DNA from: Shinella kummerowiae
Lineage (GTDB): Bacteria; Pseudomonadota; Alphaproteobacteria; Rhizobiales; Rhizobiaceae
Reading direction: 5' to 3'
Length of the DNA: 64,000 nucleotides
Assembly: GCF_009827055.1 (NCBI RefSeq)
Contig: NZ_WUMK01000001.1
Location: forward strand, 434,001-498,000
The position numbers were made by a program, and so were the translations under genes. Positions within the stretch are counted from its first letter, which is position 1; every line of letters starts with the position of its first letter. The notes under the pieces are model-generated. The model was given only the letters and a program-made list of their open reading frames with translations, was not told where the DNA came from and made no database searches. Positions 1-64,000 of this stretch are shown piece after piece.

Positions 1-450
1 CGCGGCGAGCTTCGCCTCCACCTCGGCCTCGCTGACATGCAGGCGGCGCATCGCATCCCAATCCGCCGCGTTGCGGCTGAAATAGGCCTGCGCCTTGTCG
101 GAGCGGATTTTCTTGAGCGCGCGCAGCCGCTCGTCATCGCGGGCGAAAACGGCATCCGCCGGGTCGATGGCATCGAGACACTGGCGGACAAGCGCCACGG
201 CCGGACCACCTTGGCTCAGCCGGAAGAACGCCCAGGCACCCTCCTGGTAGCGATCGACAAGCGTGGCTTCCGCAAGCAGCTTCAGATGGCGCGAGATGCG
301 CGGCTGGGACTGGCCGAGGATATCCGTCAGGTCCGTCACGGTCAGGTCGCCGTGGAACAGGAGCGCGAGAAGGCGAAGACGCGTCGGCTCGCCCGCCGCC
401 TTCAGGATCTCGACGATGTCATCCAGTTCAAGTTTCTGCGTGTCGCCCAT
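1..450 (-). CDS. ArsR-family regulator with start of C-terminal methyltransferase-type region (partial)
   Basis: The reading frame is open from an ATG at 450 to the window edge (150 codons, no stop), so the C-terminus is missing. The first about 90 residues are a typical ArsR winged helix: the segment ILKAAGEPTRLRLLALL, then DLTVTDLTDILGQSQPRISR for the recognition helix and a wing before QEGAWAFFRLS. After residue 110 the sequence (SDKAQAYFSRNAADWDAMR) resembles the linker before a SAM-dependent methyltransferase domain in the long ArsR-methyltransferase proteins of rhizobia, often found beside metF. The fusion is inferred because only its beginning is visible. No metal-binding CxCxxC motif is seen in the DNA-binding part. 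Confidence 0.8.
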   Translation of the reverse strand, partial: MGDTQKLELDDIVEILKAAGEPTRLRLLALLFHGDLTVTDLTDILGQSQPRISRHLKLLAEATLVDRYQEGAWAFFRLSQGGPAVALVRQCLDAIDPADAVFARDDERLRALKKIRSDKAQAYFSRNAADWDAMRRLHVSEAEVEAKLAA

Positions 451-547
451 GACCAATCCAATCAAGACATAAAGATATGTTTATGTGATTACCCAGCATC
501 ATGCAAGGGCAAATCCCTGTCACCGATCTTCCCATCAACAGGCCCAA

Positions 548-578
548 AGAAAAACCCCGGCAAGCCGGGGTTTTTCAG
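548..578. terminator. Bidirectional rho-independent terminator after ettA
   Basis: AAAAACCCCGGC-AA-GCCGGGGTTTTT is a strong GC stem (551-575) flanked by an A-run on one side and a T-run on the other. On the minus strand it lies 45 bases after the ettA stop and ends in a U-tract, so it should terminate ettA. The plus strand also has a U-run. Confidence 0.8.
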
Positions 579-622
579 AGGATGCGAATGAGCGCCGATC
601 TATTTCGACGGCGTCAGAATGC

Positions 623-2272
<1,650 letters not shown>

Positions 2273-2389
2273 TAAGCGTGCTCCGCATGGAAATTTGCCC
2301 GCTATGTAGGCGAATTCTGCCGCCGCGGCAATCGTGGAAAGCCGCAGTTACACGAGGCCACCGGAATCTTTCCGCCTTACTGCCTGCCC

Positions 2390-4207
2390 CTATCGCAAGG
2401 CGGCGTGGTCGATGCGGAAGAGCTGAAAGTCGGATTCGTGCGGCGATTGCATGCGCACGAGGCCCGGCCAGTCCCGTCCCGCCGACAGGGCGGCATAGAG
2501 CGGCGCACGTTCCGCGTCGACTTTCAGTGGAGACCGGCACACCGCGACATAGTCGAACGGCGCCAGTGCTGCCCTGCGGGTGGCGGAATCGCTGGACAGA
2601 AACGCCTCGTACATCCGCTTCATGCCGGGCGAAGCCCGGTGGAACGGCAGCGCCGCGACCGAAAATCCATCCGGCGCGGAAAACAGGATCGACATGCCGA
2701 CGCCATTCGGCGCGGCGATCCGCCCCGGCGTGGCGGTAGCAAGCACGGAAAAATCCTGCCCGGCGCATTGATCGCTCGCCATGTAGTCCACGACATCGGC
2801 CGCGGGCTGGAACGGCGGCACGACAAAGAACAATCCGGCCAAAATGGCCCAGCAAAGGGTTACGGCCGCAATGATCGCGCGGCTGCTGTACTTCCGCTCG
2901 GCACCATCAGACGCCCAGCCAAGCAAAACCGGCAGGAACAGCGGCGCGAGCGCAACGGGAAAGCGGATATAGCGCGTTTGCAGGATGGTCAGGACGAGAG
3001 CGAGCACGGCCAGGCCATAGACAACCAGCCACGGCGCAAAGGCGACACGGGCCTGCCGCACGGCCAGAGGCATGACGGCAAGCAGCGCCGCCGCCAGCAG
3101 GGCGAACAGCACGATGAGGCTATAGCGCTCGCCTGCATAGAAAGACAGGATGCTGTGCTCCTGCCATATCCTGTCGAACCAATAGGCCTGCGACAGCGGG
3201 TCGATCACGGCATAGGGGCCGGCAAGGCAGGCAGGGAAGCTGAAGCCGGTGGCGCCGAGAAGAGCAACAGACGGCACGGCCAAGGCAGCAAGGCGCACCA
3301 AGGCGTGACTGCGCACCAGAATGCAGCACAGTCCGAGAATGCCGGAAAAGCCGAGCATCAGGGCAATGTAGGGCGCCGAAAAGGCGTCGCATTGCACCGA
3401 CAGCATGCCGGGACCACCGAGAAAGGCGACGGCACCGACCACCGTTGCGGCGAACATGGCAAGCGAGGCCGCCCACACCACCGCTCGCGCGCCGCGAACT
3501 TCAAGCACAAAGGCAATGACAAGTGCCGAATAGGCAAAAGCAACGAATGGCAGGCCTTCGAGGCCAACGATGAGAGACGCGGCGCTTGCAAGGCCGATCA
3601 GAACCCCACCCGTCCGGTCCCACCGGCAGAGACCGAGAGCCATCGCAAGCAGGCAGAGGATCTGCACATTGTGGTGATCGATGCGCCCAGGCACGAATTC
3701 CAGAACCGCGATCGCCATGAACATGGTCATCAGGGCGAGCGTGATCATCCGCGTGCGCTGCGGAAGCGCCGATCCACCGAACAGCCGCGTTGCAAGCGAT
3801 GTCACAAGCAGGCTGAAAATCGCCAGCATGACCAGCGGCCAGATCCAGAAGGCCGCCTGCAGCGCCTGCCCCGCCGGCATCACAAGCGACAGGCCCTTGG
3901 CGATCACGACATAGGGAAGATCGACGAGGCGCGACCAGGGAGAGAGATAAGGATCCGGCATCGCGATAAAGGGCAGCGTCGGATCGTACCAACTGCCCTT
4001 TTCCGACAGCAGGAAGCGGATCTGCAATTCGCGAAGCTGGTCATCGACATCGACATTGAAGAGGCTGCCATCGGCGAAGTCAGCGAGCACGATCAGGAGG
4101 CTCGTTGCGAAGACGACACCGAAGGATCGCGTCGCGGAGACGGCATCCAGCGTGCCGGCCCCAATGTCCGCCTCGGAAACACCACCCGCCATCACCCTGC
4201 CCCGCAT
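2390..4207 (-). CDS. Polytopic GT-C/STT3-like membrane protein
   Basis: About 605 aa with roughly a dozen hydrophobic segments and a soluble C-terminal tail of about 110 residues. The first periplasmic loop carries an acidic pair (NVDVDDQLR) followed by SPWSRLVDLP, and a later loop has PGRIDHHNVQ. This arrangement is seen in bacterial GT-C glycosyltransferases related to the oligosaccharyltransferase STT3, which use lipid-linked sugar donors. Family assignment is from motif memory and the acceptor is unknown. The frame is open upstream to 4363, which would run into the preceding gene; ATG 4207, or ATG 4192 preceded by GGGGCAGGG, is more likely. Confidence 0.6.
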   Translation of the reverse strand: MRGRVMAGGVSEADIGAGTLDAVSATRSFGVVFATSLLIVLADFADGSLFNVDVDDQLRELQIRFLLSEKGSWYDPTLPFIAMPDPYLSPWSRLVDLPYVVIAKGLSLVMPAGQALQAAFWIWPLVMLAIFSLLVTSLATRLFGGSALPQRTRMITLALMTMFMAIAVLEFVPGRIDHHNVQILCLLAMALGLCRWDRTGGVLIGLASAASLIVGLEGLPFVAFAYSALVIAFVLEVRGARAVVWAASLAMFAATVVGAVAFLGGPGMLSVQCDAFSAPYIALMLGFSGILGLCCILVRSHALVRLAALAVPSVALLGATGFSFPACLAGPYAVIDPLSQAYWFDRIWQEHSILSFYAGERYSLIVLFALLAAALLAVMPLAVRQARVAFAPWLVVYGLAVLALVLTILQTRYIRFPVALAPLFLPVLLGWASDGAERKYSSRAIIAAVTLCWAILAGLFFVVPPFQPAADVVDYMASDQCAGQDFSVLATATPGRIAAPNGVGMSILFSAPDGFSVAALPFHRASPGMKRMYEAFLSSDSATRRAALAPFDYVAVCRSPLKVDAERAPLYAALSAGRDWPGLVRMQSPHESDFQLFRIDHAALR

Positions 4208-4323
4208 CTCTTGCGATCCGGACGATAGGGCGGGCCGGCTTAAAATTGCGTTGCAGGCTCCCATTCCTGCCGTCGAGGCCAAAAGCAACGGCGCCTTCGC
4301 GGAAACATAGACCCGGGCGGCGG

Positions 4324-5076
4324 CTAGCCCGCCTGCCCCATGCCCAGGTCCCCTTCGGTGCAACGCGACTTCGTCGGCGATGACCCATCGATCAACTGCG
4401 CAAGTTTACCCTCGCCCGCGGCAAGGCCGATCGTCAGGCCGACGATGAGCGTCTTGCCGTCGGCCTTGCGGCAGCTGAGCCGCACCCGTTCGCCAGCGCC
4501 GGCGCCGAAGGCCTGGTCGAAAGCCGCCCGGACCTGCGTAAGCGACAGGGTGCCGCCGGCCTTTTGCATGAACAGCGCCCGCACCGGCGAGGCATTCAGC
4601 TGGTCCATCAGGTCCAGCGAACGGCTGTAATAGACTTCTGCCGAGGCGGCGACGCAGCTGCCGCTTCTCAGCCATTGCTGACGGTCGAGGCCAAGGCGCG
4701 CGGCGGGCATGGCGGCCAGCAGGCGCTCTTTCGTGCCGGAGGCGAGCGTAATCTCCGGCAGATCCGTCCACTTGCCCTTGCGCGCCTTCTGCTTGAGGTC
4801 GGCTTCGATGCCGCAATAGCTCTTGCGCACCTGGAAGCGGCTGAGCAGCGACAGTTGCCGCGCGGACGCGGACGCCGCGGAAAAATCCGCACAGCCGCGG
4901 CTCTTCGGCCGTGCTGCGCAATAACCGGGCTGCCAGCTGACAACGAGGACCTCTCGTTGGCCGCCGCCTGCGGGCGCCGACTGGGCGACAGCGAGACCGG
5001 CGCCCGCGATAGAGAAGACACACACGACGCAAAACAACAAAACGGCGTTGAAAATCAGTGCAGCATTTGTCTTCAT
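4324..5076 (-). CDS. Secreted RNase T2-like protein lacking catalytic histidines
   Basis: 250 aa from ATG 5076, which is preceded by GGAGGG. A signal peptide covers residues 1 to about 32. The fold markers of the RNase T2 family are clear: SWQPGYC (47-53), a YCG segment, GKWTDLP, and a C-terminal region resembling the E. coli RNase I tail. The two catalytic boxes are destroyed. Where the family has FxLHGLWP this protein reads LLSRFQ (77-82), and where the family has WxKHGTC it reads WLRSGSC (135-141). Both active-site histidines are therefore missing. It is probably a non-catalytic periplasmic RNA-binding or inhibitory homologue; the role is unknown. Confidence 0.7.
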   Translation of the reverse strand: MKTNAALIFNAVLLFCVVCVFSIAGAGLAVAQSAPAGGGQREVLVVSWQPGYCAARPKSRGCADFSAASASARQLSLLSRFQVRKSYCGIEADLKQKARKGKWTDLPEITLASGTKERLLAAMPAARLGLDRQQWLRSGSCVAASAEVYYSRSLDLMDQLNASPVRALFMQKAGGTLSLTQVRAAFDQAFGAGAGERVRLSCRKADGKTLIVGLTIGLAAGEGKLAQLIDGSSPTKSRCTEGDLGMGQAG

Positions 5077-5250
5077 GACCAGCCCTCCGCACGAGAACAA
5101 AACAAGATCATATGCAACCAAAAATCAGGAAAATGCAACCAGGAATCTGAAAAATCGCGAAAAACGGGAGAGCTTCAAAAAATACACGTCGCATCCCATT
5201 GTCTTTGCACGGCAAATCGCGTTGAGCTTTGGCAAACGGGAGGAACAGCC

Positions 5251-6210
5251 GTGTTTTCAGAAGCCGAGACGCTCAAAAGCCCGAGCGGGGCGACGCTTGC
5301 GCTGCGGCACGAGGCAGCCCGTGGGGAGGCGCGCGGCATTCTCCTCATCAGCCATGGCCTTGCCGAGCACAGCGCACGCTACGCCCGGTTTGCGTCGCAT
5401 ATGGCCGCACAAGGTTTCCACGTCTATGCGCATGACCATCGCGGTCATGGCTTTACCACCGCACCGGATGCGCCCCTCGGGCAGTTCGCCCCACGAGACG
5501 GCCTAAGCCGCGTCATTGCCGACATGCATGCGGTGCGCGACCATGCGGCCAGCCGGCATCCGGGCCTGCCAATCGTGCTCTTCGGCCATTCGATGGGCGG
5601 ACTGCTTGCCCTCGCCTTCGCCGAAGCCCACCCAAGCGACATCGATGCACTCGCCGTCTGGAACTCGAACCTGGAACCAGGGCTGGCGGGACGCATTGCA
5701 CAAGCCGTGCTGGCGGCAGAGCGCATGCTGAAAGGCTCGGACGTTCCAAGCAGCGTGTTGCCGCGCCTTACCTTCGATGCCTGGGGCAAATCCATCATCG
5801 GGCGGCGCACGGCATTCGACTGGCTGTCGCACGACGCCGCCGAAGTCGACGCTTACATCGCCGATCCGCTCTGCGGCTTCGACGTCAATGTCTCGATGTG
5901 GATCGATATCTTCGCCGTCACCTTCGCCAACGCCTCCGCGGTGGGCCTCGCCCGCCTGCCCAAGCGATTGCCGATCCACCTCGTCGGCGGCGCCGAGGAC
6001 CCCGCGACCAATCTCGGGCGCGCAACCCTGGCGTTCGCCGAGCGGCTGAAGAAATCGCGGCTTGAGGACGTCACGACGATCGTCTATCCCGGCATGCGCC
6101 ACGAAACGCTGAATGAAAGCCCGGCGTTGCGCGACCCCGCCATCGAAGCCTTTGCCGGCTGGTGCCAGCGCGTCGCAGGCGAAAGGCCCCGAACCCCGGA
6201 ACACGCATGA
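5251..6210 (+). CDS. Alpha/beta hydrolase, lysophospholipase / monoacylglycerol lipase type
   Basis: 319 aa from GTG 5251, which has GGGAGG eight bases upstream; the frame is open much further upstream but without signals. It is a Hydrolase_4-type protein: oxyanion region ISHGLAEHSARY, nucleophile elbow GHSMGG with Ser114, acid in GGAEDPATN and catalytic His in YPGMRHETLNE. No signal peptide, so cytoplasmic. Members cleave monoacylglycerols or lysophospholipids; the substrate here is not defined. The stop overlaps the ATG of the next gene (ATGA), so it is co-transcribed with a DMT-family transporter. Confidence 0.85.
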   Translation: MFSEAETLKSPSGATLALRHEAARGEARGILLISHGLAEHSARYARFASHMAAQGFHVYAHDHRGHGFTTAPDAPLGQFAPRDGLSRVIADMHAVRDHAASRHPGLPIVLFGHSMGGLLALAFAEAHPSDIDALAVWNSNLEPGLAGRIAQAVLAAERMLKGSDVPSSVLPRLTFDAWGKSIIGRRTAFDWLSHDAAEVDAYIADPLCGFDVNVSMWIDIFAVTFANASAVGLARLPKRLPIHLVGGAEDPATNLGRATLAFAERLKKSRLEDVTTIVYPGMRHETLNESPALRDPAIEAFAGWCQRVAGERPRTPEHA

Positions 6211-7151
6211 CCCAATCCGCCATCACGCCGCTGCGCCACGAGATCGGTCTCGGGCTTTTCCTCATGGTGCTTTCGGTGCTGATCTCGCCGATCATCGACA
6301 TTTTTGCCAAGCTCGCGGTCACCTCGGTCCCCGCAACCGAAATCACCTTCGTGCGCCTGCTCTTCCAGATGACAGTGCTGGGGCCGATCTGCCTGCTGCG
6401 CGGCACGCTTTTCGACGTGACCTGGAGGAAGATGGGCCTGCATGCCACGCGCGGCCTGCTGATGGCCATCACCATGATCACCTTCGTGACGCCGCTTGCC
6501 GTCATGGAGGTGGCCGATGCCATCGCCATCTTCTTCGTCGAACCGATCATCCTGACGATCCTCGGCTCGATCGTGCTGAAGGAAACCATCGGCTGGCGGC
6601 GCTACACGGCCTGCGGCGTGGGGTTTTTCGGCTCGCTGCTCGTCATCCAGCCGAGCCTGCAGGAAGTCGGCCCGATTGCGCTGCTGCCGGTCGTCTCGGC
6701 CTTCTCGCTTGCGCTCTTCTTCATGCTGACCCGCCTCGTCGCCCAGAAGGAGGATCCCTGGTCGATGCAGTTCTATGCGGGCCTGTGGGGCGGGCTTTTC
6801 TCGGGCCTGCTACTCCTCTTCGGCAACAGTGTCGGCATCCCGTTCCTGACCCCGGTCATGCCGGACACAACGAACACGCTCTATATTGCCGGTGCCGCCG
6901 TCGCCGCCACCATTGCCGGCGTGCTCGGCGTCTATGCCTATCGTTCGGCCCCCGCCTCCACGCTCGCCCCGCTGCAATATCTGGAGATCGTCTCGGCCAC
7001 CATCCTGGGCTGGTGGGTGTTCGGTCACCTGCCGGACGCGGTGAAATGGCTCGGCATCGCGATCATCATCGCCTCCGGCCTCTATGTCATCTGGCGCGAG
7101 CGGCAACTGAACAAGATGGCGACGACACCACCCGTCTCCGCGCCGATCTGA
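6207..7151 (+). CDS. EamA-domain (DMT superfamily) transporter
   Basis: 314 aa with about ten hydrophobic helices arranged as two EamA repeats. The first includes ITFVRLLFQM and ETIGWRRYTACGVGFFGSL; the second starts near residue 150 and ends with a basic tail (WRERQLNKM). DMT proteins export or import amino acids, nucleosides or other metabolites across the inner membrane. The start ATG overlaps the stop of the hydrolase by 4 bases, so the two are translationally coupled. The substrate cannot be read from sequence. Confidence 0.85.
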   Translation: MTQSAITPLRHEIGLGLFLMVLSVLISPIIDIFAKLAVTSVPATEITFVRLLFQMTVLGPICLLRGTLFDVTWRKMGLHATRGLLMAITMITFVTPLAVMEVADAIAIFFVEPIILTILGSIVLKETIGWRRYTACGVGFFGSLLVIQPSLQEVGPIALLPVVSAFSLALFFMLTRLVAQKEDPWSMQFYAGLWGGLFSGLLLLFGNSVGIPFLTPVMPDTTNTLYIAGAAVAATIAGVLGVYAYRSAPASTLAPLQYLEIVSATILGWWVFGHLPDAVKWLGIAIIIASGLYVIWRERQLNKMATTPPVSAPI

Positions 7152-7305
7152 CGAAAACGCATGAGGCATCATGTCAGTCTCAGCCGTCATGATGTCCTGA
7201 TCCCCTCCCGCTATCGTGCCCGCCGGCTTTTTGTTATCCAGAGTGAAAATGGGCGAAAAGCCCGGCGGCGTGCTGCGTCGCGGCCCCGTCGAGGAGGAGT
7301 GCACG
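7152..7305 (+). promoter_or_regulatory. Leader region before CoA-transferase/ThDP operon with inverted repeat
   Basis: 154 bases without a credible gene. CATCATG (about 7168) and CATGATG (about 7189) form a 7-base inverted repeat with a 14-base spacer, which could be an operator. A strong ribosome binding site, GAGGAGG, ends just before ATG 7306. Confidence 0.35.
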
Positions 7306-8502
7306 ATGGAGAAAACGAACCTGCCGCTTGCCGGCATCCGGGTTATCGAACTGGCGCGGGTTCTCGCAGGCCCCTGGGCCGGCCAGATGCTGGCCGATCT
7401 CGGCGCGGACGTCATCAAGATCGAAAACCCCGATGGCGGCGACGATACACGCGCCTGGGGGCCGCCCTTCGTGACGGGCAAGGACGGCGAAAACCTGTCC
7501 GCCGCCTACTACCACTCCACCAACCGCGGCAAGCGCTCCATCGCCGTCGATCTCAAGACGGAAGAAGGCCGGGATGTCGTCCACCGGCTGATTGCGACCG
7601 CCGATGTTGTCATCGAGAACTTCAAGGTGGGCGGCCTCGTGAAATACGGGCTCGACTACCGGAGCCTCGCGCAAAAGCACCCGAAACTCGTCTATTGCTC
7701 GATCACCGGCTTCGGCCAGGACGGTCCCTATGCGGCCCGCGCCGGCTACGACTACATCGTGCAGGGCATGTCCGGCTTCATGTCGGTGACGGGCGCGCCC
7801 GACGGCGAGCCGATGAAGGCAGGCGTCGCCATCGCCGACATCTTTACCGGCATCTATGCCGTCACCGCCATCCAGGCTGCCCTCATTCATGTCATGAAGA
7901 CCGGTGAAGGCCAGCATGTCGACATGGCGCTGCTCGATGTGCAGTCGGCCGTCATGGCCAACCAGAACATGAATTTTCTCGCCTCCGGCACCGCGCCGAA
8001 CCGGCTCGGCAATGCGCATCCGAACATCTCGCCCTACGAGGTCGTGCCGACATCCGACGGGCACATCATCCTCGCGGTCGGCAATGACGGGCAGTTCCGA
8101 AAGCTCTGCGGCATCCTGAAGCTCGATGGCGTGGGCGAGGACGAACGCTTTGCGACGAACCGCGCCCGTGTCGCCTACCGCAACGAGGTTCGCCGCCTCG
8201 TCACGGGCGCGACGGCCGGCATCACCAAGGCCGACCTGCTCGATGCCTGCGAGCGCGAGGGCGTGCCGGCGGGGCCGATCAACTCCATTGCCGAAACCTT
8301 CGACGATCCGCAGGTGAAGGCGCGCGGGCTGCGCGTCGATCTGCCGGATGCCGAGGGCAACCTCATCCCGGGTGTGCGCACACCCATCGTGTTTTCCGGC
8401 ACACCGCTCGCCTACATCCGGCCGAGCCCGCGGCTTGGCGAACATACCGCTGCCGTCATGGCGGAGCTCAGCACTCTCGAAGCAGGAAAGAACAGCGCAT
8501 GA
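7306..8502 (+). CDS. CaiB/BaiF (family III) CoA-transferase
   Basis: 398 aa starting at ATG 7306 behind GAGGAGG. Family III hallmarks: N-terminal Rossmann region GIRVIELARVLAGPWAGQML, DLGADVIKIENPDGGDDTR, NRGKRSIAVDLK and the catalytic-Asp region YDYIVQGMSGFMSVTG. These enzymes move CoA between carboxylic acids through an enzyme-aspartyl anhydride. The next gene, a ThDP-dependent enzyme, starts inside its stop codon. A CoA-transferase next to a ThDP enzyme recalls formyl-CoA transferase/oxalyl-CoA decarboxylase pairs, but the ThDP partner here looks more like the acetolactate synthase group, so the substrate stays open. Confidence 0.85.
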   Translation: MEKTNLPLAGIRVIELARVLAGPWAGQMLADLGADVIKIENPDGGDDTRAWGPPFVTGKDGENLSAAYYHSTNRGKRSIAVDLKTEEGRDVVHRLIATADVVIENFKVGGLVKYGLDYRSLAQKHPKLVYCSITGFGQDGPYAARAGYDYIVQGMSGFMSVTGAPDGEPMKAGVAIADIFTGIYAVTAIQAALIHVMKTGEGQHVDMALLDVQSAVMANQNMNFLASGTAPNRLGNAHPNISPYEVVPTSDGHIILAVGNDGQFRKLCGILKLDGVGEDERFATNRARVAYRNEVRRLVTGATAGITKADLLDACEREGVPAGPINSIAETFDDPQVKARGLRVDLPDAEGNLIPGVRTPIVFSGTPLAYIRPSPRLGEHTAAVMAELSTLEAGKNSA

Positions 8503-10148
8503 AGACCGGTGGCCAGTTGATCGTCGACGCCCTCGTAGCCAACGGCGTCAAGCGTGTCGCCTGCGTGCCGGGCGAAAGCTACCTCGCGGTGCTCGATGCG
8601 CTGCACGATACAAATGTCGACGTGCTCGTCTGCCGCCAGGAAGGCGGCGCGGCGATGATGGCGGATTGCTGGGGCAGGCTCACCGGCGAGCCCGGCATCT
8701 GCATGGTCACGCGCGGCCCCGGCGCCACGAACGCATCGGCCGGCCTGCACATCGCGCGGCAGGATTCCATTCCGATGATCCTGTTCATCGGCCAGGTGCA
8801 GCGCGACGCGCGCGAGCGCGAAGCCTTCCAGGAGGTCGAGTACCGCCGCGCTTTCACCGAGGTCGCCAAATGGGTGGCGGAAATCGACGATGCACGCCGC
8901 ATTCCGGAATTCGTCACCCGTGCCTTCGCTGTCGCCACCTCCGGCCGGCCCGGCCCCGTCGTGCTGGCACTGCCGGAAGACATGCTGACGGATACGGTCG
9001 AGACGGTCGCCGCGAAGCCCTATATGCCGGTCGAGGCGCATCCGGGCCGCAAGCAGATGGCGGAACTGGCAAGCCTGCTCGAAGCGTCCGAACGCCCTCT
9101 CGTCATCCTCGGCGGCACGCGCTGGTCGGAGGGAAGCGTTGCGGCCTTCACGGCCTTTGCCGAACGCTGGTCGCTGCCCGTCGCCTGTTCTTTCCGCCGG
9201 CAGATGCTGTTCGATCACCAGCACCCGAACTATGCGGGCGATTCCGGCATCGGCATCAATCCCGCGCTGGGCAAGGAGATCCGCGAGGCGGACCTCGTCG
9301 TCCTGCTCGGTGGCCGCTATTCCGAAATGCCGTCCTCCACCTACAGCCTGCTCAAAGTGCCCTACCCGCAGCAGAAGCTGGTGCATGTCTATCCCGATCC
9401 GTCGGAACTCGGCCGCGTCTATCGCCCCGATCTGGCGATCTGCGCCGCACCGGACGATTTCGTCGCAGCACTGGAAGGCCTCGCGCCGAAGATGGCACCG
9501 CGCTGGGCTGACCGCACCGCCGCCCTGCATGAAAGCTATCTCAAATGGTCGACCCCGCCGATGACCGGTCCGGGCGACGTGCAGATGGGGCCGATCATGG
9601 CCTGGCTGGAGAACAACACCGCGGAAGACACGATCTTCACCAACGGCGCCGGCAACTACGCCACCTGGGTGCACCGCTTCCACCGCTTCCGCCGCTTCGC
9701 CACGCAGGCCGCCCCGACCTCCGGTTCGATGGGCTACGGCCTGCCGGCCGCGGTCGCCGCCAAGCAGCTTCACCCCGATCGCGAGGTCATCTGCTTTGCC
9801 GGTGATGGCTGCTTCATGATGCACGGGCAGGAATTCGCGACCGCCGTGCGCTACAAGCTTCCGATCATCACCGTCATCGTCAACAACGGCATCTACGGCA
9901 CGATCCGCATGCACCAGGAACGGGAATATCCAGGCCGGGTCAGCGCCACGGACCTCACCAACCCTGATTTCGCGGCACTCGCCATCGCCTATGGCGGCCA
10001 TGGCGAGACGGTGGAAAAGACCGAGGATTTCGCGGCCGCGTTCCTGCGTGCCCGCGCCAGCGGCAAGCCGGCAATCATCGAGGTGAAACTCGATCCGGAA
10101 GCGATCACGCCGATGCGCACACTCTCGGATATTCGCAGCGGGAAGTAG
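8499..10148 (+). CDS. Thiamine diphosphate-dependent enzyme (acetolactate synthase-like)
   Basis: 549 aa with the three ThDP domains in order: pyrimidine-binding (residues about 1-170; CRQEGGAAMMADCWGR holds the conserved activating Glu), central domain (about 190-330) and pyrophosphate-binding domain with GDGCFMMHG...NN (about 430-465), the metal/ThDP motif. It resembles IlvG-like proteins of rhizobia that are not housekeeping acetolactate synthase; no regulatory subunit gene is adjacent. It overlaps the CoA-transferase by ATGA, so the two form an operon. It could be a decarboxylase or carboligase acting on a 2-oxo acid or acyl-CoA. Confidence 0.8.
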   Translation: MKTGGQLIVDALVANGVKRVACVPGESYLAVLDALHDTNVDVLVCRQEGGAAMMADCWGRLTGEPGICMVTRGPGATNASAGLHIARQDSIPMILFIGQVQRDAREREAFQEVEYRRAFTEVAKWVAEIDDARRIPEFVTRAFAVATSGRPGPVVLALPEDMLTDTVETVAAKPYMPVEAHPGRKQMAELASLLEASERPLVILGGTRWSEGSVAAFTAFAERWSLPVACSFRRQMLFDHQHPNYAGDSGIGINPALGKEIREADLVVLLGGRYSEMPSSTYSLLKVPYPQQKLVHVYPDPSELGRVYRPDLAICAAPDDFVAALEGLAPKMAPRWADRTAALHESYLKWSTPPMTGPGDVQMGPIMAWLENNTAEDTIFTNGAGNYATWVHRFHRFRRFATQAAPTSGSMGYGLPAAVAAKQLHPDREVICFAGDGCFMMHGQEFATAVRYKLPIITVIVNNGIYGTIRMHQEREYPGRVSATDLTNPDFAALAIAYGGHGETVEKTEDFAAAFLRARASGKPAIIEVKLDPEAITPMRTLSDIRSGK

Positions 10149-10168
10149 GCTGGCGAGGGGTGTCAACG

Positions 10169-10317
10169 CCCCTCATCCGCCTGCCGGCACCTTCTCCCCG
10201 CAAGCGGGGCGAAGGGGTATGCCGGACCAAACATCATCCCATGAGTGAGACTGAGACAGTGCCCCATCTCCCTTCTCCCCACTTGCGGGGAGAAGGTCGC
10301 GGCAGCGGGATGAGGGA
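10169..10317. repeat. RIME-like mosaic inverted repeat, copy 1
   Basis: The left arm begins CCCTCATCCGCCTGCCGGCA and continues into a small hairpin (CTTCTCCCCGCAAGCGGGG). The right arm is ..CTTCTCCCCACTTGCGGGGAGAAGG and ends GGGATGAGGG. The same modules recur at 31037, 34490, 52561 and 62204. It sits between two convergent genes and may act as a terminator. Confidence 0.75.
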
Positions 10318-10328
10318 CTAGCTAACCC

Positions 10329-10667
10329 TCAGTCGCGAAGGCGCTGGGCCTGCTCGTAGGTTTTCGTCGAGCGCATGCCGGAACGGCAATATCCGAGCAT
10401 CGGGCGCGGCAGGTCATCCAGCGCGTCGACCATGCCGTTCACCGCTTCGGCGGTCACGCCCATCGGGCCGACGGGCACATGCGCCGTCCCGATGCCGAGT
10501 TCCTTGGCGCGGGCAGCAATCACCGAGAAATCCGGCTGGCCCGCTTCCTCGTGATCCGGGCGGTGGCAGACGATGGATTTGAAGCCCAAAGCGGCAACAG
10601 CGTCGAGATCTTCCACGGTGATCTGGCCGGAGACGGAATATTCGTCGTTGATCGCGCGGATATCCAT
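10329..10667 (-). CDS. DUF442 / TIGR01244 phosphatase-like protein
   Basis: 112 aa, a full-length single-domain member of the family related to protein tyrosine phosphatases and to the N-terminal domain of Blh (beta-lactamase-like hydrolase) of Agrobacterium. The active-site loop is GYCRSGMRS with Cys94 and Arg99. Upstream markers are the N-terminal SVSGQIT and VCHRPDHEE. Family members are linked to sulfide/persulfide metabolism through Blh fusions, but the free-standing form has no established substrate. No partner gene lies nearby. Confidence 0.8.
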   Translation of the reverse strand: MDIRAINDEYSVSGQITVEDLDAVAALGFKSIVCHRPDHEEAGQPDFSVIAARAKELGIGTAHVPVGPMGVTAEAVNGMVDALDDLPRPMLGYCRSGMRSTKTYEQAQRLRD

Positions 10668-10738
10668 GGGTGGGTCCTTTCGAAATGGGTGCGCTCACCG
10701 TTTAAGCGTGCACTGCCAGAGCGTCAATCGTGCGAAAT

Positions 10739-11593
10739 CTAGCGGATCTCGAAGGCAAGGCCGTAGCTGGCACTTTCACCGGGATTGAAATCCGGTGCGT
10801 CCCCTGCTGCAATCAGCGCGTCGCGCGGCGCAAACCGGTGCGAGACCGGCTCGATACCCAGCACGGCCGAACCCGGCGACTGGTTTCGCCAGACCTGAAG
10901 ATAAGGCAGGCTATCGGTACGGAAGCGGATATGGACGCTGCGCCCGTCCAGCGCGGCAATCGGCCCGACCGTGACTTCCGCCCAGCCATGCTCCGCTGTC
11001 TCGGCCGCCGGGACGCAGAATATCTGCGTATCGCCATCACCGAACCGCCACGGCTGGCTACCGCCCGGCAGCATGGTGCCTGTCAGCCGGGTGTTTTCGT
11101 CGAAGAGGCCAGTGCCGAAATTGATGTGATACATGGCGAAGCGCGGCCAGGACGTGTCCCCGGTGTTGCTGATGACGTCGTCGAGGGCAATGTGGCCAAC
11201 GCGCCGGTCCGCACGCCAGCGGCGGGCAAGCGTGGCCGACCCGCCCTGCGCCACCGAAACCGCAACATGTCCCTCGCAGATCACCTCCCCCTCGTCCTCC
11301 TCGATCAGGATATCCTGCGCCGGGTTCGAGCACAGCGAGCCGTGCAGCGGGTAACGCCGCCCGTCGGATGCTCCCTCAATCGGCACGGGATGGCGGATAT
11401 GATCCGGCCCGCAGGTGAACAGGAACCCTCGCAGCGCCTTGTCGATGCGCGGATCGCCATCCGTGGGAACGGTGGAGCCCGGCGAAAGATCGACACCGTG
11501 GAAAACCGCGCTTCCAATATCGAGCACCGATTGCGGCGTCAGGTCGATGCGAAACGATTGCTCGGGCGTGTCGGCAGTCAAGGCGAAGGTCAT
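10739..11593 (-). CDS. Aldose 1-epimerase-like (DUF4432) protein
   Basis: 284 aa from ATG 11593, preceded by GGAGCCCCGG; the frame is open to 11737 but the extra residues are low-complexity and unlike the family. It is a beta-rich protein with features of the galactose mutarotase fold: CGPDHIRHP, PLHGSL, MYHINFGTGLF and GIEPVSHRF. These place it in the DUF4432 group of aldose 1-epimerase homologues, expected to act on a sugar or sugar-acid in the cytoplasm. There are no sugar catabolic genes beside it, so the ligand is unknown. Confidence 0.7.
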   Translation of the reverse strand: MTFALTADTPEQSFRIDLTPQSVLDIGSAVFHGVDLSPGSTVPTDGDPRIDKALRGFLFTCGPDHIRHPVPIEGASDGRRYPLHGSLCSNPAQDILIEEDEGEVICEGHVAVSVAQGGSATLARRWRADRRVGHIALDDVISNTGDTSWPRFAMYHINFGTGLFDENTRLTGTMLPGGSQPWRFGDGDTQIFCVPAAETAEHGWAEVTVGPIAALDGRSVHIRFRTDSLPYLQVWRNQSPGSAVLGIEPVSHRFAPRDALIAAGDAPDFNPGESASYGLAFEIR

Positions 11594-11826
11594 CCGGGGC
11601 TCCGGTGGAAAGCGGTGAGAGGCATGCATGCTAGTGGCAAGGCGTCCGCAAGACCATGGGTCGCGCCACCTCTGCCTCGATCTTTCCACGGAACCATCAC
11701 GGCCGGTCACAAGTTTTTGCAGTCTATGTTGACGCAACGTTCACCATCGATTCAGTTTTTCCATATTAAGGTCTGAATTGAAGTGTTCCGTCCGCACGAT
11801 ACGTGCAAGCTGGCAGGTCAAGAGCC

Positions 11827-13251
11827 GTGAATTCTATTTTTAAAACAAGCGTTTCACTCCTCGCAGCGGCATCCATTCTGGGAATCGCCGCCATGCCCGC
11901 CTTTGCCCAGCAGCGCTATTCGTCAGCCGATACCGTGCTGATCACGCCGAATGGCGATATTCTGGACTATGTTCCCGACGCCGGTATGCGCGTGATGCGC
12001 GACAACCGCGGCCGCACGGTCTACGTCGACGACTGGGGCAATGTGGTTGCCACCGCCATGCCCGCCAACCGCTATTTCGCCCGTGGCGGTGATGACTATC
12101 GCCCACGCCGGGACCGTTACCGCGCGGTGCCCGGTTATCCCGAAACCAGCCCGGATTATTTCCCGCCAGCACCCGAATCCGACTATGGCGACGAACTGAC
12201 GACCAGTTCCGTGCCGGAAATGCGCGAGGCCCTGCCGGGTGATATCGAACGCCAGACGCTGCCGGACGCCGATTTCGGCGGCTCGCAGCCCTTACCGGAC
12301 CTCAACGGAAACGACGACAGCGCCGCCCTGCCCGAAAACGGCATCGATCCCAATGCCGAATACGTGCCCGGTCCGAAATTCGAGCCGGCGACGGCGCTCG
12401 GCAAGCTGTCCTCCGCGGAAATTACCGCCCTTCAGGTCTTTCTCGACCGCGAAGGCTTTTCGCCGGGCGTGATCGACGGCAAGAAGGGCTCCAACGTCAT
12501 CAAGGCGATCGAGGCCTGGCAGAACAGCACTGGCGAAACGCTGGACCCGAACAATGCCGACGATATTCTGGAGCGCCTGCGCCTCTCCGGCGGCATGGCC
12601 TTCACCACCTACGAGATCAGCGCTGCTGACGCGGCCGGCCCCTACGTTGCTTCCATTCCGAGCGACTATGCGGAAAAGGCCGCGCTGCCGCACCTCTCCT
12701 TCACCTCGACGATCGAGATGCTGGCCGAAAAGTTCCATATGGACGAGGCCTATCTCAAGGATATCAACCCGGGCGTCGATTTCACGATCCCCGGCACGAT
12801 CATCAAGGTCGTCGATACCGGCGAGAAGAAAACCGGCAAGGTCGCGAAGATCCTCGCCGACAAGGGCCGCAAGCAGGTGCTCGCCTATGATGAGAATGGC
12901 ACGCTGATTGCCGCCTACCCGGCCAGCATCGGCTCCGCCGACACGCCGTCGCCCTCGGGCTTGGTGACGGTCGAGCGTATCGCGCTCAATCCCGGCTACA
13001 CCTACAATCCGAAAATCAATTTCCAGCAGGGCGCCAACAACAAGGTGCTGACCCTGCAGCCCGGCCCGAACGGCCCGGTCGGCACGGTCTGGATCGCCCT
13101 TTCCAAGCCGACCTACGGTATCCACGGCACGCCGGACCCGTCGAAGATCGGCAAGACCCAGAGCCATGGCTGCATCCGCCTGACCAACTGGGATGCGACC
13201 GAACTTGCCAAGATGACAAGCGCCGGCGTCACGGTCGAATTCGTCGACTGA
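11827..13251 (+). CDS. L,D-transpeptidase (YkuD) with peptidoglycan-binding domain
   Basis: 474 aa from GTG 11827; an alternative GTG at 11803 adds eight residues ahead of a signal peptide that ends near AMPAFAQQ. A Pro/Asp-rich low-complexity region (about 80-180) follows. Next come a peptidoglycan-binding-type segment (SAEITALQVFLDREGFSPG), a LysM-like stretch (MLAEKFHMDEAYLKDINPG) and the YkuD domain. The catalytic motif is GIHGTPDP...SHGCIRL with the nucleophile Cys near residue 455. It should form 3-3 cross-links or anchor proteins to peptidoglycan in the periplasm, as is common in rhizobia. A terminator follows. Confidence 0.9.
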   Translation: MNSIFKTSVSLLAAASILGIAAMPAFAQQRYSSADTVLITPNGDILDYVPDAGMRVMRDNRGRTVYVDDWGNVVATAMPANRYFARGGDDYRPRRDRYRAVPGYPETSPDYFPPAPESDYGDELTTSSVPEMREALPGDIERQTLPDADFGGSQPLPDLNGNDDSAALPENGIDPNAEYVPGPKFEPATALGKLSSAEITALQVFLDREGFSPGVIDGKKGSNVIKAIEAWQNSTGETLDPNNADDILERLRLSGGMAFTTYEISAADAAGPYVASIPSDYAEKAALPHLSFTSTIEMLAEKFHMDEAYLKDINPGVDFTIPGTIIKVVDTGEKKTGKVAKILADKGRKQVLAYDENGTLIAAYPASIGSADTPSPSGLVTVERIALNPGYTYNPKINFQQGANNKVLTLQPGPNGPVGTVWIALSKPTYGIHGTPDPSKIGKTQSHGCIRLTNWDATELAKMTSAGVTVEFVD

Positions 13252-13271
13252 CAGCGCCGGAAATGAACAGG

Positions 13272-13306
13272 CAAAGCCGGCTTTTCAGGGCCGGCTTTTG
13301 TTTTTC
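13272..13306 (+). terminator. Rho-independent terminator after L,D-transpeptidase gene
   Basis: Stem AAAGCCGGC / GCCGGCTTT with a short loop followed by TTGTTTTT; it begins 21 bases after the stop at 13251. Confidence 0.8.
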
Positions 13307-13422
13307 CGGTGGAAAATCCGCTTCCGCCATGATGCAAACCGGAAAACGCCCGTTTTGGCGGCGAAGCAGCGACGGCCACAAATGGCGTGGCCCCTCGCCT
13401 ATCCCCGCTAATTCGGTATCCC

Positions 13423-14616
13423 ATGCTGCAAAAATTCCGCTCCGCCGTCCTTTGCCTCGCGCTTGCCGGCGCGATGCCGCAGGCCGCCTCCGCTGCCGAT
13501 CTCATGACCTTCTGGGACACGCCGCAAAGAGGCGGCAACAGCTTCAACGCCAGCGAACCGGACAAGGCCTACTTCGACGCGCTCGCCGCAACCGGCGCGA
13601 CCTGGGTGCGCCTCACCTTCAGCAAATGGAAGGGCGAAGGCCGCGACACCCTGCTCGGCGATGCCGACCACTATAAGGGACTGCCACCGAAAGACCTCGC
13701 CAGGCTGCGCGAAACACTCGATGCCGCGCACGCAGCCGGCCTCAAGGTCGTGCTGACGCCGCTCAGCCTGCCCGGCGCGCGCTGGAAGCAGCAGAACGAC
13801 GGCGCATTCGACGACCGGCTCTGGTCGGATCGAGCCTTCGCCGATCAGGCCGTAGAATTCTGGAGCGATCTCGCCACCGCGCTGAAGGACCACCCCGCCG
13901 TCGCCGGTTACAACCTCATCAACGAACCGGCACCGGAAAAGACGACGGGGCTTGCCGAAAACGGCACGATGGCCGACATCCGGGCCTGGCAGGAGAAGAA
14001 TAGCGGCGGGCCGCGCGACCTGCCAAAACTCTATACGCGCATCATCAAGGCGATCCGCAAAGTCGATCCGGTCACGCCGGTGATGGTCGATGGCGGTTAT
14101 TACGCCAATCCGCGCGCGCTCGCCGCCTGGCCGAAGCGGCTCGCCGATGACAAGGTGCTCTATGCCTTCCACATGTACGAGCCTTATAACGCGACGAGCG
14201 CGCCAAACATGAAACGCGAGACGCCGCTTCGGTATCCCGGCGCCACCACGAATTATGCTGGCGGCACCATGACGTGGGATCGCAATGCGGTCGCGGACCA
14301 TATCAACACGGCCTTCGACTGGGCGAAGACGCAAGGCCTGCCGCCAACGCGCGTCGTCGCCGCTGAATTCGGCTGCATGCGGCTTTGGGCCGATTGCGGC
14401 ACCTACCTCACCGACGTCATGGATGCCGTCGAGGCAAAGGGTGGACACTGGGCCTTCTATTCCTTCCGCGAAGACGAATGGGAAGGCATGGATTACGAGC
14501 TTTCGGCAAAAGTGAAGCCCGGCCAGTTCTACTGGCTCAAGGAACAGGGCAAGGCCGCTTCGCTGCCACGCGACGGCGCCCTGATGGACCTTCTGAAAAC
14601 GCGGATGCAGAAATAA
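13423..14616 (+). CDS. Secreted glycoside hydrolase family 5-like protein
   Basis: 397 aa from ATG 13423 with a signal peptide ending AASAAD. It is a TIM-barrel cellulase-type protein (GH5): ATGATWVRLTFSKW, GLKVVLTPL, the acid/base motif YNLINEPAP and the nucleophile strand VVAAEFGC, then YSFREDEWEGMDYE near the end. The two glutamates required for retaining hydrolysis are present. The substrate (beta-glucan, mannan or an own exopolysaccharide) cannot be decided. The gene stands alone and is flanked by terminators on both sides. Confidence 0.85.
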   Translation: MLQKFRSAVLCLALAGAMPQAASAADLMTFWDTPQRGGNSFNASEPDKAYFDALAATGATWVRLTFSKWKGEGRDTLLGDADHYKGLPPKDLARLRETLDAAHAAGLKVVLTPLSLPGARWKQQNDGAFDDRLWSDRAFADQAVEFWSDLATALKDHPAVAGYNLINEPAPEKTTGLAENGTMADIRAWQEKNSGGPRDLPKLYTRIIKAIRKVDPVTPVMVDGGYYANPRALAAWPKRLADDKVLYAFHMYEPYNATSAPNMKRETPLRYPGATTNYAGGTMTWDRNAVADHINTAFDWAKTQGLPPTRVVAAEFGCMRLWADCGTYLTDVMDAVEAKGGHWAFYSFREDEWEGMDYELSAKVKPGQFYWLKEQGKAASLPRDGALMDLLKTRMQK

Positions 14617-14617
14617 C

Positions 14618-14653
14618 AAAGGCCGGGCAGCGTGGCGCTGCCCGGCCTTTTTG
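14618..14653. terminator. Bidirectional terminator between GH5 and chemoreceptor genes
   Basis: AAAGGCCGGGCAGCG / CGCTGCCCGGCCTTTTT is a 15-base GC stem with A- and T-runs on either side, placed between two convergent genes. Confidence 0.85.
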
Positions 14654-14668
14654 CGCCGTCCCAAGGGC

Positions 14669-16192
14669 TTAGGCGGCGCGGCTGTAACCTGAGCCGTGCG
14701 CGGGCTGCGCTGTACCGCCGGTGCGGAAAGCGCTGAGCTGGGCGGCGATGGAGGCCGCCTCCTGCGTCAGCGCCTGGCTCGCGGCATTGGCCTGTTCGAC
14801 CATCGCGGCATTCTGCTGGGTGATCTGGTCCATCGCGTTCACCGCCTGATTGACCGCCTGGAGACCCGTTGCCTGCTCCGCGGTGCTGGAGCGGATGGTG
14901 TTGAAGACCGCGCTCACGTCCACGACCTGCGACACGATCTGGCGCAGCGACTGCGCAACCTCGTTGACCGAACGCACGCCGTCCTCGACCTGGCCATGCG
15001 ACTTGGCAATGAGATCCTGGATGTCCTTTGCCGCATCGGCACACCGCTGGGCAAGCGCACGCACCTCCGACGCCACGACCGCAAAGCCGCGACCCGCCTC
15101 GCCCGCGCGTGCGGCCTCGATGCCGGCATTCAGCGCCAGGAGATTGGTCTGGAAAGCGATTTCGTCGATGACCTCGACGATGTTGGCGATGGCCGAGGAC
15201 GAGGCCTGGATTTCGCCCATCGCGACAATCGCATGTTCAACGACTTCGCCGCCGCGCTGCGCATTGTCACGCGCCGCCATGACGAGCGCATTCGCCTCGT
15301 TGGCGCTCTGCGCCGTCTGGCGCACGGTGGTCGTCACCTCTTCGACGGCGGCCGCGGTTTCCTCGAGATTGGCGGCCTGCCGCTCCGTGCGCTTGGCGAG
15401 ATCGTCGGAGGCGGCCGCGATCTCTTGCGCACTCAGGTGGATGGAGCCCGCGCCGACGCCAATGTTGCCGATGGCCTGCGAGAGCGTGGAAATGGCGTGG
15501 TTGAAATCCTCGCGCAACGTCTCATAGGCTTCCGGCAGCGGCCCGGTGATACGCGCCGTGAGGTCGCCATCCGAAATCCGCTTCAGCGCCGCACCGAAAC
15601 TGTCGCCGACGATCTTGCGCTCCTCGGCAACGACCTGCGCCTGCACCGCCTTCTGCTTGGTGACGTCGGATGTGTCCATGTAGACGGAGATCGAGAGATC
15701 CATATCGAGGAACACGGCCTTGAGCAGGCTGGAAAACTTGGCGGCGAATTCCTCCGGCCCGATCTCCTGGCGGGCAAAAAACCCCGGCTTCGGCCAGAGC
15801 GACTTCGCCGCTTCGGCCAGCAGGTGTTCGACGATCAGCGCGTAGCCGCCGATATACCAGCGCGGCTCCAGGCCGATGCGCGCATGCACATGGCCGATCG
15901 TCTGCACCTTCGCGGCATAGTCATGGGTGAAGTCGCCGGCAGCGATATTTGCCCAGTGACCGAGCTGCGCAGTCTTCGCACGGTCGATATGCGCGTCGTT
16001 CGAAAAGAGGTGGCTGACTTCCGGGCTCTTGCGCACGATGGCGTAGAATTTGTCGAGCGCCGGACCGAGCTCCTTCTCGATGAAGGGCTTCAGGCTGCGC
16101 AACCGTTTCAGCGCCGGTTCGTCCAGGCCGAGATAGTCCAGACGGCGCGCGATATCGTGGTTTTGGCTGGCGGTTTGCGGGGCTGGCTTCAT
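14669..16192 (-). CDS. Globin-coupled methyl-accepting chemotaxis protein
   Basis: 507 aa from ATG 16192 (an upstream in-frame GTG exists at 16216). No transmembrane helix is seen, so it is a cytoplasmic receptor. Residues about 10-165 form a sensor globin (PALDKFYAIVRKSPEV, TIGHVHARIGLEPRWYIGGY with the haem-ligand histidine region). A HAMP-like segment follows (ALKRISDGDLTARITGPLPE), then the MCP signalling domain with the hairpin tip EIAFQTNLLALNAGIEAARAG. HemAT-type receptors sense oxygen and signal to CheA. No che genes are in the window, so it is an orphan receptor. Confidence 0.92.
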   Translation of the reverse strand: MKPAPQTASQNHDIARRLDYLGLDEPALKRLRSLKPFIEKELGPALDKFYAIVRKSPEVSHLFSNDAHIDRAKTAQLGHWANIAAGDFTHDYAAKVQTIGHVHARIGLEPRWYIGGYALIVEHLLAEAAKSLWPKPGFFARQEIGPEEFAAKFSSLLKAVFLDMDLSISVYMDTSDVTKQKAVQAQVVAEERKIVGDSFGAALKRISDGDLTARITGPLPEAYETLREDFNHAISTLSQAIGNIGVGAGSIHLSAQEIAAASDDLAKRTERQAANLEETAAAVEEVTTTVRQTAQSANEANALVMAARDNAQRGGEVVEHAIVAMGEIQASSSAIANIVEVIDEIAFQTNLLALNAGIEAARAGEAGRGFAVVASEVRALAQRCADAAKDIQDLIAKSHGQVEDGVRSVNEVAQSLRQIVSQVVDVSAVFNTIRSSTAEQATGLQAVNQAVNAMDQITQQNAAMVEQANAASQALTQEAASIAAQLSAFRTGGTAQPAHGSGYSRAA

Positions 16193-16451
16193 TCCGATTG
16201 GGTATCCTGGCAACACGAGAAACTGGGGAAAGCGACAACGCTCTATCGGGACGGCAATGCCAGATGGCTCGCTCGCGCCCGCGATCCCTCATGGATCACG
16301 CCGAAGACAAAGAGCCTTCGAGGACAGCTTTCAGACGCAATATCACTAGGTTGGGCATGGTAAATTGTTTCTTACCAGGCCTTGCATCGAATGGGGGCAA
16401 CGGCTGCGCATTTGGTCGCAGCCGTTCCTGCCTTTCGTCAAATCTGCTGAC

Positions 16452-17168
16452 TCAAGCCGCGCGCGAAATCGTGCGGAAGAAGCCGCGCGCCGGGGAAACC
16501 CGCGTGCGCGTCGGCATGAGGCGCTGCACTTCCTCGGCGAAGAGCCGGGCGTTTTCGCGGGCCTTATCGAGGTTGCTCACCCTGGCCGGATCCATCGAAT
16601 ACAGCGTGCCGCCACAGTCGAAAATATCGCGGAAAGCGGTACGCTCGCCGATCGGCGTGTCCAGCACGGCTACACCACGCGATGACAGCAATGCCTTGAT
16701 GGCGGTCATGGCGCGTGTCGTCACCATCGAATTCATGCGGGTGAGCACGACCGAATGGCTGATGCGGATGCCCGCCTTCTCGTCCAGTTGCTTCAGCAGT
16801 TCGAGGATCTGTGCGGCACCGCGCGCATCCATCGCACAGCCCTGCACCGGGATCATCACATGATCCGAGAGACCAATGGCGGTGGCGACCAGCGCATCGC
16901 GGGCACCGGCGAGGTCGATGATGAAATAGTCGGTCGTGTCGCGATTCTCGCGGATATGGCACTGGATGGACGCCATCGAGACTTCCGAGATGACGGCGAT
17001 GTTGTGCTGGCGGCCGGAAATCTCGTGCCAGTGGCTGATCCAGCGCTGCGGGTCCGCGTCGAGAATGGTGATGCGGTGGCCCTGGCTGGCAAGCTCTGTG
17101 GCCAGGATGAGGGCCGCGGTGGTCTTGCCCGCGCCGCCCTTGGCATTGGCAAATGTGATGACTGGCAT
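16452..17168 (-). CDS. ParA/VirC1-like ATPase 1
   Basis: 238 aa from ATG 17168 with GGGGAAAG upstream. A ParA-superfamily deviant Walker A, NAKGGAGKTT, lies at residues 8-17, Walker A' is ILDADPQRW and Walker B FIIDLAGARD. There is no N-terminal HTH, so it belongs to the small ParA group that includes VirC1. No parB or parS-like repeats lie near. It is a clear paralogue of the next upstream gene: the segments LVPVQGCAMD/MIPVQGCAMD and FRDxFxxGGTLYSM are shared. Confidence 0.85.
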   Translation of the reverse strand: MPVITFANAKGGAGKTTAALILATELASQGHRITILDADPQRWISHWHEISGRQHNIAVISEVSMASIQCHIRENRDTTDYFIIDLAGARDALVATAIGLSDHVMIPVQGCAMDARGAAQILELLKQLDEKAGIRISHSVVLTRMNSMVTTRAMTAIKALLSSRGVAVLDTPIGERTAFRDIFDCGGTLYSMDPARVSNLDKARENARLFAEEVQRLMPTRTRVSPARGFFRTISRAA

Positions 17169-17388
17169 GTCTTTCCCCGTGAATGCTGCGAGCGTGCTCA
17201 TCGCTCTCGTCAGGCGACCCTGTGCAAATGGCGCCCGCTTACTTAAACCTTTCAAAACATGGTTAACGAAATGGAAATTTCCGCATCGCGAAGATTAATG
17301 AGACGAAGACCGACGCGTGCCGATTGCCGGAAGAAAGCCTGGAAAACCAGCGTTCTGCGCGCACGTGTCAATTGTTAACGGTAAGAAA

Positions 17389-18147
17389 TCAGGGCGCTGC
17401 CGGCAGGCCCACCGGAGCCGGAGAAGGCAAACCGACGCGCGCCGGAGCGGCAGGAACCGCCCTCGCCCAGATCTTGCTCGCCTCCTCGACACCGACGAGA
17501 CGCAGCACGTCATCGGCAAGAACCTGCATGTTGAGGATCGCCTTGTCGAGATTGCTCACCCGGCCACCATTCATCGAATAGAGCGTGCCGCCCGTCTCGA
17601 ACATGTCGCGGAAGGCGCTGCGTTCGATGACAGGCGTGCCGACGACGGGAATTCGTGCCGCGTCCAGCACGGCCTTCACATTGCGCAAGGCGCGGGTGGT
17701 GACGAGCGGATTGACGCGCGACAGCACCACCGCCCGCTTGATCGGCACATGCGCATTGGCGCTGACGAGTTCGATCAACTCCAGCACATGCGCCGCGCCA
17801 CGGCTGTCCATCGCACAGCCCTGCACAGGCACCAGCACGAGATCGGAAAGGCCGGCGGCAAACGCGACCAGAGCATCGCGCGCGCCCGAGAGGTCGATGA
17901 TGACGTGGTCATGGCTGCTTCGCAAGGTTTTGAGATGAGCCGCAAGATTGAAGACGGCGACATTGTCCAGCAGCGTCAGCCCCTCGCCGAGCCTTGCGGC
18001 ACGCACCCAGCTTGCCGCCAGCTTCAGTTCATCGCAATCGAGAAGCGCGGTGCGCAAACCGCGTTGCGCAAGTTCGGTGGCCAGCAGGACCGCCGCCGTC
18101 GTCTTGCCCGAACCGCCCTTGGCGTTCGCTATCGATATGACTGCCAT
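17389..18147 (-). CDS. ParA/VirC1-like ATPase 2 (tandem paralogue)
   Basis: 252 aa. Deviant Walker A NAKGGSGKTT at residues 8-17, LLDCDELKLAASW and Walker B VIIDLSGARD. It shares VPVQGCAMDSRGAA and ERSAFRDMFETGGTLYSM with its downstream neighbour but ends in an Ala/Pro-rich tail (residues about 225-252) that the other lacks. The two genes are in the same direction with a 220-base gap and are a tandem duplication. The target of either ATPase is unknown. The downstream chemoreceptor gene raises the possibility of positioning a protein cluster, but no linker protein is encoded nearby. Confidence 0.85.
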   Translation of the reverse strand: MAVISIANAKGGSGKTTAAVLLATELAQRGLRTALLDCDELKLAASWVRAARLGEGLTLLDNVAVFNLAAHLKTLRSSHDHVIIDLSGARDALVAFAAGLSDLVLVPVQGCAMDSRGAAHVLELIELVSANAHVPIKRAVVLSRVNPLVTTRALRNVKAVLDAARIPVVGTPVIERSAFRDMFETGGTLYSMNGGRVSNLDKAILNMQVLADDVLRLVGVEEASKIWARAVPAAPARVGLPSPAPVGLPAAP

Positions 18148-18257
18148 GATCGTACCGCCGCATCAAACCGCCATGAGACGCCGGAGCGGCGCAGATCATG
18201 ACGGTTGCATGACATTCTGATGACAATCATCATGCGGCGCAATTCGTAATAATTGTA

Positions 18258-18304
18258 ATAAAAAATCGGGGTGGCGATCGGTTGATCGCCACCCCCGGTT
18301 TTAA
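18258..18304 (-). terminator. Terminator after Fe-alcohol dehydrogenase operon
   Basis: GGGGTGGCGATC-GGTT-GATCGCCACCCC stem (18268-18295) lying 12 bases after the stop at 18316. On the minus strand it is followed by a run of U residues. Confidence 0.8.
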
Positions 18305-18315
18305 AAGCGCTGTCC

Positions 18316-19461
18316 TCAGATGCACTCGGCGAACAGGCGCTTGGCCGCGTCGAGCGTCAGCTCCACCGGATTGCCGCCAGCCGTGGGGTCGACGATCGCC
18401 ATTTCGGACATTTCATCGATCCGGTCCGTACCGACGCCGAGCGCCGACAGCTTGTCCGGCACGCCGAGCTCTTCGCGCAGGTGCAACACATAGTCGAAGA
18501 AGCCGTCGAAGCCGCCGGCAATCCCGAGATAGGCAGCTGCGCTGACGATCTTCGCCTCGATGGCCGGGCGGTTGAAGGTCAGGACCGGCGGCATCACGAC
18601 GGCATTGGTCATGCCGTGATGCGTGTTGTAGATCGCGCCGACCGGGTGCGACAGCGAGTGGATGGCGCCAAGCCCCTTCTGGAAGGCGACGGCCCCCATG
18701 GCAGCGGCCGACATCATATGCGCGCGCGCCTCGATGTCCGTGCCGTCCTTGTAAGCGCGCGGCAAAAATTCCTTGACGAGGCGCATGCCCTCAAGGGCGA
18801 TGCCCTGGCTCATCGGATGGTAGAACGGCGAGCAATAGGCTTCGAGGCAATGGGCAAATGCGTCCATGCCGGTGCCGGCCGTGATGACCTTCGGCATGCC
18901 GACCGTTAGTTCCGGGTCGCAAATCGTCACCGAAGGCAGGAACTTCGGATGGAAGATGACCTTCTTGGTGTGCGTCTCGGAGTTGGTGATGACCGAGGCG
19001 CGACCGACTTCCGAACCGGTGCCAGCCGTTGTCGGCACGGCGATGATCGGCGCGATGCCATCGGAATTGGCGCGGGTCCACCAGTCGCCGACGTCCTCGA
19101 AATCCCAGACCGGGCGGGTCTGCCCAGCCATGAAGGCGATCGCCTTGCCGAGATCGAGGCCCGAGCCGCCGCCGAAGGCGACGACGCCGTCATGGCCGCC
19201 ATCCTTGAAGGCCTTGACGCCGGCCTCGAGGTTCTTGTCGTTCGGGTTGGGATCGACCTCCGCGAACATCGCACGGCCGAGGCCGGCTGCGGCGAGGATA
19301 TCGAGCGCGCCCTGCGTGATCGGCATCGTCGAGAGGCCGCGGTCGGTGACGAGCAGCGGCTTCTTCATGCCGACCACCTTGCAGTGGTCGGCGAGTTCCT
19401 TGATGCGGCCCGCCCCGAACTTGATCGCGGTCGGGTAGCTCCAGTTGGCGGTGATAGTCAT
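18316..19461 (-). CDS. Iron-containing alcohol dehydrogenase
   Basis: 381 aa, typical group III ADH. NAD(P) site FGGGSGLDLGK (about 96-107). Metal ligands are in GMDAFAHCLEAY (Asp and His), and HSLSHPVGAIYNTHHG supplies the remaining histidines. It oxidises a primary alcohol to an aldehyde, or the reverse. It is the last gene of the permease, ligase, aldehyde dehydrogenase, ADH order and begins 5 bases after the aldehyde dehydrogenase stop. In this setting it probably makes a gamma-glutamylated amino-aldehyde that the aldehyde dehydrogenase then oxidises (inference). Confidence 0.9.
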   Translation of the reverse strand: MTITANWSYPTAIKFGAGRIKELADHCKVVGMKKPLLVTDRGLSTMPITQGALDILAAAGLGRAMFAEVDPNPNDKNLEAGVKAFKDGGHDGVVAFGGGSGLDLGKAIAFMAGQTRPVWDFEDVGDWWTRANSDGIAPIIAVPTTAGTGSEVGRASVITNSETHTKKVIFHPKFLPSVTICDPELTVGMPKVITAGTGMDAFAHCLEAYCSPFYHPMSQGIALEGMRLVKEFLPRAYKDGTDIEARAHMMSAAAMGAVAFQKGLGAIHSLSHPVGAIYNTHHGMTNAVVMPPVLTFNRPAIEAKIVSAAAYLGIAGGFDGFFDYVLHLREELGVPDKLSALGVGTDRIDEMSEMAIVDPTAGGNPVELTLDAAKRLFAECI

Positions 19462-19466
19462 GCTCT

Positions 19467-20846
19467 TTAAGCTTTCCTGAAGTGATAGGATTTCGGTCGG
19501 GTGAGGTTGTGGAAACCGATGACGGAGAGCGAACCGCCACGGCCCGTTTCCTTCACGCCGGTCCAGCAGAGCGCCGGGTCGAGGTAGTCGGCGCGGTTCT
19601 GGAACACGGTGCCGGTTTCGAGATCACGGGCAATCGTCGCCGCGCGATCAGAATCCTTCGTCCAGAGCGAGACGGTGAGGCCGTATTTGCAGTCGTTCAT
19701 CAGGGCGAGCGCTTCCGCGTCGTTCTTCACCTTCATGATGCCGACGGCCGGGCCAAAGGTCTCTTCCGTCATGAACTCCATCGAATGGTCGACATCGACG
19801 AGAACCTGCGGGGCGACATAGGCGCCGCCATCATCGGCCGGGAAGAGCTTGGGATCGATCAGCGCCCTGGCGCCCTTCGAAACCGCATCGGCGATCTGCG
19901 AGCGCACGGTCGCGGCAAAGCGCTTGTGCGCCATCGGGCCGAGTGTCGTTTCCGGATCGAGCGGATTGCCGAGCTTGTAGTTGGATATCCAGGCGACCGA
20001 TTTCTCGACAAAGGCGTCGTAGAGCTTCTCGTTCACATAGACGCGCTCGATGCCGCAGCAGCATTGGCCCGAATTGTAGGTCGCGCCGTCCATCAGCGTG
20101 TCGACGGCGGCGTCGAGGTCCGCGTCCTCCATGACGTAGCCCGGGTCCTTGCCGCCGAGTTCCAGGCCGACCGGCGTGAAGGTGCCGGCAGCGGCGCGCT
20201 CGATCGAACGGCCGCCTTCGACGGAGCCGGTGAAGTTGACGAAATCGAACGCATTGCCGGCGATCAGCGCCGAGGTCGTATCATGGTCGAGGAAGACGTT
20301 CTGGAAGACGTCTTCCGGCACACCGGCTTCGGCAAAGGCGCGCACGAGGCGCTCGCCGACGAGCAGCGTCTGGGCCGCATGCTTGATGATGACGACATTG
20401 CCGGCCATCAGCGCCGGCGCGATCGTGTTGATCGCCGTCATGTAGGGATAATTCCACGGCGCGATAACGAAGACGACGCCGTGCGGCTCGCGCTCGATAC
20501 GGCGCTCGAAGCGCTCGCTGTTCTCGATGACGATCGGCGCAAGCGACGAGCCGGCGATCTCGGCAACGTAGTTGGAGCGTTCGTTGAAGCCTTTGAACTC
20601 GCCGCCATAGCGGACCGGGCGGCCCATCTGCCAGGCGATTTCCGGCACGATCTCTTCGGCCATCTCGTTGACGCGGGCGACACCCTTCAGAACGAGCTGG
20701 ATACGGTCTTCCAGCGGGCGTTTCGCCCAGGACTTCTGCGCCTTTTTGGCGCGAGCGACAGCCTCTTGCGCGGCGGCCAGCGGCATCGCCTCACGCTCAG
20801 CGTAAACCGAGCCGTCCACGGGGGATATGCATTTGATCACAGTCAT
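19467..20846 (-). CDS. Aldehyde dehydrogenase
   Basis: 459 aa from ATG 20846 (AGGAAA upstream); upstream in-frame codons to 21035 are not family-like. Standard ALDH features: FVIAPWNYPY, NFTGSVEGGRSIERAA, LELGGKDPGYV with the general-base Glu region, and the nucleophile in NSGQCCCGIERVYV (three consecutive cysteines). EETFGPAVGI follows. NAD(P)-dependent oxidation of an aldehyde to an acid. It is coupled tightly to the ADH gene downstream and follows a glutamine-synthetase-like gene, as PuuC follows PuuA in putrescine degradation. Confidence 0.9.
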   Translation of the reverse strand: MTVIKCISPVDGSVYAEREAMPLAAAQEAVARAKKAQKSWAKRPLEDRIQLVLKGVARVNEMAEEIVPEIAWQMGRPVRYGGEFKGFNERSNYVAEIAGSSLAPIVIENSERFERRIEREPHGVVFVIAPWNYPYMTAINTIAPALMAGNVVIIKHAAQTLLVGERLVRAFAEAGVPEDVFQNVFLDHDTTSALIAGNAFDFVNFTGSVEGGRSIERAAAGTFTPVGLELGGKDPGYVMEDADLDAAVDTLMDGATYNSGQCCCGIERVYVNEKLYDAFVEKSVAWISNYKLGNPLDPETTLGPMAHKRFAATVRSQIADAVSKGARALIDPKLFPADDGGAYVAPQVLVDVDHSMEFMTEETFGPAVGIMKVKNDAEALALMNDCKYGLTVSLWTKDSDRAATIARDLETGTVFQNRADYLDPALCWTGVKETGRGGSLSVIGFHNLTRPKSYHFRKA

Positions 20847-20965
20847 GATCGATTTCCTGTTTCCGATATGAATTTTCGCGCCGGACAATAGCCGATCCGG
20901 CCACATGGCAAATATCCCTGGAGGCTTATTCGCCGGGGCCGGTTCAACCTTGACTGGCTTGAGCC

Positions 20966-22336
20966 TTACGCTCTCTCGAAGCCGCGCGCCACCTCCCAAT
21001 CGGTGATGCGGCGGTCGTACTCTTCCTGCTCCCATTCGGCGGCGCGGACATAGTGGTCGATGACGTCATCACCGAAAGCTTCGCGCAACATCTTGGACTC
21101 GGTCAGTGCGGCCGTTGCGCCGCGCAGCGTCTTCGGGATCTCGCGGGCGTCCTTACCGCCATAGGCATCGCCGACGAAGGGTGCTTCAAGCTCCAGCTTC
21201 TCCTCGATGCCGGCAATGCCGGCCGCAAGCAGTGCAGCCATCGCGAGATAGGGATTGAGGTCGGAGCCGCCGACGCGGCACTCGATGCGGATGCCCTTGG
21301 TGCCCTCGCCGCACAGGCGGTAGCCGGCGGTGCGGTTGTCCTTGCTCCAGATCGCCTTGGTCGGCGCAAAGGTGCCAGCGACGAAGCGCTTGTAGGAATT
21401 GATATAGGGCGCGAGGAAGTAGGTGATCTCGCTTGCATGGGCGAGCAGGCCGGCGACATAGTTCCGCATCAGCTCCGACATGCCGTATTTGGCGTCCTTG
21501 TCGAAGAATTTTGCCTCCTTGCCGTCCAGGCTCCACAGCGACTGGTGGATATGCGAGGAGGAGCCGGCGGCGGTGTAGTTCCATTTGGCCAGGAAGGTCA
21601 CGGACTTGCCGCGCTGCCAGGCGATTTCCTTGGTGGCATTCTTGATGATCGAATGCCGGTCGGCCATCGTCAACGCCTCGGCATAGCGCACGTTGATTTC
21701 CTCCTGGCCGGGCGAGGCCTCGCCCTTGGAGTTTTCCACCGGGATGCAGGCGCCCTGCAGGCCGTTGCGCAATGCGCGCATGACGTCCTCTTCCTTGGTG
21801 GTCTGGAAGATGTGGTAGTCCTCGTTGTAGCCCGAAGCGAGACGCAGGTCGCGGTAGCCGCTTTCGCGCGCATCGTCGAAGGACTGGTCGAAGAGGAAGA
21901 ATTCAAGCTCGCTTGCCATGAAGGCCTTGAGGCCCAGGGCCTCCAGCCGCTTCACCTGCTTCTTCAGGATGGCGCGCGGCGAATGCGGCACTTCCGCATG
22001 TGTGTGATGATCGAGCACGTCGCAGAGCACCAGCGCCGTGCCTTCGAGCCAGGGCAGCTTGCGCAGCGTGGCGAGGTCCGGCTTCATCGTATAGTCGCCG
22101 TAGCCGGCGGCCCAGCTCGTCGACTTGTAGCCGGAGACGGTCTCCATCTCCATGTCGGTGGCGAGCAGGTAGTTGCAGCTATGCGTTTCCTCGTAGGCGC
22201 TTTCGACGAAATATTGCGCCTGGAAACGCTTGCCCATGAGGCGGCCCTGCATGTCGACGAGGCAGGCGAGAACGGTGTCGATGCGGCCCTCGGCAACATC
22301 CTTCTTCAGGTCATCGAATGTGTAGGTCATGCTCAT
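20966..22336 (-). CDS. Glutamine-synthetase-like gamma-glutamylamide ligase (PuuA-like)
   Basis: 456 aa from ATG 22336. GS beta-grasp region CLVDMQGRLMGKRF, catalytic domain with ASELEFFLFD, PGQEEINVRYAEAL, NYTAAGSSSHIHQSL, a loop with TKAIWSKDNRTAGYR, and RIECRVGGSDLNPY. It belongs to the group of GS homologues that join glutamate to amines rather than ammonia. Lying between an amino acid/amine permease and aldehyde/alcohol dehydrogenases, it should glutamylate an imported amine or amino alcohol. Housekeeping GS is unlikely given the context and sequence group. Confidence 0.85.
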   Translation of the reverse strand: MSMTYTFDDLKKDVAEGRIDTVLACLVDMQGRLMGKRFQAQYFVESAYEETHSCNYLLATDMEMETVSGYKSTSWAAGYGDYTMKPDLATLRKLPWLEGTALVLCDVLDHHTHAEVPHSPRAILKKQVKRLEALGLKAFMASELEFFLFDQSFDDARESGYRDLRLASGYNEDYHIFQTTKEEDVMRALRNGLQGACIPVENSKGEASPGQEEINVRYAEALTMADRHSIIKNATKEIAWQRGKSVTFLAKWNYTAAGSSSHIHQSLWSLDGKEAKFFDKDAKYGMSELMRNYVAGLLAHASEITYFLAPYINSYKRFVAGTFAPTKAIWSKDNRTAGYRLCGEGTKGIRIECRVGGSDLNPYLAMAALLAAGIAGIEEKLELEAPFVGDAYGGKDAREIPKTLRGATAALTESKMLREAFGDDVIDHYVRAAEWEQEEYDRRITDWEVARGFERA

Positions 22337-22390
22337 GGTTCTTGGTCCCAGAAATGGTGCCCGGCAGTCGCCGCGCGTCGGTCGGAAATG

Positions 22391-22421
22391 AAAACGGGGG
22401 CCGCACGCGCGGCCCCCGCGC
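22391..22421 (-). terminator. Hairpin between permease and GS-like genes
   Basis: CGGGGGCCGC-ACGC-GCGGCCCCCG perfect stem followed on the minus strand by UUUUC. It lies 10 bases after the permease stop and before the GS-like gene, so it probably terminates or attenuates read-through. Confidence 0.7.
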
Positions 22422-22430
22422 TGAAAATGA

Positions 22431-24014
22431 TCAGACCTGGCCGACAGCCTTTTCGGCGGCGGCGATTTCGGCCTTGCGGCGGACGACTTCGTCGCCGATC
22501 GGCGGGCCCTTGAAGCGACGGCTTTCAAAGCCGAACCAGATGACCGCGGTCAGCACCAGGAAGCCCACGGTGATGTAGAGCGCCCAGTCGTTCGGCGGCT
22601 GGATGCCGAGGATGAAAATCAGCGCCATGGCGATGATCGACAGGATGGCAAACAGCTTGAAGACGCCTTCGCCGAGGTTCCACGGACCCATCTTGTCCCA
22701 CTTCGAGGTGCCCCAGGCGAAGAGGCCGAGCGCGATCGGGATCGCGAACGAGAAGAACAGGAAGATGACCGTGCACGACACGACGACGGTGTAGACCGGC
22801 GTCTCGCCGATGGAGACCAGCGAGGAACCCCAGACGAACAGCACCGAGAGGATCGAGCCCGTCCAGATCGCCGAAACCGGCGTGCGGTAGCTCGGGCTGA
22901 CCTTCGACAGGCCGCGCGAGAACGGCAGGCCGCCGTCACGCGAGAACGCGAAGATCATGCGCGATACCGAGGTAACCGTGGCAAGGCCGCAGAGCCACTG
23001 CGCGAGCAGGATGAGGAAGTAGAGGATGTCCTTGAGAGCGGGGTTCACCTGCGTGTCCATTGCCCAGAAGAAGACGTTCCAGCCCTGTGCGGCGGCTGCC
23101 GCCATGCCATCGGTCGTCGTGCCGTCGGCATTGGTGACCGAGGTCGGGATCAACAGCACGAAGGAGCACAGCATGATGTAGCCGAACAGCGCCGACCACA
23201 GGACGGAGGAGACCATGCCGCGCGGCACGGACGTCGCCGCCTTGACGGTTTCTTCCGACGTGTGCGCCGAGGCGTCATAGCCGGTGATCGTGTAGATCGG
23301 CAGAAGCAGGCCGAGCAGGAACACCCAAGTGCCGGAGTTTTCCGGCCATACATTGCCGCCGGCCTCGCCGGAGAAGTTCGAGAAGGTGAAGAGGCGGCCG
23401 ATATCGTAGCTGTCGGCGGCTGCCAGGCAGACGATGGCAAGCAGGATCGACGTCGCGAAGATCAGATAGCCGGAGAAATCCGTGAGCTTCGCGGTGAGGC
23501 CGATGCCCATGTGGTTCACGAGTGCCTGTGCGCCGGTGATGATCGCCAGGAAGATAATCCGGGTCATCGTCGTGTCTTCCAGGCCGAAATACGGCGTGCC
23601 GAACGAACCCATGAAGAAGTAGTAGGTGCCGACATTGATGGCGCCGAGAACCGTGACGAGGCCGAGCAGGTTGAACCAGGCGGTCAGCCAGCCGGTGAAG
23701 CGGTTGCCGAGGATCGAGCCCCAGTGATAGAGGCCGCCGGCCGTCGGATAGGCCGAGCTGATCTGCGCCATCGCCACGGCGAAGACGAGCGAGATGAAGC
23801 AGCCGAGCGGCCAGCCGATACCGATCGCGGCGCCCCCCGCGCCGGATGTCGCCTGCGCCAGCGAATTGATGCCGCCGGACAGAATGCAAATGATCGAGAA
23901 GGATACGGCAAAGTTCGAGAACTGGCTCATGCGCCGTTCGAGTTCCTGCGCGTATCCCATGGAATGCAGGACCTGCATATCCTCATGTTTATCGTGATCG
24001 GAATAATCTGACAT
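22431..24014 (-). CDS. APC-family amino acid/amine permease
   Basis: 527 aa with about twelve hydrophobic helices and a charged C-terminal tail. N-terminal MGYAQELERRMSQFSNFAVSFSIICILSGGINSL is followed by GWPLGCFISLVFAVAMAQISSAYPTAGGLYHW, the hallmark of the ACT subgroup of APC transporters (GABA/choline permeases such as UGA4). It imports an amino acid, GABA-like compound or amine. It is the first gene of the run permease, ligase, ALDH, ADH and supplies the likely substrate of the ligase. Confidence 0.9.
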   Translation of the reverse strand: MSDYSDHDKHEDMQVLHSMGYAQELERRMSQFSNFAVSFSIICILSGGINSLAQATSGAGGAAIGIGWPLGCFISLVFAVAMAQISSAYPTAGGLYHWGSILGNRFTGWLTAWFNLLGLVTVLGAINVGTYYFFMGSFGTPYFGLEDTTMTRIIFLAIITGAQALVNHMGIGLTAKLTDFSGYLIFATSILLAIVCLAAADSYDIGRLFTFSNFSGEAGGNVWPENSGTWVFLLGLLLPIYTITGYDASAHTSEETVKAATSVPRGMVSSVLWSALFGYIMLCSFVLLIPTSVTNADGTTTDGMAAAAAQGWNVFFWAMDTQVNPALKDILYFLILLAQWLCGLATVTSVSRMIFAFSRDGGLPFSRGLSKVSPSYRTPVSAIWTGSILSVLFVWGSSLVSIGETPVYTVVVSCTVIFLFFSFAIPIALGLFAWGTSKWDKMGPWNLGEGVFKLFAILSIIAMALIFILGIQPPNDWALYITVGFLVLTAVIWFGFESRRFKGPPIGDEVVRRKAEIAAAEKAVGQV

Positions 24015-24133
24015 CTTTTTCCCCTGTATCGACTGGTCCCTGGCGGAATTGCCGAGGCCCGCCTGTGTCTGAGGCCCACGAAATGCGTGGGATATGCGCC
24101 GCGGCCATGCCGCTCCCCGGGTCTTGTTCTTGA

Positions 24134-24889
24134 TTATGCGGCGGGAAGGCTCTCGATGAGCAATCCCGTCAGATAGTCGGCCACGACCCTCTGGTCGACT
24201 TCGTCTCGAATGAGGTCGTTGCGGACCTCGATCATCACGTTGAGCAGGCCGTTGGAAAGGCCGTGCTCCTTCAGCGTATGCGTCACGCCGTCCTCCGGTC
24301 CATAGGGCTCGTTGCGGCGGATATTGTAGAGGCCGCCAGTGCCTGCGGTCAGCATCGCATCGGCAAGCCGCGCATCGGCATCATGCAGAACACCGATCTC
24401 GACCGCCCGCTGCTTGCCGAAATAGACCGGCGTGAAACTGTGCATGGTCACGATCACCGGCGCCCTGCCCTCCGCCATCCGGTCCTTCACCAGGCGGGAG
24501 AGTTTTTCGCGGAACGGCAGGTAAAGCGCTTCGGTGCGGGCATTGCGCGCCGCCTGATCGAGGCCGGCATTGCCGGAAATCGCGAAAACCTCGCTCTTCT
24601 CCGGCATGGCGGCCGGCGATTCCGGCGGGCGGTTGCAATCATAGACGAGGCGGGAGAAACGCTGGAAAATCAGTGTCGCATCAAGGCTCTTCGCCATAAG
24701 GCGCGACACGGCGAGCGCACCCGGATCCCAGGCGATATGGCTCGCTAGCGCCTCTTCGGACAGGCCGAGCGTGCCGAGCGATTTGGGCAGAAGACGCGAT
24801 GCGTGCTCGCAGACAAGAATGATCCGGCCCCGCGCAGACGCGTTTTCAAGGGCGACGGGGTCGCCCTCCTCTCCAGTCAGAATTCCCAT
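24134..24889 (-). CDS. N-formylglutamate amidohydrolase-family protein
   Basis: 251 aa from ATG 24889, chosen because GAGGGG lies just upstream; ATG 24919 is in frame. FGase family features are ILVCEHASRLLP, HIAWDPGALAVSRLMA, FSRLVYDCNR, VTMHSFTPVYFG and LLNVMIEVRNDLI. The family hydrolyses N-formylglutamate or related N-acyl amino acids with a zinc ion. No hut genes sit beside it. In this position it may be the hydrolase that releases glutamate from a gamma-glutamyl intermediate, replacing PuuD (inference). Confidence 0.8.
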   Translation of the reverse strand: MGILTGEEGDPVALENASARGRIILVCEHASRLLPKSLGTLGLSEEALASHIAWDPGALAVSRLMAKSLDATLIFQRFSRLVYDCNRPPESPAAMPEKSEVFAISGNAGLDQAARNARTEALYLPFREKLSRLVKDRMAEGRAPVIVTMHSFTPVYFGKQRAVEIGVLHDADARLADAMLTAGTGGLYNIRRNEPYGPEDGVTHTLKEHGLSNGLLNVMIEVRNDLIRDEVDQRVVADYLTGLLIESLPAA

Positions 24890-25057
24890 AGCCTGATCCC
24901 CTCGACCGGCTTTTGTCATTACTGAAAAGAATTCTTCACAGTTCGGCCGCTGTCAACGGGGTGTTGAAAAAATCTCTTCAAAAAAACATTTGACTCGAAT
25001 TGTGACAGCGCGTTTTATTTCCAAAACCCCGGCGAAGACCGGGTGCAGGGGAATAAT
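24890..25057. promoter_or_regulatory. Divergent control region with candidate RpiR operators
   Basis: Between the divergent FGase-like and rpiR-type genes. AAGAATTCTT (24927-24936) is a perfect palindrome, and TGAAAAAATCTCTTCA (24964-24979) has inverted ends with an A/T-rich core. Both resemble A/T-rich operators of MurR/RpiR regulators. TTGACTCGAATTGTG lies near 24991. Binding is inferred. Confidence 0.4.
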
Positions 25058-25957
25058 TTGACTCTCAACCAAGCATCCATGACGGTGTCGGATGTGATCG
25101 CTGCCCATTTCGACACGCTGACGCGCGCCGAACGGCAGCTGGCCACGTCGTTGCTCGACAACTATCCCGTCTCCGGTCTCGGCAGTATCACCACTGTCGC
25201 GGAGAATGCCGGCGTATCCACGCCGACCGTCGCGCGCATGGTGCAGAAGCTCGGCTTTCGCGGCTTTCCGGATTTTCAGGCCCGCCTGCACCACGAGCTG
25301 GAAGCCACCCTGTCGAACCCGATCACCAAACACGACCGCTGGGCGGCCAAGGCGCCGGGCACGCATATCCTGAACCGCTTCGCCGACGCGATCATGACCA
25401 ACCTGCGCCAGACGCTCTCGCAGGTGGAAACGGCCGAATTCGACAGCGCCGCCACGCTTTTGGCCGATCGCCAGCGCAGCATCTACATTATCGGCGGCCG
25501 CATCACGAAGGCGCTTGGCGACTATCTCTTCACCCATCTCCAGGTCATTCGCCCGAACGTCACGCAGATCGCCTCCAATCCCAGCTCCTGGCCGCATTAC
25601 GTGCTGAACATGAAGGCCGGCGATGTGCTGGTGATCTTCGATATCCGCCGCTACGAGCAGGAAATGGAGACGCTTGGCCGGGCGGCGCGCGAGCGCGGCG
25701 TGGAAATCGTGCTCTTCACCGACCAATGGGCCTCGCCCGTCGCCAAGGCGGCCGCGAAGGTTTTCCGGGTCCATATCGAGGCGCCGTCGGCGTGGGATTC
25801 GTCCGTCGTGACCCTGTTCATCGTCGAGGCGCTGATCGAAGCGGTGCAGAGTTCGGGCTGGGAGGAAACCAGCGACCGAATGAAGACGCTGGAGGGTCTC
25901 TTCGAGGCCAGCCGGCTTTTCCGCAAGCCTCGCCCGGAGGCCCCCGGCAAATCCTGA
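25058..25957 (+). CDS. MurR/RpiR-family transcriptional regulator
   Basis: 299 aa starting at TTG 25058, which has AGGGGAA just upstream; GTG 25043 and ATG 25079 are other options. An N-terminal HTH of the RpiR type (LTRAERQLATSLLDNYP, VAENAGVSTPTVARMVQKLGF) is followed by a SIS sugar-isomerase-like ligand domain (residues about 125-265; YIIGGRITKALGDYLFTHL, GDVLVIFDIRRYEQEM). It is divergent from the gamma-glutamylation operon and 100 bases upstream of an ABC importer, so it may control either or both. The effector is unknown. Confidence 0.88.
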   Translation: MTLNQASMTVSDVIAAHFDTLTRAERQLATSLLDNYPVSGLGSITTVAENAGVSTPTVARMVQKLGFRGFPDFQARLHHELEATLSNPITKHDRWAAKAPGTHILNRFADAIMTNLRQTLSQVETAEFDSAATLLADRQRSIYIIGGRITKALGDYLFTHLQVIRPNVTQIASNPSSWPHYVLNMKAGDVLVIFDIRRYEQEMETLGRAARERGVEIVLFTDQWASPVAKAAAKVFRVHIEAPSAWDSSVVTLFIVEALIEAVQSSGWEETSDRMKTLEGLFEASRLFRKPRPEAPGKS

Positions 25958-26060
25958 CAGACAAACGAAAAAACCGAAACAAAACTGTCACATAACCTTC
26001 ATCTGCCACCAGTATCAGCTTCGCCGAAGTTGACTGACACACCAAAGGAGAACACCCGTG

Positions 26061-27164
26061 ATGTCACAAACGAAACGTCTGCTTTCGCTCTCCACCGCCC
26101 TGGCCATCGCGCTTCCCTCGCTCGCCTTCGCCGAGCCGAGCGCCGAGCTCATCGAAGCTGCGAAAAAGGAAGGCATGCTGACGACGATCGCGCTGCCGCA
26201 CGACTGGTGCGGCTACGGTGACGTCATCGCCTCCTTCAAGGCCAAGTACCCGGAAATCCAGGTCAACGAACTGAACCCGGACGCCGGCTCGGCCGACGAA
26301 ATCGAAGCCATCAAGGCCAACAAGGACAACAAGGGCCCGCAGTCGCCCGACGTGATCGACGTCGGCCTCGCCTTCGGCCCGCAGGCCAAGGCAGAAGGCC
26401 TGCTGCAGCCCTACAAGGTCTCCACCTGGGACGAAATCCCGGACACCATCAAGGATGCCGAAGGCTTCTGGTACGGTGACTACTACGGCGTGATGTCGCT
26501 GCTGGTTAACAAGGACCTCGTTGCCAACACGCCGAAGGACTGGGCCGACCTCCTGAAGCCGGAATATGCCGGTCAGGTTGCCCTCGCCGGTGACCCGCGC
26601 GCGTCGAACCAGGCCATTCTCGGCGTTCTCGCCGCCGGCCTTGGCAAGGGTGCGAAGTCCGGCAAGGAAGCCGGTGAAGCTGGCCTCGCCTACTTCGCCG
26701 AGCTGAACAAGGCCGGCAACTTCGTTCCGGTCATCGGCAAGTCCGGCACGCTCGCTCAGGGTTCGACTCCGATCGTCGTCGCCTGGGACTACAACGCGCT
26801 CGGCTGGGCCAAGACCCTCAACGGCAACCCGCCGACGGAAGTCGTCGTTCCGGCGACCGGCATTCTCGCCGGCGTCTACGTTCAGGGTATCTCGGCCTAT
26901 GCGCCGCACCCGAACGCTGCCAAGCTGTGGATGGAACACCTCTACTCCGACGAAGGTCAGCTCGGCTGGCTGAAGGGCTATTGCCATCCGGCGCGCTTCA
27001 ACGCCATGGTCAAGGCCGGCAAGGTTCCGCAGGACCTGATCGACGCCCTGCCGCCGGCAGCATCCTATGAGAAGGCCTACTTCCCGACGCTCGAGGAAGT
27101 GGATGCCAACAAGGCTGCCGTCACCGGCGCATGGGATAGCGTCGTCGGCGCGAACGTGCAGTAA
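26061..27164 (+). CDS. ABC transporter periplasmic substrate-binding protein (type II fold)
   Basis: 367 aa from ATG 26061 (GTG 26058 directly before it; AAAGGAG upstream). Sec signal peptide ends SLAFAEP. It is an extracellular solute-binding protein of the iron/thiamine/phosphonate/polyamine type: AKKEGMLTTIALPHDWCGYGD, DVIDVGLAFG, YGDYYGVMSLLVNKD, SGTLAQGSTPIVVAWDYNA. It delivers ligand to the two permeases and ATPase encoded downstream. The ligand is not evident. The gene is followed by two hairpins that should favour expression of the binding protein over the permeases. Confidence 0.88.
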   Translation: MSQTKRLLSLSTALAIALPSLAFAEPSAELIEAAKKEGMLTTIALPHDWCGYGDVIASFKAKYPEIQVNELNPDAGSADEIEAIKANKDNKGPQSPDVIDVGLAFGPQAKAEGLLQPYKVSTWDEIPDTIKDAEGFWYGDYYGVMSLLVNKDLVANTPKDWADLLKPEYAGQVALAGDPRASNQAILGVLAAGLGKGAKSGKEAGEAGLAYFAELNKAGNFVPVIGKSGTLAQGSTPIVVAWDYNALGWAKTLNGNPPTEVVVPATGILAGVYVQGISAYAPHPNAAKLWMEHLYSDEGQLGWLKGYCHPARFNAMVKAGKVPQDLIDALPPAASYEKAYFPTLEEVDANKAAVTGAWDSVVGANVQ

Positions 27165-27175
27165 ACGACATACTT

Positions 27176-27205
27176 CGTCGCCCCGGCCTACAAACCGGGG
27201 CGACG
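27176..27205 (+). terminator. Hairpin 1 in SBP-permease gap (attenuator)
   Basis: CGTCGCCCCGG / CCGGGGCGACG is a perfect 11-base stem with an 8-base loop starting 12 bases after the binding-protein stop. It has no U-tract, so it more likely stabilises the upstream mRNA or partly terminates. Confidence 0.7.
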
Positions 27206-27220
27206 ATTTCGATATGCGCC

Positions 27221-27268
27221 CTGCATATTCCTCAAAGCGGAACCGATTTGAGGAATATGCAGGTTTTT
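27221..27268 (+). terminator. Hairpin 2 in SBP-permease gap (16-base perfect stem plus U-run)
   Basis: CTGCATATTCCTCAAA / TTTGAGGAATATGCAG is a perfect 16-base inverted repeat with a 10-base loop (GCGGAACCGA), followed by GTTTTTC. The loop motif resembles a dispersed rhizobial intergenic palindrome. It likely limits transcription into the permease genes. Confidence 0.7.
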
Positions 27269-27341
27269 CAAAATACTGCAGCTCCACGGGCCGAAACGGC
27301 GCGCGGCGTTGTGGCGACGGCAACCCCATGAGGCTCTCTTG

Positions 27342-28232
27342 ATGTCTTCAGACAGCTCAGCCGCGGCACCTCAAACGCGAGCGCCCTTCCGCCTCCCGCT
27401 GCATTGGCTGGGTGCGGCACCGTTCGCGATCTTCGTCCTGTTGTTCCTGATCATGCCGACGATGCGCATCGTCATCGGCGCCTTCCAGACACCCGACGGG
27501 AGCTTCACCCTGGATAATATCCGGGGTCTGTTCACCACTTCCATCCTTTCGGCCTACTGGATCTCGATCAAGATCAGCATCGCCTCGGCCCTGCTCGGCT
27601 GCCTGATCGGCTTTTCCGTCGCCGCCGCCGTCGTGCTCGGCGGCCTGCCGAAATGGATCCGCGGCCCGCTGCTCACGTTTTCGGGCGTCGCCTCCAACTT
27701 CGCCGGCGTGCCGCTCGCCTTCGCCTTCCTCGCGACGCTCGGTCCGGTCGGCCTGCTCACGGTCTTCCTGAAGACCCAGATCGGTATCGACCTGCGCGCG
27801 CTCGGCTTCAACATCCTCTCCTTCTGGGGCCTGACGGTCACCTACCTGTTCTTCCAGATCCCGCTGATGATCCTCATCATCACGCCGGCCCTCGACGGCC
27901 TGAAGCGCGAATGGCGCGAAGCGGCCCAGATCCTTGGCGCGACGAATGCGCAGTACTGGCGCATGGTCGCCTTCCCGATCCTGCTGCCGTCCTTCCTCGG
28001 CACGCTGGCGCTGCTCTTCGCCAATGCCTTCGGCGCCGTCGCGACGGCGATCGCGCTGACCGGCTCCTCGCTCAACATCGTGCCGATCCTGCTCTTCGCG
28101 CAGATCCGCGGCGACGTGCTCGGCAATCCGCATCTCGGCTACGCACTCGCCTTCGGCATGATCGTCGTGACCGGCATCGCCAACACGATCTACATCTGGC
28201 TTCGCGCCCGCAGCGAAAGGTGGCTGAAATGA
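27342..28232 (+). CDS. ABC transporter permease 1
   Basis: 296 aa from ATG 27342. Six hydrophobic segments with a BPD_transp_1 EAA loop, DGLKREWREAAQILGATNAQYWRMVAFPILLP. It has an N-terminal cytoplasmic extension rich in Ser/Ala. It is the PotB-like membrane subunit of the importer that begins at 26061. Its stop overlaps the next permease start (ATGA). Confidence 0.9.
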   Translation: MSSDSSAAAPQTRAPFRLPLHWLGAAPFAIFVLLFLIMPTMRIVIGAFQTPDGSFTLDNIRGLFTTSILSAYWISIKISIASALLGCLIGFSVAAAVVLGGLPKWIRGPLLTFSGVASNFAGVPLAFAFLATLGPVGLLTVFLKTQIGIDLRALGFNILSFWGLTVTYLFFQIPLMILIITPALDGLKREWREAAQILGATNAQYWRMVAFPILLPSFLGTLALLFANAFGAVATAIALTGSSLNIVPILLFAQIRGDVLGNPHLGYALAFGMIVVTGIANTIYIWLRARSERWLK

Positions 28233-29011
28233 AGAAGTTCTGGGCCTGGGGCGCCCTTATCTTCGGGCTGCTCTATTTCATCCTGCCGCTGCTCGGCATG
28301 ACGAACTTTTCCCTGAAAATGCGCCGTGGCGTCTATTCGCTCGACGCCTACGCCGTCGTGCTCGGCGACCCGCGTTTCCAGGAAACCTTCACCTATTCGA
28401 TCCTGATGGCGCTCGCCACCATCGTCTTCGGCGTACTGCTGGTGGTGCCCACGGCCTATTGGGTGCGCCTGAAGCTGCCGGGCCTGCGCCCCTATATCGA
28501 GTTCATCACGCTGCTGCCGCTCGTCATTCCGGCGATTGTTATCGTCTTCGGCTATATCCGGCTCTACAACACGTCGAGCTGGCTGCCGCTGACCGGCACG
28601 ACGACGGGCACGAACATTCTCTTGATGTTCGGCTATGCGACGCTGGCGCTGCCCTACATGTACCGCTCGGTCGATACGGGCCTGCGCTCCATCGATATCG
28701 CCACGCTCACCGAAGCCGCCCAGAGCCTCGGCGCCGGCTGGACGACGATCCTTGCCAAGATCATCCTGCCGAACGTGCTGGTCGCGGTCCTTTCGGGCGC
28801 CTTCCTGACCTTCGCCATCGTCATTGGCGAGTTTACCATGGCCGCCCTGCTCAACCGTCCGGCATTCGGCCCGTACATGCAGCTGCTCGGCGCCAACCGT
28901 GCCTATGAACCGGCAGCGCTCGCCGTGATGTCCTTCGCCTTGACCTGGGGCTGCCTCGGCCTGATCCAGCTTGTTTCCCGTTTCCAGAAGGGCGCGCAAA
29001 GCGCCGCCTAA
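28229..29011 (+). CDS. ABC transporter permease 2
   Basis: 260 aa. Inner-membrane subunit of the PotC type with about six helices and the EAA loop EAAQSLGAGWTTILAKIILPNVL. It starts inside the stop codon of permease 1 and is followed after 9 bases by the ATPase gene, giving a complete importer of binding protein, two permeases and ATPase. Confidence 0.9.
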   Translation: MKKFWAWGALIFGLLYFILPLLGMTNFSLKMRRGVYSLDAYAVVLGDPRFQETFTYSILMALATIVFGVLLVVPTAYWVRLKLPGLRPYIEFITLLPLVIPAIVIVFGYIRLYNTSSWLPLTGTTTGTNILLMFGYATLALPYMYRSVDTGLRSIDIATLTEAAQSLGAGWTTILAKIILPNVLVAVLSGAFLTFAIVIGEFTMAALLNRPAFGPYMQLLGANRAYEPAALAVMSFALTWGCLGLIQLVSRFQKGAQSAA

Positions 29012-29020
29012 GGATCTTTC

Positions 29021-30082
29021 ATGAGCTTTCTCACCCTCACCAGCATCCAGAAGTCCTTTGGCCCCGTGCAGGTCGTCAAGGACTTCAACATGTCGATCGA
29101 AAAGGGCGAGTTCGTCTCGTTCCTCGGGCCATCGGGCTGCGGCAAGACCACCGTGCTGCGCATGATCGCCGGATTCGAGACGCCCTCGGGCGGCGGCATC
29201 ACCATCGACGGCAAGAGCCAGGTGAACCTGCGCCCCAACCAGCGCAACATCGGCATGGTCTTCCAGGCCTACGCGCTGTTCCCGAACATGAACGTTGCGG
29301 AAAACGTCGCCTTCGGCCTCAAGGTCGCCGGTCGCCCGAAAGCGGAAATCGACCAGCGCGTCAAGGAAATGCTCGGCCTCATCAAGCTCGACCATCTCGC
29401 CGACCGCTATCCCTACCAGATGTCCGGTGGCCAGCAGCAGCGCGTGGCGCTCGCCCGCGCGCTTGCCCCAAAGCCGCAAGTGTTGCTGCTCGACGAACCG
29501 CTGTCGGCGCTCGACGCCAAGATCCGCGTGTCGCTGCGCGAAGAAATCCGCATGATCCAGCAGCAGCTCGGCATCACCACGGTCTTCGTCACGCATGACC
29601 AGGAAGAGGCCCTGTCGATCTCGGACCGCATCGTCGTCATGAATGCCGGCAAGGCCGACCAGATCGGCAAGCCCGCCGATATCTACAACCGCCCGGCCAC
29701 CCGGTTCGTCGCCAACTTCGTCGGCACGCTGAACCTTATCGAGGCGAAAGTCGTTGACCCGGCAACGAACCGCGTGTCGATCGGCGATCAGGGTGTCACG
29801 CTGCGCGAGCCGCTCGGCACCGTGAAGGCCGGCGACACGGTCTCGCTGGCGCTGCGCCCGGAGGCCGGCTCCACCGCCCCCGATGCCAAGGGCGACACGG
29901 CACTGACCGGCGAGGTCATCTCGTCCAACTTCCTCGGCTCGGTCATCCGCACCCGCATGAAGGTCGGCGATGCCGTCATCTCCTTCGACATGTTCAACAG
30001 CCCCGGCCTCGTACCACCGGCCGTTGGCGAGACGTCGACACTGCGTTTCACCGCAGGCGACCTCCTCATCATCCGCGACTGA
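29021..30082 (+). CDS. ABC transporter ATP-binding protein (PotA/FbpC type)
   Basis: 353 aa. Walker A GPSGCGKTT, Q-loop region MVFQAYALFPNM, signature MSGGQQQRVALARAL, Walker B VLLLDEPLSALD and switch VTHDQEEAL. A C-terminal TOBE domain (residues about 245-350) is typical of spermidine, iron or molybdate type importers. Last gene of the importer starting at 26061; no strong terminator is seen before the riboswitch region. Confidence 0.9.
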   Translation: MSFLTLTSIQKSFGPVQVVKDFNMSIEKGEFVSFLGPSGCGKTTVLRMIAGFETPSGGGITIDGKSQVNLRPNQRNIGMVFQAYALFPNMNVAENVAFGLKVAGRPKAEIDQRVKEMLGLIKLDHLADRYPYQMSGGQQQRVALARALAPKPQVLLLDEPLSALDAKIRVSLREEIRMIQQQLGITTVFVTHDQEEALSISDRIVVMNAGKADQIGKPADIYNRPATRFVANFVGTLNLIEAKVVDPATNRVSIGDQGVTLREPLGTVKAGDTVSLALRPEAGSTAPDAKGDTALTGEVISSNFLGSVIRTRMKVGDAVISFDMFNSPGLVPPAVGETSTLRFTAGDLLIIRD

Positions 30083-30193
30083 GACGGCAGTTTCATTCCA
30101 GGCCTTGCAAAAGGCTTGGAAAATTCTGTCGTGAATCGTGCGTTTTCCGTCGTCTGCGGATTTGATCTCCGCGCGATGGCCGGTTAATCTCGC

Positions 30194-30353
30194 ATCGTTC
30201 TCAGGGCGGGGTGAAACTCCCCACCGGCGGTATCGGCAAGCTTTTCCGAAAGGAGGCTTTCCGGAGCCCGCGAGCGCCTTCCGCGAATGGAAGGGTCAGC
30301 AGATCCGGTGCGATGCCGGAGCCGACGGTCATAGTCCGGATGGAAGAGAGCAA
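30194..30353 (+). ncRNA. FMN riboswitch (RFN element)
   Basis: Conserved RFN boxes appear in order: TCTCAGGGCGGGGTGAAACT, CCCCACCGGCGGTA, GAGCCCGCGAGCGCC, GGTCAGCAGATCCGGTG, GATGCCGGAGCCGACGG and the closing CATAGTCCGGATGGAAGAGA. It lies about 100 bases upstream of ribH2, as in other rhizobia and Brucella. FMN binding is expected to repress the lumazine synthase gene. The expression platform probably includes AGGCAC (about 30359) pairing with GTGCCT (about 30385). The rest of the 367-base gene-free stretch 30083-30449 shows nothing else convincing. Confidence 0.95.
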
Positions 30354-30419
30354 GCAGGAGGCACCCGCCGCACGGTGGGTCAGCGTGCCTCGTGCGTGTT
30401 CGCCCAAGGGGATCATTGA

Positions 30420-30926
<507 letters not shown>

Positions 30927-30993
30927 ATCGACACCTCAACGACCGGACTCAATCCGACAGGATGAGATGGCAAACCGTTGAAAAGACTCAAGG

Positions 30994-31028
30994 GAGCCCG
31001 GCAGCAATGCCGGGCTCAATTCGTTTGT
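30994..31028 (+). terminator. Terminator after ribH2
   Basis: GAGCCCGGCA-GCAA-TGCCGGGCTC perfect stem followed by AATTCGTTTGT. The U-tract is weak, but the position about 70 bases after the stop fits. Confidence 0.6.
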
Positions 31029-31036
31029 CTGCAAGG

Positions 31037-31150
31037 CCCCCTCATCCGCCTGCCGGCACCTTCTCCCCGCTGGGGAGAAGGGGAAAACGAGACGTTGCAT
31101 CCATCCCTTCTCCCCCACGGGGAGAAGGTGCCGGCAGGCGGTTGAGGGGG
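31037..31150. repeat. RIME-like inverted repeat, copy 2
   Basis: Two 33-base arms (31037-31069 and 31118-31150) beginning CCCCCTCATCCGCCTGCCGG are inverted with one mismatch, and each carries the CTTCTCCCCG module. It lies between the convergent ribH2 and LuxR-type genes. Confidence 0.8.
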
Positions 31151-31191
31151 TACCCACCATCACTACCGCCCGGCCGGCTCGCCAAGCTTGG

Positions 31192-31989
31192 CTAGGATTG
31201 CAGGTTCTTCAGATAAATCGACAACAGCTGGATCTGCGAGGAAATCCCGAGCTTGCGGTAGACGTTGCGGCGATGGACCTTCACCGTGCCGGTGGAGATG
31301 TCGAGCTTGAGCCCGATCGATTCCGACGAATGTCCCTGAAGCACGAGTTCGATGATCGAGGCCTCGCGATCCGTGAGATTGAGCCTGCGCCAGACGCGAT
31401 CCGCCGCGCTCACCGGCTCGCTGCGGCGTCCCCGCCCCTGTCCCACCTCTGCAAAGCGCCCGGCAAGATCACCCCAGGCCCGGCGCACGAAGGCAGTGGC
31501 GAAGGGTTCCACATCCTTGAGCAGGCCGAATTCACCGGACGGGAAGACGCCCGTCTTCTCCCGCCGCATCAGCGAGACGACGACCGTCACGCCATCCGTG
31601 ATCGGCACGAAGAAGCCGAGCTCTTCGGCAAGCCGGGTCTGGGAGTAGTAGGTGCGGTAATATTCGCTGGAGAAGAAGCGATCCGGCGCCAGTTCCCGCA
31701 TGCGGAACACGCCGGCCCGGGCCGCACGCGCCGTATGGTAGAACGGATCGAGCAAATAGGGTCCGGCCTGGTAGAGCGTCACGAAGATATGGTGGTCATC
31801 CGCATCGAAGGTGCTGAACAGATCGATCGGCCGGGCTTTGTCGCGATAGGCGAAAATCACCATGTCGTCGAAGCGCACCAGCGCCCGCATCATTGCCAGC
31901 AGCGTTTCGCCCGTCTTCCGATCTGACGTCTCGGCGGCGCCGGTCCAATCGGCAAGCGTTTGGAAAAGTGCCTTGAAATCGACCTGCAT
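31192..31989 (-). CDS. LuxR-type HTH transcriptional regulator
   Basis: 265 aa from ATG 31989 (GGAGCAGGAACG upstream). The C-terminal GerE/LuxR HTH is clear (residues about 205-260): LTDREASIIELVLQGHSSES and TGTVKVHRRNVYRKLGISS. The N-terminal domain (about 170 aa) has no recognisable response-regulator receiver. It resembles the uncharacterised sensory domain of LuxR regulators placed beside polyamine-type ABC importers. It is divergent from such an importer, which it probably controls. Confidence 0.85.
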   Translation of the reverse strand: MQVDFKALFQTLADWTGAAETSDRKTGETLLAMMRALVRFDDMVIFAYRDKARPIDLFSTFDADDHHIFVTLYQAGPYLLDPFYHTARAARAGVFRMRELAPDRFFSSEYYRTYYSQTRLAEELGFFVPITDGVTVVVSLMRREKTGVFPSGEFGLLKDVEPFATAFVRRAWGDLAGRFAEVGQGRGRRSEPVSAADRVWRRLNLTDREASIIELVLQGHSSESIGLKLDISTGTVKVHRRNVYRKLGISSQIQLLSIYLKNLQS

Positions 31990-32186
31990 GGCGTTCCTGC
32001 TCCCCAAGTCCGCGCGCGCAAAACCTCTTCTGCTGCCGCACGGGTATACTCCTCCCATAGCCAATTTATGGATAAAATACCTCTCTCGGGGTATATACCA
32101 ACCCGCAGGCCGCTGACTAGCATTCGACCTGACGGTGGCCATAGCGGCAGAGATCGCTGAGAGACCAACAACCGCAGGGAACAGAC
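31990..32186. promoter_or_regulatory. Divergent control region with palindromic sites
   Basis: GGTATATACC (32090-32099) is a perfect palindrome, and a related GGGTATACTCC lies at 32042-32052, about 48 bases apart. Both are candidates for the LuxR-type regulator. No gene fits in this stretch. Confidence 0.4.
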
Positions 32187-33263
32187 GTGACATCCGCACC
32201 AACGAACGACATCGAGTTCCGTTCGGTGACCAAGCGCTATGGCGCGGTGACCGCGGTCTCCGACATCAACCTCGCCGTGCCGAAGGGTGCTTTCGTGGCC
32301 CTGCTCGGCCCGTCCGGCTGCGGCAAGACCACCTGCCTGCGGATGATCGGCGGCTTCGAGCAACCCAGCGAAGGCGAGGTATTGATTGCCGGCAACGTCG
32401 CCAACGGCGTGCCGGCCTATCGCCGCCCCGTCAACATGGTGTTCCAGCAATATGCGCTCTTCCCGCATTTCGATGTCACGCAGAATGTCGCCTATGGCCT
32501 GAAACAGCTTCGCCCGAAGCTGCCGGCGGCGGAAATCTCGCGCCGAGTCGGCGAAGCGCTGGAAATGGTGCGCCTGTCCGGCTTCGCCAAGCGCCGCATC
32601 CACGAAATGTCCGGTGGCCAGCAGCAGCGCGTGGCGCTTGCCCGCGCCCTCGTCAACAAACCCTCCGTTCTGCTGCTCGACGAACCGCTGGCCGCCCTCG
32701 ACAAGAAGCTGCGCTCGGCGATGCAGATCGAGCTTCAAACCCTTCAACGCGACCTCGGCATCACCTTCGTGCTCGTCACCCACGACCAGGAAGAAGCGCT
32801 GTCGATGAGCGACCTCGTCTGCGTGATGAGCGCCGGCAGCATCCGCCAGCTCGCAACGCCGCAGGAAGTCTACGACCGCCCGGCCGATCTCTTCGTCGCC
32901 GATTTCGTCGGCAAGACGAACCGCCTCGACGGCGTGCTGGAAGCCGGCGGCGCCGTGCGCCTCCGCAACGGTTCGGCGCTCGCCTCCTCGCGCAGCGACC
33001 TTGCCCCCGGTGCAGTCACCGTCGCGCTTCGGCCCGAGGCGATTCGCCTCTCCCGCCGTTCCGACGCAGCGGCGTTCGAAGGCATCGTCACCCATCGCAT
33101 CTTCCTCGGCTCGGCCGCAGAATATTCCGTCTCCATAGAAGGCCTCGGCGACCTGCTGGTCACCGCCGAACGCCACAGCCAATCAGAAAACGACCTCGTC
33201 GCGCCGGGCGAGCGGGTCGCAATAAGCTTCGATCCCGGCACAGCGCATATCTTTCCGGCCTGA
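32187..33263 (+). CDS. ABC transporter ATP-binding protein (PotA-like)
   Basis: 358 aa from GTG 32187 (GCAGGGA upstream). Walker A GPSGCGKTT, Q-loop MVFQQYALFPHF, signature MSGGQQQRVALARAL, Walker B VLLLDEPLAALD, switch VTHDQEEAL and a C-terminal TOBE domain (RPEAIRLSRR). First gene of a five-gene operon (ATPase, binding protein, two permeases, dehydrogenase), the order used by polyamine-type importers. It is divergent from the LuxR-type regulator. Confidence 0.9.
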   Translation: MTSAPTNDIEFRSVTKRYGAVTAVSDINLAVPKGAFVALLGPSGCGKTTCLRMIGGFEQPSEGEVLIAGNVANGVPAYRRPVNMVFQQYALFPHFDVTQNVAYGLKQLRPKLPAAEISRRVGEALEMVRLSGFAKRRIHEMSGGQQQRVALARALVNKPSVLLLDEPLAALDKKLRSAMQIELQTLQRDLGITFVLVTHDQEEALSMSDLVCVMSAGSIRQLATPQEVYDRPADLFVADFVGKTNRLDGVLEAGGAVRLRNGSALASSRSDLAPGAVTVALRPEAIRLSRRSDAAAFEGIVTHRIFLGSAAEYSVSIEGLGDLLVTAERHSQSENDLVAPGERVAISFDPGTAHIFPA

Positions 33264-33301
33264 GGGAAACAGGCCCGTCACAACAACAAGGGAACAGTGT
33301 G

Positions 33302-34465
33302 ATGTCGAAATGGTTCAGAGAGAATGCCCCGATCAGCGCCCGTGACCTGACGGAAGAGTTCATGCGCCTGAAACGCGGCTCGGTCACGCGCCGCCACTTT
33401 CTCGGCGTCACGGGCCTCGGCCTTGCCGCAGCGGTTCTTGCCCGCCAGCCGGGCCTCTTCGCCTCCGAAGCCCATGCGGCCGAAGATCTCGGCTCCACCA
33501 TGTCGCTCGCCACCTGGCCGAACTACCACGACCCCGCAACCTTTGAAGCCTTCACCGCTGCGACCGGTGTCGCCGTCGAGGTCAACGTGTTCGGCTCGAA
33601 CGAGGAGATGCTGGCGAAACTCCAGGCCGGCGGCACCGGCTGGGATCTTTTCGTCCCGACCAACTACACGATTTCCACCTATGTGAGCCTCGGCCTGATC
33701 GACCCGATCGACCTCGCCAAGGTGCCGAACTTCGATCCGAAAACGCAGAACACCCGCTTTACCAACGAGGGCACCGTCGATGGCAAGGTTTTCGCCCTGC
33801 CGAAGAACTGGGGCACGACGGGCATCGCCTTCAACTCCGACAAGATGAAATCGAAGGTCACCAGCTGGAAGGACTTCTTCGAACTTGCGATGACCGAGGC
33901 CGACGGCCGCGCCATGGTGCATGACTACCAGCTTACCACCATCGGCAATGCGCTTGTCTCGCTCGGCTTCTCGTTCAACTCTGTGAAGGCGGAAGAGCTT
34001 GCCAAGGCGGAAGAGTTGCTGATCAAGGTCAAGCCGCATCTCTATGCCATCAACAGCGACTACCAGCCCTCCATGCGCGCCTCCGACGCCTGGATGACCA
34101 TGTGCTGGACGAATGACGGTGCGCAGCTCAATCGCGACATTCCGGAAATCCAGTTCGTGCTGGGCAGCGACGGCGGCGAGATCTGGTCGGATTTCTATGC
34201 CGTTCCGAAGAGCGCTGCCAACAAGCCGGCCGGCTATGCGCTGCTCAACTTCCTGATGGATCCGCAGAACGCCGTGAAGGAGCACATCGCCAACGGCGCA
34301 CCGACGACCGACAGCCGCGTGATGTCGCTGCTGCCGGCCGATATCACCGGCAACAAGATCGTCTATCCGGATGAGGCAGCCCTGACGCCACTGGAATTCG
34401 GCGCCGCCGTGACACTGACCGACCCGGCGCGTGCGGAGCTGATGGCCCGGTTCAAGTCGGCTTAG
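33302..34465 (+). CDS. Polyamine-type ABC substrate-binding protein with Tat signal
   Basis: 387 aa from ATG 33302. A twin-arginine export motif, RRHFLGVTG, at about residues 30-38 precedes a hydrophobic stretch and cleavage near SEAHAAED. The mature part is PotD/PotF-like: LATWPNYHDPATFEAF, WDLFVPTNYTISTY, KNWGTTGIAFNSDK, FYAVPKSAANKPAGYALLNF. Ligand could be a polyamine or another amine; the ligand residues cannot be judged here. Tat export suggests folding before export. Confidence 0.88.
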   Translation: MSKWFRENAPISARDLTEEFMRLKRGSVTRRHFLGVTGLGLAAAVLARQPGLFASEAHAAEDLGSTMSLATWPNYHDPATFEAFTAATGVAVEVNVFGSNEEMLAKLQAGGTGWDLFVPTNYTISTYVSLGLIDPIDLAKVPNFDPKTQNTRFTNEGTVDGKVFALPKNWGTTGIAFNSDKMKSKVTSWKDFFELAMTEADGRAMVHDYQLTTIGNALVSLGFSFNSVKAEELAKAEELLIKVKPHLYAINSDYQPSMRASDAWMTMCWTNDGAQLNRDIPEIQFVLGSDGGEIWSDFYAVPKSAANKPAGYALLNFLMDPQNAVKEHIANGAPTTDSRVMSLLPADITGNKIVYPDEAALTPLEFGAAVTLTDPARAELMARFKSA

Positions 34466-34489
34466 CGGGAAAGGCATCTCCGCAAATCG

Positions 34490-34575
34490 ATCTCCCCCAC
34501 AAGGGGGGAGATTGGTTGGAGCGCGCAGCACAGTTCCTTCTCCCTGCCTGCGGGGAGAAATGGCCAGCCGGCCGG
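34490..34575. repeat. RIME-like hairpin pair, copy 3 (short)
   Basis: ATCTCCCCC / GGGGGAGAT (34490-34512) and TTCTCCCTGCCTGCGGGGAGAA (34538-34559) are two hairpins matching modules of the other copies. They lie in the binding-protein to permease gap, where they may attenuate transcription. Confidence 0.6.
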
Positions 34576-34601
34576 ATGAATACGCAACAGGACCTCACGC
34601 A

Positions 34602-35468
34602 ATGCCCCTGACAATGACGACGAAGAGACGGCTGGTGACGACGGCGCTGCTGGCGCCGGCGTCCGTCTGGCTGTTCGTCTTCCTTGTCCTGCCCTTCATC
34701 GCCATGGTGGTCTTCTCCGTCGGCGAGCGCGGACCGGCGGGCGGCTATCAACCGGCGTTCACCCTCGCGCAATATGCCAACCTGCCGGCCCGTGCCGCCG
34801 CCTACTGGAACACGCTGATGCTGGCGCCGGTCGGCGCCTTTCTCTGCCTCATCGTCGCCTACCCGACCGCCTATTACCTCGCGGTCAAGGCGCCGCCGCG
34901 TTATCGCCTGCTGCTCGTCTCGCTGGTCGTCGTGCCGTTCTGGACGAGTCTGCTCGTACGCACCTATGCCTGGATGTACATTCTCGGCTCGCGCGGCATC
35001 CCGAACCTGCTCGATATGATCGGCATCGCGGATGTCCGCCTGCTCAACACATCGGGCGCCGTGCTGCTCGGCATCGTCTACGGCTACTTGCCGCTGATGA
35101 TCATGCCGATCTATGTCAGTCTCGAAAAGCTCGATCGACGCCTGCTCGAGGCTTCCGCCGATCTCGGTGCCAAACCCGTCTCGACCTTCTTTTCCGTCAC
35201 CCTGCCGCTGTCGCTGCCGGGTGTCATGACGGGCGTCGCACTCGTCACCATTCTACTGCTTGGCGAGTATCTGATCCCGCAGCTTCTGGGTGGCGGCAAG
35301 GTGTTCTTCATCGGCAATGCGCTGGTCGATCTCTTCCTGCAATCGCGCAACTGGCCGTTCGGCTCGGCGATTGCCGTGACACTCGTCGCCGTGGTCGTGG
35401 TGGTGTTGATGGTCGCCATGCGCATCGCCTGGCGCATTTCCGGCACACGACAGGTGGATCTCGTCTGA
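34602..35468 (+). CDS. ABC transporter permease (PotB-like)
   Basis: 288 aa from ATG 34602. Six hydrophobic helices, N-terminal ALLAPASVWLFVFLVLPFIAM, EAA loop LLEASADLGAKPVSTFFSVTLPLSLPG. It forms the importer channel with the next permease. The stop shares a base with the next start (TGATG), so the two are translationally coupled. Confidence 0.9.
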   Translation: MPLTMTTKRRLVTTALLAPASVWLFVFLVLPFIAMVVFSVGERGPAGGYQPAFTLAQYANLPARAAAYWNTLMLAPVGAFLCLIVAYPTAYYLAVKAPPRYRLLLVSLVVVPFWTSLLVRTYAWMYILGSRGIPNLLDMIGIADVRLLNTSGAVLLGIVYGYLPLMIMPIYVSLEKLDRRLLEASADLGAKPVSTFFSVTLPLSLPGVMTGVALVTILLLGEYLIPQLLGGGKVFFIGNALVDLFLQSRNWPFGSAIAVTLVAVVVVVLMVAMRIAWRISGTRQVDLV

Positions 35469-36292
35469 TGCGCGCGCTGATCACCTACGTCTATCTGTTC
35501 CTCTATGCGCCGATCGCACTCGTCGTGCTGTTCTCCTTCAATGCGGGGCGCAATGCGAGCGAGTTCACCGGCTTCTCCGTTGAGTGGTACGGCAAGGCGC
35601 TCGCCAATCCGTTCCTCATCACCGCGCTGCAGAACAGCCTGATCATCGCCGTCACCAGCGCCACGCTCGCCGCCGTCTTCGGAACCATGGCAGCGCTTGG
35701 CCTCGAACGGTTGGGCAGCCGCGCCCGCGCCGTCTTCGACGGCCTGCTCGCCGCGGCGATCGTCGTGCCGGGCGTCGTGATCGGCATTGCCACGCTCGTC
35801 GCCCTCGTCGCCGTCTTCGGCGTGATCAATCCCGCCATCGCCAGCCTGTGGCCGGGCGAAAGGCCGCCGCAGTTCGGCCTCGGCTATGGCTCGATCATCG
35901 CCGCGCACGGCCTCTTCACCATGGCGCTCGTCACGATGATCGTGAAGGCGCGCATCGCGACACTCGGGCGCGACATCGTCGAGGCATCGGCCGATCTCTA
36001 CGCCACGCCGCTCACCACCTTCCGCCAGATCGTGCTGCCGCAGATCCTGCCTTCGGTGCTTGCCGGCTTCCTGCTCGCCTTCACCTTCTCTTTCGACGAC
36101 TTCATCGTGGCCTTCTTCGTCGCGGGCTCGAAGACGACGCTGCCGATCTACGTCTTCGCCTCGATTCGTCGCGGCGTGACGCCGGAGGTCAATGCCATCG
36201 CCACCATGGTGCTGGTCGCGTCGCTGCTGTTGATCGTGATCGCCCGCCTGCTGATGCGGGAAAAAACCAGAAAAACGACTGCCGGGGAGTGA
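35468..36292 (+). CDS. ABC transporter permease (PotC-like)
   Basis: 274 aa. Six hydrophobic helices starting TYVYLFLYAPIALVVLFSF, with EAA loop EASADLYATPLTTFRQIVLPQILPS and FTFSFDDFIVAFFVAG, typical of polyamine-type PotC/PotI. Second membrane subunit of the importer. Confidence 0.9.
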   Translation: MRALITYVYLFLYAPIALVVLFSFNAGRNASEFTGFSVEWYGKALANPFLITALQNSLIIAVTSATLAAVFGTMAALGLERLGSRARAVFDGLLAAAIVVPGVVIGIATLVALVAVFGVINPAIASLWPGERPPQFGLGYGSIIAAHGLFTMALVTMIVKARIATLGRDIVEASADLYATPLTTFRQIVLPQILPSVLAGFLLAFTFSFDDFIVAFFVAGSKTTLPIYVFASIRRGVTPEVNAIATMVLVASLLLIVIARLLMREKTRKTTAGE

Positions 36293-36297
36293 GACCG

Positions 36298-37059
36298 ATG
36301 ATCCTGAAGAACCGTGTCGCCATCGTCACCGGAGCGGGCTCCGGCATCGGCCGGGCCGGCGCGCGCATCATGGCGCGCGAGGGTGCCACCGTCTGCGTCG
36401 CCGATCTCAACGAGACGCGCGCCGCCGAGACGGTCGATTTCATCCGCGCGGATGGCGGCAAGGCGGAGGCGGTCATCGTCGACGTCACGGACGACGTGGA
36501 ACTGAAGATGGCGATCGCCGGCGTGCTCTCCCGCCATGGCCGGGTCGATATCCTGCACAATCACGCCGGCGCCCAGGTTGCCGGCGATCTTGAAAGCGTG
36601 CCGCTCGACGGGCTGGATCTTTCATGGAACCTCAACGTGCGCGCTCACCTGATGGCCGCACGCCTCGTCATGCCGGCCATGAAGGCGCAGGGCAAGGGCG
36701 TGATCCTCAACACCGCCTCGTCCTCCGGCGTGCTCTACGACCGCGAGATGATCGCCTATACGACGACGAAACACGCCGTCATCGCCATGACGAAACAGAT
36801 GGCCGGCGACTATGCCGGGCACGGCATCCGCGTCAACGCGCTCTGCCCCGGCTGGGTCGACACGCCCTTCAACGCACCCTTCATCACCCAGATGGGCGGG
36901 CGCGAGGCGATCGAGGCCTATATCAAGGAGAAGGTGCCGATGGGGCGGTGGGCCGATGTGGAAGAGATCGCCGAACCGATCCTCTTCCTCGTCTCCGACC
37001 GGTCAAGCTACATGACCGGTCAGATCCTTGTCGTCGATGGCGGCGAGACGGTGACCTAG
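36298..37059 (+). CDS. SDR-family oxidoreductase
   Basis: 253 aa. Classical short-chain dehydrogenase: cofactor motif TGAGSGIGRAG (residues 11-21), NHAG in place of the usual NNAG, catalytic Ser in NTASSSG, YTTTK with the Tyr and Lys, and C-terminal YMTGQILVVDGG. It prefers NAD(H), judging by Asp in VADLNETRA. It starts 5 bases after the permease stop, so it is part of the importer operon and probably acts on the imported compound or a breakdown product. Confidence 0.88.
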   Translation: MILKNRVAIVTGAGSGIGRAGARIMAREGATVCVADLNETRAAETVDFIRADGGKAEAVIVDVTDDVELKMAIAGVLSRHGRVDILHNHAGAQVAGDLESVPLDGLDLSWNLNVRAHLMAARLVMPAMKAQGKGVILNTASSSGVLYDREMIAYTTTKHAVIAMTKQMAGDYAGHGIRVNALCPGWVDTPFNAPFITQMGGREAIEAYIKEKVPMGRWADVEEIAEPILFLVSDRSSYMTGQILVVDGGETVT

Positions 37060-37061
37060 AA

Positions 37062-37140
37062 TATTTCCGCTTTTCTTCGGATCGCGAAAAAGTCCTATCT
37101 CTTTGCTTTTACGCAAAACCGCTGCGCACTTTTGCTGGAA
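37062..37140. repeat. Dispersed rhizobial intergenic element (candidate)
   Basis: Segments TTCTTCGGATCGCGAAAAAG and GCAAAACCGCTGCGCACTTT resemble an intergenic sequence I recall recurring in Rhizobiaceae genomes. There is only one copy in this window, so the repeat status rests on memory. It separates two convergent genes. Confidence 0.4.
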
Positions 37141-37145
37141 TAGCT

Positions 37146-37868
37146 TTAAGCGCCGACCGCGGCGCCCATCGGCCCCTGATGCACGACGATGCGGGCGTGA
37201 TAGGGCACGCGCTTGTAGAGATCGAGCACATCCTGGTTGATCAGCCGCACGCAGCCCGAAGAGGTTGCCTTGCCGATCGACGCCCAGTCGGGCGAGCCGT
37301 GCAGGCGATACAGCGTGTCCTTGCCATTCTGGAAAATGTAGAGCGCGCGCGCACCGAGCGGGTTCTTGATACCAGGCTCCATGCCGCCATTCTCGACGGA
37401 GTACTTGGCAAGGCTCGGCGTACGGGCGATCATGTCCGCCGGTACCTTCCAGCGCGGCCAGGGCTGGCGCCAATGGATGATGCCCTCACCTTCCCAGGCA
37501 AATCCTTCGCGACCAATGCCGACGCCGTAGCGCATGGCAGTGCCACCCGGCTCCACCACGTAGAGGAAGCGGCCGGGCGTATCGACAACCACCGTGCCCG
37601 GCGCCTCGCCGGTCGGGTCCTTCACGCGCTGGCGATAATATTTCGGGTCGATCTTCGTATAGGGGATGGCGGGGATGAGATGGCCGCCGTCCTCGACGGC
37701 CGCATAGCGCGCCGCCAGTTCCTCGTCCGCTGCCGGCACGATGGGATAACTGACCTTCTGCGGTACCGGCGCGACCTTGACCGACGTCTCCGTGGTTGCG
37801 CAGCCCGCGAGCGTCGCAGCAGCGCCAAGGAAAAAGGCTCTGCGCGACAATGAGCACACCGTAGGCAT
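37146..37868 (-). CDS. L,D-transpeptidase lipoprotein (YkuD)
   Basis: 240 aa from ATG 37868. The N-terminus has SRRAFFLGAAATLAGCA, a lipoprotein signal with a lipobox Cys near residue 23. The YkuD domain follows with YVVEPGGTAMRYGVGIGREG, YRLHGSPDW and the nucleophile motif SSGCVRLINQD. It is expected to be attached to a membrane facing the periplasm and to act on peptidoglycan tetrapeptides. Unlike the L,D-transpeptidase at 11827 it has no extra binding domains. Confidence 0.9.
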   Translation of the reverse strand: MPTVCSLSRRAFFLGAAATLAGCATTETSVKVAPVPQKVSYPIVPAADEELAARYAAVEDGGHLIPAIPYTKIDPKYYRQRVKDPTGEAPGTVVVDTPGRFLYVVEPGGTAMRYGVGIGREGFAWEGEGIIHWRQPWPRWKVPADMIARTPSLAKYSVENGGMEPGIKNPLGARALYIFQNGKDTLYRLHGSPDWASIGKATSSGCVRLINQDVLDLYKRVPYHARIVVHQGPMGAAVGA

Positions 37869-38031
37869 TCTCGATAAGACTCCAATGGGATAGACAGATT
37901 GAAACCGATGGCTAGCCAAACGACGGGTGGGCTGGCAAGAAGCAGAGGCATCACATTCGCGGCACTGGTCGTTCATTCCGCCTGACCGATGCAAAGCAGC
38001 CACGTCCGGTGGGCGATGAGGGGAAAACGCG

Positions 38032-38631
38032 ATGGCGCCTGTGGAAATCAACCCTGCCCACGTCCGGGAATTCGCCGACCCGGAAAGCTTCTATCGCTGG
38101 CTTGCCGAAAACCATGGCACCGCTCCCGAAGTCTGGATCAAGATCCACAAGCGCGGCTCGGGCCTCAAATCCATCAACGCCGAAGAGGCGGTCGAGGCGG
38201 TGCTGTGCTGGGGCTGGATCGACGCCATCCGCAAGGGGCTGGACGAGAAAAGCTTCTTCCAGCGCTATTGCCCGCGTGGCAAGAAGAGCGTGTGGAGCAA
38301 GAAGAATGTCGAGACGGTCGGCAGGCTGATTGCCGACGGCCGGATGACGGAACACGGGTTGAAGCAGGTCAACGCCGCAAAGGCGGATGGTCGCTGGGAC
38401 AAGGCCTATGGCAGCGGCAAGGATCTTAAAATCCCCGCGGATCTGCAATTGGCTATCGATGCGGACCCCGCGGCCAGGGAGATGCTCGGGAAGCTCACCG
38501 AACAGAACCGCTTCGCGCTGGCCTTCCGCATGCACAACATCAAGACAGATGCCGCGCGTAAGCGCAACGTCGATACCTTCGTGGACATGCTGAAACGCGG
38601 CGAGACGATCTATCCGCAGAAGCAGAAGTAG
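38032..38631 (+). CDS. YdeI/OmpD-associated family protein
   Basis: 199 aa. Family features: FYRWLAENHGTAPEVWIKIHKRGSG, EAVEAVLCWGWIDAIRKGLDE, RYCPRGKKSVWSKKNVE, and a C-terminal helix rich in charged residues. The family is widespread and linked to resistance to cationic peptides in some species, but no biochemical activity is known. The gene is monocistronic and convergent with the muramidase gene. A full-length member. Confidence 0.8.
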   Translation: MAPVEINPAHVREFADPESFYRWLAENHGTAPEVWIKIHKRGSGLKSINAEEAVEAVLCWGWIDAIRKGLDEKSFFQRYCPRGKKSVWSKKNVETVGRLIADGRMTEHGLKQVNAAKADGRWDKAYGSGKDLKIPADLQLAIDADPAAREMLGKLTEQNRFALAFRMHNIKTDAARKRNVDTFVDMLKRGETIYPQKQK

Positions 38632-38666
38632 ATCGTCCCCCTTGCTCGCTTGAAACCCGTCACCGG

Positions 38667-39713
38667 TCAGTCGAGACTGGCCGACCGTGCGTTGGACTGG
38701 CCGTTCAGCCAGTTGTGCCAGTCGTTCTCGCTGCCGGCAAAGACGTTGAGGTCGATCTTGCCCTCGACGCCATGCGACAGGCCGGAGCCGGAATACTGCC
38801 AGAACATCCAGCGGCGGTTCGGATAGCGCTTCGAGGGATGCGCGGCGACCGAGCGCAGCCAGAACGGATGGTTCTTGAGCTCGCCGGAGAGGTTGTCCTC
38901 ATAGAAATCCGGGGCCGTGTAGATGATCGGCCGCTTGCCGTAATGGCGCTCCAGCATATCGGAGAAGACCTTGATCTTCTCGACATACTGCGCCCGCGTC
39001 AGGCGCTTCTTGCAGCTCGATTCACCGTTGTATTCCGCGTCGATCACCGGCGGCAGCGCATCGGGATCCCTCGGCACGTTGCGGATGAACCATTCGGCCT
39101 GCGAGCTTGCAACCCGGCACCAGTAGAAGAAGTGATAGGCACCCCGGCGGATGCCAGCCTCCTTGGCCCTGCGCCAGTTCTTCTGGAACATCGGGTCGAG
39201 GTGGTCGCCACCGTCCGTTGCCTTGATGAAGGCGAAGTTGGCGCCCTGCGTGCGCAGCTTCACCCAGTCGATATCACCCTGCCAGCGCGAGACATCGACG
39301 CCGTGCACCTGATAGTGTTTTGGCGCGCGCTTGCCGAAGTTGATCGGATGCGCATCGCGGAACTGCTGGCTGTAGACGCGTGAACGCTTGCGCGAGCGCC
39401 CTTCGGACGGCATCTCGACAGCCGAAACCGCATCCTCCGGCCGCTCGGAAGGAACCGCCGATTGTTTCGTGACGGATTCGAAGACGTCGCTGCCCGGTCC
39501 CGGCCCGGCCCAGGCGAGCATTTCCGCGCCTTCGGTCTTCACCCGGCTCTCGCCGACAGCGACCTCGGGAACGGGGCTGTTGGCCTTGGAAACAGAGCTT
39601 GTGATTTCCGCCGACGGCTTTATCGACAGCGCCGCCGTCGGATTGGAGCTCGACGCACAGCCAGCCATGGAGGCACAGCCAAGGAGGACCGCTGAAAGGA
39701 CCGAAAGACGCAT
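38667..39713 (-). CDS. GH25 muramidase lipoprotein
   Basis: 348 aa from ATG 39713 (an in-frame GTG lies 12 bases upstream). Lipobox MAGCASS near residue 20. A Ser/Glu-rich linker (about 30-125) follows. The GH25 domain has GVDVSRWQGDIDW, FIKATDGG, PPVIDAEYNGESSC (catalytic Asp/Glu pair) and MFWQYSGSG. It cleaves the beta-1,4 bond between MurNAc and GlcNAc. As an anchored enzyme it probably takes part in wall remodelling. It follows the ASCH gene after a 123-base gap, so a separate promoter is likely. Confidence 0.9.
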   Translation of the reverse strand: MRLSVLSAVLLGCASMAGCASSSNPTAALSIKPSAEITSSVSKANSPVPEVAVGESRVKTEGAEMLAWAGPGPGSDVFESVTKQSAVPSERPEDAVSAVEMPSEGRSRKRSRVYSQQFRDAHPINFGKRAPKHYQVHGVDVSRWQGDIDWVKLRTQGANFAFIKATDGGDHLDPMFQKNWRRAKEAGIRRGAYHFFYWCRVASSQAEWFIRNVPRDPDALPPVIDAEYNGESSCKKRLTRAQYVEKIKVFSDMLERHYGKRPIIYTAPDFYEDNLSGELKNHPFWLRSVAAHPSKRYPNRRWMFWQYSGSGLSHGVEGKIDLNVFAGSENDWHNWLNGQSNARSASLD

Positions 39714-39836
39714 AGGCACCCGCACGCAAAACTAACCGAAAGCCCCGCCCTTTCGACACATGGACGGAATTACTAACGGAAGATTACCGCGAAATGTTAA
39801 ATGCGAGGTTTACGGCAGAGTCGACATTTCAGGTAG

Positions 39837-40424
39837 TTAGGCCCGAAAGCTCTCACGATTCCTGACGGCTGCGGTCACGAAAGCGTGTCCGCGCGGCGAA
39901 AGCCGATAACCGACGGCCAGGCTTTCCGTCAGTCCCAACGCCTTGAGCTGGCGTATCTTTCGCTTGAGAGCGAGCTTTTCGATGCCGAGCCGTTCGGCCA
40001 TCTCTGCGGCCGTCCTGCCGTCCCGTTCTGCGATCATGGAAAGGGCGGCATTCGTCCATGCACCCGTCCGGTCGAGCCCCGCAAGCGCCTCCGTCAAGGC
40101 TGCGATGTCGCCGCCGTCGAGCGTATCGTTTTCACGCAGGTTTTCCCGCGGGTCCTTGCCAGCGACATGGAAGGCAATGCGGTAGAGTTCTCCGTCGGGC
40201 CGAAGATCGCGCGCTAGGTCTTCCCGCGAGGCATAACCTGCCGCCTGGACATCTCCAGCAGGAATGGCATCGGGGTCCACCTTTTCGATGCTGTCAATGG
40301 CAAGCACGCCCGCCGCAGTCAGCAGCGTGCCGCCCGCCCGCACCGTGGGCTTGGCCCAACGCCGAAAGGCGAGTGTCACCTCGCCTCTGCCGATCCTCTC
40401 AAGCACCTTCGCCTTGAACAGCAT
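39837..40424 (-). CDS. ASCH-domain / winged-helix protein, last gene of ergothioneine operon
   Basis: 195 aa. Residues 1 to about 105 look like an ASCH/PUA-type domain (MLFKAKVLERIGRGEVTLAFRR, GVLAIDSIEKVD, LYRIAFHVAG). Residues about 120-185 form a winged helix (AWTNAALSMIAERDGRTAAE, KRKIRQLKALGLTESL). It begins 8 bases after the urocanase-like stop and its ribosome binding site GAGGG overlaps that stop codon, so it is co-transcribed. ASCH domains bind RNA or modified nucleobases. A regulatory or substrate-sensing role is inferred; no activity is known for this architecture. Confidence 0.7.
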   Translation of the reverse strand: MLFKAKVLERIGRGEVTLAFRRWAKPTVRAGGTLLTAAGVLAIDSIEKVDPDAIPAGDVQAAGYASREDLARDLRPDGELYRIAFHVAGKDPRENLRENDTLDGGDIAALTEALAGLDRTGAWTNAALSMIAERDGRTAAEMAERLGIEKLALKRKIRQLKALGLTESLAVGYRLSPRGHAFVTAAVRNRESFRA

Positions 40425-40432
40425 TCCAACCC

Positions 40433-42100
40433 TCAGGTGTTGCCGATCCTGACATAGCCGATCTGCTTCTCCTCGATCTCGTCGAACGATTCGTCGTAGC
40501 CGGCATCCGCATAACGGATCACACCGAGCGAGGTGTCGTTGGTCAGCGCATGCGAAAGCCGCTCAGTCGCCGCTTCCGTCCCGTCGGCGACCAGCGTGAC
40601 GCCGCAGCTCGTCATATAGCCGGCATAGCCGCCGCCGCCGGAATGCACGACAACAAGATCGGCCATCGACGAGCACAGCAGCATGGCGTCAAGCAGCGGC
40701 CAGTCGGCGATGGCATCCGAGCCGTCCTTCATGCGCTCCGTCATGATGTTCGGATGCGCCATTGCGCCGGCATCGAGATGGTCGCGCGAAAAGGCGATCG
40801 GCCCCTTGATCTCGCCCGATGCCACGAGCTTGTTGACGGCCAGTGCGAGTTCCGTACGCTCGCCGTGGCCGAGCCAGGCGATGCGCGCCGGCAGCCCCTC
40901 GAAGGGCACGTTCTCGCGGGCAAGGCGAATCCAGTTGGTGACGATCTTGTTGTCCGGGAACATGTCCATGACGAGGTCGTCGATGCGCGCGATATCGCTC
41001 TCCTCGCCGGACAGCGCCATCCAGCGGAACGGGCCGATGGCCCGCGCAAAGAGCGGGCGAAGATAGGCTTCGGTAAAGATCGGAATGTCGAAGGCGTTCG
41101 CGACGCCGCCTTCCCGCGCCTGCGTGCGGATGAGGTTGCCGTTGTCGAAGACCTCCGATCCGCGTTCCTGGAACTCCAGCATGGCGGAGACATGCTCGAC
41201 GATCGAGGCCCGGCTCGCCGCCATCAGCTGCCCCTGCCCGTCGTCGCGCAAGCCTTTCACCTGGTCGAGGTTCATGCCCTTCGGCACGTAACCGTAGACG
41301 AGGTCGTGCGCCGAAGTCTGGTCGGTGACGATGTCAGGCACGATGCCGCGCCGGGCGATCTCCGGGTAGATTTCCGCCGCGTTGCCGACGAGGCCGATCG
41401 AGGTCGCGCGTTTCGCCTTCACCGCCTCATCGATCATCGCCAGCGCCGTATCGAGATCCGACGCCACATGCTCCAGATAGCCAACCGCCTTACGGGCCGC
41501 TGCGCGCGCCGGATCGATATCGACGCAGAGGATCGCCGCACCCGCCATGCGGCCGGCGAGCGGTTGCGCCCCGCCCATTCCGCCGAGCCCGGCGGTTAGG
41601 ATGAATCGCCCGGCGAGACTGCCGTCGAACCGCTTTTCGGCGATGCGCATGAAGATTTCATAGGTGCCCTGGATGACGCCCTGGCTGCCGATATATTGCC
41701 AGGCACCGGCCGTCAGCCCGCCCCAGCAGATCAGCCCCTTGCGCTGGAGTTCATAGAACACCTCCGCCTTCGCCCATTGCCCGACAATGTTGCAGTTCGC
41801 CATGATGACGAGCGGCGCCTTGGCATGGGTCTTCAAGAGCCCGACCGGCTTGCCGGACTGGATGACCAGTGTCTGGTCCTCGTCCATGTCCGTCAGCGCC
41901 TTGACGATCGCCCGATGCGCCGCCCAGTTGCGCGCCGCCTTGCCAAGCGCGGCATAAACGATGAGATTGTCCGGATCCTCGCCGACCGACAGCACGTTTT
42001 CGAGCAGCCGCAGCAAGGCCTCCTGCCGCCAGCCCTTGGCGCGCAGCACGTCGCCGCCGGGGATCGGATAGTTCGGATGGCGCGGATTGGGCTTCGGCAT
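40433..42100 (-). CDS. Urocanase-family protein, probable thiourocanate hydratase
   Basis: 555 aa from ATG 42100 (GAGGGA upstream). Full-length urocanase fold with NAD+-binding TAGLGGMGGAQPLAG (about 169-183), WQYIGSQGVIQGTYE and VANAFDIPIFTEAYLRPLF. The urocanase signature normally reads FxGLPxRICW; here it is FEGLPARIAWLGHGER, so the active-site Cys (Cys410 of Pseudomonas putida urocanase) is Ala408. The usual VFDYGNNIR is VFDNGNLIR. Thiourocanate hydratases of ergothioneine catabolism are urocanase homologues with altered active sites. Together with the DUF917, hydantoinase and carbamoylase genes this is the likely function; true HutU is less likely. Confidence 0.8.
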   Translation of the reverse strand: MPKPNPRHPNYPIPGGDVLRAKGWRQEALLRLLENVLSVGEDPDNLIVYAALGKAARNWAAHRAIVKALTDMDEDQTLVIQSGKPVGLLKTHAKAPLVIMANCNIVGQWAKAEVFYELQRKGLICWGGLTAGAWQYIGSQGVIQGTYEIFMRIAEKRFDGSLAGRFILTAGLGGMGGAQPLAGRMAGAAILCVDIDPARAAARKAVGYLEHVASDLDTALAMIDEAVKAKRATSIGLVGNAAEIYPEIARRGIVPDIVTDQTSAHDLVYGYVPKGMNLDQVKGLRDDGQGQLMAASRASIVEHVSAMLEFQERGSEVFDNGNLIRTQAREGGVANAFDIPIFTEAYLRPLFARAIGPFRWMALSGEESDIARIDDLVMDMFPDNKIVTNWIRLARENVPFEGLPARIAWLGHGERTELALAVNKLVASGEIKGPIAFSRDHLDAGAMAHPNIMTERMKDGSDAIADWPLLDAMLLCSSMADLVVVHSGGGGYAGYMTSCGVTLVADGTEAATERLSHALTNDTSLGVIRYADAGYDESFDEIEEKQIGYVRIGNT

Positions 42101-42128
42101 GGTGGTCCCTCTTGCGTGGAATATTGCG

Positions 42129-42458
42129 TTACTTCGGCGGCAGCGTGTCAACGAAGGCAACCGCCTCGGAAATCAGGCGCCGGCGCAGCACCGCGTCGGT
42201 GCAGGCTTCAGGCGAGGCTCGAACCCAGCCTTCCATCACCCGATCGCCCATGATCATCTGCGCGATGCCTGCCGTCTCCAGAGCCCAGGCATCGTTGCCC
42301 TTGCCAAGGCGGACCAGCATCCCCTCCTTGCGCGCGCCGCAAAGCAGCTTGCCGTCGAGAAGCCAGGCGAGCCCACCGAACATCGTTTTTTCGGAAAGCC
42401 CCGCACGAAACCCGAGATCGGCCCGCACGACATCTTCCAGATCCCTGTCCCGTGCCAT
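42129..42458 (-). CDS. TfoX/Sxy N-terminal domain protein inside ergothioneine operon
   Basis: 109 aa. A single TfoX-N domain: KTMFGGLAWLLDGKLLCGAR, MLVRLGKGN, and a C-terminal helix RRRLISEAVAFVD. It lacks the TfoX C-terminal helical domain. It sits between the DUF917 gene (15-base gap) and the urocanase-like gene (28-base gap), so it must be co-transcribed with them. Stand-alone TfoX-N proteins have no established function. Its placement suggests a role tied to the pathway, such as binding an intermediate or regulation (inference). Confidence 0.8.
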   Translation of the reverse strand: MARDRDLEDVVRADLGFRAGLSEKTMFGGLAWLLDGKLLCGARKEGMLVRLGKGNDAWALETAGIAQMIMGDRVMEGWVRASPEACTDAVLRRRLISEAVAFVDTLPPK

Positions 42459-42473
42459 CGCCCGTCACTCCGG

Positions 42474-43565
42474 TTATTTGGCCAATACATAACTCACGAG
42501 ATCGATGCCCATCGCCTTCTCGACCGAAGGATAGACGGTCGGGTCGAGCACGCTGGAGGCCAGCGGAATGATGGTCTTCGGCACATGCAGCACGAAAACC
42601 CGCATGCCGACTTCAAGCTGGCCGACGCTGAGCGGCTCGCCGTCCGGCGAAAGCGTGGTGATGACATCCGGGAAGGTGGCAAGCCGTTTTCCTTCAGCCG
42701 ATTCGACCGCCATATACTCGTTCATCACATGCAGGACCGCCGCCTTGTCGCCCGTGCCGAGCGTCACGGTGCCGATATCGAAGGCCTCCTTGGTGTAGAC
42801 CACCGATTTGTCGGTGATCGTGCCTTCGGAGAGGATCGAACCGCCCGTCGTTTTGACCATCGCATCGATGATCGCCGAACCGCCCTTGCCTTCCGCCGCA
42901 ATGATCGCCTCGCCGAGCGTCAGCGCCAGCGAAATGCCGCCTAGCGCCGCATTTTTGCGAACGTAGGAGGCACGCAGCGGGTTGCGGCAGGAGGCAATGA
43001 AGCCGCCGGACATGTCGGACGCCGTGCGCAGGATCGGCGAGACTTTCGCGGTCGCGCCACGAACGACAAGCTCGATATAGCGGTTTTCGTCGCGGTTTCC
43101 CCCGACGGCCGTCTGGATCATCTGCTCGGGCGAACCGGCCATGCCGATCGACCCCATATCGCCGGTCGGATGTGCACGCATGTCGCCCACCGCATCCAGC
43201 ACCTTCGTGCCAAGGATGGCCGAGGGCAGCCAGCCGTTCAGCGTCGAGGACTTGCCGTTCTGCCCGACCATCAGTGCGGCGACCTTCTCGCCGAGCGCCT
43301 CCTGCAACAGCTCGACAGCCTTCACATAATCGACACCGCGCATTTCCCACGGCGTGGTCGAGGCCGGGGCGCCGATGGCGGCGGCCGTCGCCACCCAGTC
43401 GTCGTCCGAAAGCTCATCGATGGAAACCAGCTCGGGCTTGCCGATCGACACCGCCGCATAACCCAGCATGCGGCCATGATCTGCCCAGCCGCCACCACCT
43501 GCCGCATAGACCGAGCCGCCCTTGACCGCCGCTTCGACGTCTTTTTCCTTTAGAATCCGGCCCAT
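42474..43565 (-). CDS. DUF917 protein, probable thiohydantoin desulfurase
   Basis: 363 aa, full-length DUF917 (S-methyl-thiohydantoin desulfurase domain). N-terminal AVKGGSVYAAGGGGWADHGR, a central ALMVGQNGKSSTLNGW, and HPTGDMGSIGMAGSPEQM. In ergothioneine breakdown this enzyme type removes sulfur from the thiohydantoin formed after thiourocanate hydration, giving hydantoin-5-propionate. Its start overlaps the carbamoylase stop (TAATG). Presence between a urocanase homologue and hydantoin-cleaving enzymes is the strongest context clue for the pathway. Confidence 0.85.
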   Translation of the reverse strand: MGRILKEKDVEAAVKGGSVYAAGGGGWADHGRMLGYAAVSIGKPELVSIDELSDDDWVATAAAIGAPASTTPWEMRGVDYVKAVELLQEALGEKVAALMVGQNGKSSTLNGWLPSAILGTKVLDAVGDMRAHPTGDMGSIGMAGSPEQMIQTAVGGNRDENRYIELVVRGATAKVSPILRTASDMSGGFIASCRNPLRASYVRKNAALGGISLALTLGEAIIAAEGKGGSAIIDAMVKTTGGSILSEGTITDKSVVYTKEAFDIGTVTLGTGDKAAVLHVMNEYMAVESAEGKRLATFPDVITTLSPDGEPLSVGQLEVGMRVFVLHVPKTIIPLASSVLDPTVYPSVEKAMGIDLVSYVLAK

Positions 43566-44845
43566 TAGACGTCCTCCTGAATCACTTTCTGAAGTTTTTC
43601 GTCGAGTTGAATCACTGCATTAAGAAGCACCGCCGCGCCGAGCGCGATATCGTCCGTCTCGGCGAATTCTTCCGGTGCATGGCTGCGCCCGCCAAGGCAG
43701 GGCACGAAGATCATCGCCGAGCGCGTCACCCGCGCCATCCAGGCAGTGTCGTGCCCGGCACCGGAGGCCATGCGTCGATGGCTCGCCCCCACCGTCTCGC
43801 AGGCCGCATCCAGCACGTCGAGCAACAAGGGATCGCCGGGTGTCGGCATGTTATCGGAGATGCGGCGCGGCGCCTCGATGGCCGTGCCCGTCTCGCGGGC
43901 AAGCTGTTCGACCAGCAGGTCTACCGACCCGGCAAAGAGGTCCATCGCCGTGCGATCCTCCGCCCGCGCATCGATCAGCAGGCGCGCGCGGGACGGCACG
44001 ACATTGGCGGCGTTCGGCTCGATGGAGAACTCGCCGACCGTCGCCGTGAAATGGCTTGGCCCGTCGGACAGCGATTTCGCCAGCGCCTCAATGCCCGTCA
44101 CCAGCCGCGCAGCCGCGGCAAGCGCATCGGCGCGACTGCCCATCGGCGTCGTGCCGGCATGATCGGCCCGGCCTTCGACGATGATCTCGATGCGTGTGAT
44201 GCCGGCAATCGCCGTCACCACGCCGATATCGCGTTTTTCCGTTTCCAGCACCGGCCCCTGCTCGATGTGCAGTTCGAGGAAGGCTGCAATATCCCTACGC
44301 GCCTCGGCCTGGATGCGGGCCGGATCGCCACCGGCGTCGCGGATGCCCTGCTCCAGCGTCAGCCCGCCGCTCTGGCGCGTCAGCCAGTCTTCCGGCAGCA
44401 CACCGGCCATGCCGCGGCTGCCGATGCAGGAGACCCCGAAGATGGAGACTTCCTCGGCGAGGAAATCGACGACCTCCAGATCATGGTCGAGTTCGATGCC
44501 CTGGTCCGCCAGCGCGCGGGCCACTTCCAGCGCCACCGCCACGCCGGCAATGCCGTCATAGCGCCCGCCATCCGGCACCGTATCGGAATGCGAGCCCAGC
44601 ATGATCGTGCCAAGACCGGGCTTTTTTCCCGGCCGGCGCGCCGTGAGATTGCCCGCGGCATCGATGCGCGTCTCAAGCCCCGCGGCCTGAAACTTGTCGA
44701 GAAGAAAATCCCGCCCCGCCGGGAACAGAGCGGTAAAGGCACGCCGTGTATAGGGCCGGCCGGGCTCGGTGAGCCGGGCGAGCCCGTCGATCACGTCCGC
44801 GATGCGCGCGGAATCGACCGGCAGATTGGTTTTTGGCGCCGCCAT
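43565..44845 (-). CDS. M20-family N-carbamoyl-amino acid hydrolase (N-carbamoyl-L-glutamate type)
   Basis: 426 aa from ATG 44845, which overlaps the preceding stop (ATGA). Zn-dependent amidohydrolase of the allantoate amidohydrolase/beta-ureidopropionase group: LGSHSDTVPDGGRYDG (metal His and Asp), VDFLAEEVSIFG (Glu), LHIEQGPVLE (His), the dimerisation-domain motif RADHAGTTPM and GGRSHAPEEFAETDD (last metal His). It should release ammonia and CO2 from an N-carbamoyl amino acid; in this operon the expected substrate is N-carbamoyl-L-glutamate, giving glutamate. Confidence 0.88.
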   Translation of the reverse strand: MAAPKTNLPVDSARIADVIDGLARLTEPGRPYTRRAFTALFPAGRDFLLDKFQAAGLETRIDAAGNLTARRPGKKPGLGTIMLGSHSDTVPDGGRYDGIAGVAVALEVARALADQGIELDHDLEVVDFLAEEVSIFGVSCIGSRGMAGVLPEDWLTRQSGGLTLEQGIRDAGGDPARIQAEARRDIAAFLELHIEQGPVLETEKRDIGVVTAIAGITRIEIIVEGRADHAGTTPMGSRADALAAAARLVTGIEALAKSLSDGPSHFTATVGEFSIEPNAANVVPSRARLLIDARAEDRTAMDLFAGSVDLLVEQLARETGTAIEAPRRISDNMPTPGDPLLLDVLDAACETVGASHRRMASGAGHDTAWMARVTRSAMIFVPCLGGRSHAPEEFAETDDIALGAAVLLNAVIQLDEKLQKVIQEDV

Positions 44846-46224
44846 CAGCGGGCACCGGACGAAACGAGAGTCGGCAGCGGCCGCACGAAGGCGCCGGTGC
44901 CGGGCTCGGCCAGCACCCTGGTACCGTCGAAGGCAAGCCGGCCGCGCAGATAAGTCGCGGAAATGCGCCATGGCAGCTTGATGCCGTTATAGGGCGACCA
45001 GCCGACGACGTTGTGGCCGCTCGCGGCCGCGTCATAGGTGTAGGGCTCGGGCGTCAGCACGGTGATATCGGCATCCTTGCCGGCTTCGAGTGCGCCCTTC
45101 ACATGATCCAGCCGGAAATGCCGCGCCGGGTTCAGCGTCATCAACTCGGCCGCCCGCGTCAGCGGAATGCCGCGTTCCAGCGCACCCTTGACGAAGAGCG
45201 GCACCATGACCTCCAGCCCCGGCACGCCGGAGGCATTGGCCAGCATGTCCGGATTGGTCTTGCGGTCTTCCGACCAGCTCACGTGGTCGGTGGAAACCAG
45301 CGTGACATTGCCCTCGGCGACATGCCGCCAGAGTTTTTCGACTTCGGCGCGCGGGCGGATCGGCGGATTGATCTTCGCCTTGCCGCCAAGCCGGCGCACG
45401 TCATTTTCCTCGTCGAGCGTCAGGTAGTGAATGCAGCACTCGATGGTGGCGCGAAAACCCTGGGCGCGATAGGCGGCGGCGATCTCGTAACCACGGCCAA
45501 GCGAGCAATGCACCACATGCGCCGGGCAGCCTGTTTCGGCACCGGTCTCGTAAATCTGGTTGGAGGCAAGCAGCTCCGTCAGCGGCGGGCGCGACATTCC
45601 GTGTGCGCGGTAGTCGGTGATGCCGGCGGCCTTCACCTTGGCGATCGCCGCGCGCACCGCCTCGTCATCCTCGTTGTGCACACCGGCGGTCAGGCCCGTC
45701 GGCGCAATGGCGCGGAAGCAGTCTTCCAGCAAGGCCGCAGGAATGCGCGGGAAACGCTTCGGGTCGGTCCCGAAGGTGGAAAACTTGAAGGCGGCGACGC
45801 CCGCCTCGACCATCTCGCCGATGCGGGCCGGTCCCTCTTCCGGGTCGACCGTGCCGTAAAGCGCGAAATCGACGCGCGCCTGCGGCGCGGCATGGTCGAC
45901 CTTGATCTTCACCGCGTCCGCCGAGCAGACGAGATTGCCCTCGTCATAGGGCATGTCGACGATGGTCGTGACGCCACCGGCTGCCGCCGAACGCGTCGAC
46001 CAGATGAAATCTTCCTGGTTCTTCTGCGACAGCGAATGGACCTGGGCATCGATGGCGCCGGGCAGGATCAACGCGCCGGAAAGGTCGTGCCGCTCCTTCG
46101 CCGCCGGCATCGCGCCCTGCCCGACATGCACCACCTTGCCGTCCCGCACGGCGACATGGCCGCCCTCGACGATACGATCGGCCAGAACCACGGTGCCTTT
46201 CAGAACGAGATCAAAGTCGGCCAT
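44845..46224 (-). CDS. Amidohydrolase, probable hydantoin-5-propionate hydrolase
   Basis: 459 aa from ATG 46224 (CGGAGA upstream). Dihydroorotase/hydantoinase/allantoinase superfamily with a TIM barrel. Metal sites: the usual HxH is QVH (Gln61, His63) in GAIDAQVHS; VAAFKFSTFG carries the lysine to be carbamylated; TAGVHNEDDE and HVVHCSLG give further histidines; STDHVSWSEDR the barrel Asp. It should open the hydantoin ring of hydantoin-5-propionate to N-carbamoylglutamate. The Gln at the first metal-ligand position is unusual for the superfamily but may be normal for this branch. Confidence 0.85.
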   Translation of the reverse strand: MADFDLVLKGTVVLADRIVEGGHVAVRDGKVVHVGQGAMPAAKERHDLSGALILPGAIDAQVHSLSQKNQEDFIWSTRSAAAGGVTTIVDMPYDEGNLVCSADAVKIKVDHAAPQARVDFALYGTVDPEEGPARIGEMVEAGVAAFKFSTFGTDPKRFPRIPAALLEDCFRAIAPTGLTAGVHNEDDEAVRAAIAKVKAAGITDYRAHGMSRPPLTELLASNQIYETGAETGCPAHVVHCSLGRGYEIAAAYRAQGFRATIECCIHYLTLDEENDVRRLGGKAKINPPIRPRAEVEKLWRHVAEGNVTLVSTDHVSWSEDRKTNPDMLANASGVPGLEVMVPLFVKGALERGIPLTRAAELMTLNPARHFRLDHVKGALEAGKDADITVLTPEPYTYDAAASGHNVVGWSPYNGIKLPWRISATYLRGRLAFDGTRVLAEPGTGAFVRPLPTLVSSGAR

Positions 46225-46237
46225 TCGCGTATCTCCG

Positions 46238-47776
46238 TTACGGCGTGAGGGCGAAGAAAGCGTCGAACCCCGCCATGGGCGCGGCCTCAACGAAGGCGGC
46301 CAGTGCCTCCGGGCTCGCAAGATCGCGGTCGAGTGCCTCGATTTCGGCAGAAAGCGGCCGGTCCTTGCGATAGAACGGGCTGACCGCCCGTGTGCGCTGA
46401 TAGACGATGGCGGCAACGCCTTCGGGATTGTCGCCGGCAAGGTCGATGGCCTGCGCCGACAGCATGGCTTCGAGCGCCGCCAACTGATGGAGATCCCGCA
46501 CCTGGCTCTCCATGCGCTCGACGATCAGCGGTAGGAAGGTCGCCTCTTCCTCAAGGCCGCCGGCAACCACGATCGACTGCGCCGAGATCGGCACGGCGAG
46601 CGACTGGATGCGCATGTAAAGTTCGACGGCGAGTTTCAGCAGGGGACCAAAACCTGTCGCTGCCTCTCCGGGCGCAACAAGGTTGACCGGAAGGTTGCGA
46701 CGCACGCCGTTCGAAAGCAGCACGCAGCGATTGAGCACATTGCGCGCCAGATGCGCAAAACCCGTCTGCGCAGCCTCGACATAGAGCGTCGTCGACAGCG
46801 GCAAAGAGCCACCGGAGGCCATGACATGATTGTCGATGACGACCGGATTGTCGTCCGACTGCGCCGTCGCCTCGACGATGCGCTCGGCGGCGTTCATCAG
46901 CGTATCGAGGCAGGCGCCGAAGACCTGCGCGGTCATCCGCAGGCTGAGCGGATCGTGGATTGCCGACGGTTTCGGCCAATGGCCGGAGGAGGCCTGCGCC
47001 TCGAACCAGCAGCCGGCCAGCGCCTCGCCATGCGCCGAGAGCCGCGCGGCCACCCGCCACGGGTCCGCCGAGGCGCCAAGCGCCAATGAGGAAAGAAGCC
47101 CGGTCACCATGAGATTGCGGATCGCCTTGGCCGCCTCGCGCACCACATTGGCGGCGGCGGCATGCGAGATGGCATTGACGCTGAGGGCGGCCAGCGCATC
47201 CCGCGGCTGCATGCGATACGGCTTGAGCCCGGCGCGCTTCAGCGCGTCCGCGGCCGGCAGCCGCACGCCGCCAAACCAGGCCTCACCCTCACCGGTCATG
47301 ACCGAGGCGATCTGCCCCATCAGGCCAATATCGGCACAGCCCATCGAGCCATGGCGGCGCACGACGGGCACGACATCCTTTTCGAGAAGACCAAGGAAAG
47401 CACCGATCAGTTCCGGGCTGCAGCCGGAATAGCCGCCGAGCGCCGTGTTGACGCGGATCGCCATCGCCTTGCGCACGATCGGCAGGGCGAAGGGTTCGCC
47501 GGTGCCGAAATGGTGTGCCCTGACGAGGCTGTTGTTGAATTCGACAAGGTCGTCGGCTGTCCAGAGCTTGTCCTTCATCGAGCCGACGCCGGTGTTCGCG
47601 CCGTAGATCGGAAGCCCCGTGGCGAGGCGATCCGTGATGACGAGGCGCGATGCGCCGATGCGCCCCATGCCGATCTCGCAGGCGACCGGGCGGCGCGTGG
47701 CGGCGCCGATCGCCTCCAGCGTTGCGAAGTCGAGCGGTTGACCGGTCAGATAGAGCGTGTCGGCGGAAGCAAGCAT
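46238..47776 (-). CDS. Histidine ammonia-lyase homologue without MIO, probable ergothionase
   Basis: 512 aa from ATG 47776; ATG 47854 is in frame but would add 26 unlike residues. Aromatic amino acid lyase fold: LPIYGANTGVGSMKD, NNSLVRAHHFGTGE, ATAQSDDNPVVID. In HutH the motif GSVGASGDLAPL supplies Ala-Ser-Gly for the MIO cofactor; here it reads GSMGCADIGLMG, so the triad is Cys147-Ala148-Asp149 and MIO cannot form. Ergothionases are lyases of this fold that eliminate trimethylamine from ergothioneine by acid/base catalysis without MIO. First gene of the operon, divergent from the LysR-type gene. Confidence 0.82.
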   Translation of the reverse strand: MLASADTLYLTGQPLDFATLEAIGAATRRPVACEIGMGRIGASRLVITDRLATGLPIYGANTGVGSMKDKLWTADDLVEFNNSLVRAHHFGTGEPFALPIVRKAMAIRVNTALGGYSGCSPELIGAFLGLLEKDVVPVVRRHGSMGCADIGLMGQIASVMTGEGEAWFGGVRLPAADALKRAGLKPYRMQPRDALAALSVNAISHAAAANVVREAAKAIRNLMVTGLLSSLALGASADPWRVAARLSAHGEALAGCWFEAQASSGHWPKPSAIHDPLSLRMTAQVFGACLDTLMNAAERIVEATAQSDDNPVVIDNHVMASGGSLPLSTTLYVEAAQTGFAHLARNVLNRCVLLSNGVRRNLPVNLVAPGEAATGFGPLLKLAVELYMRIQSLAVPISAQSIVVAGGLEEEATFLPLIVERMESQVRDLHQLAALEAMLSAQAIDLAGDNPEGVAAIVYQRTRAVSPFYRKDRPLSAEIEALDRDLASPEALAAFVEAAPMAGFDAFFALTP

Positions 47777-47896
47777 TTTCAAGGAACCTGTTTTCACGGT
47801 GGATGTTATGCGGAACGCGGGCGAAGCGTATATCCCAAAGTCCGTACGGTTCATGCTATAAGCCGAACAGTCGTCGGACGCGGGAAGGAGCCGCCT
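47777..47896. promoter_or_regulatory. Divergent promoter region with LysR-type box candidates
   Basis: CCGTACGG (47842-47849) is a perfect palindrome, immediately followed by GTTC-N12-GAAC (47849-47868), which contains a T-N11-A arrangement. These are suitable binding sites for the adjacent LysR-type regulator, which would drive the ergothioneine operon in one direction and itself in the other. Confidence 0.45.
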
Positions 47897-49060
47897 GTGG
47901 ATCTATCCACGCTTTGCCTTGTGCACAGCATTCTCGAAGAACGCGGCATCCGCAGGGCAGCGGCCGTTGCGGGGCGCCCCGCCTCCAGCGCCAGCGCCGC
48001 CCTCCGCCGCGTCGAGGCCGTTCTCTCCGTGCCGCTCGTGCGGCGGGACGGCCAGACGCTTGTGCCCACCCTCGAGGCTGAAGCCCGCCTGCCCCGCTTT
48101 GCCGACATCGCCCGCGCCGCCGACGCCCTGGCCACCCTCGGCAAAGGTGGACAGGCACGCGCCACCGTTTCGCTCGCCGCCCTCGCCCGCTTCGCGGCGG
48201 TGGCACGAGCCGGCAGCATCAACGCCGCCGCCAAAAGCCTCGGCCTTGGCCAACCGCAACTCACCCGCCAACTCAGCCATCTGGAGGCGGCGATCGGTTG
48301 CAAGATGCTCGACCGTTCGGCGACCGGCATAAGCTGCACGCCCGCCGGCCTCGAGGCCCTGGCTCTCGCCGAACAGATCGGTTCCGCCTGGGAACTGCTC
48401 TTCGCCGCCTCCGCCGAACGCTTCCGCCGCAGCGCCGCCACCTGGCGGCTTGGCACGATCATTCCCTTCGGTCATGAAAGCGAGATCGCCGCCATGCTGG
48501 CGGGCCTCGCGGTCGAGTGGCGCGCTGCGCGGCCCCGCCAGCCGCTCTTCCTCTCTTCCACCACGGCAGACGAACTTGTCTCCGGACTGAAGAACCGCCG
48601 CTTCGACCTGATCCTGCTCGACACGGACCGCTACCCCGCCGAATTCGAAGGCAAATTGATCGGCCGTTCGCAACTCGCACTTGCCGGTCCGCGCACGATG
48701 GAGGCGCCCAAACCGCAAGATTTCCCGGCACTTCTGCGCCGTTACCCGATCGCCGTGCCAAGTCCACGCAGCGGCCTGCGGCAGATGACCGACCGGTTTC
48801 TTGAGGCAACGCTTTCCGCCGCCGAACGCGCGCGCCTGACGCTGGTCGAGGTCGATTCGATCCCGGTCATCATCAATCTCGTGCTGGACCACGGCCATCT
48901 CTCGGTTCTGCCGGAGCATTCCGTCGCCAACATCAACCCGCCGCCAACGCTGCTGCCGCTGGATGCCGCCTACCAGCAATCGCTGAGCCTCGTCTGGCCG
49001 CGCGATGCACTCTCAAGGCAGGCGGCCGAAACGATGTTCGCGCTCCTTCCGAAACCTTAG
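47897..49060 (+). CDS. LysR-type regulator with tandem HTH domains
   Basis: 387 aa from GTG 47897 behind GGAAGGAG, longer than a usual LysR protein (about 300). Residues 2-62 form a first LysR-like HTH (IRRAAAVAGRPASSASAALR, RVEAVLSVPLVRR). Residues 92-152 form a second, more canonical one (INAAAKSLGLGQPQLTRQL, LEAAIGCKMLDRS). An effector-binding domain of about 230 residues follows. Divergent from the ergothionase gene, so it probably senses ergothioneine or an intermediate. Its stop overlaps the stop of the convergent GlxA-type gene (TTAG at 49057-49060). Confidence 0.85.
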   Translation: MDLSTLCLVHSILEERGIRRAAAVAGRPASSASAALRRVEAVLSVPLVRRDGQTLVPTLEAEARLPRFADIARAADALATLGKGGQARATVSLAALARFAAVARAGSINAAAKSLGLGQPQLTRQLSHLEAAIGCKMLDRSATGISCTPAGLEALALAEQIGSAWELLFAASAERFRRSAATWRLGTIIPFGHESEIAAMLAGLAVEWRAARPRQPLFLSSTTADELVSGLKNRRFDLILLDTDRYPAEFEGKLIGRSQLALAGPRTMEAPKPQDFPALLRRYPIAVPSPRSGLRQMTDRFLEATLSAAERARLTLVEVDSIPVIINLVLDHGHLSVLPEHSVANINPPPTLLPLDAAYQQSLSLVWPRDALSRQAAETMFALLPKP

Positions 49061-50052
49061 CCCTTCGCCCCGGCGCGGAGGCGTCGACGGGTTTCGGTCG
49101 GGCTCTCGTGGTAATGCGCACGGTAGCTGCGCGAAAAGGCGGAGGAAGAATTGAAGCCCGTGAGCGCTGCGATATCGGCAAACTCGGCCTTGGTCTCGAT
49201 GACCTTGCGCCGCGCCGCATTGAGGCGCAGCGCCAGATAGTGCTGGTGGGGCGCAACGCCCATCGATTCCTGGAACAGGTCCTGGAGGTGGCGGGCGCTG
49301 ATACCGACGCGTTTGGCCAGCCGCGTCAGCGTCAACGGCGCGTCCACCGTCTCCTCCATCACCCGCACCGCCTGGCTGACGCGCTGGTCGGCGATGCGCA
49401 TGTTGCCGAGCGCCGGCACCTGCAGCAGTCCGCCGGTCCGCTCGTGTTCGTAGATGAACAGCCGCGACACTTCGAGCGCCAGCGAATAGCCCTGCCGGCG
49501 GCGGATGATCTCCAGCATCAGGTCGAGCGTCGGCAAGGAACCGCCGGTGGTGATGCGCTTGCCGTCGATGACGTAGCGCTCGCGCATCACCGCGATCTGC
49601 GGATAGCGGGAGGCGAATTCCTCCATGTCCTCCCAGTGGATCGTCACGGAATGGCCGTTCAAGAGACTGGCCTCGGCAAGCAGCCAGCTTCCCGATTCGA
49701 TGCCGGCCATCATCGTGCGGTGACGCGCCGTCTGCGAAAGCTGGCGCCGCAACAGAGGCGTCGCACTCATCTGCCATTGATAGCTCGAAAGCACGAACAG
49801 CGGCTCTTTCTCCCGCTCAGGCCGGAACAGGCCGTCGACCGGCACCGGAATGCGGCTCCGCGTTTCGACCGGCTGGCCGTCGGGGGAAAAAATCCGCCAG
49901 CGGTAAAGCGCCTGGCCGGAAATGCGGTTGGCAGCGCGCAGGGGCTCGATGACCGAGGCGACGAGGATGAGGTTCGTCTCGGGCAGCACGAGGATATCGA
50001 TGTCGAGGGTATCGGAGGAGGGATCGAGCATGGCGGAAGCATGCGTGTTCAT
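49057..50052 (-). CDS. GlxA/CdhR-type AraC-family regulator
   Basis: 331 aa from ATG 50052; an upstream TTG at 50067 is also in frame. The N-terminal DJ-1/PfpI-like domain (residues about 12-195; DILVLPETNLILVASVIEPLR, GIESGSWLLAEASLLNGHSV) is joined to a C-terminal AraC HTH (VDAPLTLTRLAKRVGISARH, FNSSSAFSRSYRAHYHESPT). This is the architecture of CdhR, the activator of carnitine dehydrogenase genes, and of GbdR. It is divergent from the BKACE gene and almost certainly controls the carnitine operon. Confidence 0.88.
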   Translation of the reverse strand: MNTHASAMLDPSSDTLDIDILVLPETNLILVASVIEPLRAANRISGQALYRWRIFSPDGQPVETRSRIPVPVDGLFRPEREKEPLFVLSSYQWQMSATPLLRRQLSQTARHRTMMAGIESGSWLLAEASLLNGHSVTIHWEDMEEFASRYPQIAVMRERYVIDGKRITTGGSLPTLDLMLEIIRRRQGYSLALEVSRLFIYEHERTGGLLQVPALGNMRIADQRVSQAVRVMEETVDAPLTLTRLAKRVGISARHLQDLFQESMGVAPHQHYLALRLNAARRKVIETKAEFADIAALTGFNSSSAFSRSYRAHYHESPTETRRRLRAGAKG

Positions 50053-50145
50053 CTCTCGAATTGTCAAGAATGGATCCGAAAAGTGAAAGCATTGCGCCTT
50101 CTCTTGGCTCGTAATGGACCCAATGAGAATACTGGGAGAGATCGA
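50053..50145. promoter_or_regulatory. Divergent carnitine-operon promoter region
   Basis: 93 bases between the GlxA-type regulator and the BKACE gene, with TTGGCTCGTAATGGACCCAA near 50104. GGGAGAG serves as ribosome binding site for ATG 50146. Site assignments are tentative. Confidence 0.35.
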
Positions 50146-51057
50146 ATGCCCTTAGCCATGAACCGTGATGTCTTCATCACCTGCGCCGTCACCGGCTCCG
50201 GCGACACCGCCGGCAAATCGCCCCACGTGCCGCGCTCGCCCAAGCAGATCGCTGAATCGGCCATCGATGCCGCCAAGGCCGGCGCCGCTGTCGTGCACTG
50301 CCACGTCCGCGATCCGGAAACAGGCGCGCCGAGCCGCCGCAACGACCTCTACCGCGAAGTGACCGAGCGCATCCGCGATGCCGAGGTGGACGTGGTGCTC
50401 AACCTCACCGCCGGCATGGGCGGCGACATGATCTTCGGTGGCACGGAACAGCCGCTGCCGTTGAACCCCAACGGCACCGACATGGTCGGCGCCACCGAAC
50501 GCGTGTCCCACGTCGCCGAATGCCTGCCGGAAATCTGTACGCTCGATTGCGGCACGATGAATTTTTCGCTCGGCGACTACGTGATGACCAACACGCCGTC
50601 CATGCTGCGCGCAATGGGCAGGATGATGACCGATCTCGGTGTCCGCCCGGAAATCGAGGCCTTCGACACCGGCCACCTCTGGTTCGCCAAGCAGCTCGTC
50701 GAGGAAGGCGTGATCGAGGATCCGGTGCTCATCCAGCTCTGCATGGGCATTCCGTGGGGTGCACCTGATGACCTCAACACCTTCATGGCGATGGTCAACA
50801 ACGTGCCCGCCAACTGGACCTTCTCGGCCTTCTCGATCGGCCGCAACGCCATGGCCTATCCGGCCGCTGCGGTGCTTGCCGGCGGTAACGTTCGCGTCGG
50901 CCTGGAAGACAACCTCTATGTCGGCAAGGGCCAGCTCGCCACCAATGCGCAGCTCGTCGAAAAAGCCGTCAACATCGTCGAAAGCATGGGTGCCCGCATC
51001 ATCGGCCCGGCCGAAGTGCGCGAAAAGCTGAAACTCCAGAAGCGGGCACCGAAATGA
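50146..51057 (+). CDS. BKACE-family dehydrocarnitine cleavage enzyme
   Basis: 303 aa from ATG 50146. Beta-keto acid cleavage enzyme (formerly DUF849): FITCAVTGSG, VVHCHVRDPETGAPSRR with the zinc-binding His-x-His, LNLTAGMGGDMIFG, EAFDTGHLWFAKQLV and VGLEDNLYVGKG. In the carnitine pathway it takes 3-dehydrocarnitine and acetyl-CoA to betainyl-CoA and acetoacetate. The stop overlaps the start of the carnitine dehydrogenase gene (ATGA), fixing the pathway role. Confidence 0.9.
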   Translation: MPLAMNRDVFITCAVTGSGDTAGKSPHVPRSPKQIAESAIDAAKAGAAVVHCHVRDPETGAPSRRNDLYREVTERIRDAEVDVVLNLTAGMGGDMIFGGTEQPLPLNPNGTDMVGATERVSHVAECLPEICTLDCGTMNFSLGDYVMTNTPSMLRAMGRMMTDLGVRPEIEAFDTGHLWFAKQLVEEGVIEDPVLIQLCMGIPWGAPDDLNTFMAMVNNVPANWTFSAFSIGRNAMAYPAAAVLAGGNVRVGLEDNLYVGKGQLATNAQLVEKAVNIVESMGARIIGPAEVREKLKLQKRAPK

Positions 51058-52547
51058 GCCAGATCAACAAGGCAGCCTGCGTCGGCGGCGGTGTCATCGG
51101 CGGCGCCTGGGTGGCGCGCTTTGCGCTCGCCGGCATCGACGTCAACATCTTCGATCCGCACCCGGAAGCCGAGCGCATCATCGGCGAAGTGATGGCCAAT
51201 GCCGAGCGCGCCTATGGCATGCTCACCATGGCGCCGCTGCCACCAAAGGGCAAAGTCACCTTCTGCAAGAGCTTGGAAGACGCCGTCAAAGACGCTGATT
51301 GGATTCAGGAAAGCGTGCCCGAACGCCTGGAACTGAAGCGCGGCGTGCTGACCCAGATCGATGCGGCGGCAAAGCCCGATGCGCTGATCGGCTCGTCCAC
51401 GTCCGGCCTGATGCCGACGGACCTGCAGCGCGACATGAAGCACCCCGAGCGCCTGTTCGTGGCGCATCCCTACAATCCCGTCTACCTGCTGCCGCTCGCC
51501 GAACTCGTCGGCGGCGAGAAGACCAGCAAGGCGACGCTCGAAGCGGCCAAGGCCAAGCTCGCCCCCATCGGCATGAAGGGCGTGATCATCAACAAGGAGA
51601 TCGAGGCCTTCGTTGGTGACCGCCTGCTCGAAGCCGTCTGGCGCGAAGGCCTCTGGCTGATCAAGGACGATATCTGCGACACCGAGACACTCGACGACGT
51701 GATCCGCTATTCGTTCGGCATGCGCTGGGCGCAGATGGGCATGTTCGAGACCTACCGCATCGCCGGTGGCGAAGCCGGCATGCGCCACTTCCTCGCCCAG
51801 TTCGGCCCCTGCCTCTCCTGGCCGTGGACGAAGCTGACCGACGTCGTCGATCTCAACGACGAACTGGTCAACAAGATCGCCGACCAGTCCGACGCCCAGT
51901 CCGGTGCCCGCGGCATCCGCGAGCTGGAACGCATCCGCGACCAGAACCTCGTCGGCATCATGCATGCGCTGAAGGCCGGCGACGACGGCAAGGGCTGGGG
52001 CTCGGGCAAGCTGCTCGCCGAATTCGAGGAACATCTCTGGGCCAAGGCCGGCAAGGCGAAGGTCGAGGTTTCCGCAAACGAGCCGCTGCGCCTCGTCGAC
52101 ACCAAGGTCAACGCCGCCTGGGTCGATTATAACGGCCACATGACCGAGCACCGCTACCTCCAGCTCTTCGGCGACACCTCCGATGCGCTGCTGCGTCTCA
52201 TCGGCGTCGATTTCGCCTATGTCGAGGCCGGGCACAGCTACTACACGGTGGAAACCCACATCCGCCACATCGGCGAAGCCAAGCTCGGCCAGGCACTCTA
52301 CACGACGCTCCAGCTTCTGGCCTCCGACAGCAAGCGGCTGCACTACTTCACCCGCATCCACGATGCGGCGACCGGCGATGTCATCGCGACGGCCGAGCAG
52401 ATGATGCTCCATGTCGACAGCAAGGCCGGCAAGAGCGTGGATGCGCCCGCGGACGTGCTGGCGAAGATCAAGCCGATCGCGGAAGCCCACGCCAAGCTGG
52501 CAACGCCCGAGGGTGCCGGCCGCAGCGTCGGGCAGAAGCACAAGTAA
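51054..52547 (+). CDS. lcdH: L-carnitine dehydrogenase / betainyl-CoA thioesterase fusion
   Basis: 497 aa. The N-terminal 3-hydroxyacyl-CoA-dehydrogenase-type domain has GGGVIGGAWVARFALAG (residues 9-25) for NAD, QESVPERLELKR, AHPYNPVYLLPLAELVGG and the C-terminal dimer helices with FGMRWAQMGMFETYR. From about residue 340 a hotdog thioesterase is fused: VDYNGHMTEHRYLQLFGD, VETHIRHIGEAKLGQAL. This two-domain form is the rhizobial L-carnitine dehydrogenase with betainyl-CoA thioesterase. It oxidises carnitine to 3-dehydrocarnitine and hydrolyses betainyl-CoA to glycine betaine. Confidence 0.92.
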   Translation: MSQINKAACVGGGVIGGAWVARFALAGIDVNIFDPHPEAERIIGEVMANAERAYGMLTMAPLPPKGKVTFCKSLEDAVKDADWIQESVPERLELKRGVLTQIDAAAKPDALIGSSTSGLMPTDLQRDMKHPERLFVAHPYNPVYLLPLAELVGGEKTSKATLEAAKAKLAPIGMKGVIINKEIEAFVGDRLLEAVWREGLWLIKDDICDTETLDDVIRYSFGMRWAQMGMFETYRIAGGEAGMRHFLAQFGPCLSWPWTKLTDVVDLNDELVNKIADQSDAQSGARGIRELERIRDQNLVGIMHALKAGDDGKGWGSGKLLAEFEEHLWAKAGKAKVEVSANEPLRLVDTKVNAAWVDYNGHMTEHRYLQLFGDTSDALLRLIGVDFAYVEAGHSYYTVETHIRHIGEAKLGQALYTTLQLLASDSKRLHYFTRIHDAATGDVIATAEQMMLHVDSKAGKSVDAPADVLAKIKPIAEAHAKLATPEGAGRSVGQKHK

Positions 52548-52560
52548 GGCGCAAGCCTCG

Positions 52561-52678
52561 CCCCCCTCTGCCCTGCCGGGCATCTCCCCCACAAGGGGGG
52601 AGATCGGCTAGGGGCAAGGCGGTGCCACAATTCAATCTCCCCCCTTGTGGGGGAGATGCCCGGCAGGGCAGAGGGGGG
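52561..52678. repeat. RIME-like inverted repeat, copy 4 (44-base perfect arms)
   Basis: Arms 52561-52604 and 52635-52678 are perfect reverse complements (start CCCCCCTCTGCCCTGCCGGG) with a 30-base loop. It separates lcdH from the acyl-CoA dehydrogenase gene within one direction of transcription and could terminate or stabilise the upstream message. Confidence 0.85.
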
Positions 52679-52723
52679 TGTCACACGCACCTCCCGTAAA
52701 AAGAATACTGGGAGGACATTTCA

Positions 52724-53884
52724 ATGAATTTCGCATTGACCGACGAGCAGCAGATGATCGTGGATACGGTCCGCTCCTTCGTCGAAACGGAAATCTATCC
52801 GCACGAAAACGAAGTCGAGCGCACCGGCCATGTGCCGCCGGAACTTGGCCAGGAAATCGCCCGCAAGTGCAAGGACATCGGCTTCTTCGGCTGCAACATG
52901 CCGGAAGAAGTTGGCGGTGCCGGCCTCGACCACACGTCCTTCACCCTCGTCGAGCGCGAACTTGGCCGCGGCTCGATGGCGCTGACCGTATTCTTCGGCC
53001 GCCCCTCCGGCATCCTGATGGCCTGCAACGACGCGCAGCGCGAACAATACCTTCTGCCGGCCGTGCGCGGTGAAAAGTTCGATGCGCTCGCCATGACCGA
53101 ACCGGATGCCGGCTCCGACGTGCGCGGCATGAAATGTTTTGCCCGCAAGGACGGCGACGATTGGGTCGTCAACGGCACCAAGCATTTCATCAGCCACGCG
53201 AACATCGCCGACTTCGTCATCGTCTTCATCGCCACCGGCGAAGAGGACACGCCGCGCGGTAAGAAAAAGCTCATCACCTGCTTCCTTGTCGATCGCGGCA
53301 CACCCGGCTTCGAGATCCGCAACGGTTACGAGTCGGTCTCACACCGCGGCTACAAAAACTGCATTCTCAACTTCGACGAATGCCGCCTGCCCTCCTCGCA
53401 GATCCTCGGCGAAGTCCACAAGGGCTTCGACATCGCCAACGATTGGCTCTATGCGACCCGCATCACCGTCGCCGCGACCTCCGTCGGCCGCGCCCGCCGC
53501 GCCTTCGACTACGCATTGAACTATGCAGCCGAGCGAAAACAGTTCGGCAAGCCGATCGGCGCAAACCAGGGTGTCTCCTTCAAGCTCGCCGACATGATCA
53601 CCGAGATCGACGCCGCCGACCTGTTGACGCTCAACGCCGCGTGGCGACTCGACCAGGGCCTGCCGTCGAACCGCGAAATCGCCTCGGCAAAGGTCTATGC
53701 CACGGAGATGCTCGCCCGCGTCACCGACGAGGCGATCCAGATTTTTGGCGGCATGGGCCTGATGGACGATCTGCCGCTCGCCCGCTTCTGGCGCGATGCC
53801 CGCGTCGAGCGCATCTGGGACGGCACGTCGGAAATCCAGCGGCACATTATCAGCCGCGATCTACTCAGGCCGCTGGGAGCGTAA
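52724..53884 (+). CDS. Acyl-CoA dehydrogenase, probable gamma-butyrobetainyl-CoA dehydrogenase
   Basis: 386 aa from ATG 52724 (TGGGAGGA upstream). FAD acyl-CoA dehydrogenase: LTDEQQMIVDTVRSFVE, AMTEPDAGSDVRGMK, HRGYKNCILNFDECRLP, RKQFGKPIGANQGV and the C-terminal IWDGTSEIQRHII with the region of the catalytic base. With an acyl-CoA synthetase and a CaiD-like hydratase downstream it fits oxidation of gamma-butyrobetainyl-CoA to crotonobetainyl-CoA. The spacing to the next gene is 7 bases. Confidence 0.85.
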   Translation: MNFALTDEQQMIVDTVRSFVETEIYPHENEVERTGHVPPELGQEIARKCKDIGFFGCNMPEEVGGAGLDHTSFTLVERELGRGSMALTVFFGRPSGILMACNDAQREQYLLPAVRGEKFDALAMTEPDAGSDVRGMKCFARKDGDDWVVNGTKHFISHANIADFVIVFIATGEEDTPRGKKKLITCFLVDRGTPGFEIRNGYESVSHRGYKNCILNFDECRLPSSQILGEVHKGFDIANDWLYATRITVAATSVGRARRAFDYALNYAAERKQFGKPIGANQGVSFKLADMITEIDAADLLTLNAAWRLDQGLPSNREIASAKVYATEMLARVTDEAIQIFGGMGLMDDLPLARFWRDARVERIWDGTSEIQRHIISRDLLRPLGA

Positions 53885-53891
53885 TGTCGAC

Positions 53892-55952
53892 ATGACACGT
53901 TCCCTCGACCGCCTCATCCGGCCCAGATCCATCGCCGTCTTCGGCGGCAAGGAGGCGCGCCGCGTCATCTTCCAGTGCGACAAGGTGGGCTTTTCCGGCG
54001 AGATCTGGCCCGTGCATCCGCGCGAGGAGGAAATCCTCGGTCGCAAATGCTATCGCTCCGTCGCCGACCTGCCGGGCGCCCCCGACGCCTCCTTTGTCGG
54101 TGTCAACCGCGAACTGACCATCGGCATCATCCGCGACCTCGCCGCGCGCGGTGCCGGCGGCGCGGTCTGTTACGCCTCCGGTTTCCGCGAAGCCGTCAGC
54201 GAGCTTGCCGACGGCGACGCCCTGCAGAACGCGCTGGTGGAAGCCGCCGGCGACATGCCGGTGCTCGGCCCCAATTGCTACGGTTTCATCAACATGCTGG
54301 ATGGCGCCCTGCTGTGGCCCGACCAGCATGGCATGCTGCGTGTCGATAGGGGTGTCGCCGTCCTCGCCCAGTCTTCCAACATCATCTGCAACGTCTCCAT
54401 GCAGCAGCGCGGCCTTCCGCTCGCCTATGTGCTGACGGCCGGCAACCAGGCGCAGACCGGCCTTGCCGATCTTGCCTGCGCCGTGCTGGAGGATCCGCGC
54501 GTCACCGCCGTCGGCCTGCATATCGAAGGGTTCGACAGCCTCGAATCCCTGGAACGCCTGGCTCTTCGGTCGCGCGAACTGAAAAAGCCGGTCGTCACCT
54601 TGAAGGTCGGCAAGTCGGAACAGGCACAGCTCGCCACCGTCTCGCACACCGCCTCGCTCGCCGGCAACGACGCCGTCTCCTCGGCCCTGCTCGCCCGCCT
54701 TGGCATCGGCCGCGTCGAAACGCTGCCGGAATTGCTGGAAACGCTGAAGCTGCTGCATGTCGCGGGGCCGTTGCCGAACTACGACATCTCCTCCATGTCC
54801 TGTTCAGGCGGCGAGGCCTCGCTGATGGCGGATGCCGGCGTGAAGCGGAAGGTCAATTACCGCGACCTCCGGCAGGAGCAGCGCCAGCCCTTGCGCGAAA
54901 CGCTCGGGCAGATGGTGACGATCTCCAACCCGCTCGATTACCATACCTTCGTCTGGGGCAATCGCGAGAAGCAGACCGCCGCCTTCACGACCATGATGCA
55001 GGGCGGCTACGGCCTCAACCTCGTCGTGCTTGATTTCCCGCGCCTCGACCGCTGCGACGCCACCGACTGGCTCACCACCTGTCATGCCGCCATCGATGCT
55101 GCCAAAGCATCTGGGGCGAATGCGGGCATCGTCGCCAGCATGGGCGAGAACATGCCGGAAGAAACCGCCGAGATGCTGATGCGGAACGGCGTCGTGCCCT
55201 TCTACGGCATCGAGGAGGCATTGGCCGCCGCTGACGCTGCCGCAGGCATCGGCGAAGCATGGTCGAAGCCGCAATCCGCACCGCTTCTCAAGGCGATGTC
55301 CGACGAGGGCGAAGCCGTCACGCTGACCGAGCATGAGGCCAAGCAGGCGCTTGCCGTCCATGGCCTGCCGGTTCCGAACGGCTTTGCCGCCGAGACGGCG
55401 CAAGCCGCTGCCGATGCCGCCGAAAAGCTCGGTTTCCCGGTCGTGCTCAAGGGCCTCGGCGTGGCCCACAAGACGGAAGCGGGCGCGGTGAAGCTCAATC
55501 TCGCCAGCCGCGAGGCCGTGCTGGGCGCTGCGAAAGCCATGGCCGGCGTCGCCTCCGGCTTCCTCGTGGAAAAGATGGTGGGAAAACCCGTCGCCGAACT
55601 CATCATCGGCGCCCTGCGCGATCCCGTCGCCGGCCCGGTGCTCACCATCGGCGCGGGCGGTATTCTCGTGGAATTGCTCGAGGATTCCGCGATCTTGACG
55701 CTCCCGACGGATGAAAAGACGATCCGCGACGCGATCTCCGGCCTCAAGATCGCAAAGCTGCTGCATGGTTATCGCGGCGGTCCGCCGGGCGATATCGACG
55801 CGCTGGTCGGCGCCGTCGCATCAGCGGCATCCTATGTCGTTTCAAACGCCTCAATAATCGAAGAACTGGACGTTAATCCCATAATGGTGCTGCCCGCTGG
55901 CGACGGTGTCGTCGCAGCCGACGCACTGATCCGTCTGAGGAAAAAATCATGA
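53892..55952 (+). CDS. NDP-forming acyl-CoA synthetase, probable gamma-butyrobetaine:CoA ligase
   Basis: 686 aa from ATG 53892. Domain order CoA-binding (residues 1 to about 130; RPRSIAVFGGKEARRVIFQC), succinyl-CoA-ligase-like domains (AQSSNIICNVSMQQRG, GNQAQTGLADL, and VSHTASLAGNDAVSSALLARLG with the likely phospho-histidine), then a C-terminal ATP-grasp (LTEHEAKQALAVHGLPVPNG, FPVVLKGLGVAHKTEAGAVKLNL, IIGALRDPVAGPVLTIGAGG). Such enzymes activate acids to CoA esters with ADP release. It overlaps the hydratase gene (ATGA). Confidence 0.85.
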   Translation: MTRSLDRLIRPRSIAVFGGKEARRVIFQCDKVGFSGEIWPVHPREEEILGRKCYRSVADLPGAPDASFVGVNRELTIGIIRDLAARGAGGAVCYASGFREAVSELADGDALQNALVEAAGDMPVLGPNCYGFINMLDGALLWPDQHGMLRVDRGVAVLAQSSNIICNVSMQQRGLPLAYVLTAGNQAQTGLADLACAVLEDPRVTAVGLHIEGFDSLESLERLALRSRELKKPVVTLKVGKSEQAQLATVSHTASLAGNDAVSSALLARLGIGRVETLPELLETLKLLHVAGPLPNYDISSMSCSGGEASLMADAGVKRKVNYRDLRQEQRQPLRETLGQMVTISNPLDYHTFVWGNREKQTAAFTTMMQGGYGLNLVVLDFPRLDRCDATDWLTTCHAAIDAAKASGANAGIVASMGENMPEETAEMLMRNGVVPFYGIEEALAAADAAAGIGEAWSKPQSAPLLKAMSDEGEAVTLTEHEAKQALAVHGLPVPNGFAAETAQAAADAAEKLGFPVVLKGLGVAHKTEAGAVKLNLASREAVLGAAKAMAGVASGFLVEKMVGKPVAELIIGALRDPVAGPVLTIGAGGILVELLEDSAILTLPTDEKTIRDAISGLKIAKLLHGYRGGPPGDIDALVGAVASAASYVVSNASIIEELDVNPIMVLPAGDGVVAADALIRLRKKS

Positions 55953-56731
55953 CTGGACCGATCCGCCAACGCCGCGAAGGTGGCATTCTCGAAGTCACGA
56001 TCGATCGGCCCAAGGCGAACGCCATCGACCTTGCGACCAGCCGCATCATGGGCAAGGTCTTCGCCGATTTCCGTGATGACGAGAGCCTGCGCGTCGCCAT
56101 CATCACGGGTACCGGCGAGAAATTCTTCTGCCCGGGATGGGATCTGAAGGCGGCGGCCGCGGGTGATGCCGTGGACGGCGACTACGGCGTGGGCGGTTTT
56201 GGCGGCATGCAGGAACTGCGTGATCTCAACAAGCCAATCATTTCTGCTATCAACGGCATCTGCTGTGGCGGCGGTCTCGAAATCGCGCTCTCGACCGACC
56301 TGATCCTCGCCGCCGAGCACGCGACCTTCGCGCTGCCGGAAATCCGCTCCGGCACGGTGGCGGATGCCGCCTCGATCAAGCTGCCGAAGCGCATCCCCTA
56401 TCACATCGCCATGGACATGCTTTTGACCGGCCGCTGGCTGGATGCGCAGGAGGCGCACCGCTGGGGCTTCGTCAACGAAATCCTGCCCGCCGACAAGCTT
56501 TCGGACCGCGCCTGGGAGCTGGCCCGCCTGCTCGAAAGCGGCCCGCCACTCGTCTACGCCGCCATCAAGGAAGTGGTGCGCGCGGCCGAGGGCGAGACCT
56601 TCCAGACGACCATGAACAAGATCACCAAACGGCAATTCCGTTCGGTCGATGTTCTCTACTCCAGTGAGGATCAGCTGGAAGGCGTTCGCGCCTTCGCGGA
56701 AAAGCGAGATCCTGTCTGGAAGGGGCGATAG
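55949..56731 (+). CDS. Enoyl-CoA hydratase, CaiD-like (crotonobetainyl-CoA hydratase)
   Basis: 260 aa. Crotonase fold: VTIDRPKANAIDLATSRIM, oxyanion segments FFCPGWDLKAAA and NGICCGGGLEIALSTDLI, ALPEIRSGTVADAASIKLPKRI and RRWGF-like EAHRWGFVNEI. The FCPGWDLKA region is shared with CaiD, which hydrates crotonobetainyl-CoA to L-carnitinyl-CoA. It completes the route gamma-butyrobetaine to carnitine encoded with the two upstream genes. Confidence 0.85.
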   Translation: MTGPIRQRREGGILEVTIDRPKANAIDLATSRIMGKVFADFRDDESLRVAIITGTGEKFFCPGWDLKAAAAGDAVDGDYGVGGFGGMQELRDLNKPIISAINGICCGGGLEIALSTDLILAAEHATFALPEIRSGTVADAASIKLPKRIPYHIAMDMLLTGRWLDAQEAHRWGFVNEILPADKLSDRAWELARLLESGPPLVYAAIKEVVRAAEGETFQTTMNKITKRQFRSVDVLYSSEDQLEGVRAFAEKRDPVWKGR

Positions 56732-57006
56732 GACGACACCCCTGCATCGGGTGAGATCCGCGCCGTCCCATAAATTCTCCTTTTGGGAGAAATAGATAAA
56801 TTAGGGCGTTACACGCGCCTGAGACGTGAATAACTTATTACGGACGAGCCGCCACGCGGCGAATGAAGGAGGCATTCGAAAAACAGGAAATGCACCAGCG
56901 CCGGCACAAAAAGTCGGCCGTAAGGTTGCCTTAGAGGCGAAAAACAGAAATTCTGCCAATCACAACGACAAATGCCCATTTCAGGGCGAGCAAAGGGAAC
57001 AGGGGA

Positions 57007-58596
57007 ATGACTGATTACACCAAATACCTCACCAGCCAGGTTTCGCTGGGCAAAATGAACCGCCGCGAATTCATGGGCCGTGCCGCTGCATTCGGCATCA
57101 CGCTCGCCGTCGCCGGCACCATGTTCGACACCGCCGCCAAGGCCCAGGAGCCGAAGCGCGGCGGCAACCTCAAGCTCGGCCTCGAAGGCGCTGCTGCCAC
57201 CGACTCGAAAGACCCGGCAAAGGCGCTCTCGCAGTTCATGTTTGTCGTGAACCGCAACTGGGGCGACATGTTGGTGGAATCCGAGCCGCTGACCGGCCAA
57301 CCCGTTCCCGCACTCGCCGAATCCTGGGAGCCGTCCGCCGATGCCTCGACCTGGACCTTCACCATTCGCAAGGGTGTGAAATTCCACGACGGCAAGGAAC
57401 TGACCGTTGATGACGTCATCAAGACCCTGCAGCGCCATACCGACGAGAAGTCGGAGTCTGGCGCGCTCGGCGTCATGAAGTCGATCAAGGAAATCAAGGC
57501 CGATGGCGACAAGCTCGTGCTCGTGCTCTCGGAAGGCAATGCCGACCTGCCGCTGCTTCTGACCGACTACCACCTCGTCATCCAGCCGAATGGCGGTCTC
57601 GACGATCCGAACGCCATGATCGGCACCGGCCCGTTCAAGGTCACCAGTTTCGAAGCGGGCGTGCGCGCCACCTTCGAGCGCAACAAGGACGACTGGCGCC
57701 AGGACCGCGGTTACGTCGATACGGTCGAAATGATCGCGATGAACGACGCAACGGCGCGTATCGCAGCACTGTCCTCCGGCCAGGTGCACTATATCAACCG
57801 CGTCGACCCCAAGACCGTCGACCTGCTGAAGCGCGCGCCGACCGTGGAAATCCTCTCCACTTCGGGCCGCGGTCACTACGTGTTCATCATGCATTGCAAC
57901 ACGGCGCCGTTCGACAACAACGACCTGCGTCTCGCGTTGAAATATGCGATGGACCGCGAGACGATGCTGGAGAAGGTGCTCGGCGGCTACGGCAAGGTTG
58001 GCAACGACTTCCCGATCAACGAGACCTATGCCCTCTTCCCGGAAGGCATCGAGCAGCGCGCCTACGATCCGGACAAGGCCGCCTTCCACTATAAGAAGTC
58101 GGGCCACAGCGGTTCGGTCCTGCTGCGCACGTCGGATGTCGCCTTCCCGGGCGCCGTGGACGCTGCCGTTCTCTACCAGGAGAGCGCCAAGAAGGCCGGC
58201 ATCGAGATCGAAGTGAAGCGCGAACCCGGCGACGGCTACTGGTCGAACGTCTGGAACGTGCAGCCCTTCTCGACCTCCTATTGGGGTGGCCGTCCGACGC
58301 AGGACCAAATGTACTCCACCGCCTATCTCTCGAAGGCCGACTGGAACGACACGCGGTTCCTGCGCGAAGACTTCGACAAGATGGTGCTCCAAGCCCGCTC
58401 GGAACTCGATGAAGCCAAGCGTAAGGAGATGTACCGCGCCATGGCCATGATGGTGCGTGACGAAGGCGGCCTCATCCTGCCGATGTTCAACGACTTCGTG
58501 AACGCCGCCAGCAAGCAGGTGAAGGGTTACGTGCACGACATCGGCAACGACATGTCGAACGGCTTTGTCGCAACCCGCGTGTGGCTCGACGCCTGA
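57007..58596 (+). CDS. Family 5 ABC substrate-binding protein (peptide/betaine type) with Tat signal
   Basis: 529 aa. N-terminal MNRREFMGRAAAFGITLAVAG is a twin-arginine-like signal about 17 residues in, with cleavage near AAKAQEP. Mature part SBP_bac_5: LAESWEPSADASTWTFTIRKGVKFHDG, DDVIKTLQRH, IGTGPFKVTSFE, DLRLALKYAMDRETM. First gene of a four-gene importer; the 275-base stretch before it (56732-57006) holds its promoter and no credible gene. Neighbourhood suggests uptake of gamma-butyrobetaine, carnitine or a related compound, but a peptide ligand is possible. Confidence 0.88.
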   Translation: MTDYTKYLTSQVSLGKMNRREFMGRAAAFGITLAVAGTMFDTAAKAQEPKRGGNLKLGLEGAAATDSKDPAKALSQFMFVVNRNWGDMLVESEPLTGQPVPALAESWEPSADASTWTFTIRKGVKFHDGKELTVDDVIKTLQRHTDEKSESGALGVMKSIKEIKADGDKLVLVLSEGNADLPLLLTDYHLVIQPNGGLDDPNAMIGTGPFKVTSFEAGVRATFERNKDDWRQDRGYVDTVEMIAMNDATARIAALSSGQVHYINRVDPKTVDLLKRAPTVEILSTSGRGHYVFIMHCNTAPFDNNDLRLALKYAMDRETMLEKVLGGYGKVGNDFPINETYALFPEGIEQRAYDPDKAAFHYKKSGHSGSVLLRTSDVAFPGAVDAAVLYQESAKKAGIEIEVKREPGDGYWSNVWNVQPFSTSYWGGRPTQDQMYSTAYLSKADWNDTRFLREDFDKMVLQARSELDEAKRKEMYRAMAMMVRDEGGLILPMFNDFVNAASKQVKGYVHDIGNDMSNGFVATRVWLDA

Positions 58597-59705
58597 TGAC
58601 CGGCGGCGGACCGGCGCACGGTCCGGAGCTGACAGCAACGACGACTGCGGGCGAAGCCCCGCAGTCTGTCGGCGTTGCCGGGTCGGTTGCGTCCACTGGA
58701 GCCCCCACCAACGAAGCCACGCCTTCGTTCTGGGCGAAACTCAGCAAGAGCAGCCCCTTGGTTGCGCTCATCCTGCAACGCCTCGCGCTCAGCGTGGCCT
58801 TGCTTTTTGCCGTGTCCCTGATGATCTTCGGGGGCGTGGAAGCCCTGCCCGGCGACTTCGCCACCACCTATCTCGGCCAGTCCGCCACGCCGCAGGCCAT
58901 CGAGAACATCCGCAAGGATCTAGGCCTCGACCAGCCCGCCACCACCCGCTATTTCAAGTGGCTCGGCGGCGCCATCCAGGGTGATTTCGGCAGTTCCTGG
59001 GCTTCGAAAAACTCGGTCAGCGAACAGATCGGCAAACGCCTCGGCAATTCGCTGTTCCTCGCCTTCTTCGCGGCCATCATCTCGGTGCCCTTGGCTGTCG
59101 GCCTCGGCATGCTCGCGGTGCAATACCGAAACCGCCTGCCGGACAAGATCATCAACGTCATATCGCTGGCGGCGATCTCGCTTCCCGAATTCTTCGTCGG
59201 TTACCTGCTGATCCTGTTCTTCGCCGTGCAGCTCGGCGTCGCCACCTTCCCGGCGACCGTCTATGAATCGATGACGATCGGCCAGCGCCTGTCGGCCATC
59301 GCACTGCCGACGGCAACGCTTGTCCTCGTCGTGCTCGCCCACATGATGCGCATGACACGGGCGGCGATCCTCAACGTCATGTCGTCGGCCTATGTCGAAA
59401 CGGCGGAACTCAAGGGCCTCTCCGGCCTGCGCATCATCGCCAAGCACGCCGCCCCCAACGCGCTCGCACCGGTCATCAACGTCATCGCGCTCAACCTCGC
59501 CTATCTCGTGGTCGGCGTGGTCGTCGTGGAAGTGGTGTTCGTCTATCCCGGCATGGGTCAGTACATGGTCGACGCCGTGACGGTGCGTGACATGCCGGTG
59601 GTGCAGGCCTGCGGCCTGATCTTCGCCGCCTTCTACATCTTCCTCAACATGTTTGCCGATATCCTTGCGATCATCGCGAACCCCAGATTGAGGCATCCGC
59701 GATGA
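58596..59705 (+). CDS. ABC transporter permease (DppB-like) with long N-terminal extension
   Basis: 369 aa from ATG 58596, sharing a base with the preceding stop (TGATG). The first about 50 residues are a Gly/Thr/Ala-rich cytoplasmic extension not usual in DppB. Then six helices: ILQRLALSVALLFAVSLMIFGG, ALPGDFATTYLGQSATPQ, RMTRAAILNVMSSAYVETAELKG (EAA loop) and VFVYPGMGQYMVDAV. Confidence 0.9.
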   Translation: MTGGGPAHGPELTATTTAGEAPQSVGVAGSVASTGAPTNEATPSFWAKLSKSSPLVALILQRLALSVALLFAVSLMIFGGVEALPGDFATTYLGQSATPQAIENIRKDLGLDQPATTRYFKWLGGAIQGDFGSSWASKNSVSEQIGKRLGNSLFLAFFAAIISVPLAVGLGMLAVQYRNRLPDKIINVISLAAISLPEFFVGYLLILFFAVQLGVATFPATVYESMTIGQRLSAIALPTATLVLVVLAHMMRMTRAAILNVMSSAYVETAELKGLSGLRIIAKHAAPNALAPVINVIALNLAYLVVGVVVVEVVFVYPGMGQYMVDAVTVRDMPVVQACGLIFAAFYIFLNMFADILAIIANPRLRHPR

Positions 59706-60529
59706 GACTTTCTTCTATCCCCGTCAGCGCATGGGTCGGCATCCTGGGCATTGCCCTTGCCCTCTTCTGCGCCCTTTTTGCCCCCATCATCGCCCCCTAC
59801 AGCGAGAGCCAGATCGTCGGCTCCGTGTGGGAACCGATGGGCGGCGAGTACCTTCTCGGCACCGACAATCTCGGCCGCGACCTCTTCTCGCGTCTGATCT
59901 TCGGCGCCCGCACCACGATCTTCGTGGCGCTGGCCGCAACCGTGCTGTCGTTCTCGCTCGGCATGCTCCTGTCGTTCACGGCCGCCGTCACCGGCGGGCT
60001 GGTCGACCAGGCCTTCTCGCGTTTCAACGACCTGATGATGGCGATCCCGACGCTGATCTTCGCCCTCGTCGTGCTGGCCGTTCTTCCCCAACAGCTCTGG
60101 ATCCTCATCCTGGTGATGGCGGTCCTCGACTCAACCCGCGTCTACCGCATCGGCCGCGCCGTGGCGCTCGATGTGGCGGTCATGGAGTTCGTGGAAGCAG
60201 CGCGTCTGCGCGGCGAAGGCACCGGCTGGATCATCTTCCGCGAAATCCTGCCCAACACGCTCTCGCCGCTCTTGGCCGAATTCGGCCTGCGCTTCGCCTT
60301 CTCGATCCTGTTCCTCTCCACCCTCTCCTTCCTCGGCCTCGGCATCCAGCCGCCGGCAGCCGACTGGGGCGGCATGGTGAAGGACAACAAGGACGGCATC
60401 ATCTTCGGCATTTCGGCCGCCCTCATTCCGGGCGGCGCGATTGCGGGGCTGGCCATCTGCGTCAACCTCGTCGTCGACTGGCTGATGAAACGCACCTCGA
60501 GCCTCAAGGGAGGGCGCGGCGATGCCTGA
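59702..60529 (+). CDS. ABC transporter permease (DppC-like)
   Basis: 275 aa overlapping the previous gene by ATGA. Six helices with GTDNLGRDLFSRLIFGAR, the EAA loop EAARLRGEGTGWIIFREILPN and LSFLGLGIQPPAADWGGM, all typical of DppC/OppC. Its end overlaps the ATPase gene start by 8 bases. Confidence 0.92.
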   Translation: MRLSSIPVSAWVGILGIALALFCALFAPIIAPYSESQIVGSVWEPMGGEYLLGTDNLGRDLFSRLIFGARTTIFVALAATVLSFSLGMLLSFTAAVTGGLVDQAFSRFNDLMMAIPTLIFALVVLAVLPQQLWILILVMAVLDSTRVYRIGRAVALDVAVMEFVEAARLRGEGTGWIIFREILPNTLSPLLAEFGLRFAFSILFLSTLSFLGLGIQPPAADWGGMVKDNKDGIIFGISAALIPGGAIAGLAICVNLVVDWLMKRTSSLKGGRGDA

Positions 60530-62153
60530 TCTGCTGTCCGTCAAGAACCTCAAGATCGAGGCCACCAGCTATCCCCCGGGTGAACCGCCGAAAACCGTCA
60601 CCCTCGTCGAAGGCGTGAACTTCGACGTGCAGAAGGGCAAGGTGCTCGGCCTCATCGGCGAATCCGGCGCCGGCAAATCCACCATCGGCCTCACCGCGCT
60701 TGCCTATGGGCGCGGCGGGGTGCGCATTACCGGCGGCGAGGTCAAGCTCAACGGCGAAGACCTGCTGAAACTCGGGCCCAACGGCATCCGCAAGGTGCGC
60801 GGCTGCAAGGTCTGTTACGTCGCACAATCGGCGGCAGCGGCCTTCAATCCCGCCCACCGGCTCGGCGAACAGGTCATCGAGGCGTCGCTGAAACACGGCA
60901 TCATGACCCGTGCGGATGCGGAAAAACGCGCGCTCTACCTGTTCAAGGTGCTCGGCCTGCCGAACCCGGAAACCTTCGGCCAGCGTTATCCGCACCAGGT
61001 CTCGGGCGGTCAGCTTCAGCGCGCCATGACCGCCATGGCGCTCTGCCCCAACCCGGAACTCATCGTTTTCGACGAGCCCACCACAGCACTCGACGTGACG
61101 ACGCAGATCGACGTGCTTGCGGCGATCAAGCACGCCATCGAGGAAACGCATACGGCAGCACTCTACATCACCCACGACCTTGCCGTCGTGGCGCAGATCA
61201 CCGACGACATCCTCGTGCTCCGCCACGGCAAGATGGTGGAATACGGCTCAGTGAAGCAGATCATCGAGGCGCCGACGCAGGATTACACCCGCGCGCTGGT
61301 CAATGTGCGTGGCACCAAGCGCGAAGAGGCGCCCGATCAGTCGGACACGCTTCTGAAGGTGGAGAACGTCACCGCCGGCTATTCCAACGGTTTCAAGGTG
61401 TTGCAGAACGTCTCTCTGCACCTGCCGAAGGGCCAGACGCTGGCGGTGGTGGGCGAATCCGGCTCCGGCAAATCCACGCTTGCCCGCGTCATCACCGGCC
61501 TGCTGCCCCCGCAGGAAGGCACGATCAGCTTTGACGGCAAACCCTTGCCGAAGGCGCTGAAGGGCCGGTCGAACGACGAGCTTCGCCGCGTGCAGATGAT
61601 CTACCAGATGGCCGACACGGCGATGAACCCGCGCCAGACGGTGCGCGACATCGTCGGCCGCCCGCTCACCTTCTATTATGGCATGCGCGGAGCCAAGAAG
61701 ACCGAGCGGGTCAAGGAACTGCTGGAGCAGATCGAGATGGGCGGCCGCTTCGCCGACCGTTATCCGGCCGAGCTTTCCGGTGGCCAGAAGCAGCGTGTGG
61801 CGATCGCACGCGCGCTTGCGGCCCAGCCGGAACTCATCCTCTGCGACGAGCCGACCTCCGCGCTCGATCCCCTCGTGGCCGAAGGCATCCTGAAGCTGCT
61901 GCTGAAACTCCAGGACGAGACCCACGTCTCCTACATGTTCATCACCCACGACATTGCCATCGTGCGCGCCATCGCCGACAGCGTGGCCGTGATGCACCGA
62001 GGAAAACTGGTGCGCTTCGGCCCGAAATCGAAGGTGCTCTCGCCACCCTTCGACGACTACACCGACCTGCTCCTGAAATCGGTTCCCGAAATGGAAATCG
62101 GCTGGCTGGAGAAGGTGCTGACGACACGGCGCATGGAAAGCGCCGGGAACTGA
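60522..62153 (+). CDS. Fused double ATP-binding protein of peptide-type ABC importer (DppDF fusion)
   Basis: 543 aa with two complete ABC domains. Domain 1 (about 1-270): Walker A GESGAGKST, signature VSGGQLQRAMTAMAL, LIVFDEPTTALD. Domain 2 (about 280-530): GESGSGKST, LSGGQKQRVAIARAL, LILCDEPTSALD. Separate DppD and DppF genes are joined here into one, as also in YejF-type proteins. Last gene of the four-gene operon; a GC hairpin (62160-62179) follows. Confidence 0.92.
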   Translation: MPDLLSVKNLKIEATSYPPGEPPKTVTLVEGVNFDVQKGKVLGLIGESGAGKSTIGLTALAYGRGGVRITGGEVKLNGEDLLKLGPNGIRKVRGCKVCYVAQSAAAAFNPAHRLGEQVIEASLKHGIMTRADAEKRALYLFKVLGLPNPETFGQRYPHQVSGGQLQRAMTAMALCPNPELIVFDEPTTALDVTTQIDVLAAIKHAIEETHTAALYITHDLAVVAQITDDILVLRHGKMVEYGSVKQIIEAPTQDYTRALVNVRGTKREEAPDQSDTLLKVENVTAGYSNGFKVLQNVSLHLPKGQTLAVVGESGSGKSTLARVITGLLPPQEGTISFDGKPLPKALKGRSNDELRRVQMIYQMADTAMNPRQTVRDIVGRPLTFYYGMRGAKKTERVKELLEQIEMGGRFADRYPAELSGGQKQRVAIARALAAQPELILCDEPTSALDPLVAEGILKLLLKLQDETHVSYMFITHDIAIVRAIADSVAVMHRGKLVRFGPKSKVLSPPFDDYTDLLLKSVPEMEIGWLEKVLTTRRMESAGN

Positions 62154-62159
62154 GTGAGG

Positions 62160-62183
62160 CGGGCTGCTCCGGCAGCCCGTCGT
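62160..62183 (+). terminator. Weak terminator hairpin after importer operon
   Basis: CGGGCTGC-TCCG-GCAGCCCG stem 6 bases after the stop, followed by TCGTTGG. The U-run is poor. Confidence 0.5.
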
Positions 62184-62203
62184 TGGCAGCGATGTGCACG
62201 CTG

Positions 62204-62340
62204 CCCCTCATCCGGCCTGCCGGCCACCTTCTCCCCGCAAGCGGGGCGAAGGGATATGTCGCACTGGTTTCCAAAGCCAAAATTGCCGCGTAGGGCACGT
62301 CCCCTCTCCCCGCTTGCGGGGAGAGGGTTAGGGTGAGGGG
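62204..62340. repeat. RIME-like mosaic inverted repeat, copy 5
   Basis: Left CCCCTCATCCGGCCTGCCGG with a CTTCTCCCCGCAAGCGGGG hairpin; right CTCTCCCCGCTTGCGGGGAG ending GGGTGAGGGG. Between convergent operons. Confidence 0.75.
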
Positions 62341-62388
62341 CAACGCTTCAGGCGCAAGGCCAGAAACAAGACAGCCGCCATCCAGTGC

Positions 62389-62730
62389 TCAATTCTGCGT
62401 GCAGGCCACGTCCCCAAGACGGCTGGCGGACTCGCCCTCGGCCATCACCGTTTCCTCGCCGCGCGCCGTGCAATTGCCCTTCTCTCCAACGCCGGTGCGG
62501 AATTTCACCATCGGCTGGCCTTCGATCATGATGCTCGGCACGATCTCGTAGAGTTCCGGCGGGCAATTCACCACGTCGGAGAGGCGAAGCGCCGGCGCGC
62601 CGCCGATGAAGACGCTCTTCGAGCCGGACATGGCGCAGGCGGGAATGGGCACCGCCGCATCCTCTGCAAAGGACATGGATGGCCCCGCTAACAACACCAC
62701 AGCGACACCTGTAAAGCGCAGAACAGTCAT
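62389..62730 (-). CDS. Small secreted PAAR-like repeat protein
   Basis: 113 aa from ATG 62730 (GGGAGATG upstream; GTG 62733 adjacent). A Sec signal peptide ends SMSFAED. The rest shows three PAAR-like beta repeats: KSVFIGGAPALRLSDVVNC, SIMIEGQPMVKFRTG and TVMAEGESASRLGD, with four cysteines in the mature part. PAAR proteins normally cap type VI secretion spikes and are not Sec-exported; no T6SS gene is here. The start shares a base with the stop of the ACT-domain gene, so it is translationally coupled. Confidence 0.65.
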   Translation of the reverse strand: MTVLRFTGVAVVLLAGPSMSFAEDAAVPIPACAMSGSKSVFIGGAPALRLSDVVNCPPELYEIVPSIMIEGQPMVKFRTGVGEKGNCTARGEETVMAEGESASRLGDVACTQN

Positions 62731-63146
62731 CACGCATCTCCCTTTTCACGCGCCGTCCGGGACAAACCCTTCAGCGTTTCGAGCGCCCGTTCGGCATCCC
62801 GCTCGGGAACGAATATATGGTCGTGATGGTAGCCGGCAACCACGTTGGCGCTGATGCCCGCCGCCGTCAGCGCCGTGGCGAAGGCCGCGGTCAGGCCGAC
62901 GGCTTCCAGCGAGGAATGCACGGTCAGCGTGATCAGGCGCATCGGCGGGCTCGCGGCCAGTCCTTCTGCGGCCTCGGCTGGCAGGATCAGCGTGATGCCT
63001 TCCTCCTCCCGGAAGAGGCCGATCAGGCCACGGGAAAGGTGGTTTGCCAGGTCGTCAGCCGGCACGCTGGCATAGACGAAAACGCCCTCGACCAGCGCGG
63101 GCTGCATGGTCGCCAGCAGGTCGTCCAGATCGGTCACGCCGCTCAT
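62730..63146 (-). CDS. ACT-domain protein
   Basis: 138 aa. Two ACT-like halves: DDLLATMQPALVEGVFVYASV and PPMRLITLTVHSSLEAVGLTAAF followed by GISANVVAGYHHDHIFVPER. ACT domains bind amino acids or small ligands and regulate enzymes. It overlaps the upstream esterase by ATGA and the downstream PAAR-like gene by TGATG. No target enzyme is apparent. Confidence 0.8.
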   Translation of the reverse strand: MSGVTDLDDLLATMQPALVEGVFVYASVPADDLANHLSRGLIGLFREEEGITLILPAEAAEGLAASPPMRLITLTVHSSLEAVGLTAAFATALTAAGISANVVAGYHHDHIFVPERDAERALETLKGLSRTAREKGDA

Positions 63147-64000
63147 GGGTTCGCCATCCGGCGCACGGCATCACACAACGCAGTAAACCCCACCCTTGCA
63201 CCCTCGCTCATGAAGCGCGCGCGCAACCATGCGTGAATCATCTGCTTCTCCTCGCGGTACTCTACCGGTACGCCGGAAAGGATCAGCCGGGCGGCATAGG
63301 CCCGTGCATCGTCGCGCAGCGGGTCGAAATAGGCACCGGTGATGAAGGCTGGCGGCAATCCGGCCAGGTTTTTCGATTGCAGCGGAAAGGCATGCACCGC
63401 ATCCTCCGGCGCCTGGTAGATCTCACGATAATAGGCAACATCCGCCGTCGAAAGCCCCGGCGCCTCCGCCATGTCCTGATAGGAGCCGGAGACAAGATCA
63501 CCGCCAAGGCCCGGATAGATCAGCGCCTGCCCGACAATGCCTTTCAGCCCCTCGTCCCGCGCCTTCAGCACGATGCCGGCCGCAAGGTTGCCACCCGCAC
63601 TATCGCCGATCACGACAACCGGATGCGGCTCCAGCAGAAGATCGATCAGCACCGCCCAGCAATCATCAAACGCGGCAGGCCAGACATGCTCCGGGGAAAG
63701 CCGGTAGTCGACGGAAACGAGTTCGGCACCCGCCGCCTCGGCAATCTCGGCACAGATCGCGTCATGGCTATCGAGCGATCCCACAACAAAACCGCCGCCA
63801 TGAATATAGAACAGCCGCGTCGCCGTCGTCACGGTCGCCGGTCGGTAGCGGCGCACCGGAATGCGCTCCGCCACCAAGTCATCCTCCTTGACCATGCCCG
63901 CCGGCGGTGGTGCATCGAAAGCGGCGCACAGCGCATCGTACCAGGCACGCTGCTGGGTGATATCGGCATCCACCGCATCGGCAGGATAAAAATCCTCGCA
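63143..64000 (-). CDS. Alpha/beta hydrolase, hormone-sensitive-lipase family (5' partial)
   Basis: The frame stays open to the window edge (residues CEDFYPADAVD precede the in-frame GTG at 63973), so the N-terminus lies outside. HSL/GDXG family: oxyanion motif YIHGGGFVVG, nucleophile VVIGDSAGGNLAAG, LSPEHVWPAAFDD, acid in ITGAYFDPLRDD and His in KQMIHAWLR. Hydrolyses short acyl esters; substrate unknown. First visible gene of a three-gene minus-strand operon with ACT and PAAR-like genes. Confidence 0.88.
   Translation of the reverse strand, partial: CEDFYPADAVDADITQQRAWYDALCAAFDAPPPAGMVKEDDLVAERIPVRRYRPATVTTATRLFYIHGGGFVVGSLDSHDAICAEIAEAAGAELVSVDYRLSPEHVWPAAFDDCWAVLIDLLLEPHPVVVIGDSAGGNLAAGIVLKARDEGLKGIVGQALIYPGLGGDLVSGSYQDMAEAPGLSTADVAYYREIYQAPEDAVHAFPLQSKNLAGLPPAFITGAYFDPLRDDARAYAARLILSGVPVEYREEKQMIHAWLRARFMSEGARVGFTALCDAVRRMANP

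Follow-up and report, generated by a model that had tools for sequence, protein, structure and literature searches.

Bacterial ergothioneine catabolism was reportedly reconstituted as a five-step pathway by Beliaeva, Leisinger and Seebeck in 2021 (ACS Chem Biol 16:397, cited in PMC9732360). The same five enzyme types are encoded in one operon of Shinella kummerowiae, which lies in the window (the whole 64,000-nucleotide stretch of DNA that was analyzed), although here the lyase belongs to a divergent branch and TfoX_N and LysR companions are present. The ergothionase of Treponema denticola (PDB 6s7j/6s7q) shares with the window lyase its superfamily, the lack of a MIO triad, and conserved Tyr, Lys-Asp, Lys, and Glu positions, whereas the window lyase is 29% identical to it and lies on a separate branch. 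PDB 7ned, deposited as a urocanate hydratase, is 67% identical to the hydratase of the operon, and both pass the thiourocanate hydratase model NF058530, although the window hydratase is on a separate sub-branch. HutH and HutU of histidine utilization belong to the same superfamilies as the window lyase and hydratase; in contrast to them, the operon has a lyase with no MIO triad, enzymes of other clades, and no downstream hut genes. In the available part of PMC13405746, ergothionase is described as lacking MIO, the pathways of gut bacteria (Feng 2025, Zhou 2025) depend on an ergothionase making thiourocanate, and a thiourocanate desulfhydrase releasing H2S is described for them. Compared with those pathways as given in that part of the source, the operon instead carries genes for a hydratase and for a thiohydantoin desulfurase. 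On the basis of sequence, the operon very probably encodes the catabolism of ergothioneine, an antioxidant of fungi, to glutamate, trimethylamine, sulfide, CO2, and ammonia (probability about 0.88).

Organization and conservation of the operon

Seven minus-strand open reading frames, each with an ATG start, occupy positions 39837–47776. The tight seven-gene operon described in an earlier note on this DNA is borne out, the coordinates giving, from the lyase onward, a gap of 13 bases, two successive 1-base overlaps, and gaps of 15, 28, and 8 bases. The pathway enzymes other than the lyase were assigned with the June 2026 release of NCBIfam, in which the model cut-offs are curated and the names are annotation rather than activity tests:

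46238..47776, minus strand: predicted ergothionase (ergothioneine trimethylamine-lyase), a MIO-less Lyase_aromatic protein of 512 aa (PDB matches, motif, and tree)
44845..46224, minus strand: ErtD-type hydantoin-5-propionate amidohydrolase (NF058538, 801.9 bits, cut-off 600)
43565..44845, minus strand: ErtE-type N-carbamyl-L-glutamate amidohydrolase, M20 (NF058540, 593.7 bits, cut-off 520)
42474..43565, minus strand: thiohydantoin desulfurase, S-Me-THD/DUF917 family (NF058529, 601.8 bits, cut-off 440)
42129..42458, minus strand: TfoX_N small protein, accessory (PF04993, 36.5 bits, cut-off 30.1)
40433..42100, minus strand: thiourocanate hydratase, HutU-like (NF058530, 1048.9 bits, cut-off 930)
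39837..40424, minus strand: protein of 195 aa, probably with a winged helix in its C-terminal half, the N-terminal half having no assignment (all Pfam and NCBIfam scores below cut-off)

An alternative in-frame ATG lies upstream of the lyase at 47854. The families named in the earlier note, namely, Lyase_aromatic (270.5 bits for the lyase), Amidohydro_1, Peptidase_M20, S-Me-THD (earlier DUF917), TfoX_N, and Urocanase, are all above their Pfam cut-offs, and its observation that HutI and HutG are absent agrees with NCBIfam, whose models for these two enzymes are matched by none of the seven proteins. All five enzyme types that it listed are present, four through NCBIfam models and the lyase through its PDB match, motif, and tree. 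Each enzyme of steps 2–5 scores above the curated cut-off for exactly the step proposed for it.

Related loci were fetched by similarity to the lyase, and the best 80 of 429 relatives were compared. The five core genes have one order and one strand in 76 of these 80 loci, and a chance arrangement is therefore excluded. Among the four exceptions, two (L078 and L110) are interrupted by contig ends, one (L096) has no ErtD or ErtE match between the lyase and the desulfurase, and in the last (L106) the lyase alone was seen. Across 21 Shinella genomes, the lyase (at least 90% identity) and the desulfurase occur together in the same 17 and are both missing from the same 4.

Position of the lyase and hydratase relative to HutH and HutU

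The top PDB match of the lyase is the T. denticola ergothionase 6s7j/6s7q (183.4 bits for 6s7j), with 7tqr, a "probable histidine ammonia-lyase", in second place (146.8 bits) and HutH 1gkj at 117.9 bits. Its score against the hutH model TIGR01225 is 213.2 bits, below the cut-off of 539.15, and no ergothionase model is among its NCBIfam matches, the lyase having no family model of its own there. In the alignment, GCA-D stands where MIO lyases have GASGD, so that the MIO (ASG) triad is lacking; of 66 aligned rows, the 15 rhizobial ones all lack the triad, whereas 27 rows of HutH type have it. K68-D69 and K381 of the window lyase have counterparts in 6s7j, whose two lysines we take to be catalytic residues; every one of the 15 rhizobial rows has Lys-Asp and Lys at these positions, as against none of the 27 MIO rows.

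The earlier note had proposed placing both enzymes in trees with their histidine-pathway counterparts, and neither fell inside the HutH or HutU clade, the outcome that the note had named as refuting its reading. The final lyase tree contained 56 of 67 rows (six MIO HutH, two Val-Asp group, and three GY group rows were omitted) and did not contain the Burkholderia ergothionase BAM63550. In this tree, the lyase is outside the HutH clade and groups with the 6s7j ergothionase, a branch with support 98/91.7 uniting 20 rows, of which 15 are rhizobial and 5 belong to the 6s7j group. A clade of the rhizobial and 21 MIO rows was rejected (p-AU 0.00017), as was, in the analysis of the 66 rows, the window lyase alone forced with the 27 MIO rows (p-AU 4.75e-61). 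The rhizobial lyases form a long branch of their own, at 3.3 changes per column, a length at which the program warns of possible misplacement. Because of this separate long branch and the low identity to 6s7j, substrate specificity is not transferable by homology alone.

For the hydratase, the identity to PDB 7ned is 67.0%, versus 49.8–52.3% to four HutU proteins, and the model NF058530 separates controls in the same way: the scores of two HutU proteins taken from hut operons are 676.4 and 711.1 (cut-off 930), and that of 7ned is 1022.2. Its tree, which took 11 of 12 planned genome-scan rows (L045 was omitted, its match running past a stop at the protein end), splits 15 thio-type rows, including the window hydratase, from the 4 HutU rows with support 100/100; forcing the window hydratase alone together with the 4 HutU rows was rejected only moderately (p-AU 0.0236).

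A second histidine-utilization operon, composed of HutH and HutU paralogs, would explain the homology of both enzymes, including the hutH score of the lyase and the 689.6 bits of the hydratase on the hutU model TIGR01228, which exceed the cut-off of 375. We consider this reading very improbable, given that the lyase misses the hutH cut-off, lacks the MIO triad, and has its placement in the HutH clade rejected, that the hydratase is outside the HutU rows, that no protein of the operon reaches the HutI, HutG, or HutF models, and that HutF, HutI, HutH, and HutU are clustered on another contig of the same genome. Histidine utilization was thus rejected by the clade tests together with the hut locus elsewhere, and ergothioneine catabolism, supported by the specific models of steps 2–5 and by both trees, is the reading that we prefer.

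The statement of the earlier note that routine annotation would call these genes hutH and hutU was only partly right. In one Rhizobium relative, the hydratase is named "urocanate hydratase", but the lyase is named "aromatic amino acid ammonia-lyase", and 4 of the 5 steps have a specific model in the June 2026 NCBIfam. The remaining core proteins of that relative are named "amidohydrolase family protein", "Zn-dependent hydrolase", and "DUF917 family protein".

Proposed pathway and its substrate

From the computed gene content, families of steps 2–5, loss of the MIO triad, tree positions, gene order, and co-occurrence, we infer the actual substrate, all activities, the regulation, and the use of trimethylamine in the following scheme. 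First, the MIO-free lyase would eliminate trimethylamine from ergothioneine to form thiourocanate; the MIO electrophile of HutH would be unnecessary because the leaving group is already quaternized. The urocanase homolog may then hydrate thiourocanate to thiohydantoin propionate, in which the S-Me-THD/DUF917 enzyme could replace sulfur with oxygen to give hydantoin-5-propionate and sulfide. Next, ErtD would open the hydantoin ring to form N-carbamyl-glutamate, from which ErtE may yield glutamate, CO2, and ammonia. The M20 protein assigned to this last step scores higher on the general model NF009531 "Zn-dependent hydrolase" (667.2, cut-off 486) than on the ErtE model (593.7), and the ErtD-type protein does not reach the alternative model NF058539 (379.6 versus 650).

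A relative of ergothioneine, such as S-methyl-ergothioneine, ergothioneine sulfonate, selenoneine, or hercynine, is an unlikely substrate. It is brought to mind by the long lyase branch, by the separate S-methyl models of NCBIfam, and by a bacterial ergothioneine sulfonate pathway that appears in the title of a paper cited for Agrobacterium radiobacter, a rhizobial relative, in the available part of PMC13405746. On the other side, the thio models are matched, whereas the S-methyl thiourocanate hydratase model NF058531 is missed by the hydratase (739.1 versus 880) and the S-methyl thiohydantoin desulfurase model NF058532 is missed by the desulfurase (286.8 versus 450). S-methyl substrates were rejected on these two cut-offs, and with hercynine the conserved desulfurase would have no obvious task.

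A second setting of the hydratase and desulfurase was found in a 2.3-Mb genome (G575), whose desulfurase (615.7 bits, cut-off 440) and hydratase (997.0 bits, cut-off 930) are 67% and 68% identical, respectively, to those of the window and lie beside a gene for an MFS transporter and another for a lyase of the 6s7j type. In that genome, then, a lyase of this type goes with the same downstream steps.

Companion genes and distribution

On the other side of the lyase lies a divergent LysR-type gene, followed by carnitine-catabolism genes:

47897..49060, plus strand: LysR-type regulator with two HTH_1 stretches, candidate operon regulator (PF00126 twice and PF03466)
49057–50067, minus strand: GbdR-like AraC regulator (below specific cut-off)
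50146–51057, plus strand: BKACE-family enzyme (below specific cut-off)
51054–52547, plus strand: carnitine 3-dehydrogenase (NF005716, 906.3 bits, cut-off 592)

The LysR gene, whose assumed GTG start is 120 bp from the lyase start, lies upstream of the lyase and points away from it in 55 of the best 80 of 429 loci, and its product, with two DNA-binding domains, probably controls the operon. Carnitine dehydrogenase and BKACE are in the same locus as the lyase in 49 of these 80. This linkage would fit a lyase that releases trimethylamine from another betaine, for example a carnitine-related one from the neighboring cluster, with the other genes forming a separate hydantoin route; such a division is scarcely probable, as the five genes stay linked in loci of Rhizobium (L097 and L108, for example) whose fetched flanks have no carnitine genes, and each of the 21 Shinella genomes has either both the lyase and the desulfurase or neither. 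The carnitine-catabolism genes are conserved neighbors outside the ergothioneine pathway.

The two remaining genes of the operon are not among the five pathway enzymes: the TfoX_N gene is a frequent companion, sitting between the desulfurase and hydratase in 51 of the best 80 of 429 loci, and the ASCH-like gene is a rare one, accompanying the lyase in 5 of the 80, all from Shinella. The latter was rejected as a core pathway part on that count. The ASCH domain proposed for its product had no Pfam match at E ≤ 5, a search in which the HMMER filters drop most weak matches; the C-terminal half matches HTH_20 at 24.1 bits, under the cut-off of 27, and in a PDB profile search no match had an E value under 0.012, with the top one falling in the winged-helix part. 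In a PADLOC scan, this protein had weak helix-turn-helix-type matches only and the TfoX_N protein had none.

Elsewhere in the genome, a trimethylamine monooxygenase and methylamine genes, unlinked to the operon, would probably consume the trimethylamine further. EgtD had no match in the genome and none over the cut-off in 14 control genomes, so that this search has no positive control. No ergothioneine transporter was recognized beside the operon in Shinella; an OsmF-type system is present in the genome, unlinked to it. In two Martelella loci (L094 and L096), glycine-betaine-type ABC genes lie inside the operon, in keeping with ergothioneine catabolism.

The pathway itself is already known, and what is fresh here is the divergent lyase branch, the linkage to carnitine catabolism, and the LysR protein with two DNA-binding domains. 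The literature searched contained no paper joining Shinella and ergothioneine, and searches with phrases on ergothioneine use were likewise without result. According to the available part of PMC13405746, a 2026 study using BLAST with one Burkholderia ergothionase found the enzyme restricted to a few genera and itself cautioned about divergent homologs. Members of the divergent, operon-anchored lyase branch occur in Rhizobiaceae, in Martelella, and in one Ochrobactrum, so the part that bacteria of soil and roots play in consuming ergothioneine and in producing trimethylamine and sulfide may have been overlooked. Such lyases could be told from HutH by the lack of the MIO triad, the Lys-Asp and Lys residues, and an adjoining desulfurase.

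More tentatively, the rhizobial lyases might be a second, separately specialized ergothionase family, feeding the hydratase–desulfurase pair that a 6s7j-type lyase feeds in G575. With the two-domain LysR protein, the carnitine cluster, and trimethylamine-to-methylamine genes, Shinella could perhaps draw on the trimethylamine of ergothioneine as well as on its ring, and the TfoX_N protein encoded within the operon might be a dedicated accessory of the pathway, a combined picture that we hold to be possible but doubtful.

Operon layout and proposed pathway

The window lies at positions 434001–498000 of contig 1 in a genome of 6.3 Mb, and contains the following features.

39837–47776, minus strand: seven genes, for a lyase, ErtD, ErtE, a desulfurase, a TfoX_N protein, a hydratase and a 195-aa protein (39837–40424)
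47897–49060: LysR-type regulator, 387 aa long, that contains two HTH_1 stretches
27309–37059, downstream of the operon: ABC transporter genes, permeases and an SDR gene, with TOBE_2-type ATPases at 29021 and 32187
57007–62153, in the carnitine cluster: oligopeptide/nickel-type ABC system, three subunits of which were scanned in NCBIfam, all scoring under the specific cut-offs

The intergenic gaps described in the earlier note were borne out by the ORF coordinates, and Pfam backs the superfamily assignments of genes one to six. The operon is best read as encoding the known five-step ergothioneine pathway, published, according to the reference list of PMC9732360, by Beliaeva et al. in 2021. Step 1 would be the elimination of trimethylamine (TMA), for which the MIO electrophile would not be needed, followed by hydration (step 2), sulfur–oxygen exchange (step 3), opening of the hydantoin (step 4) and decarbamoylation (step 5). 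The proposal of ergothioneine catabolism made from the sequence is supported, and lyase and hydratase fell outside the HutH and HutU clades in their respective trees, where a position inside them would have refuted it. The pathway as such is already known, and the operon adds one more case; what is new is that the lyase belongs to a divergent branch for which no annotation model matched, that the operon is linked to carnitine genes, that the adjacent LysR regulator has two predicted DNA-binding domains and that the TfoX_N gene recurs.

Enzymes of the five steps

For steps 2 to 5, the window proteins exceeded the curated cut-offs of specific models in NCBIfam release 20.0, namely thiourocanate hydratase (1048.9 bits, cut-off 930), thiohydantoin desulfurase (601.8, cut-off 440), the hydantoin-5-propionate amidohydrolase ErtD (801.9, cut-off 600) and the N-carbamyl-glutamate amidohydrolase ErtE (593.7, cut-off 520); the ErtE-type protein scored higher with the general model NF009531 (667.2, cut-off 486). 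As controls for the thiourocanate model, HutU of the Paracoccus and Priestia hut operons scored 676.4 and 711.1, both under the cut-off, and PDB entry 7ned, deposited as urocanate hydratase, scored 1022.2. A 19-row tree separated 15 thio-type hydratases (window, operon relatives and 7ned) from four HutU rows with support of 100/100, and forcing the window row alone to group with HutU was only moderately rejected (p-AU 0.0236).

No specific NCBIfam family model matched the window lyase. With the hutH model it scored 213.2, under the cut-off of 539.15, whereas the true HutH of the same genome reached 730.0. Among PDB entries, the Treponema denticola ergothionase 6s7j ranked first (183.4 bits), ahead of 7tqr, deposited as a probable histidine ammonia-lyase (146.8), and the HutH 1gkj (117.9). 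In a 66-row alignment, all 15 rhizobial rows (13 from the genome scan, the window and an Ochrobactrum row) lack the MIO-forming ASG triad, as does 6s7j, and all 15 carry Lys-Asp and Lys at the same positions as 6s7j, the lysines having a presumed catalytic role. Both lysines are missing from all 27 triad-bearing rows. In PMC13405746, ergothionase is described as an enzyme without MIO. The 15 rhizobial rows and five of the 6s7j group fell on one side of a branch in a 56-row tree (support 98/91.7), in which a single clade of the rhizobial rows and 21 MIO rows was rejected (p-AU 0.00017). Despite the shared motif, the window lyase is only 29% identical to 6s7j, which together with a rhizobial branch length of 3.3 points to a separate ergothionase-like branch rather than a close copy.

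Conservation and distribution of the locus

A genome scan with a six-row lyase alignment yielded 429 relatives, and loci were counted in the best 80 of these; the ten named relatives nearest to the window lyase are all Shinella. Among these 80 loci, the genes for lyase, ErtD, ErtE, desulfurase and hydratase share one order and one strand in 76, TfoX_N stands between desulfurase and hydratase in 51, the LysR gene is upstream and divergent in 55, and carnitine dehydrogenase and BKACE occur in 49. The last operon gene was found in five of the 80, all from Shinella (5/10 Shinella loci), one copy having an in-frame stop. The extra N-terminal part of the LysR regulator aligned in 10 of 11 compared relatives, the match in locus L101 being shorter. 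In two Martelella loci, the lyase is separated from the later genes by a glycine-betaine-type ABC system, whose binding protein passed the OsmF model in L094 (496.0 versus 400) and the Pfam OpuAC domain in L096 (178.4 versus 21.2), and L095 and L101 have a similarly sized gap. Across 21 Shinella genomes, the lyase (at least 90% identity) and the desulfurase occur together in the same 17, which are related and hence not independent, and are both missing from the same four.

In wider genome samples, the cut-off of the desulfurase model was exceeded in 6 of 398 Pseudomonadota genomes, including the window's own, all six from the same order as that genome. It was also exceeded in one of 394 genomes from the order of genome G386, namely G575, whose desulfurase and hydratase, both over cut-off (615.7 and 997.0 bits), are 67–68% identical to those of the window. 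G575 also carries an MFS transporter and a lyase that lacks MIO, belongs to the 6s7j group and, judged by eye, has a signal peptide; the same thio-type enzyme pair is thus accompanied by two different lyase branches.

Trimethylamine genes and other MIO-less lyases

Histidine utilisation is encoded at a separate locus on contig 38, with HutF, HutI, HutH and HutU over cut-off. EgtD was not found in the window's genome by a search that had no positive control. Away from the operon, the genome also encodes an OsmF-type binding protein (500.7, cut-off 400).

Trimethylamine-related genes on contig 37 (bits)
Trimethylamine monooxygenase: 855.0, cut-off 675
Type III glutamate-ammonia ligase gene: 680.1, cut-off 469.6
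DmmA-like gene and haem-dependent N-demethylase gene
Sarcosine-oxidase-type subunits: over cut-off
TMAO-demethylase-like stretches: 733.7 and 227.5, under the full-length cut-off of 1100, one lying at the end of the fetched DNA

Judging from these genes, the released TMA is likely used, though they are unlinked to the operon.

A third lyase of the window's genome (G000:C22:342779-344251; L164:6711-8246) has no part of the ASG triad and is encoded directly after a glycine-betaine/ProU-type ABC system. Its GY--- motif occurs in 11 rows of the 66-row alignment, and some surveyed genomes have a GY-type lyase beside a second lyase match. The transporter suggests that its substrate may be a betaine such as hercynine. 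On a Paracoccus saliphilus plasmid, a lyase gene (L043:7764-9452) adjoins hutI, hutH, hutG and hutU; its product lacks MIO, falls in the 6s7j group, seems by eye to carry a signal peptide and possibly supplies histidine catabolism as a TMA-lyase acting on hercynine or ergothioneine. A lyase on S. meliloti pSymA (L158:8929-10569) is labelled hutH, yet lacks the MIO triad; it groups with the ergothionase branch and has Ala at the second lysine position, and its neighbourhood includes an ABC system and a gene labelled dimethylsulfoniopropionate lyase. Eight further MIO-less lyases (L044, L127-L131, L133 and L134), with Val-Asp and Lys instead of Lys-Asp and Lys, form a group of their own in the 66-row alignment.
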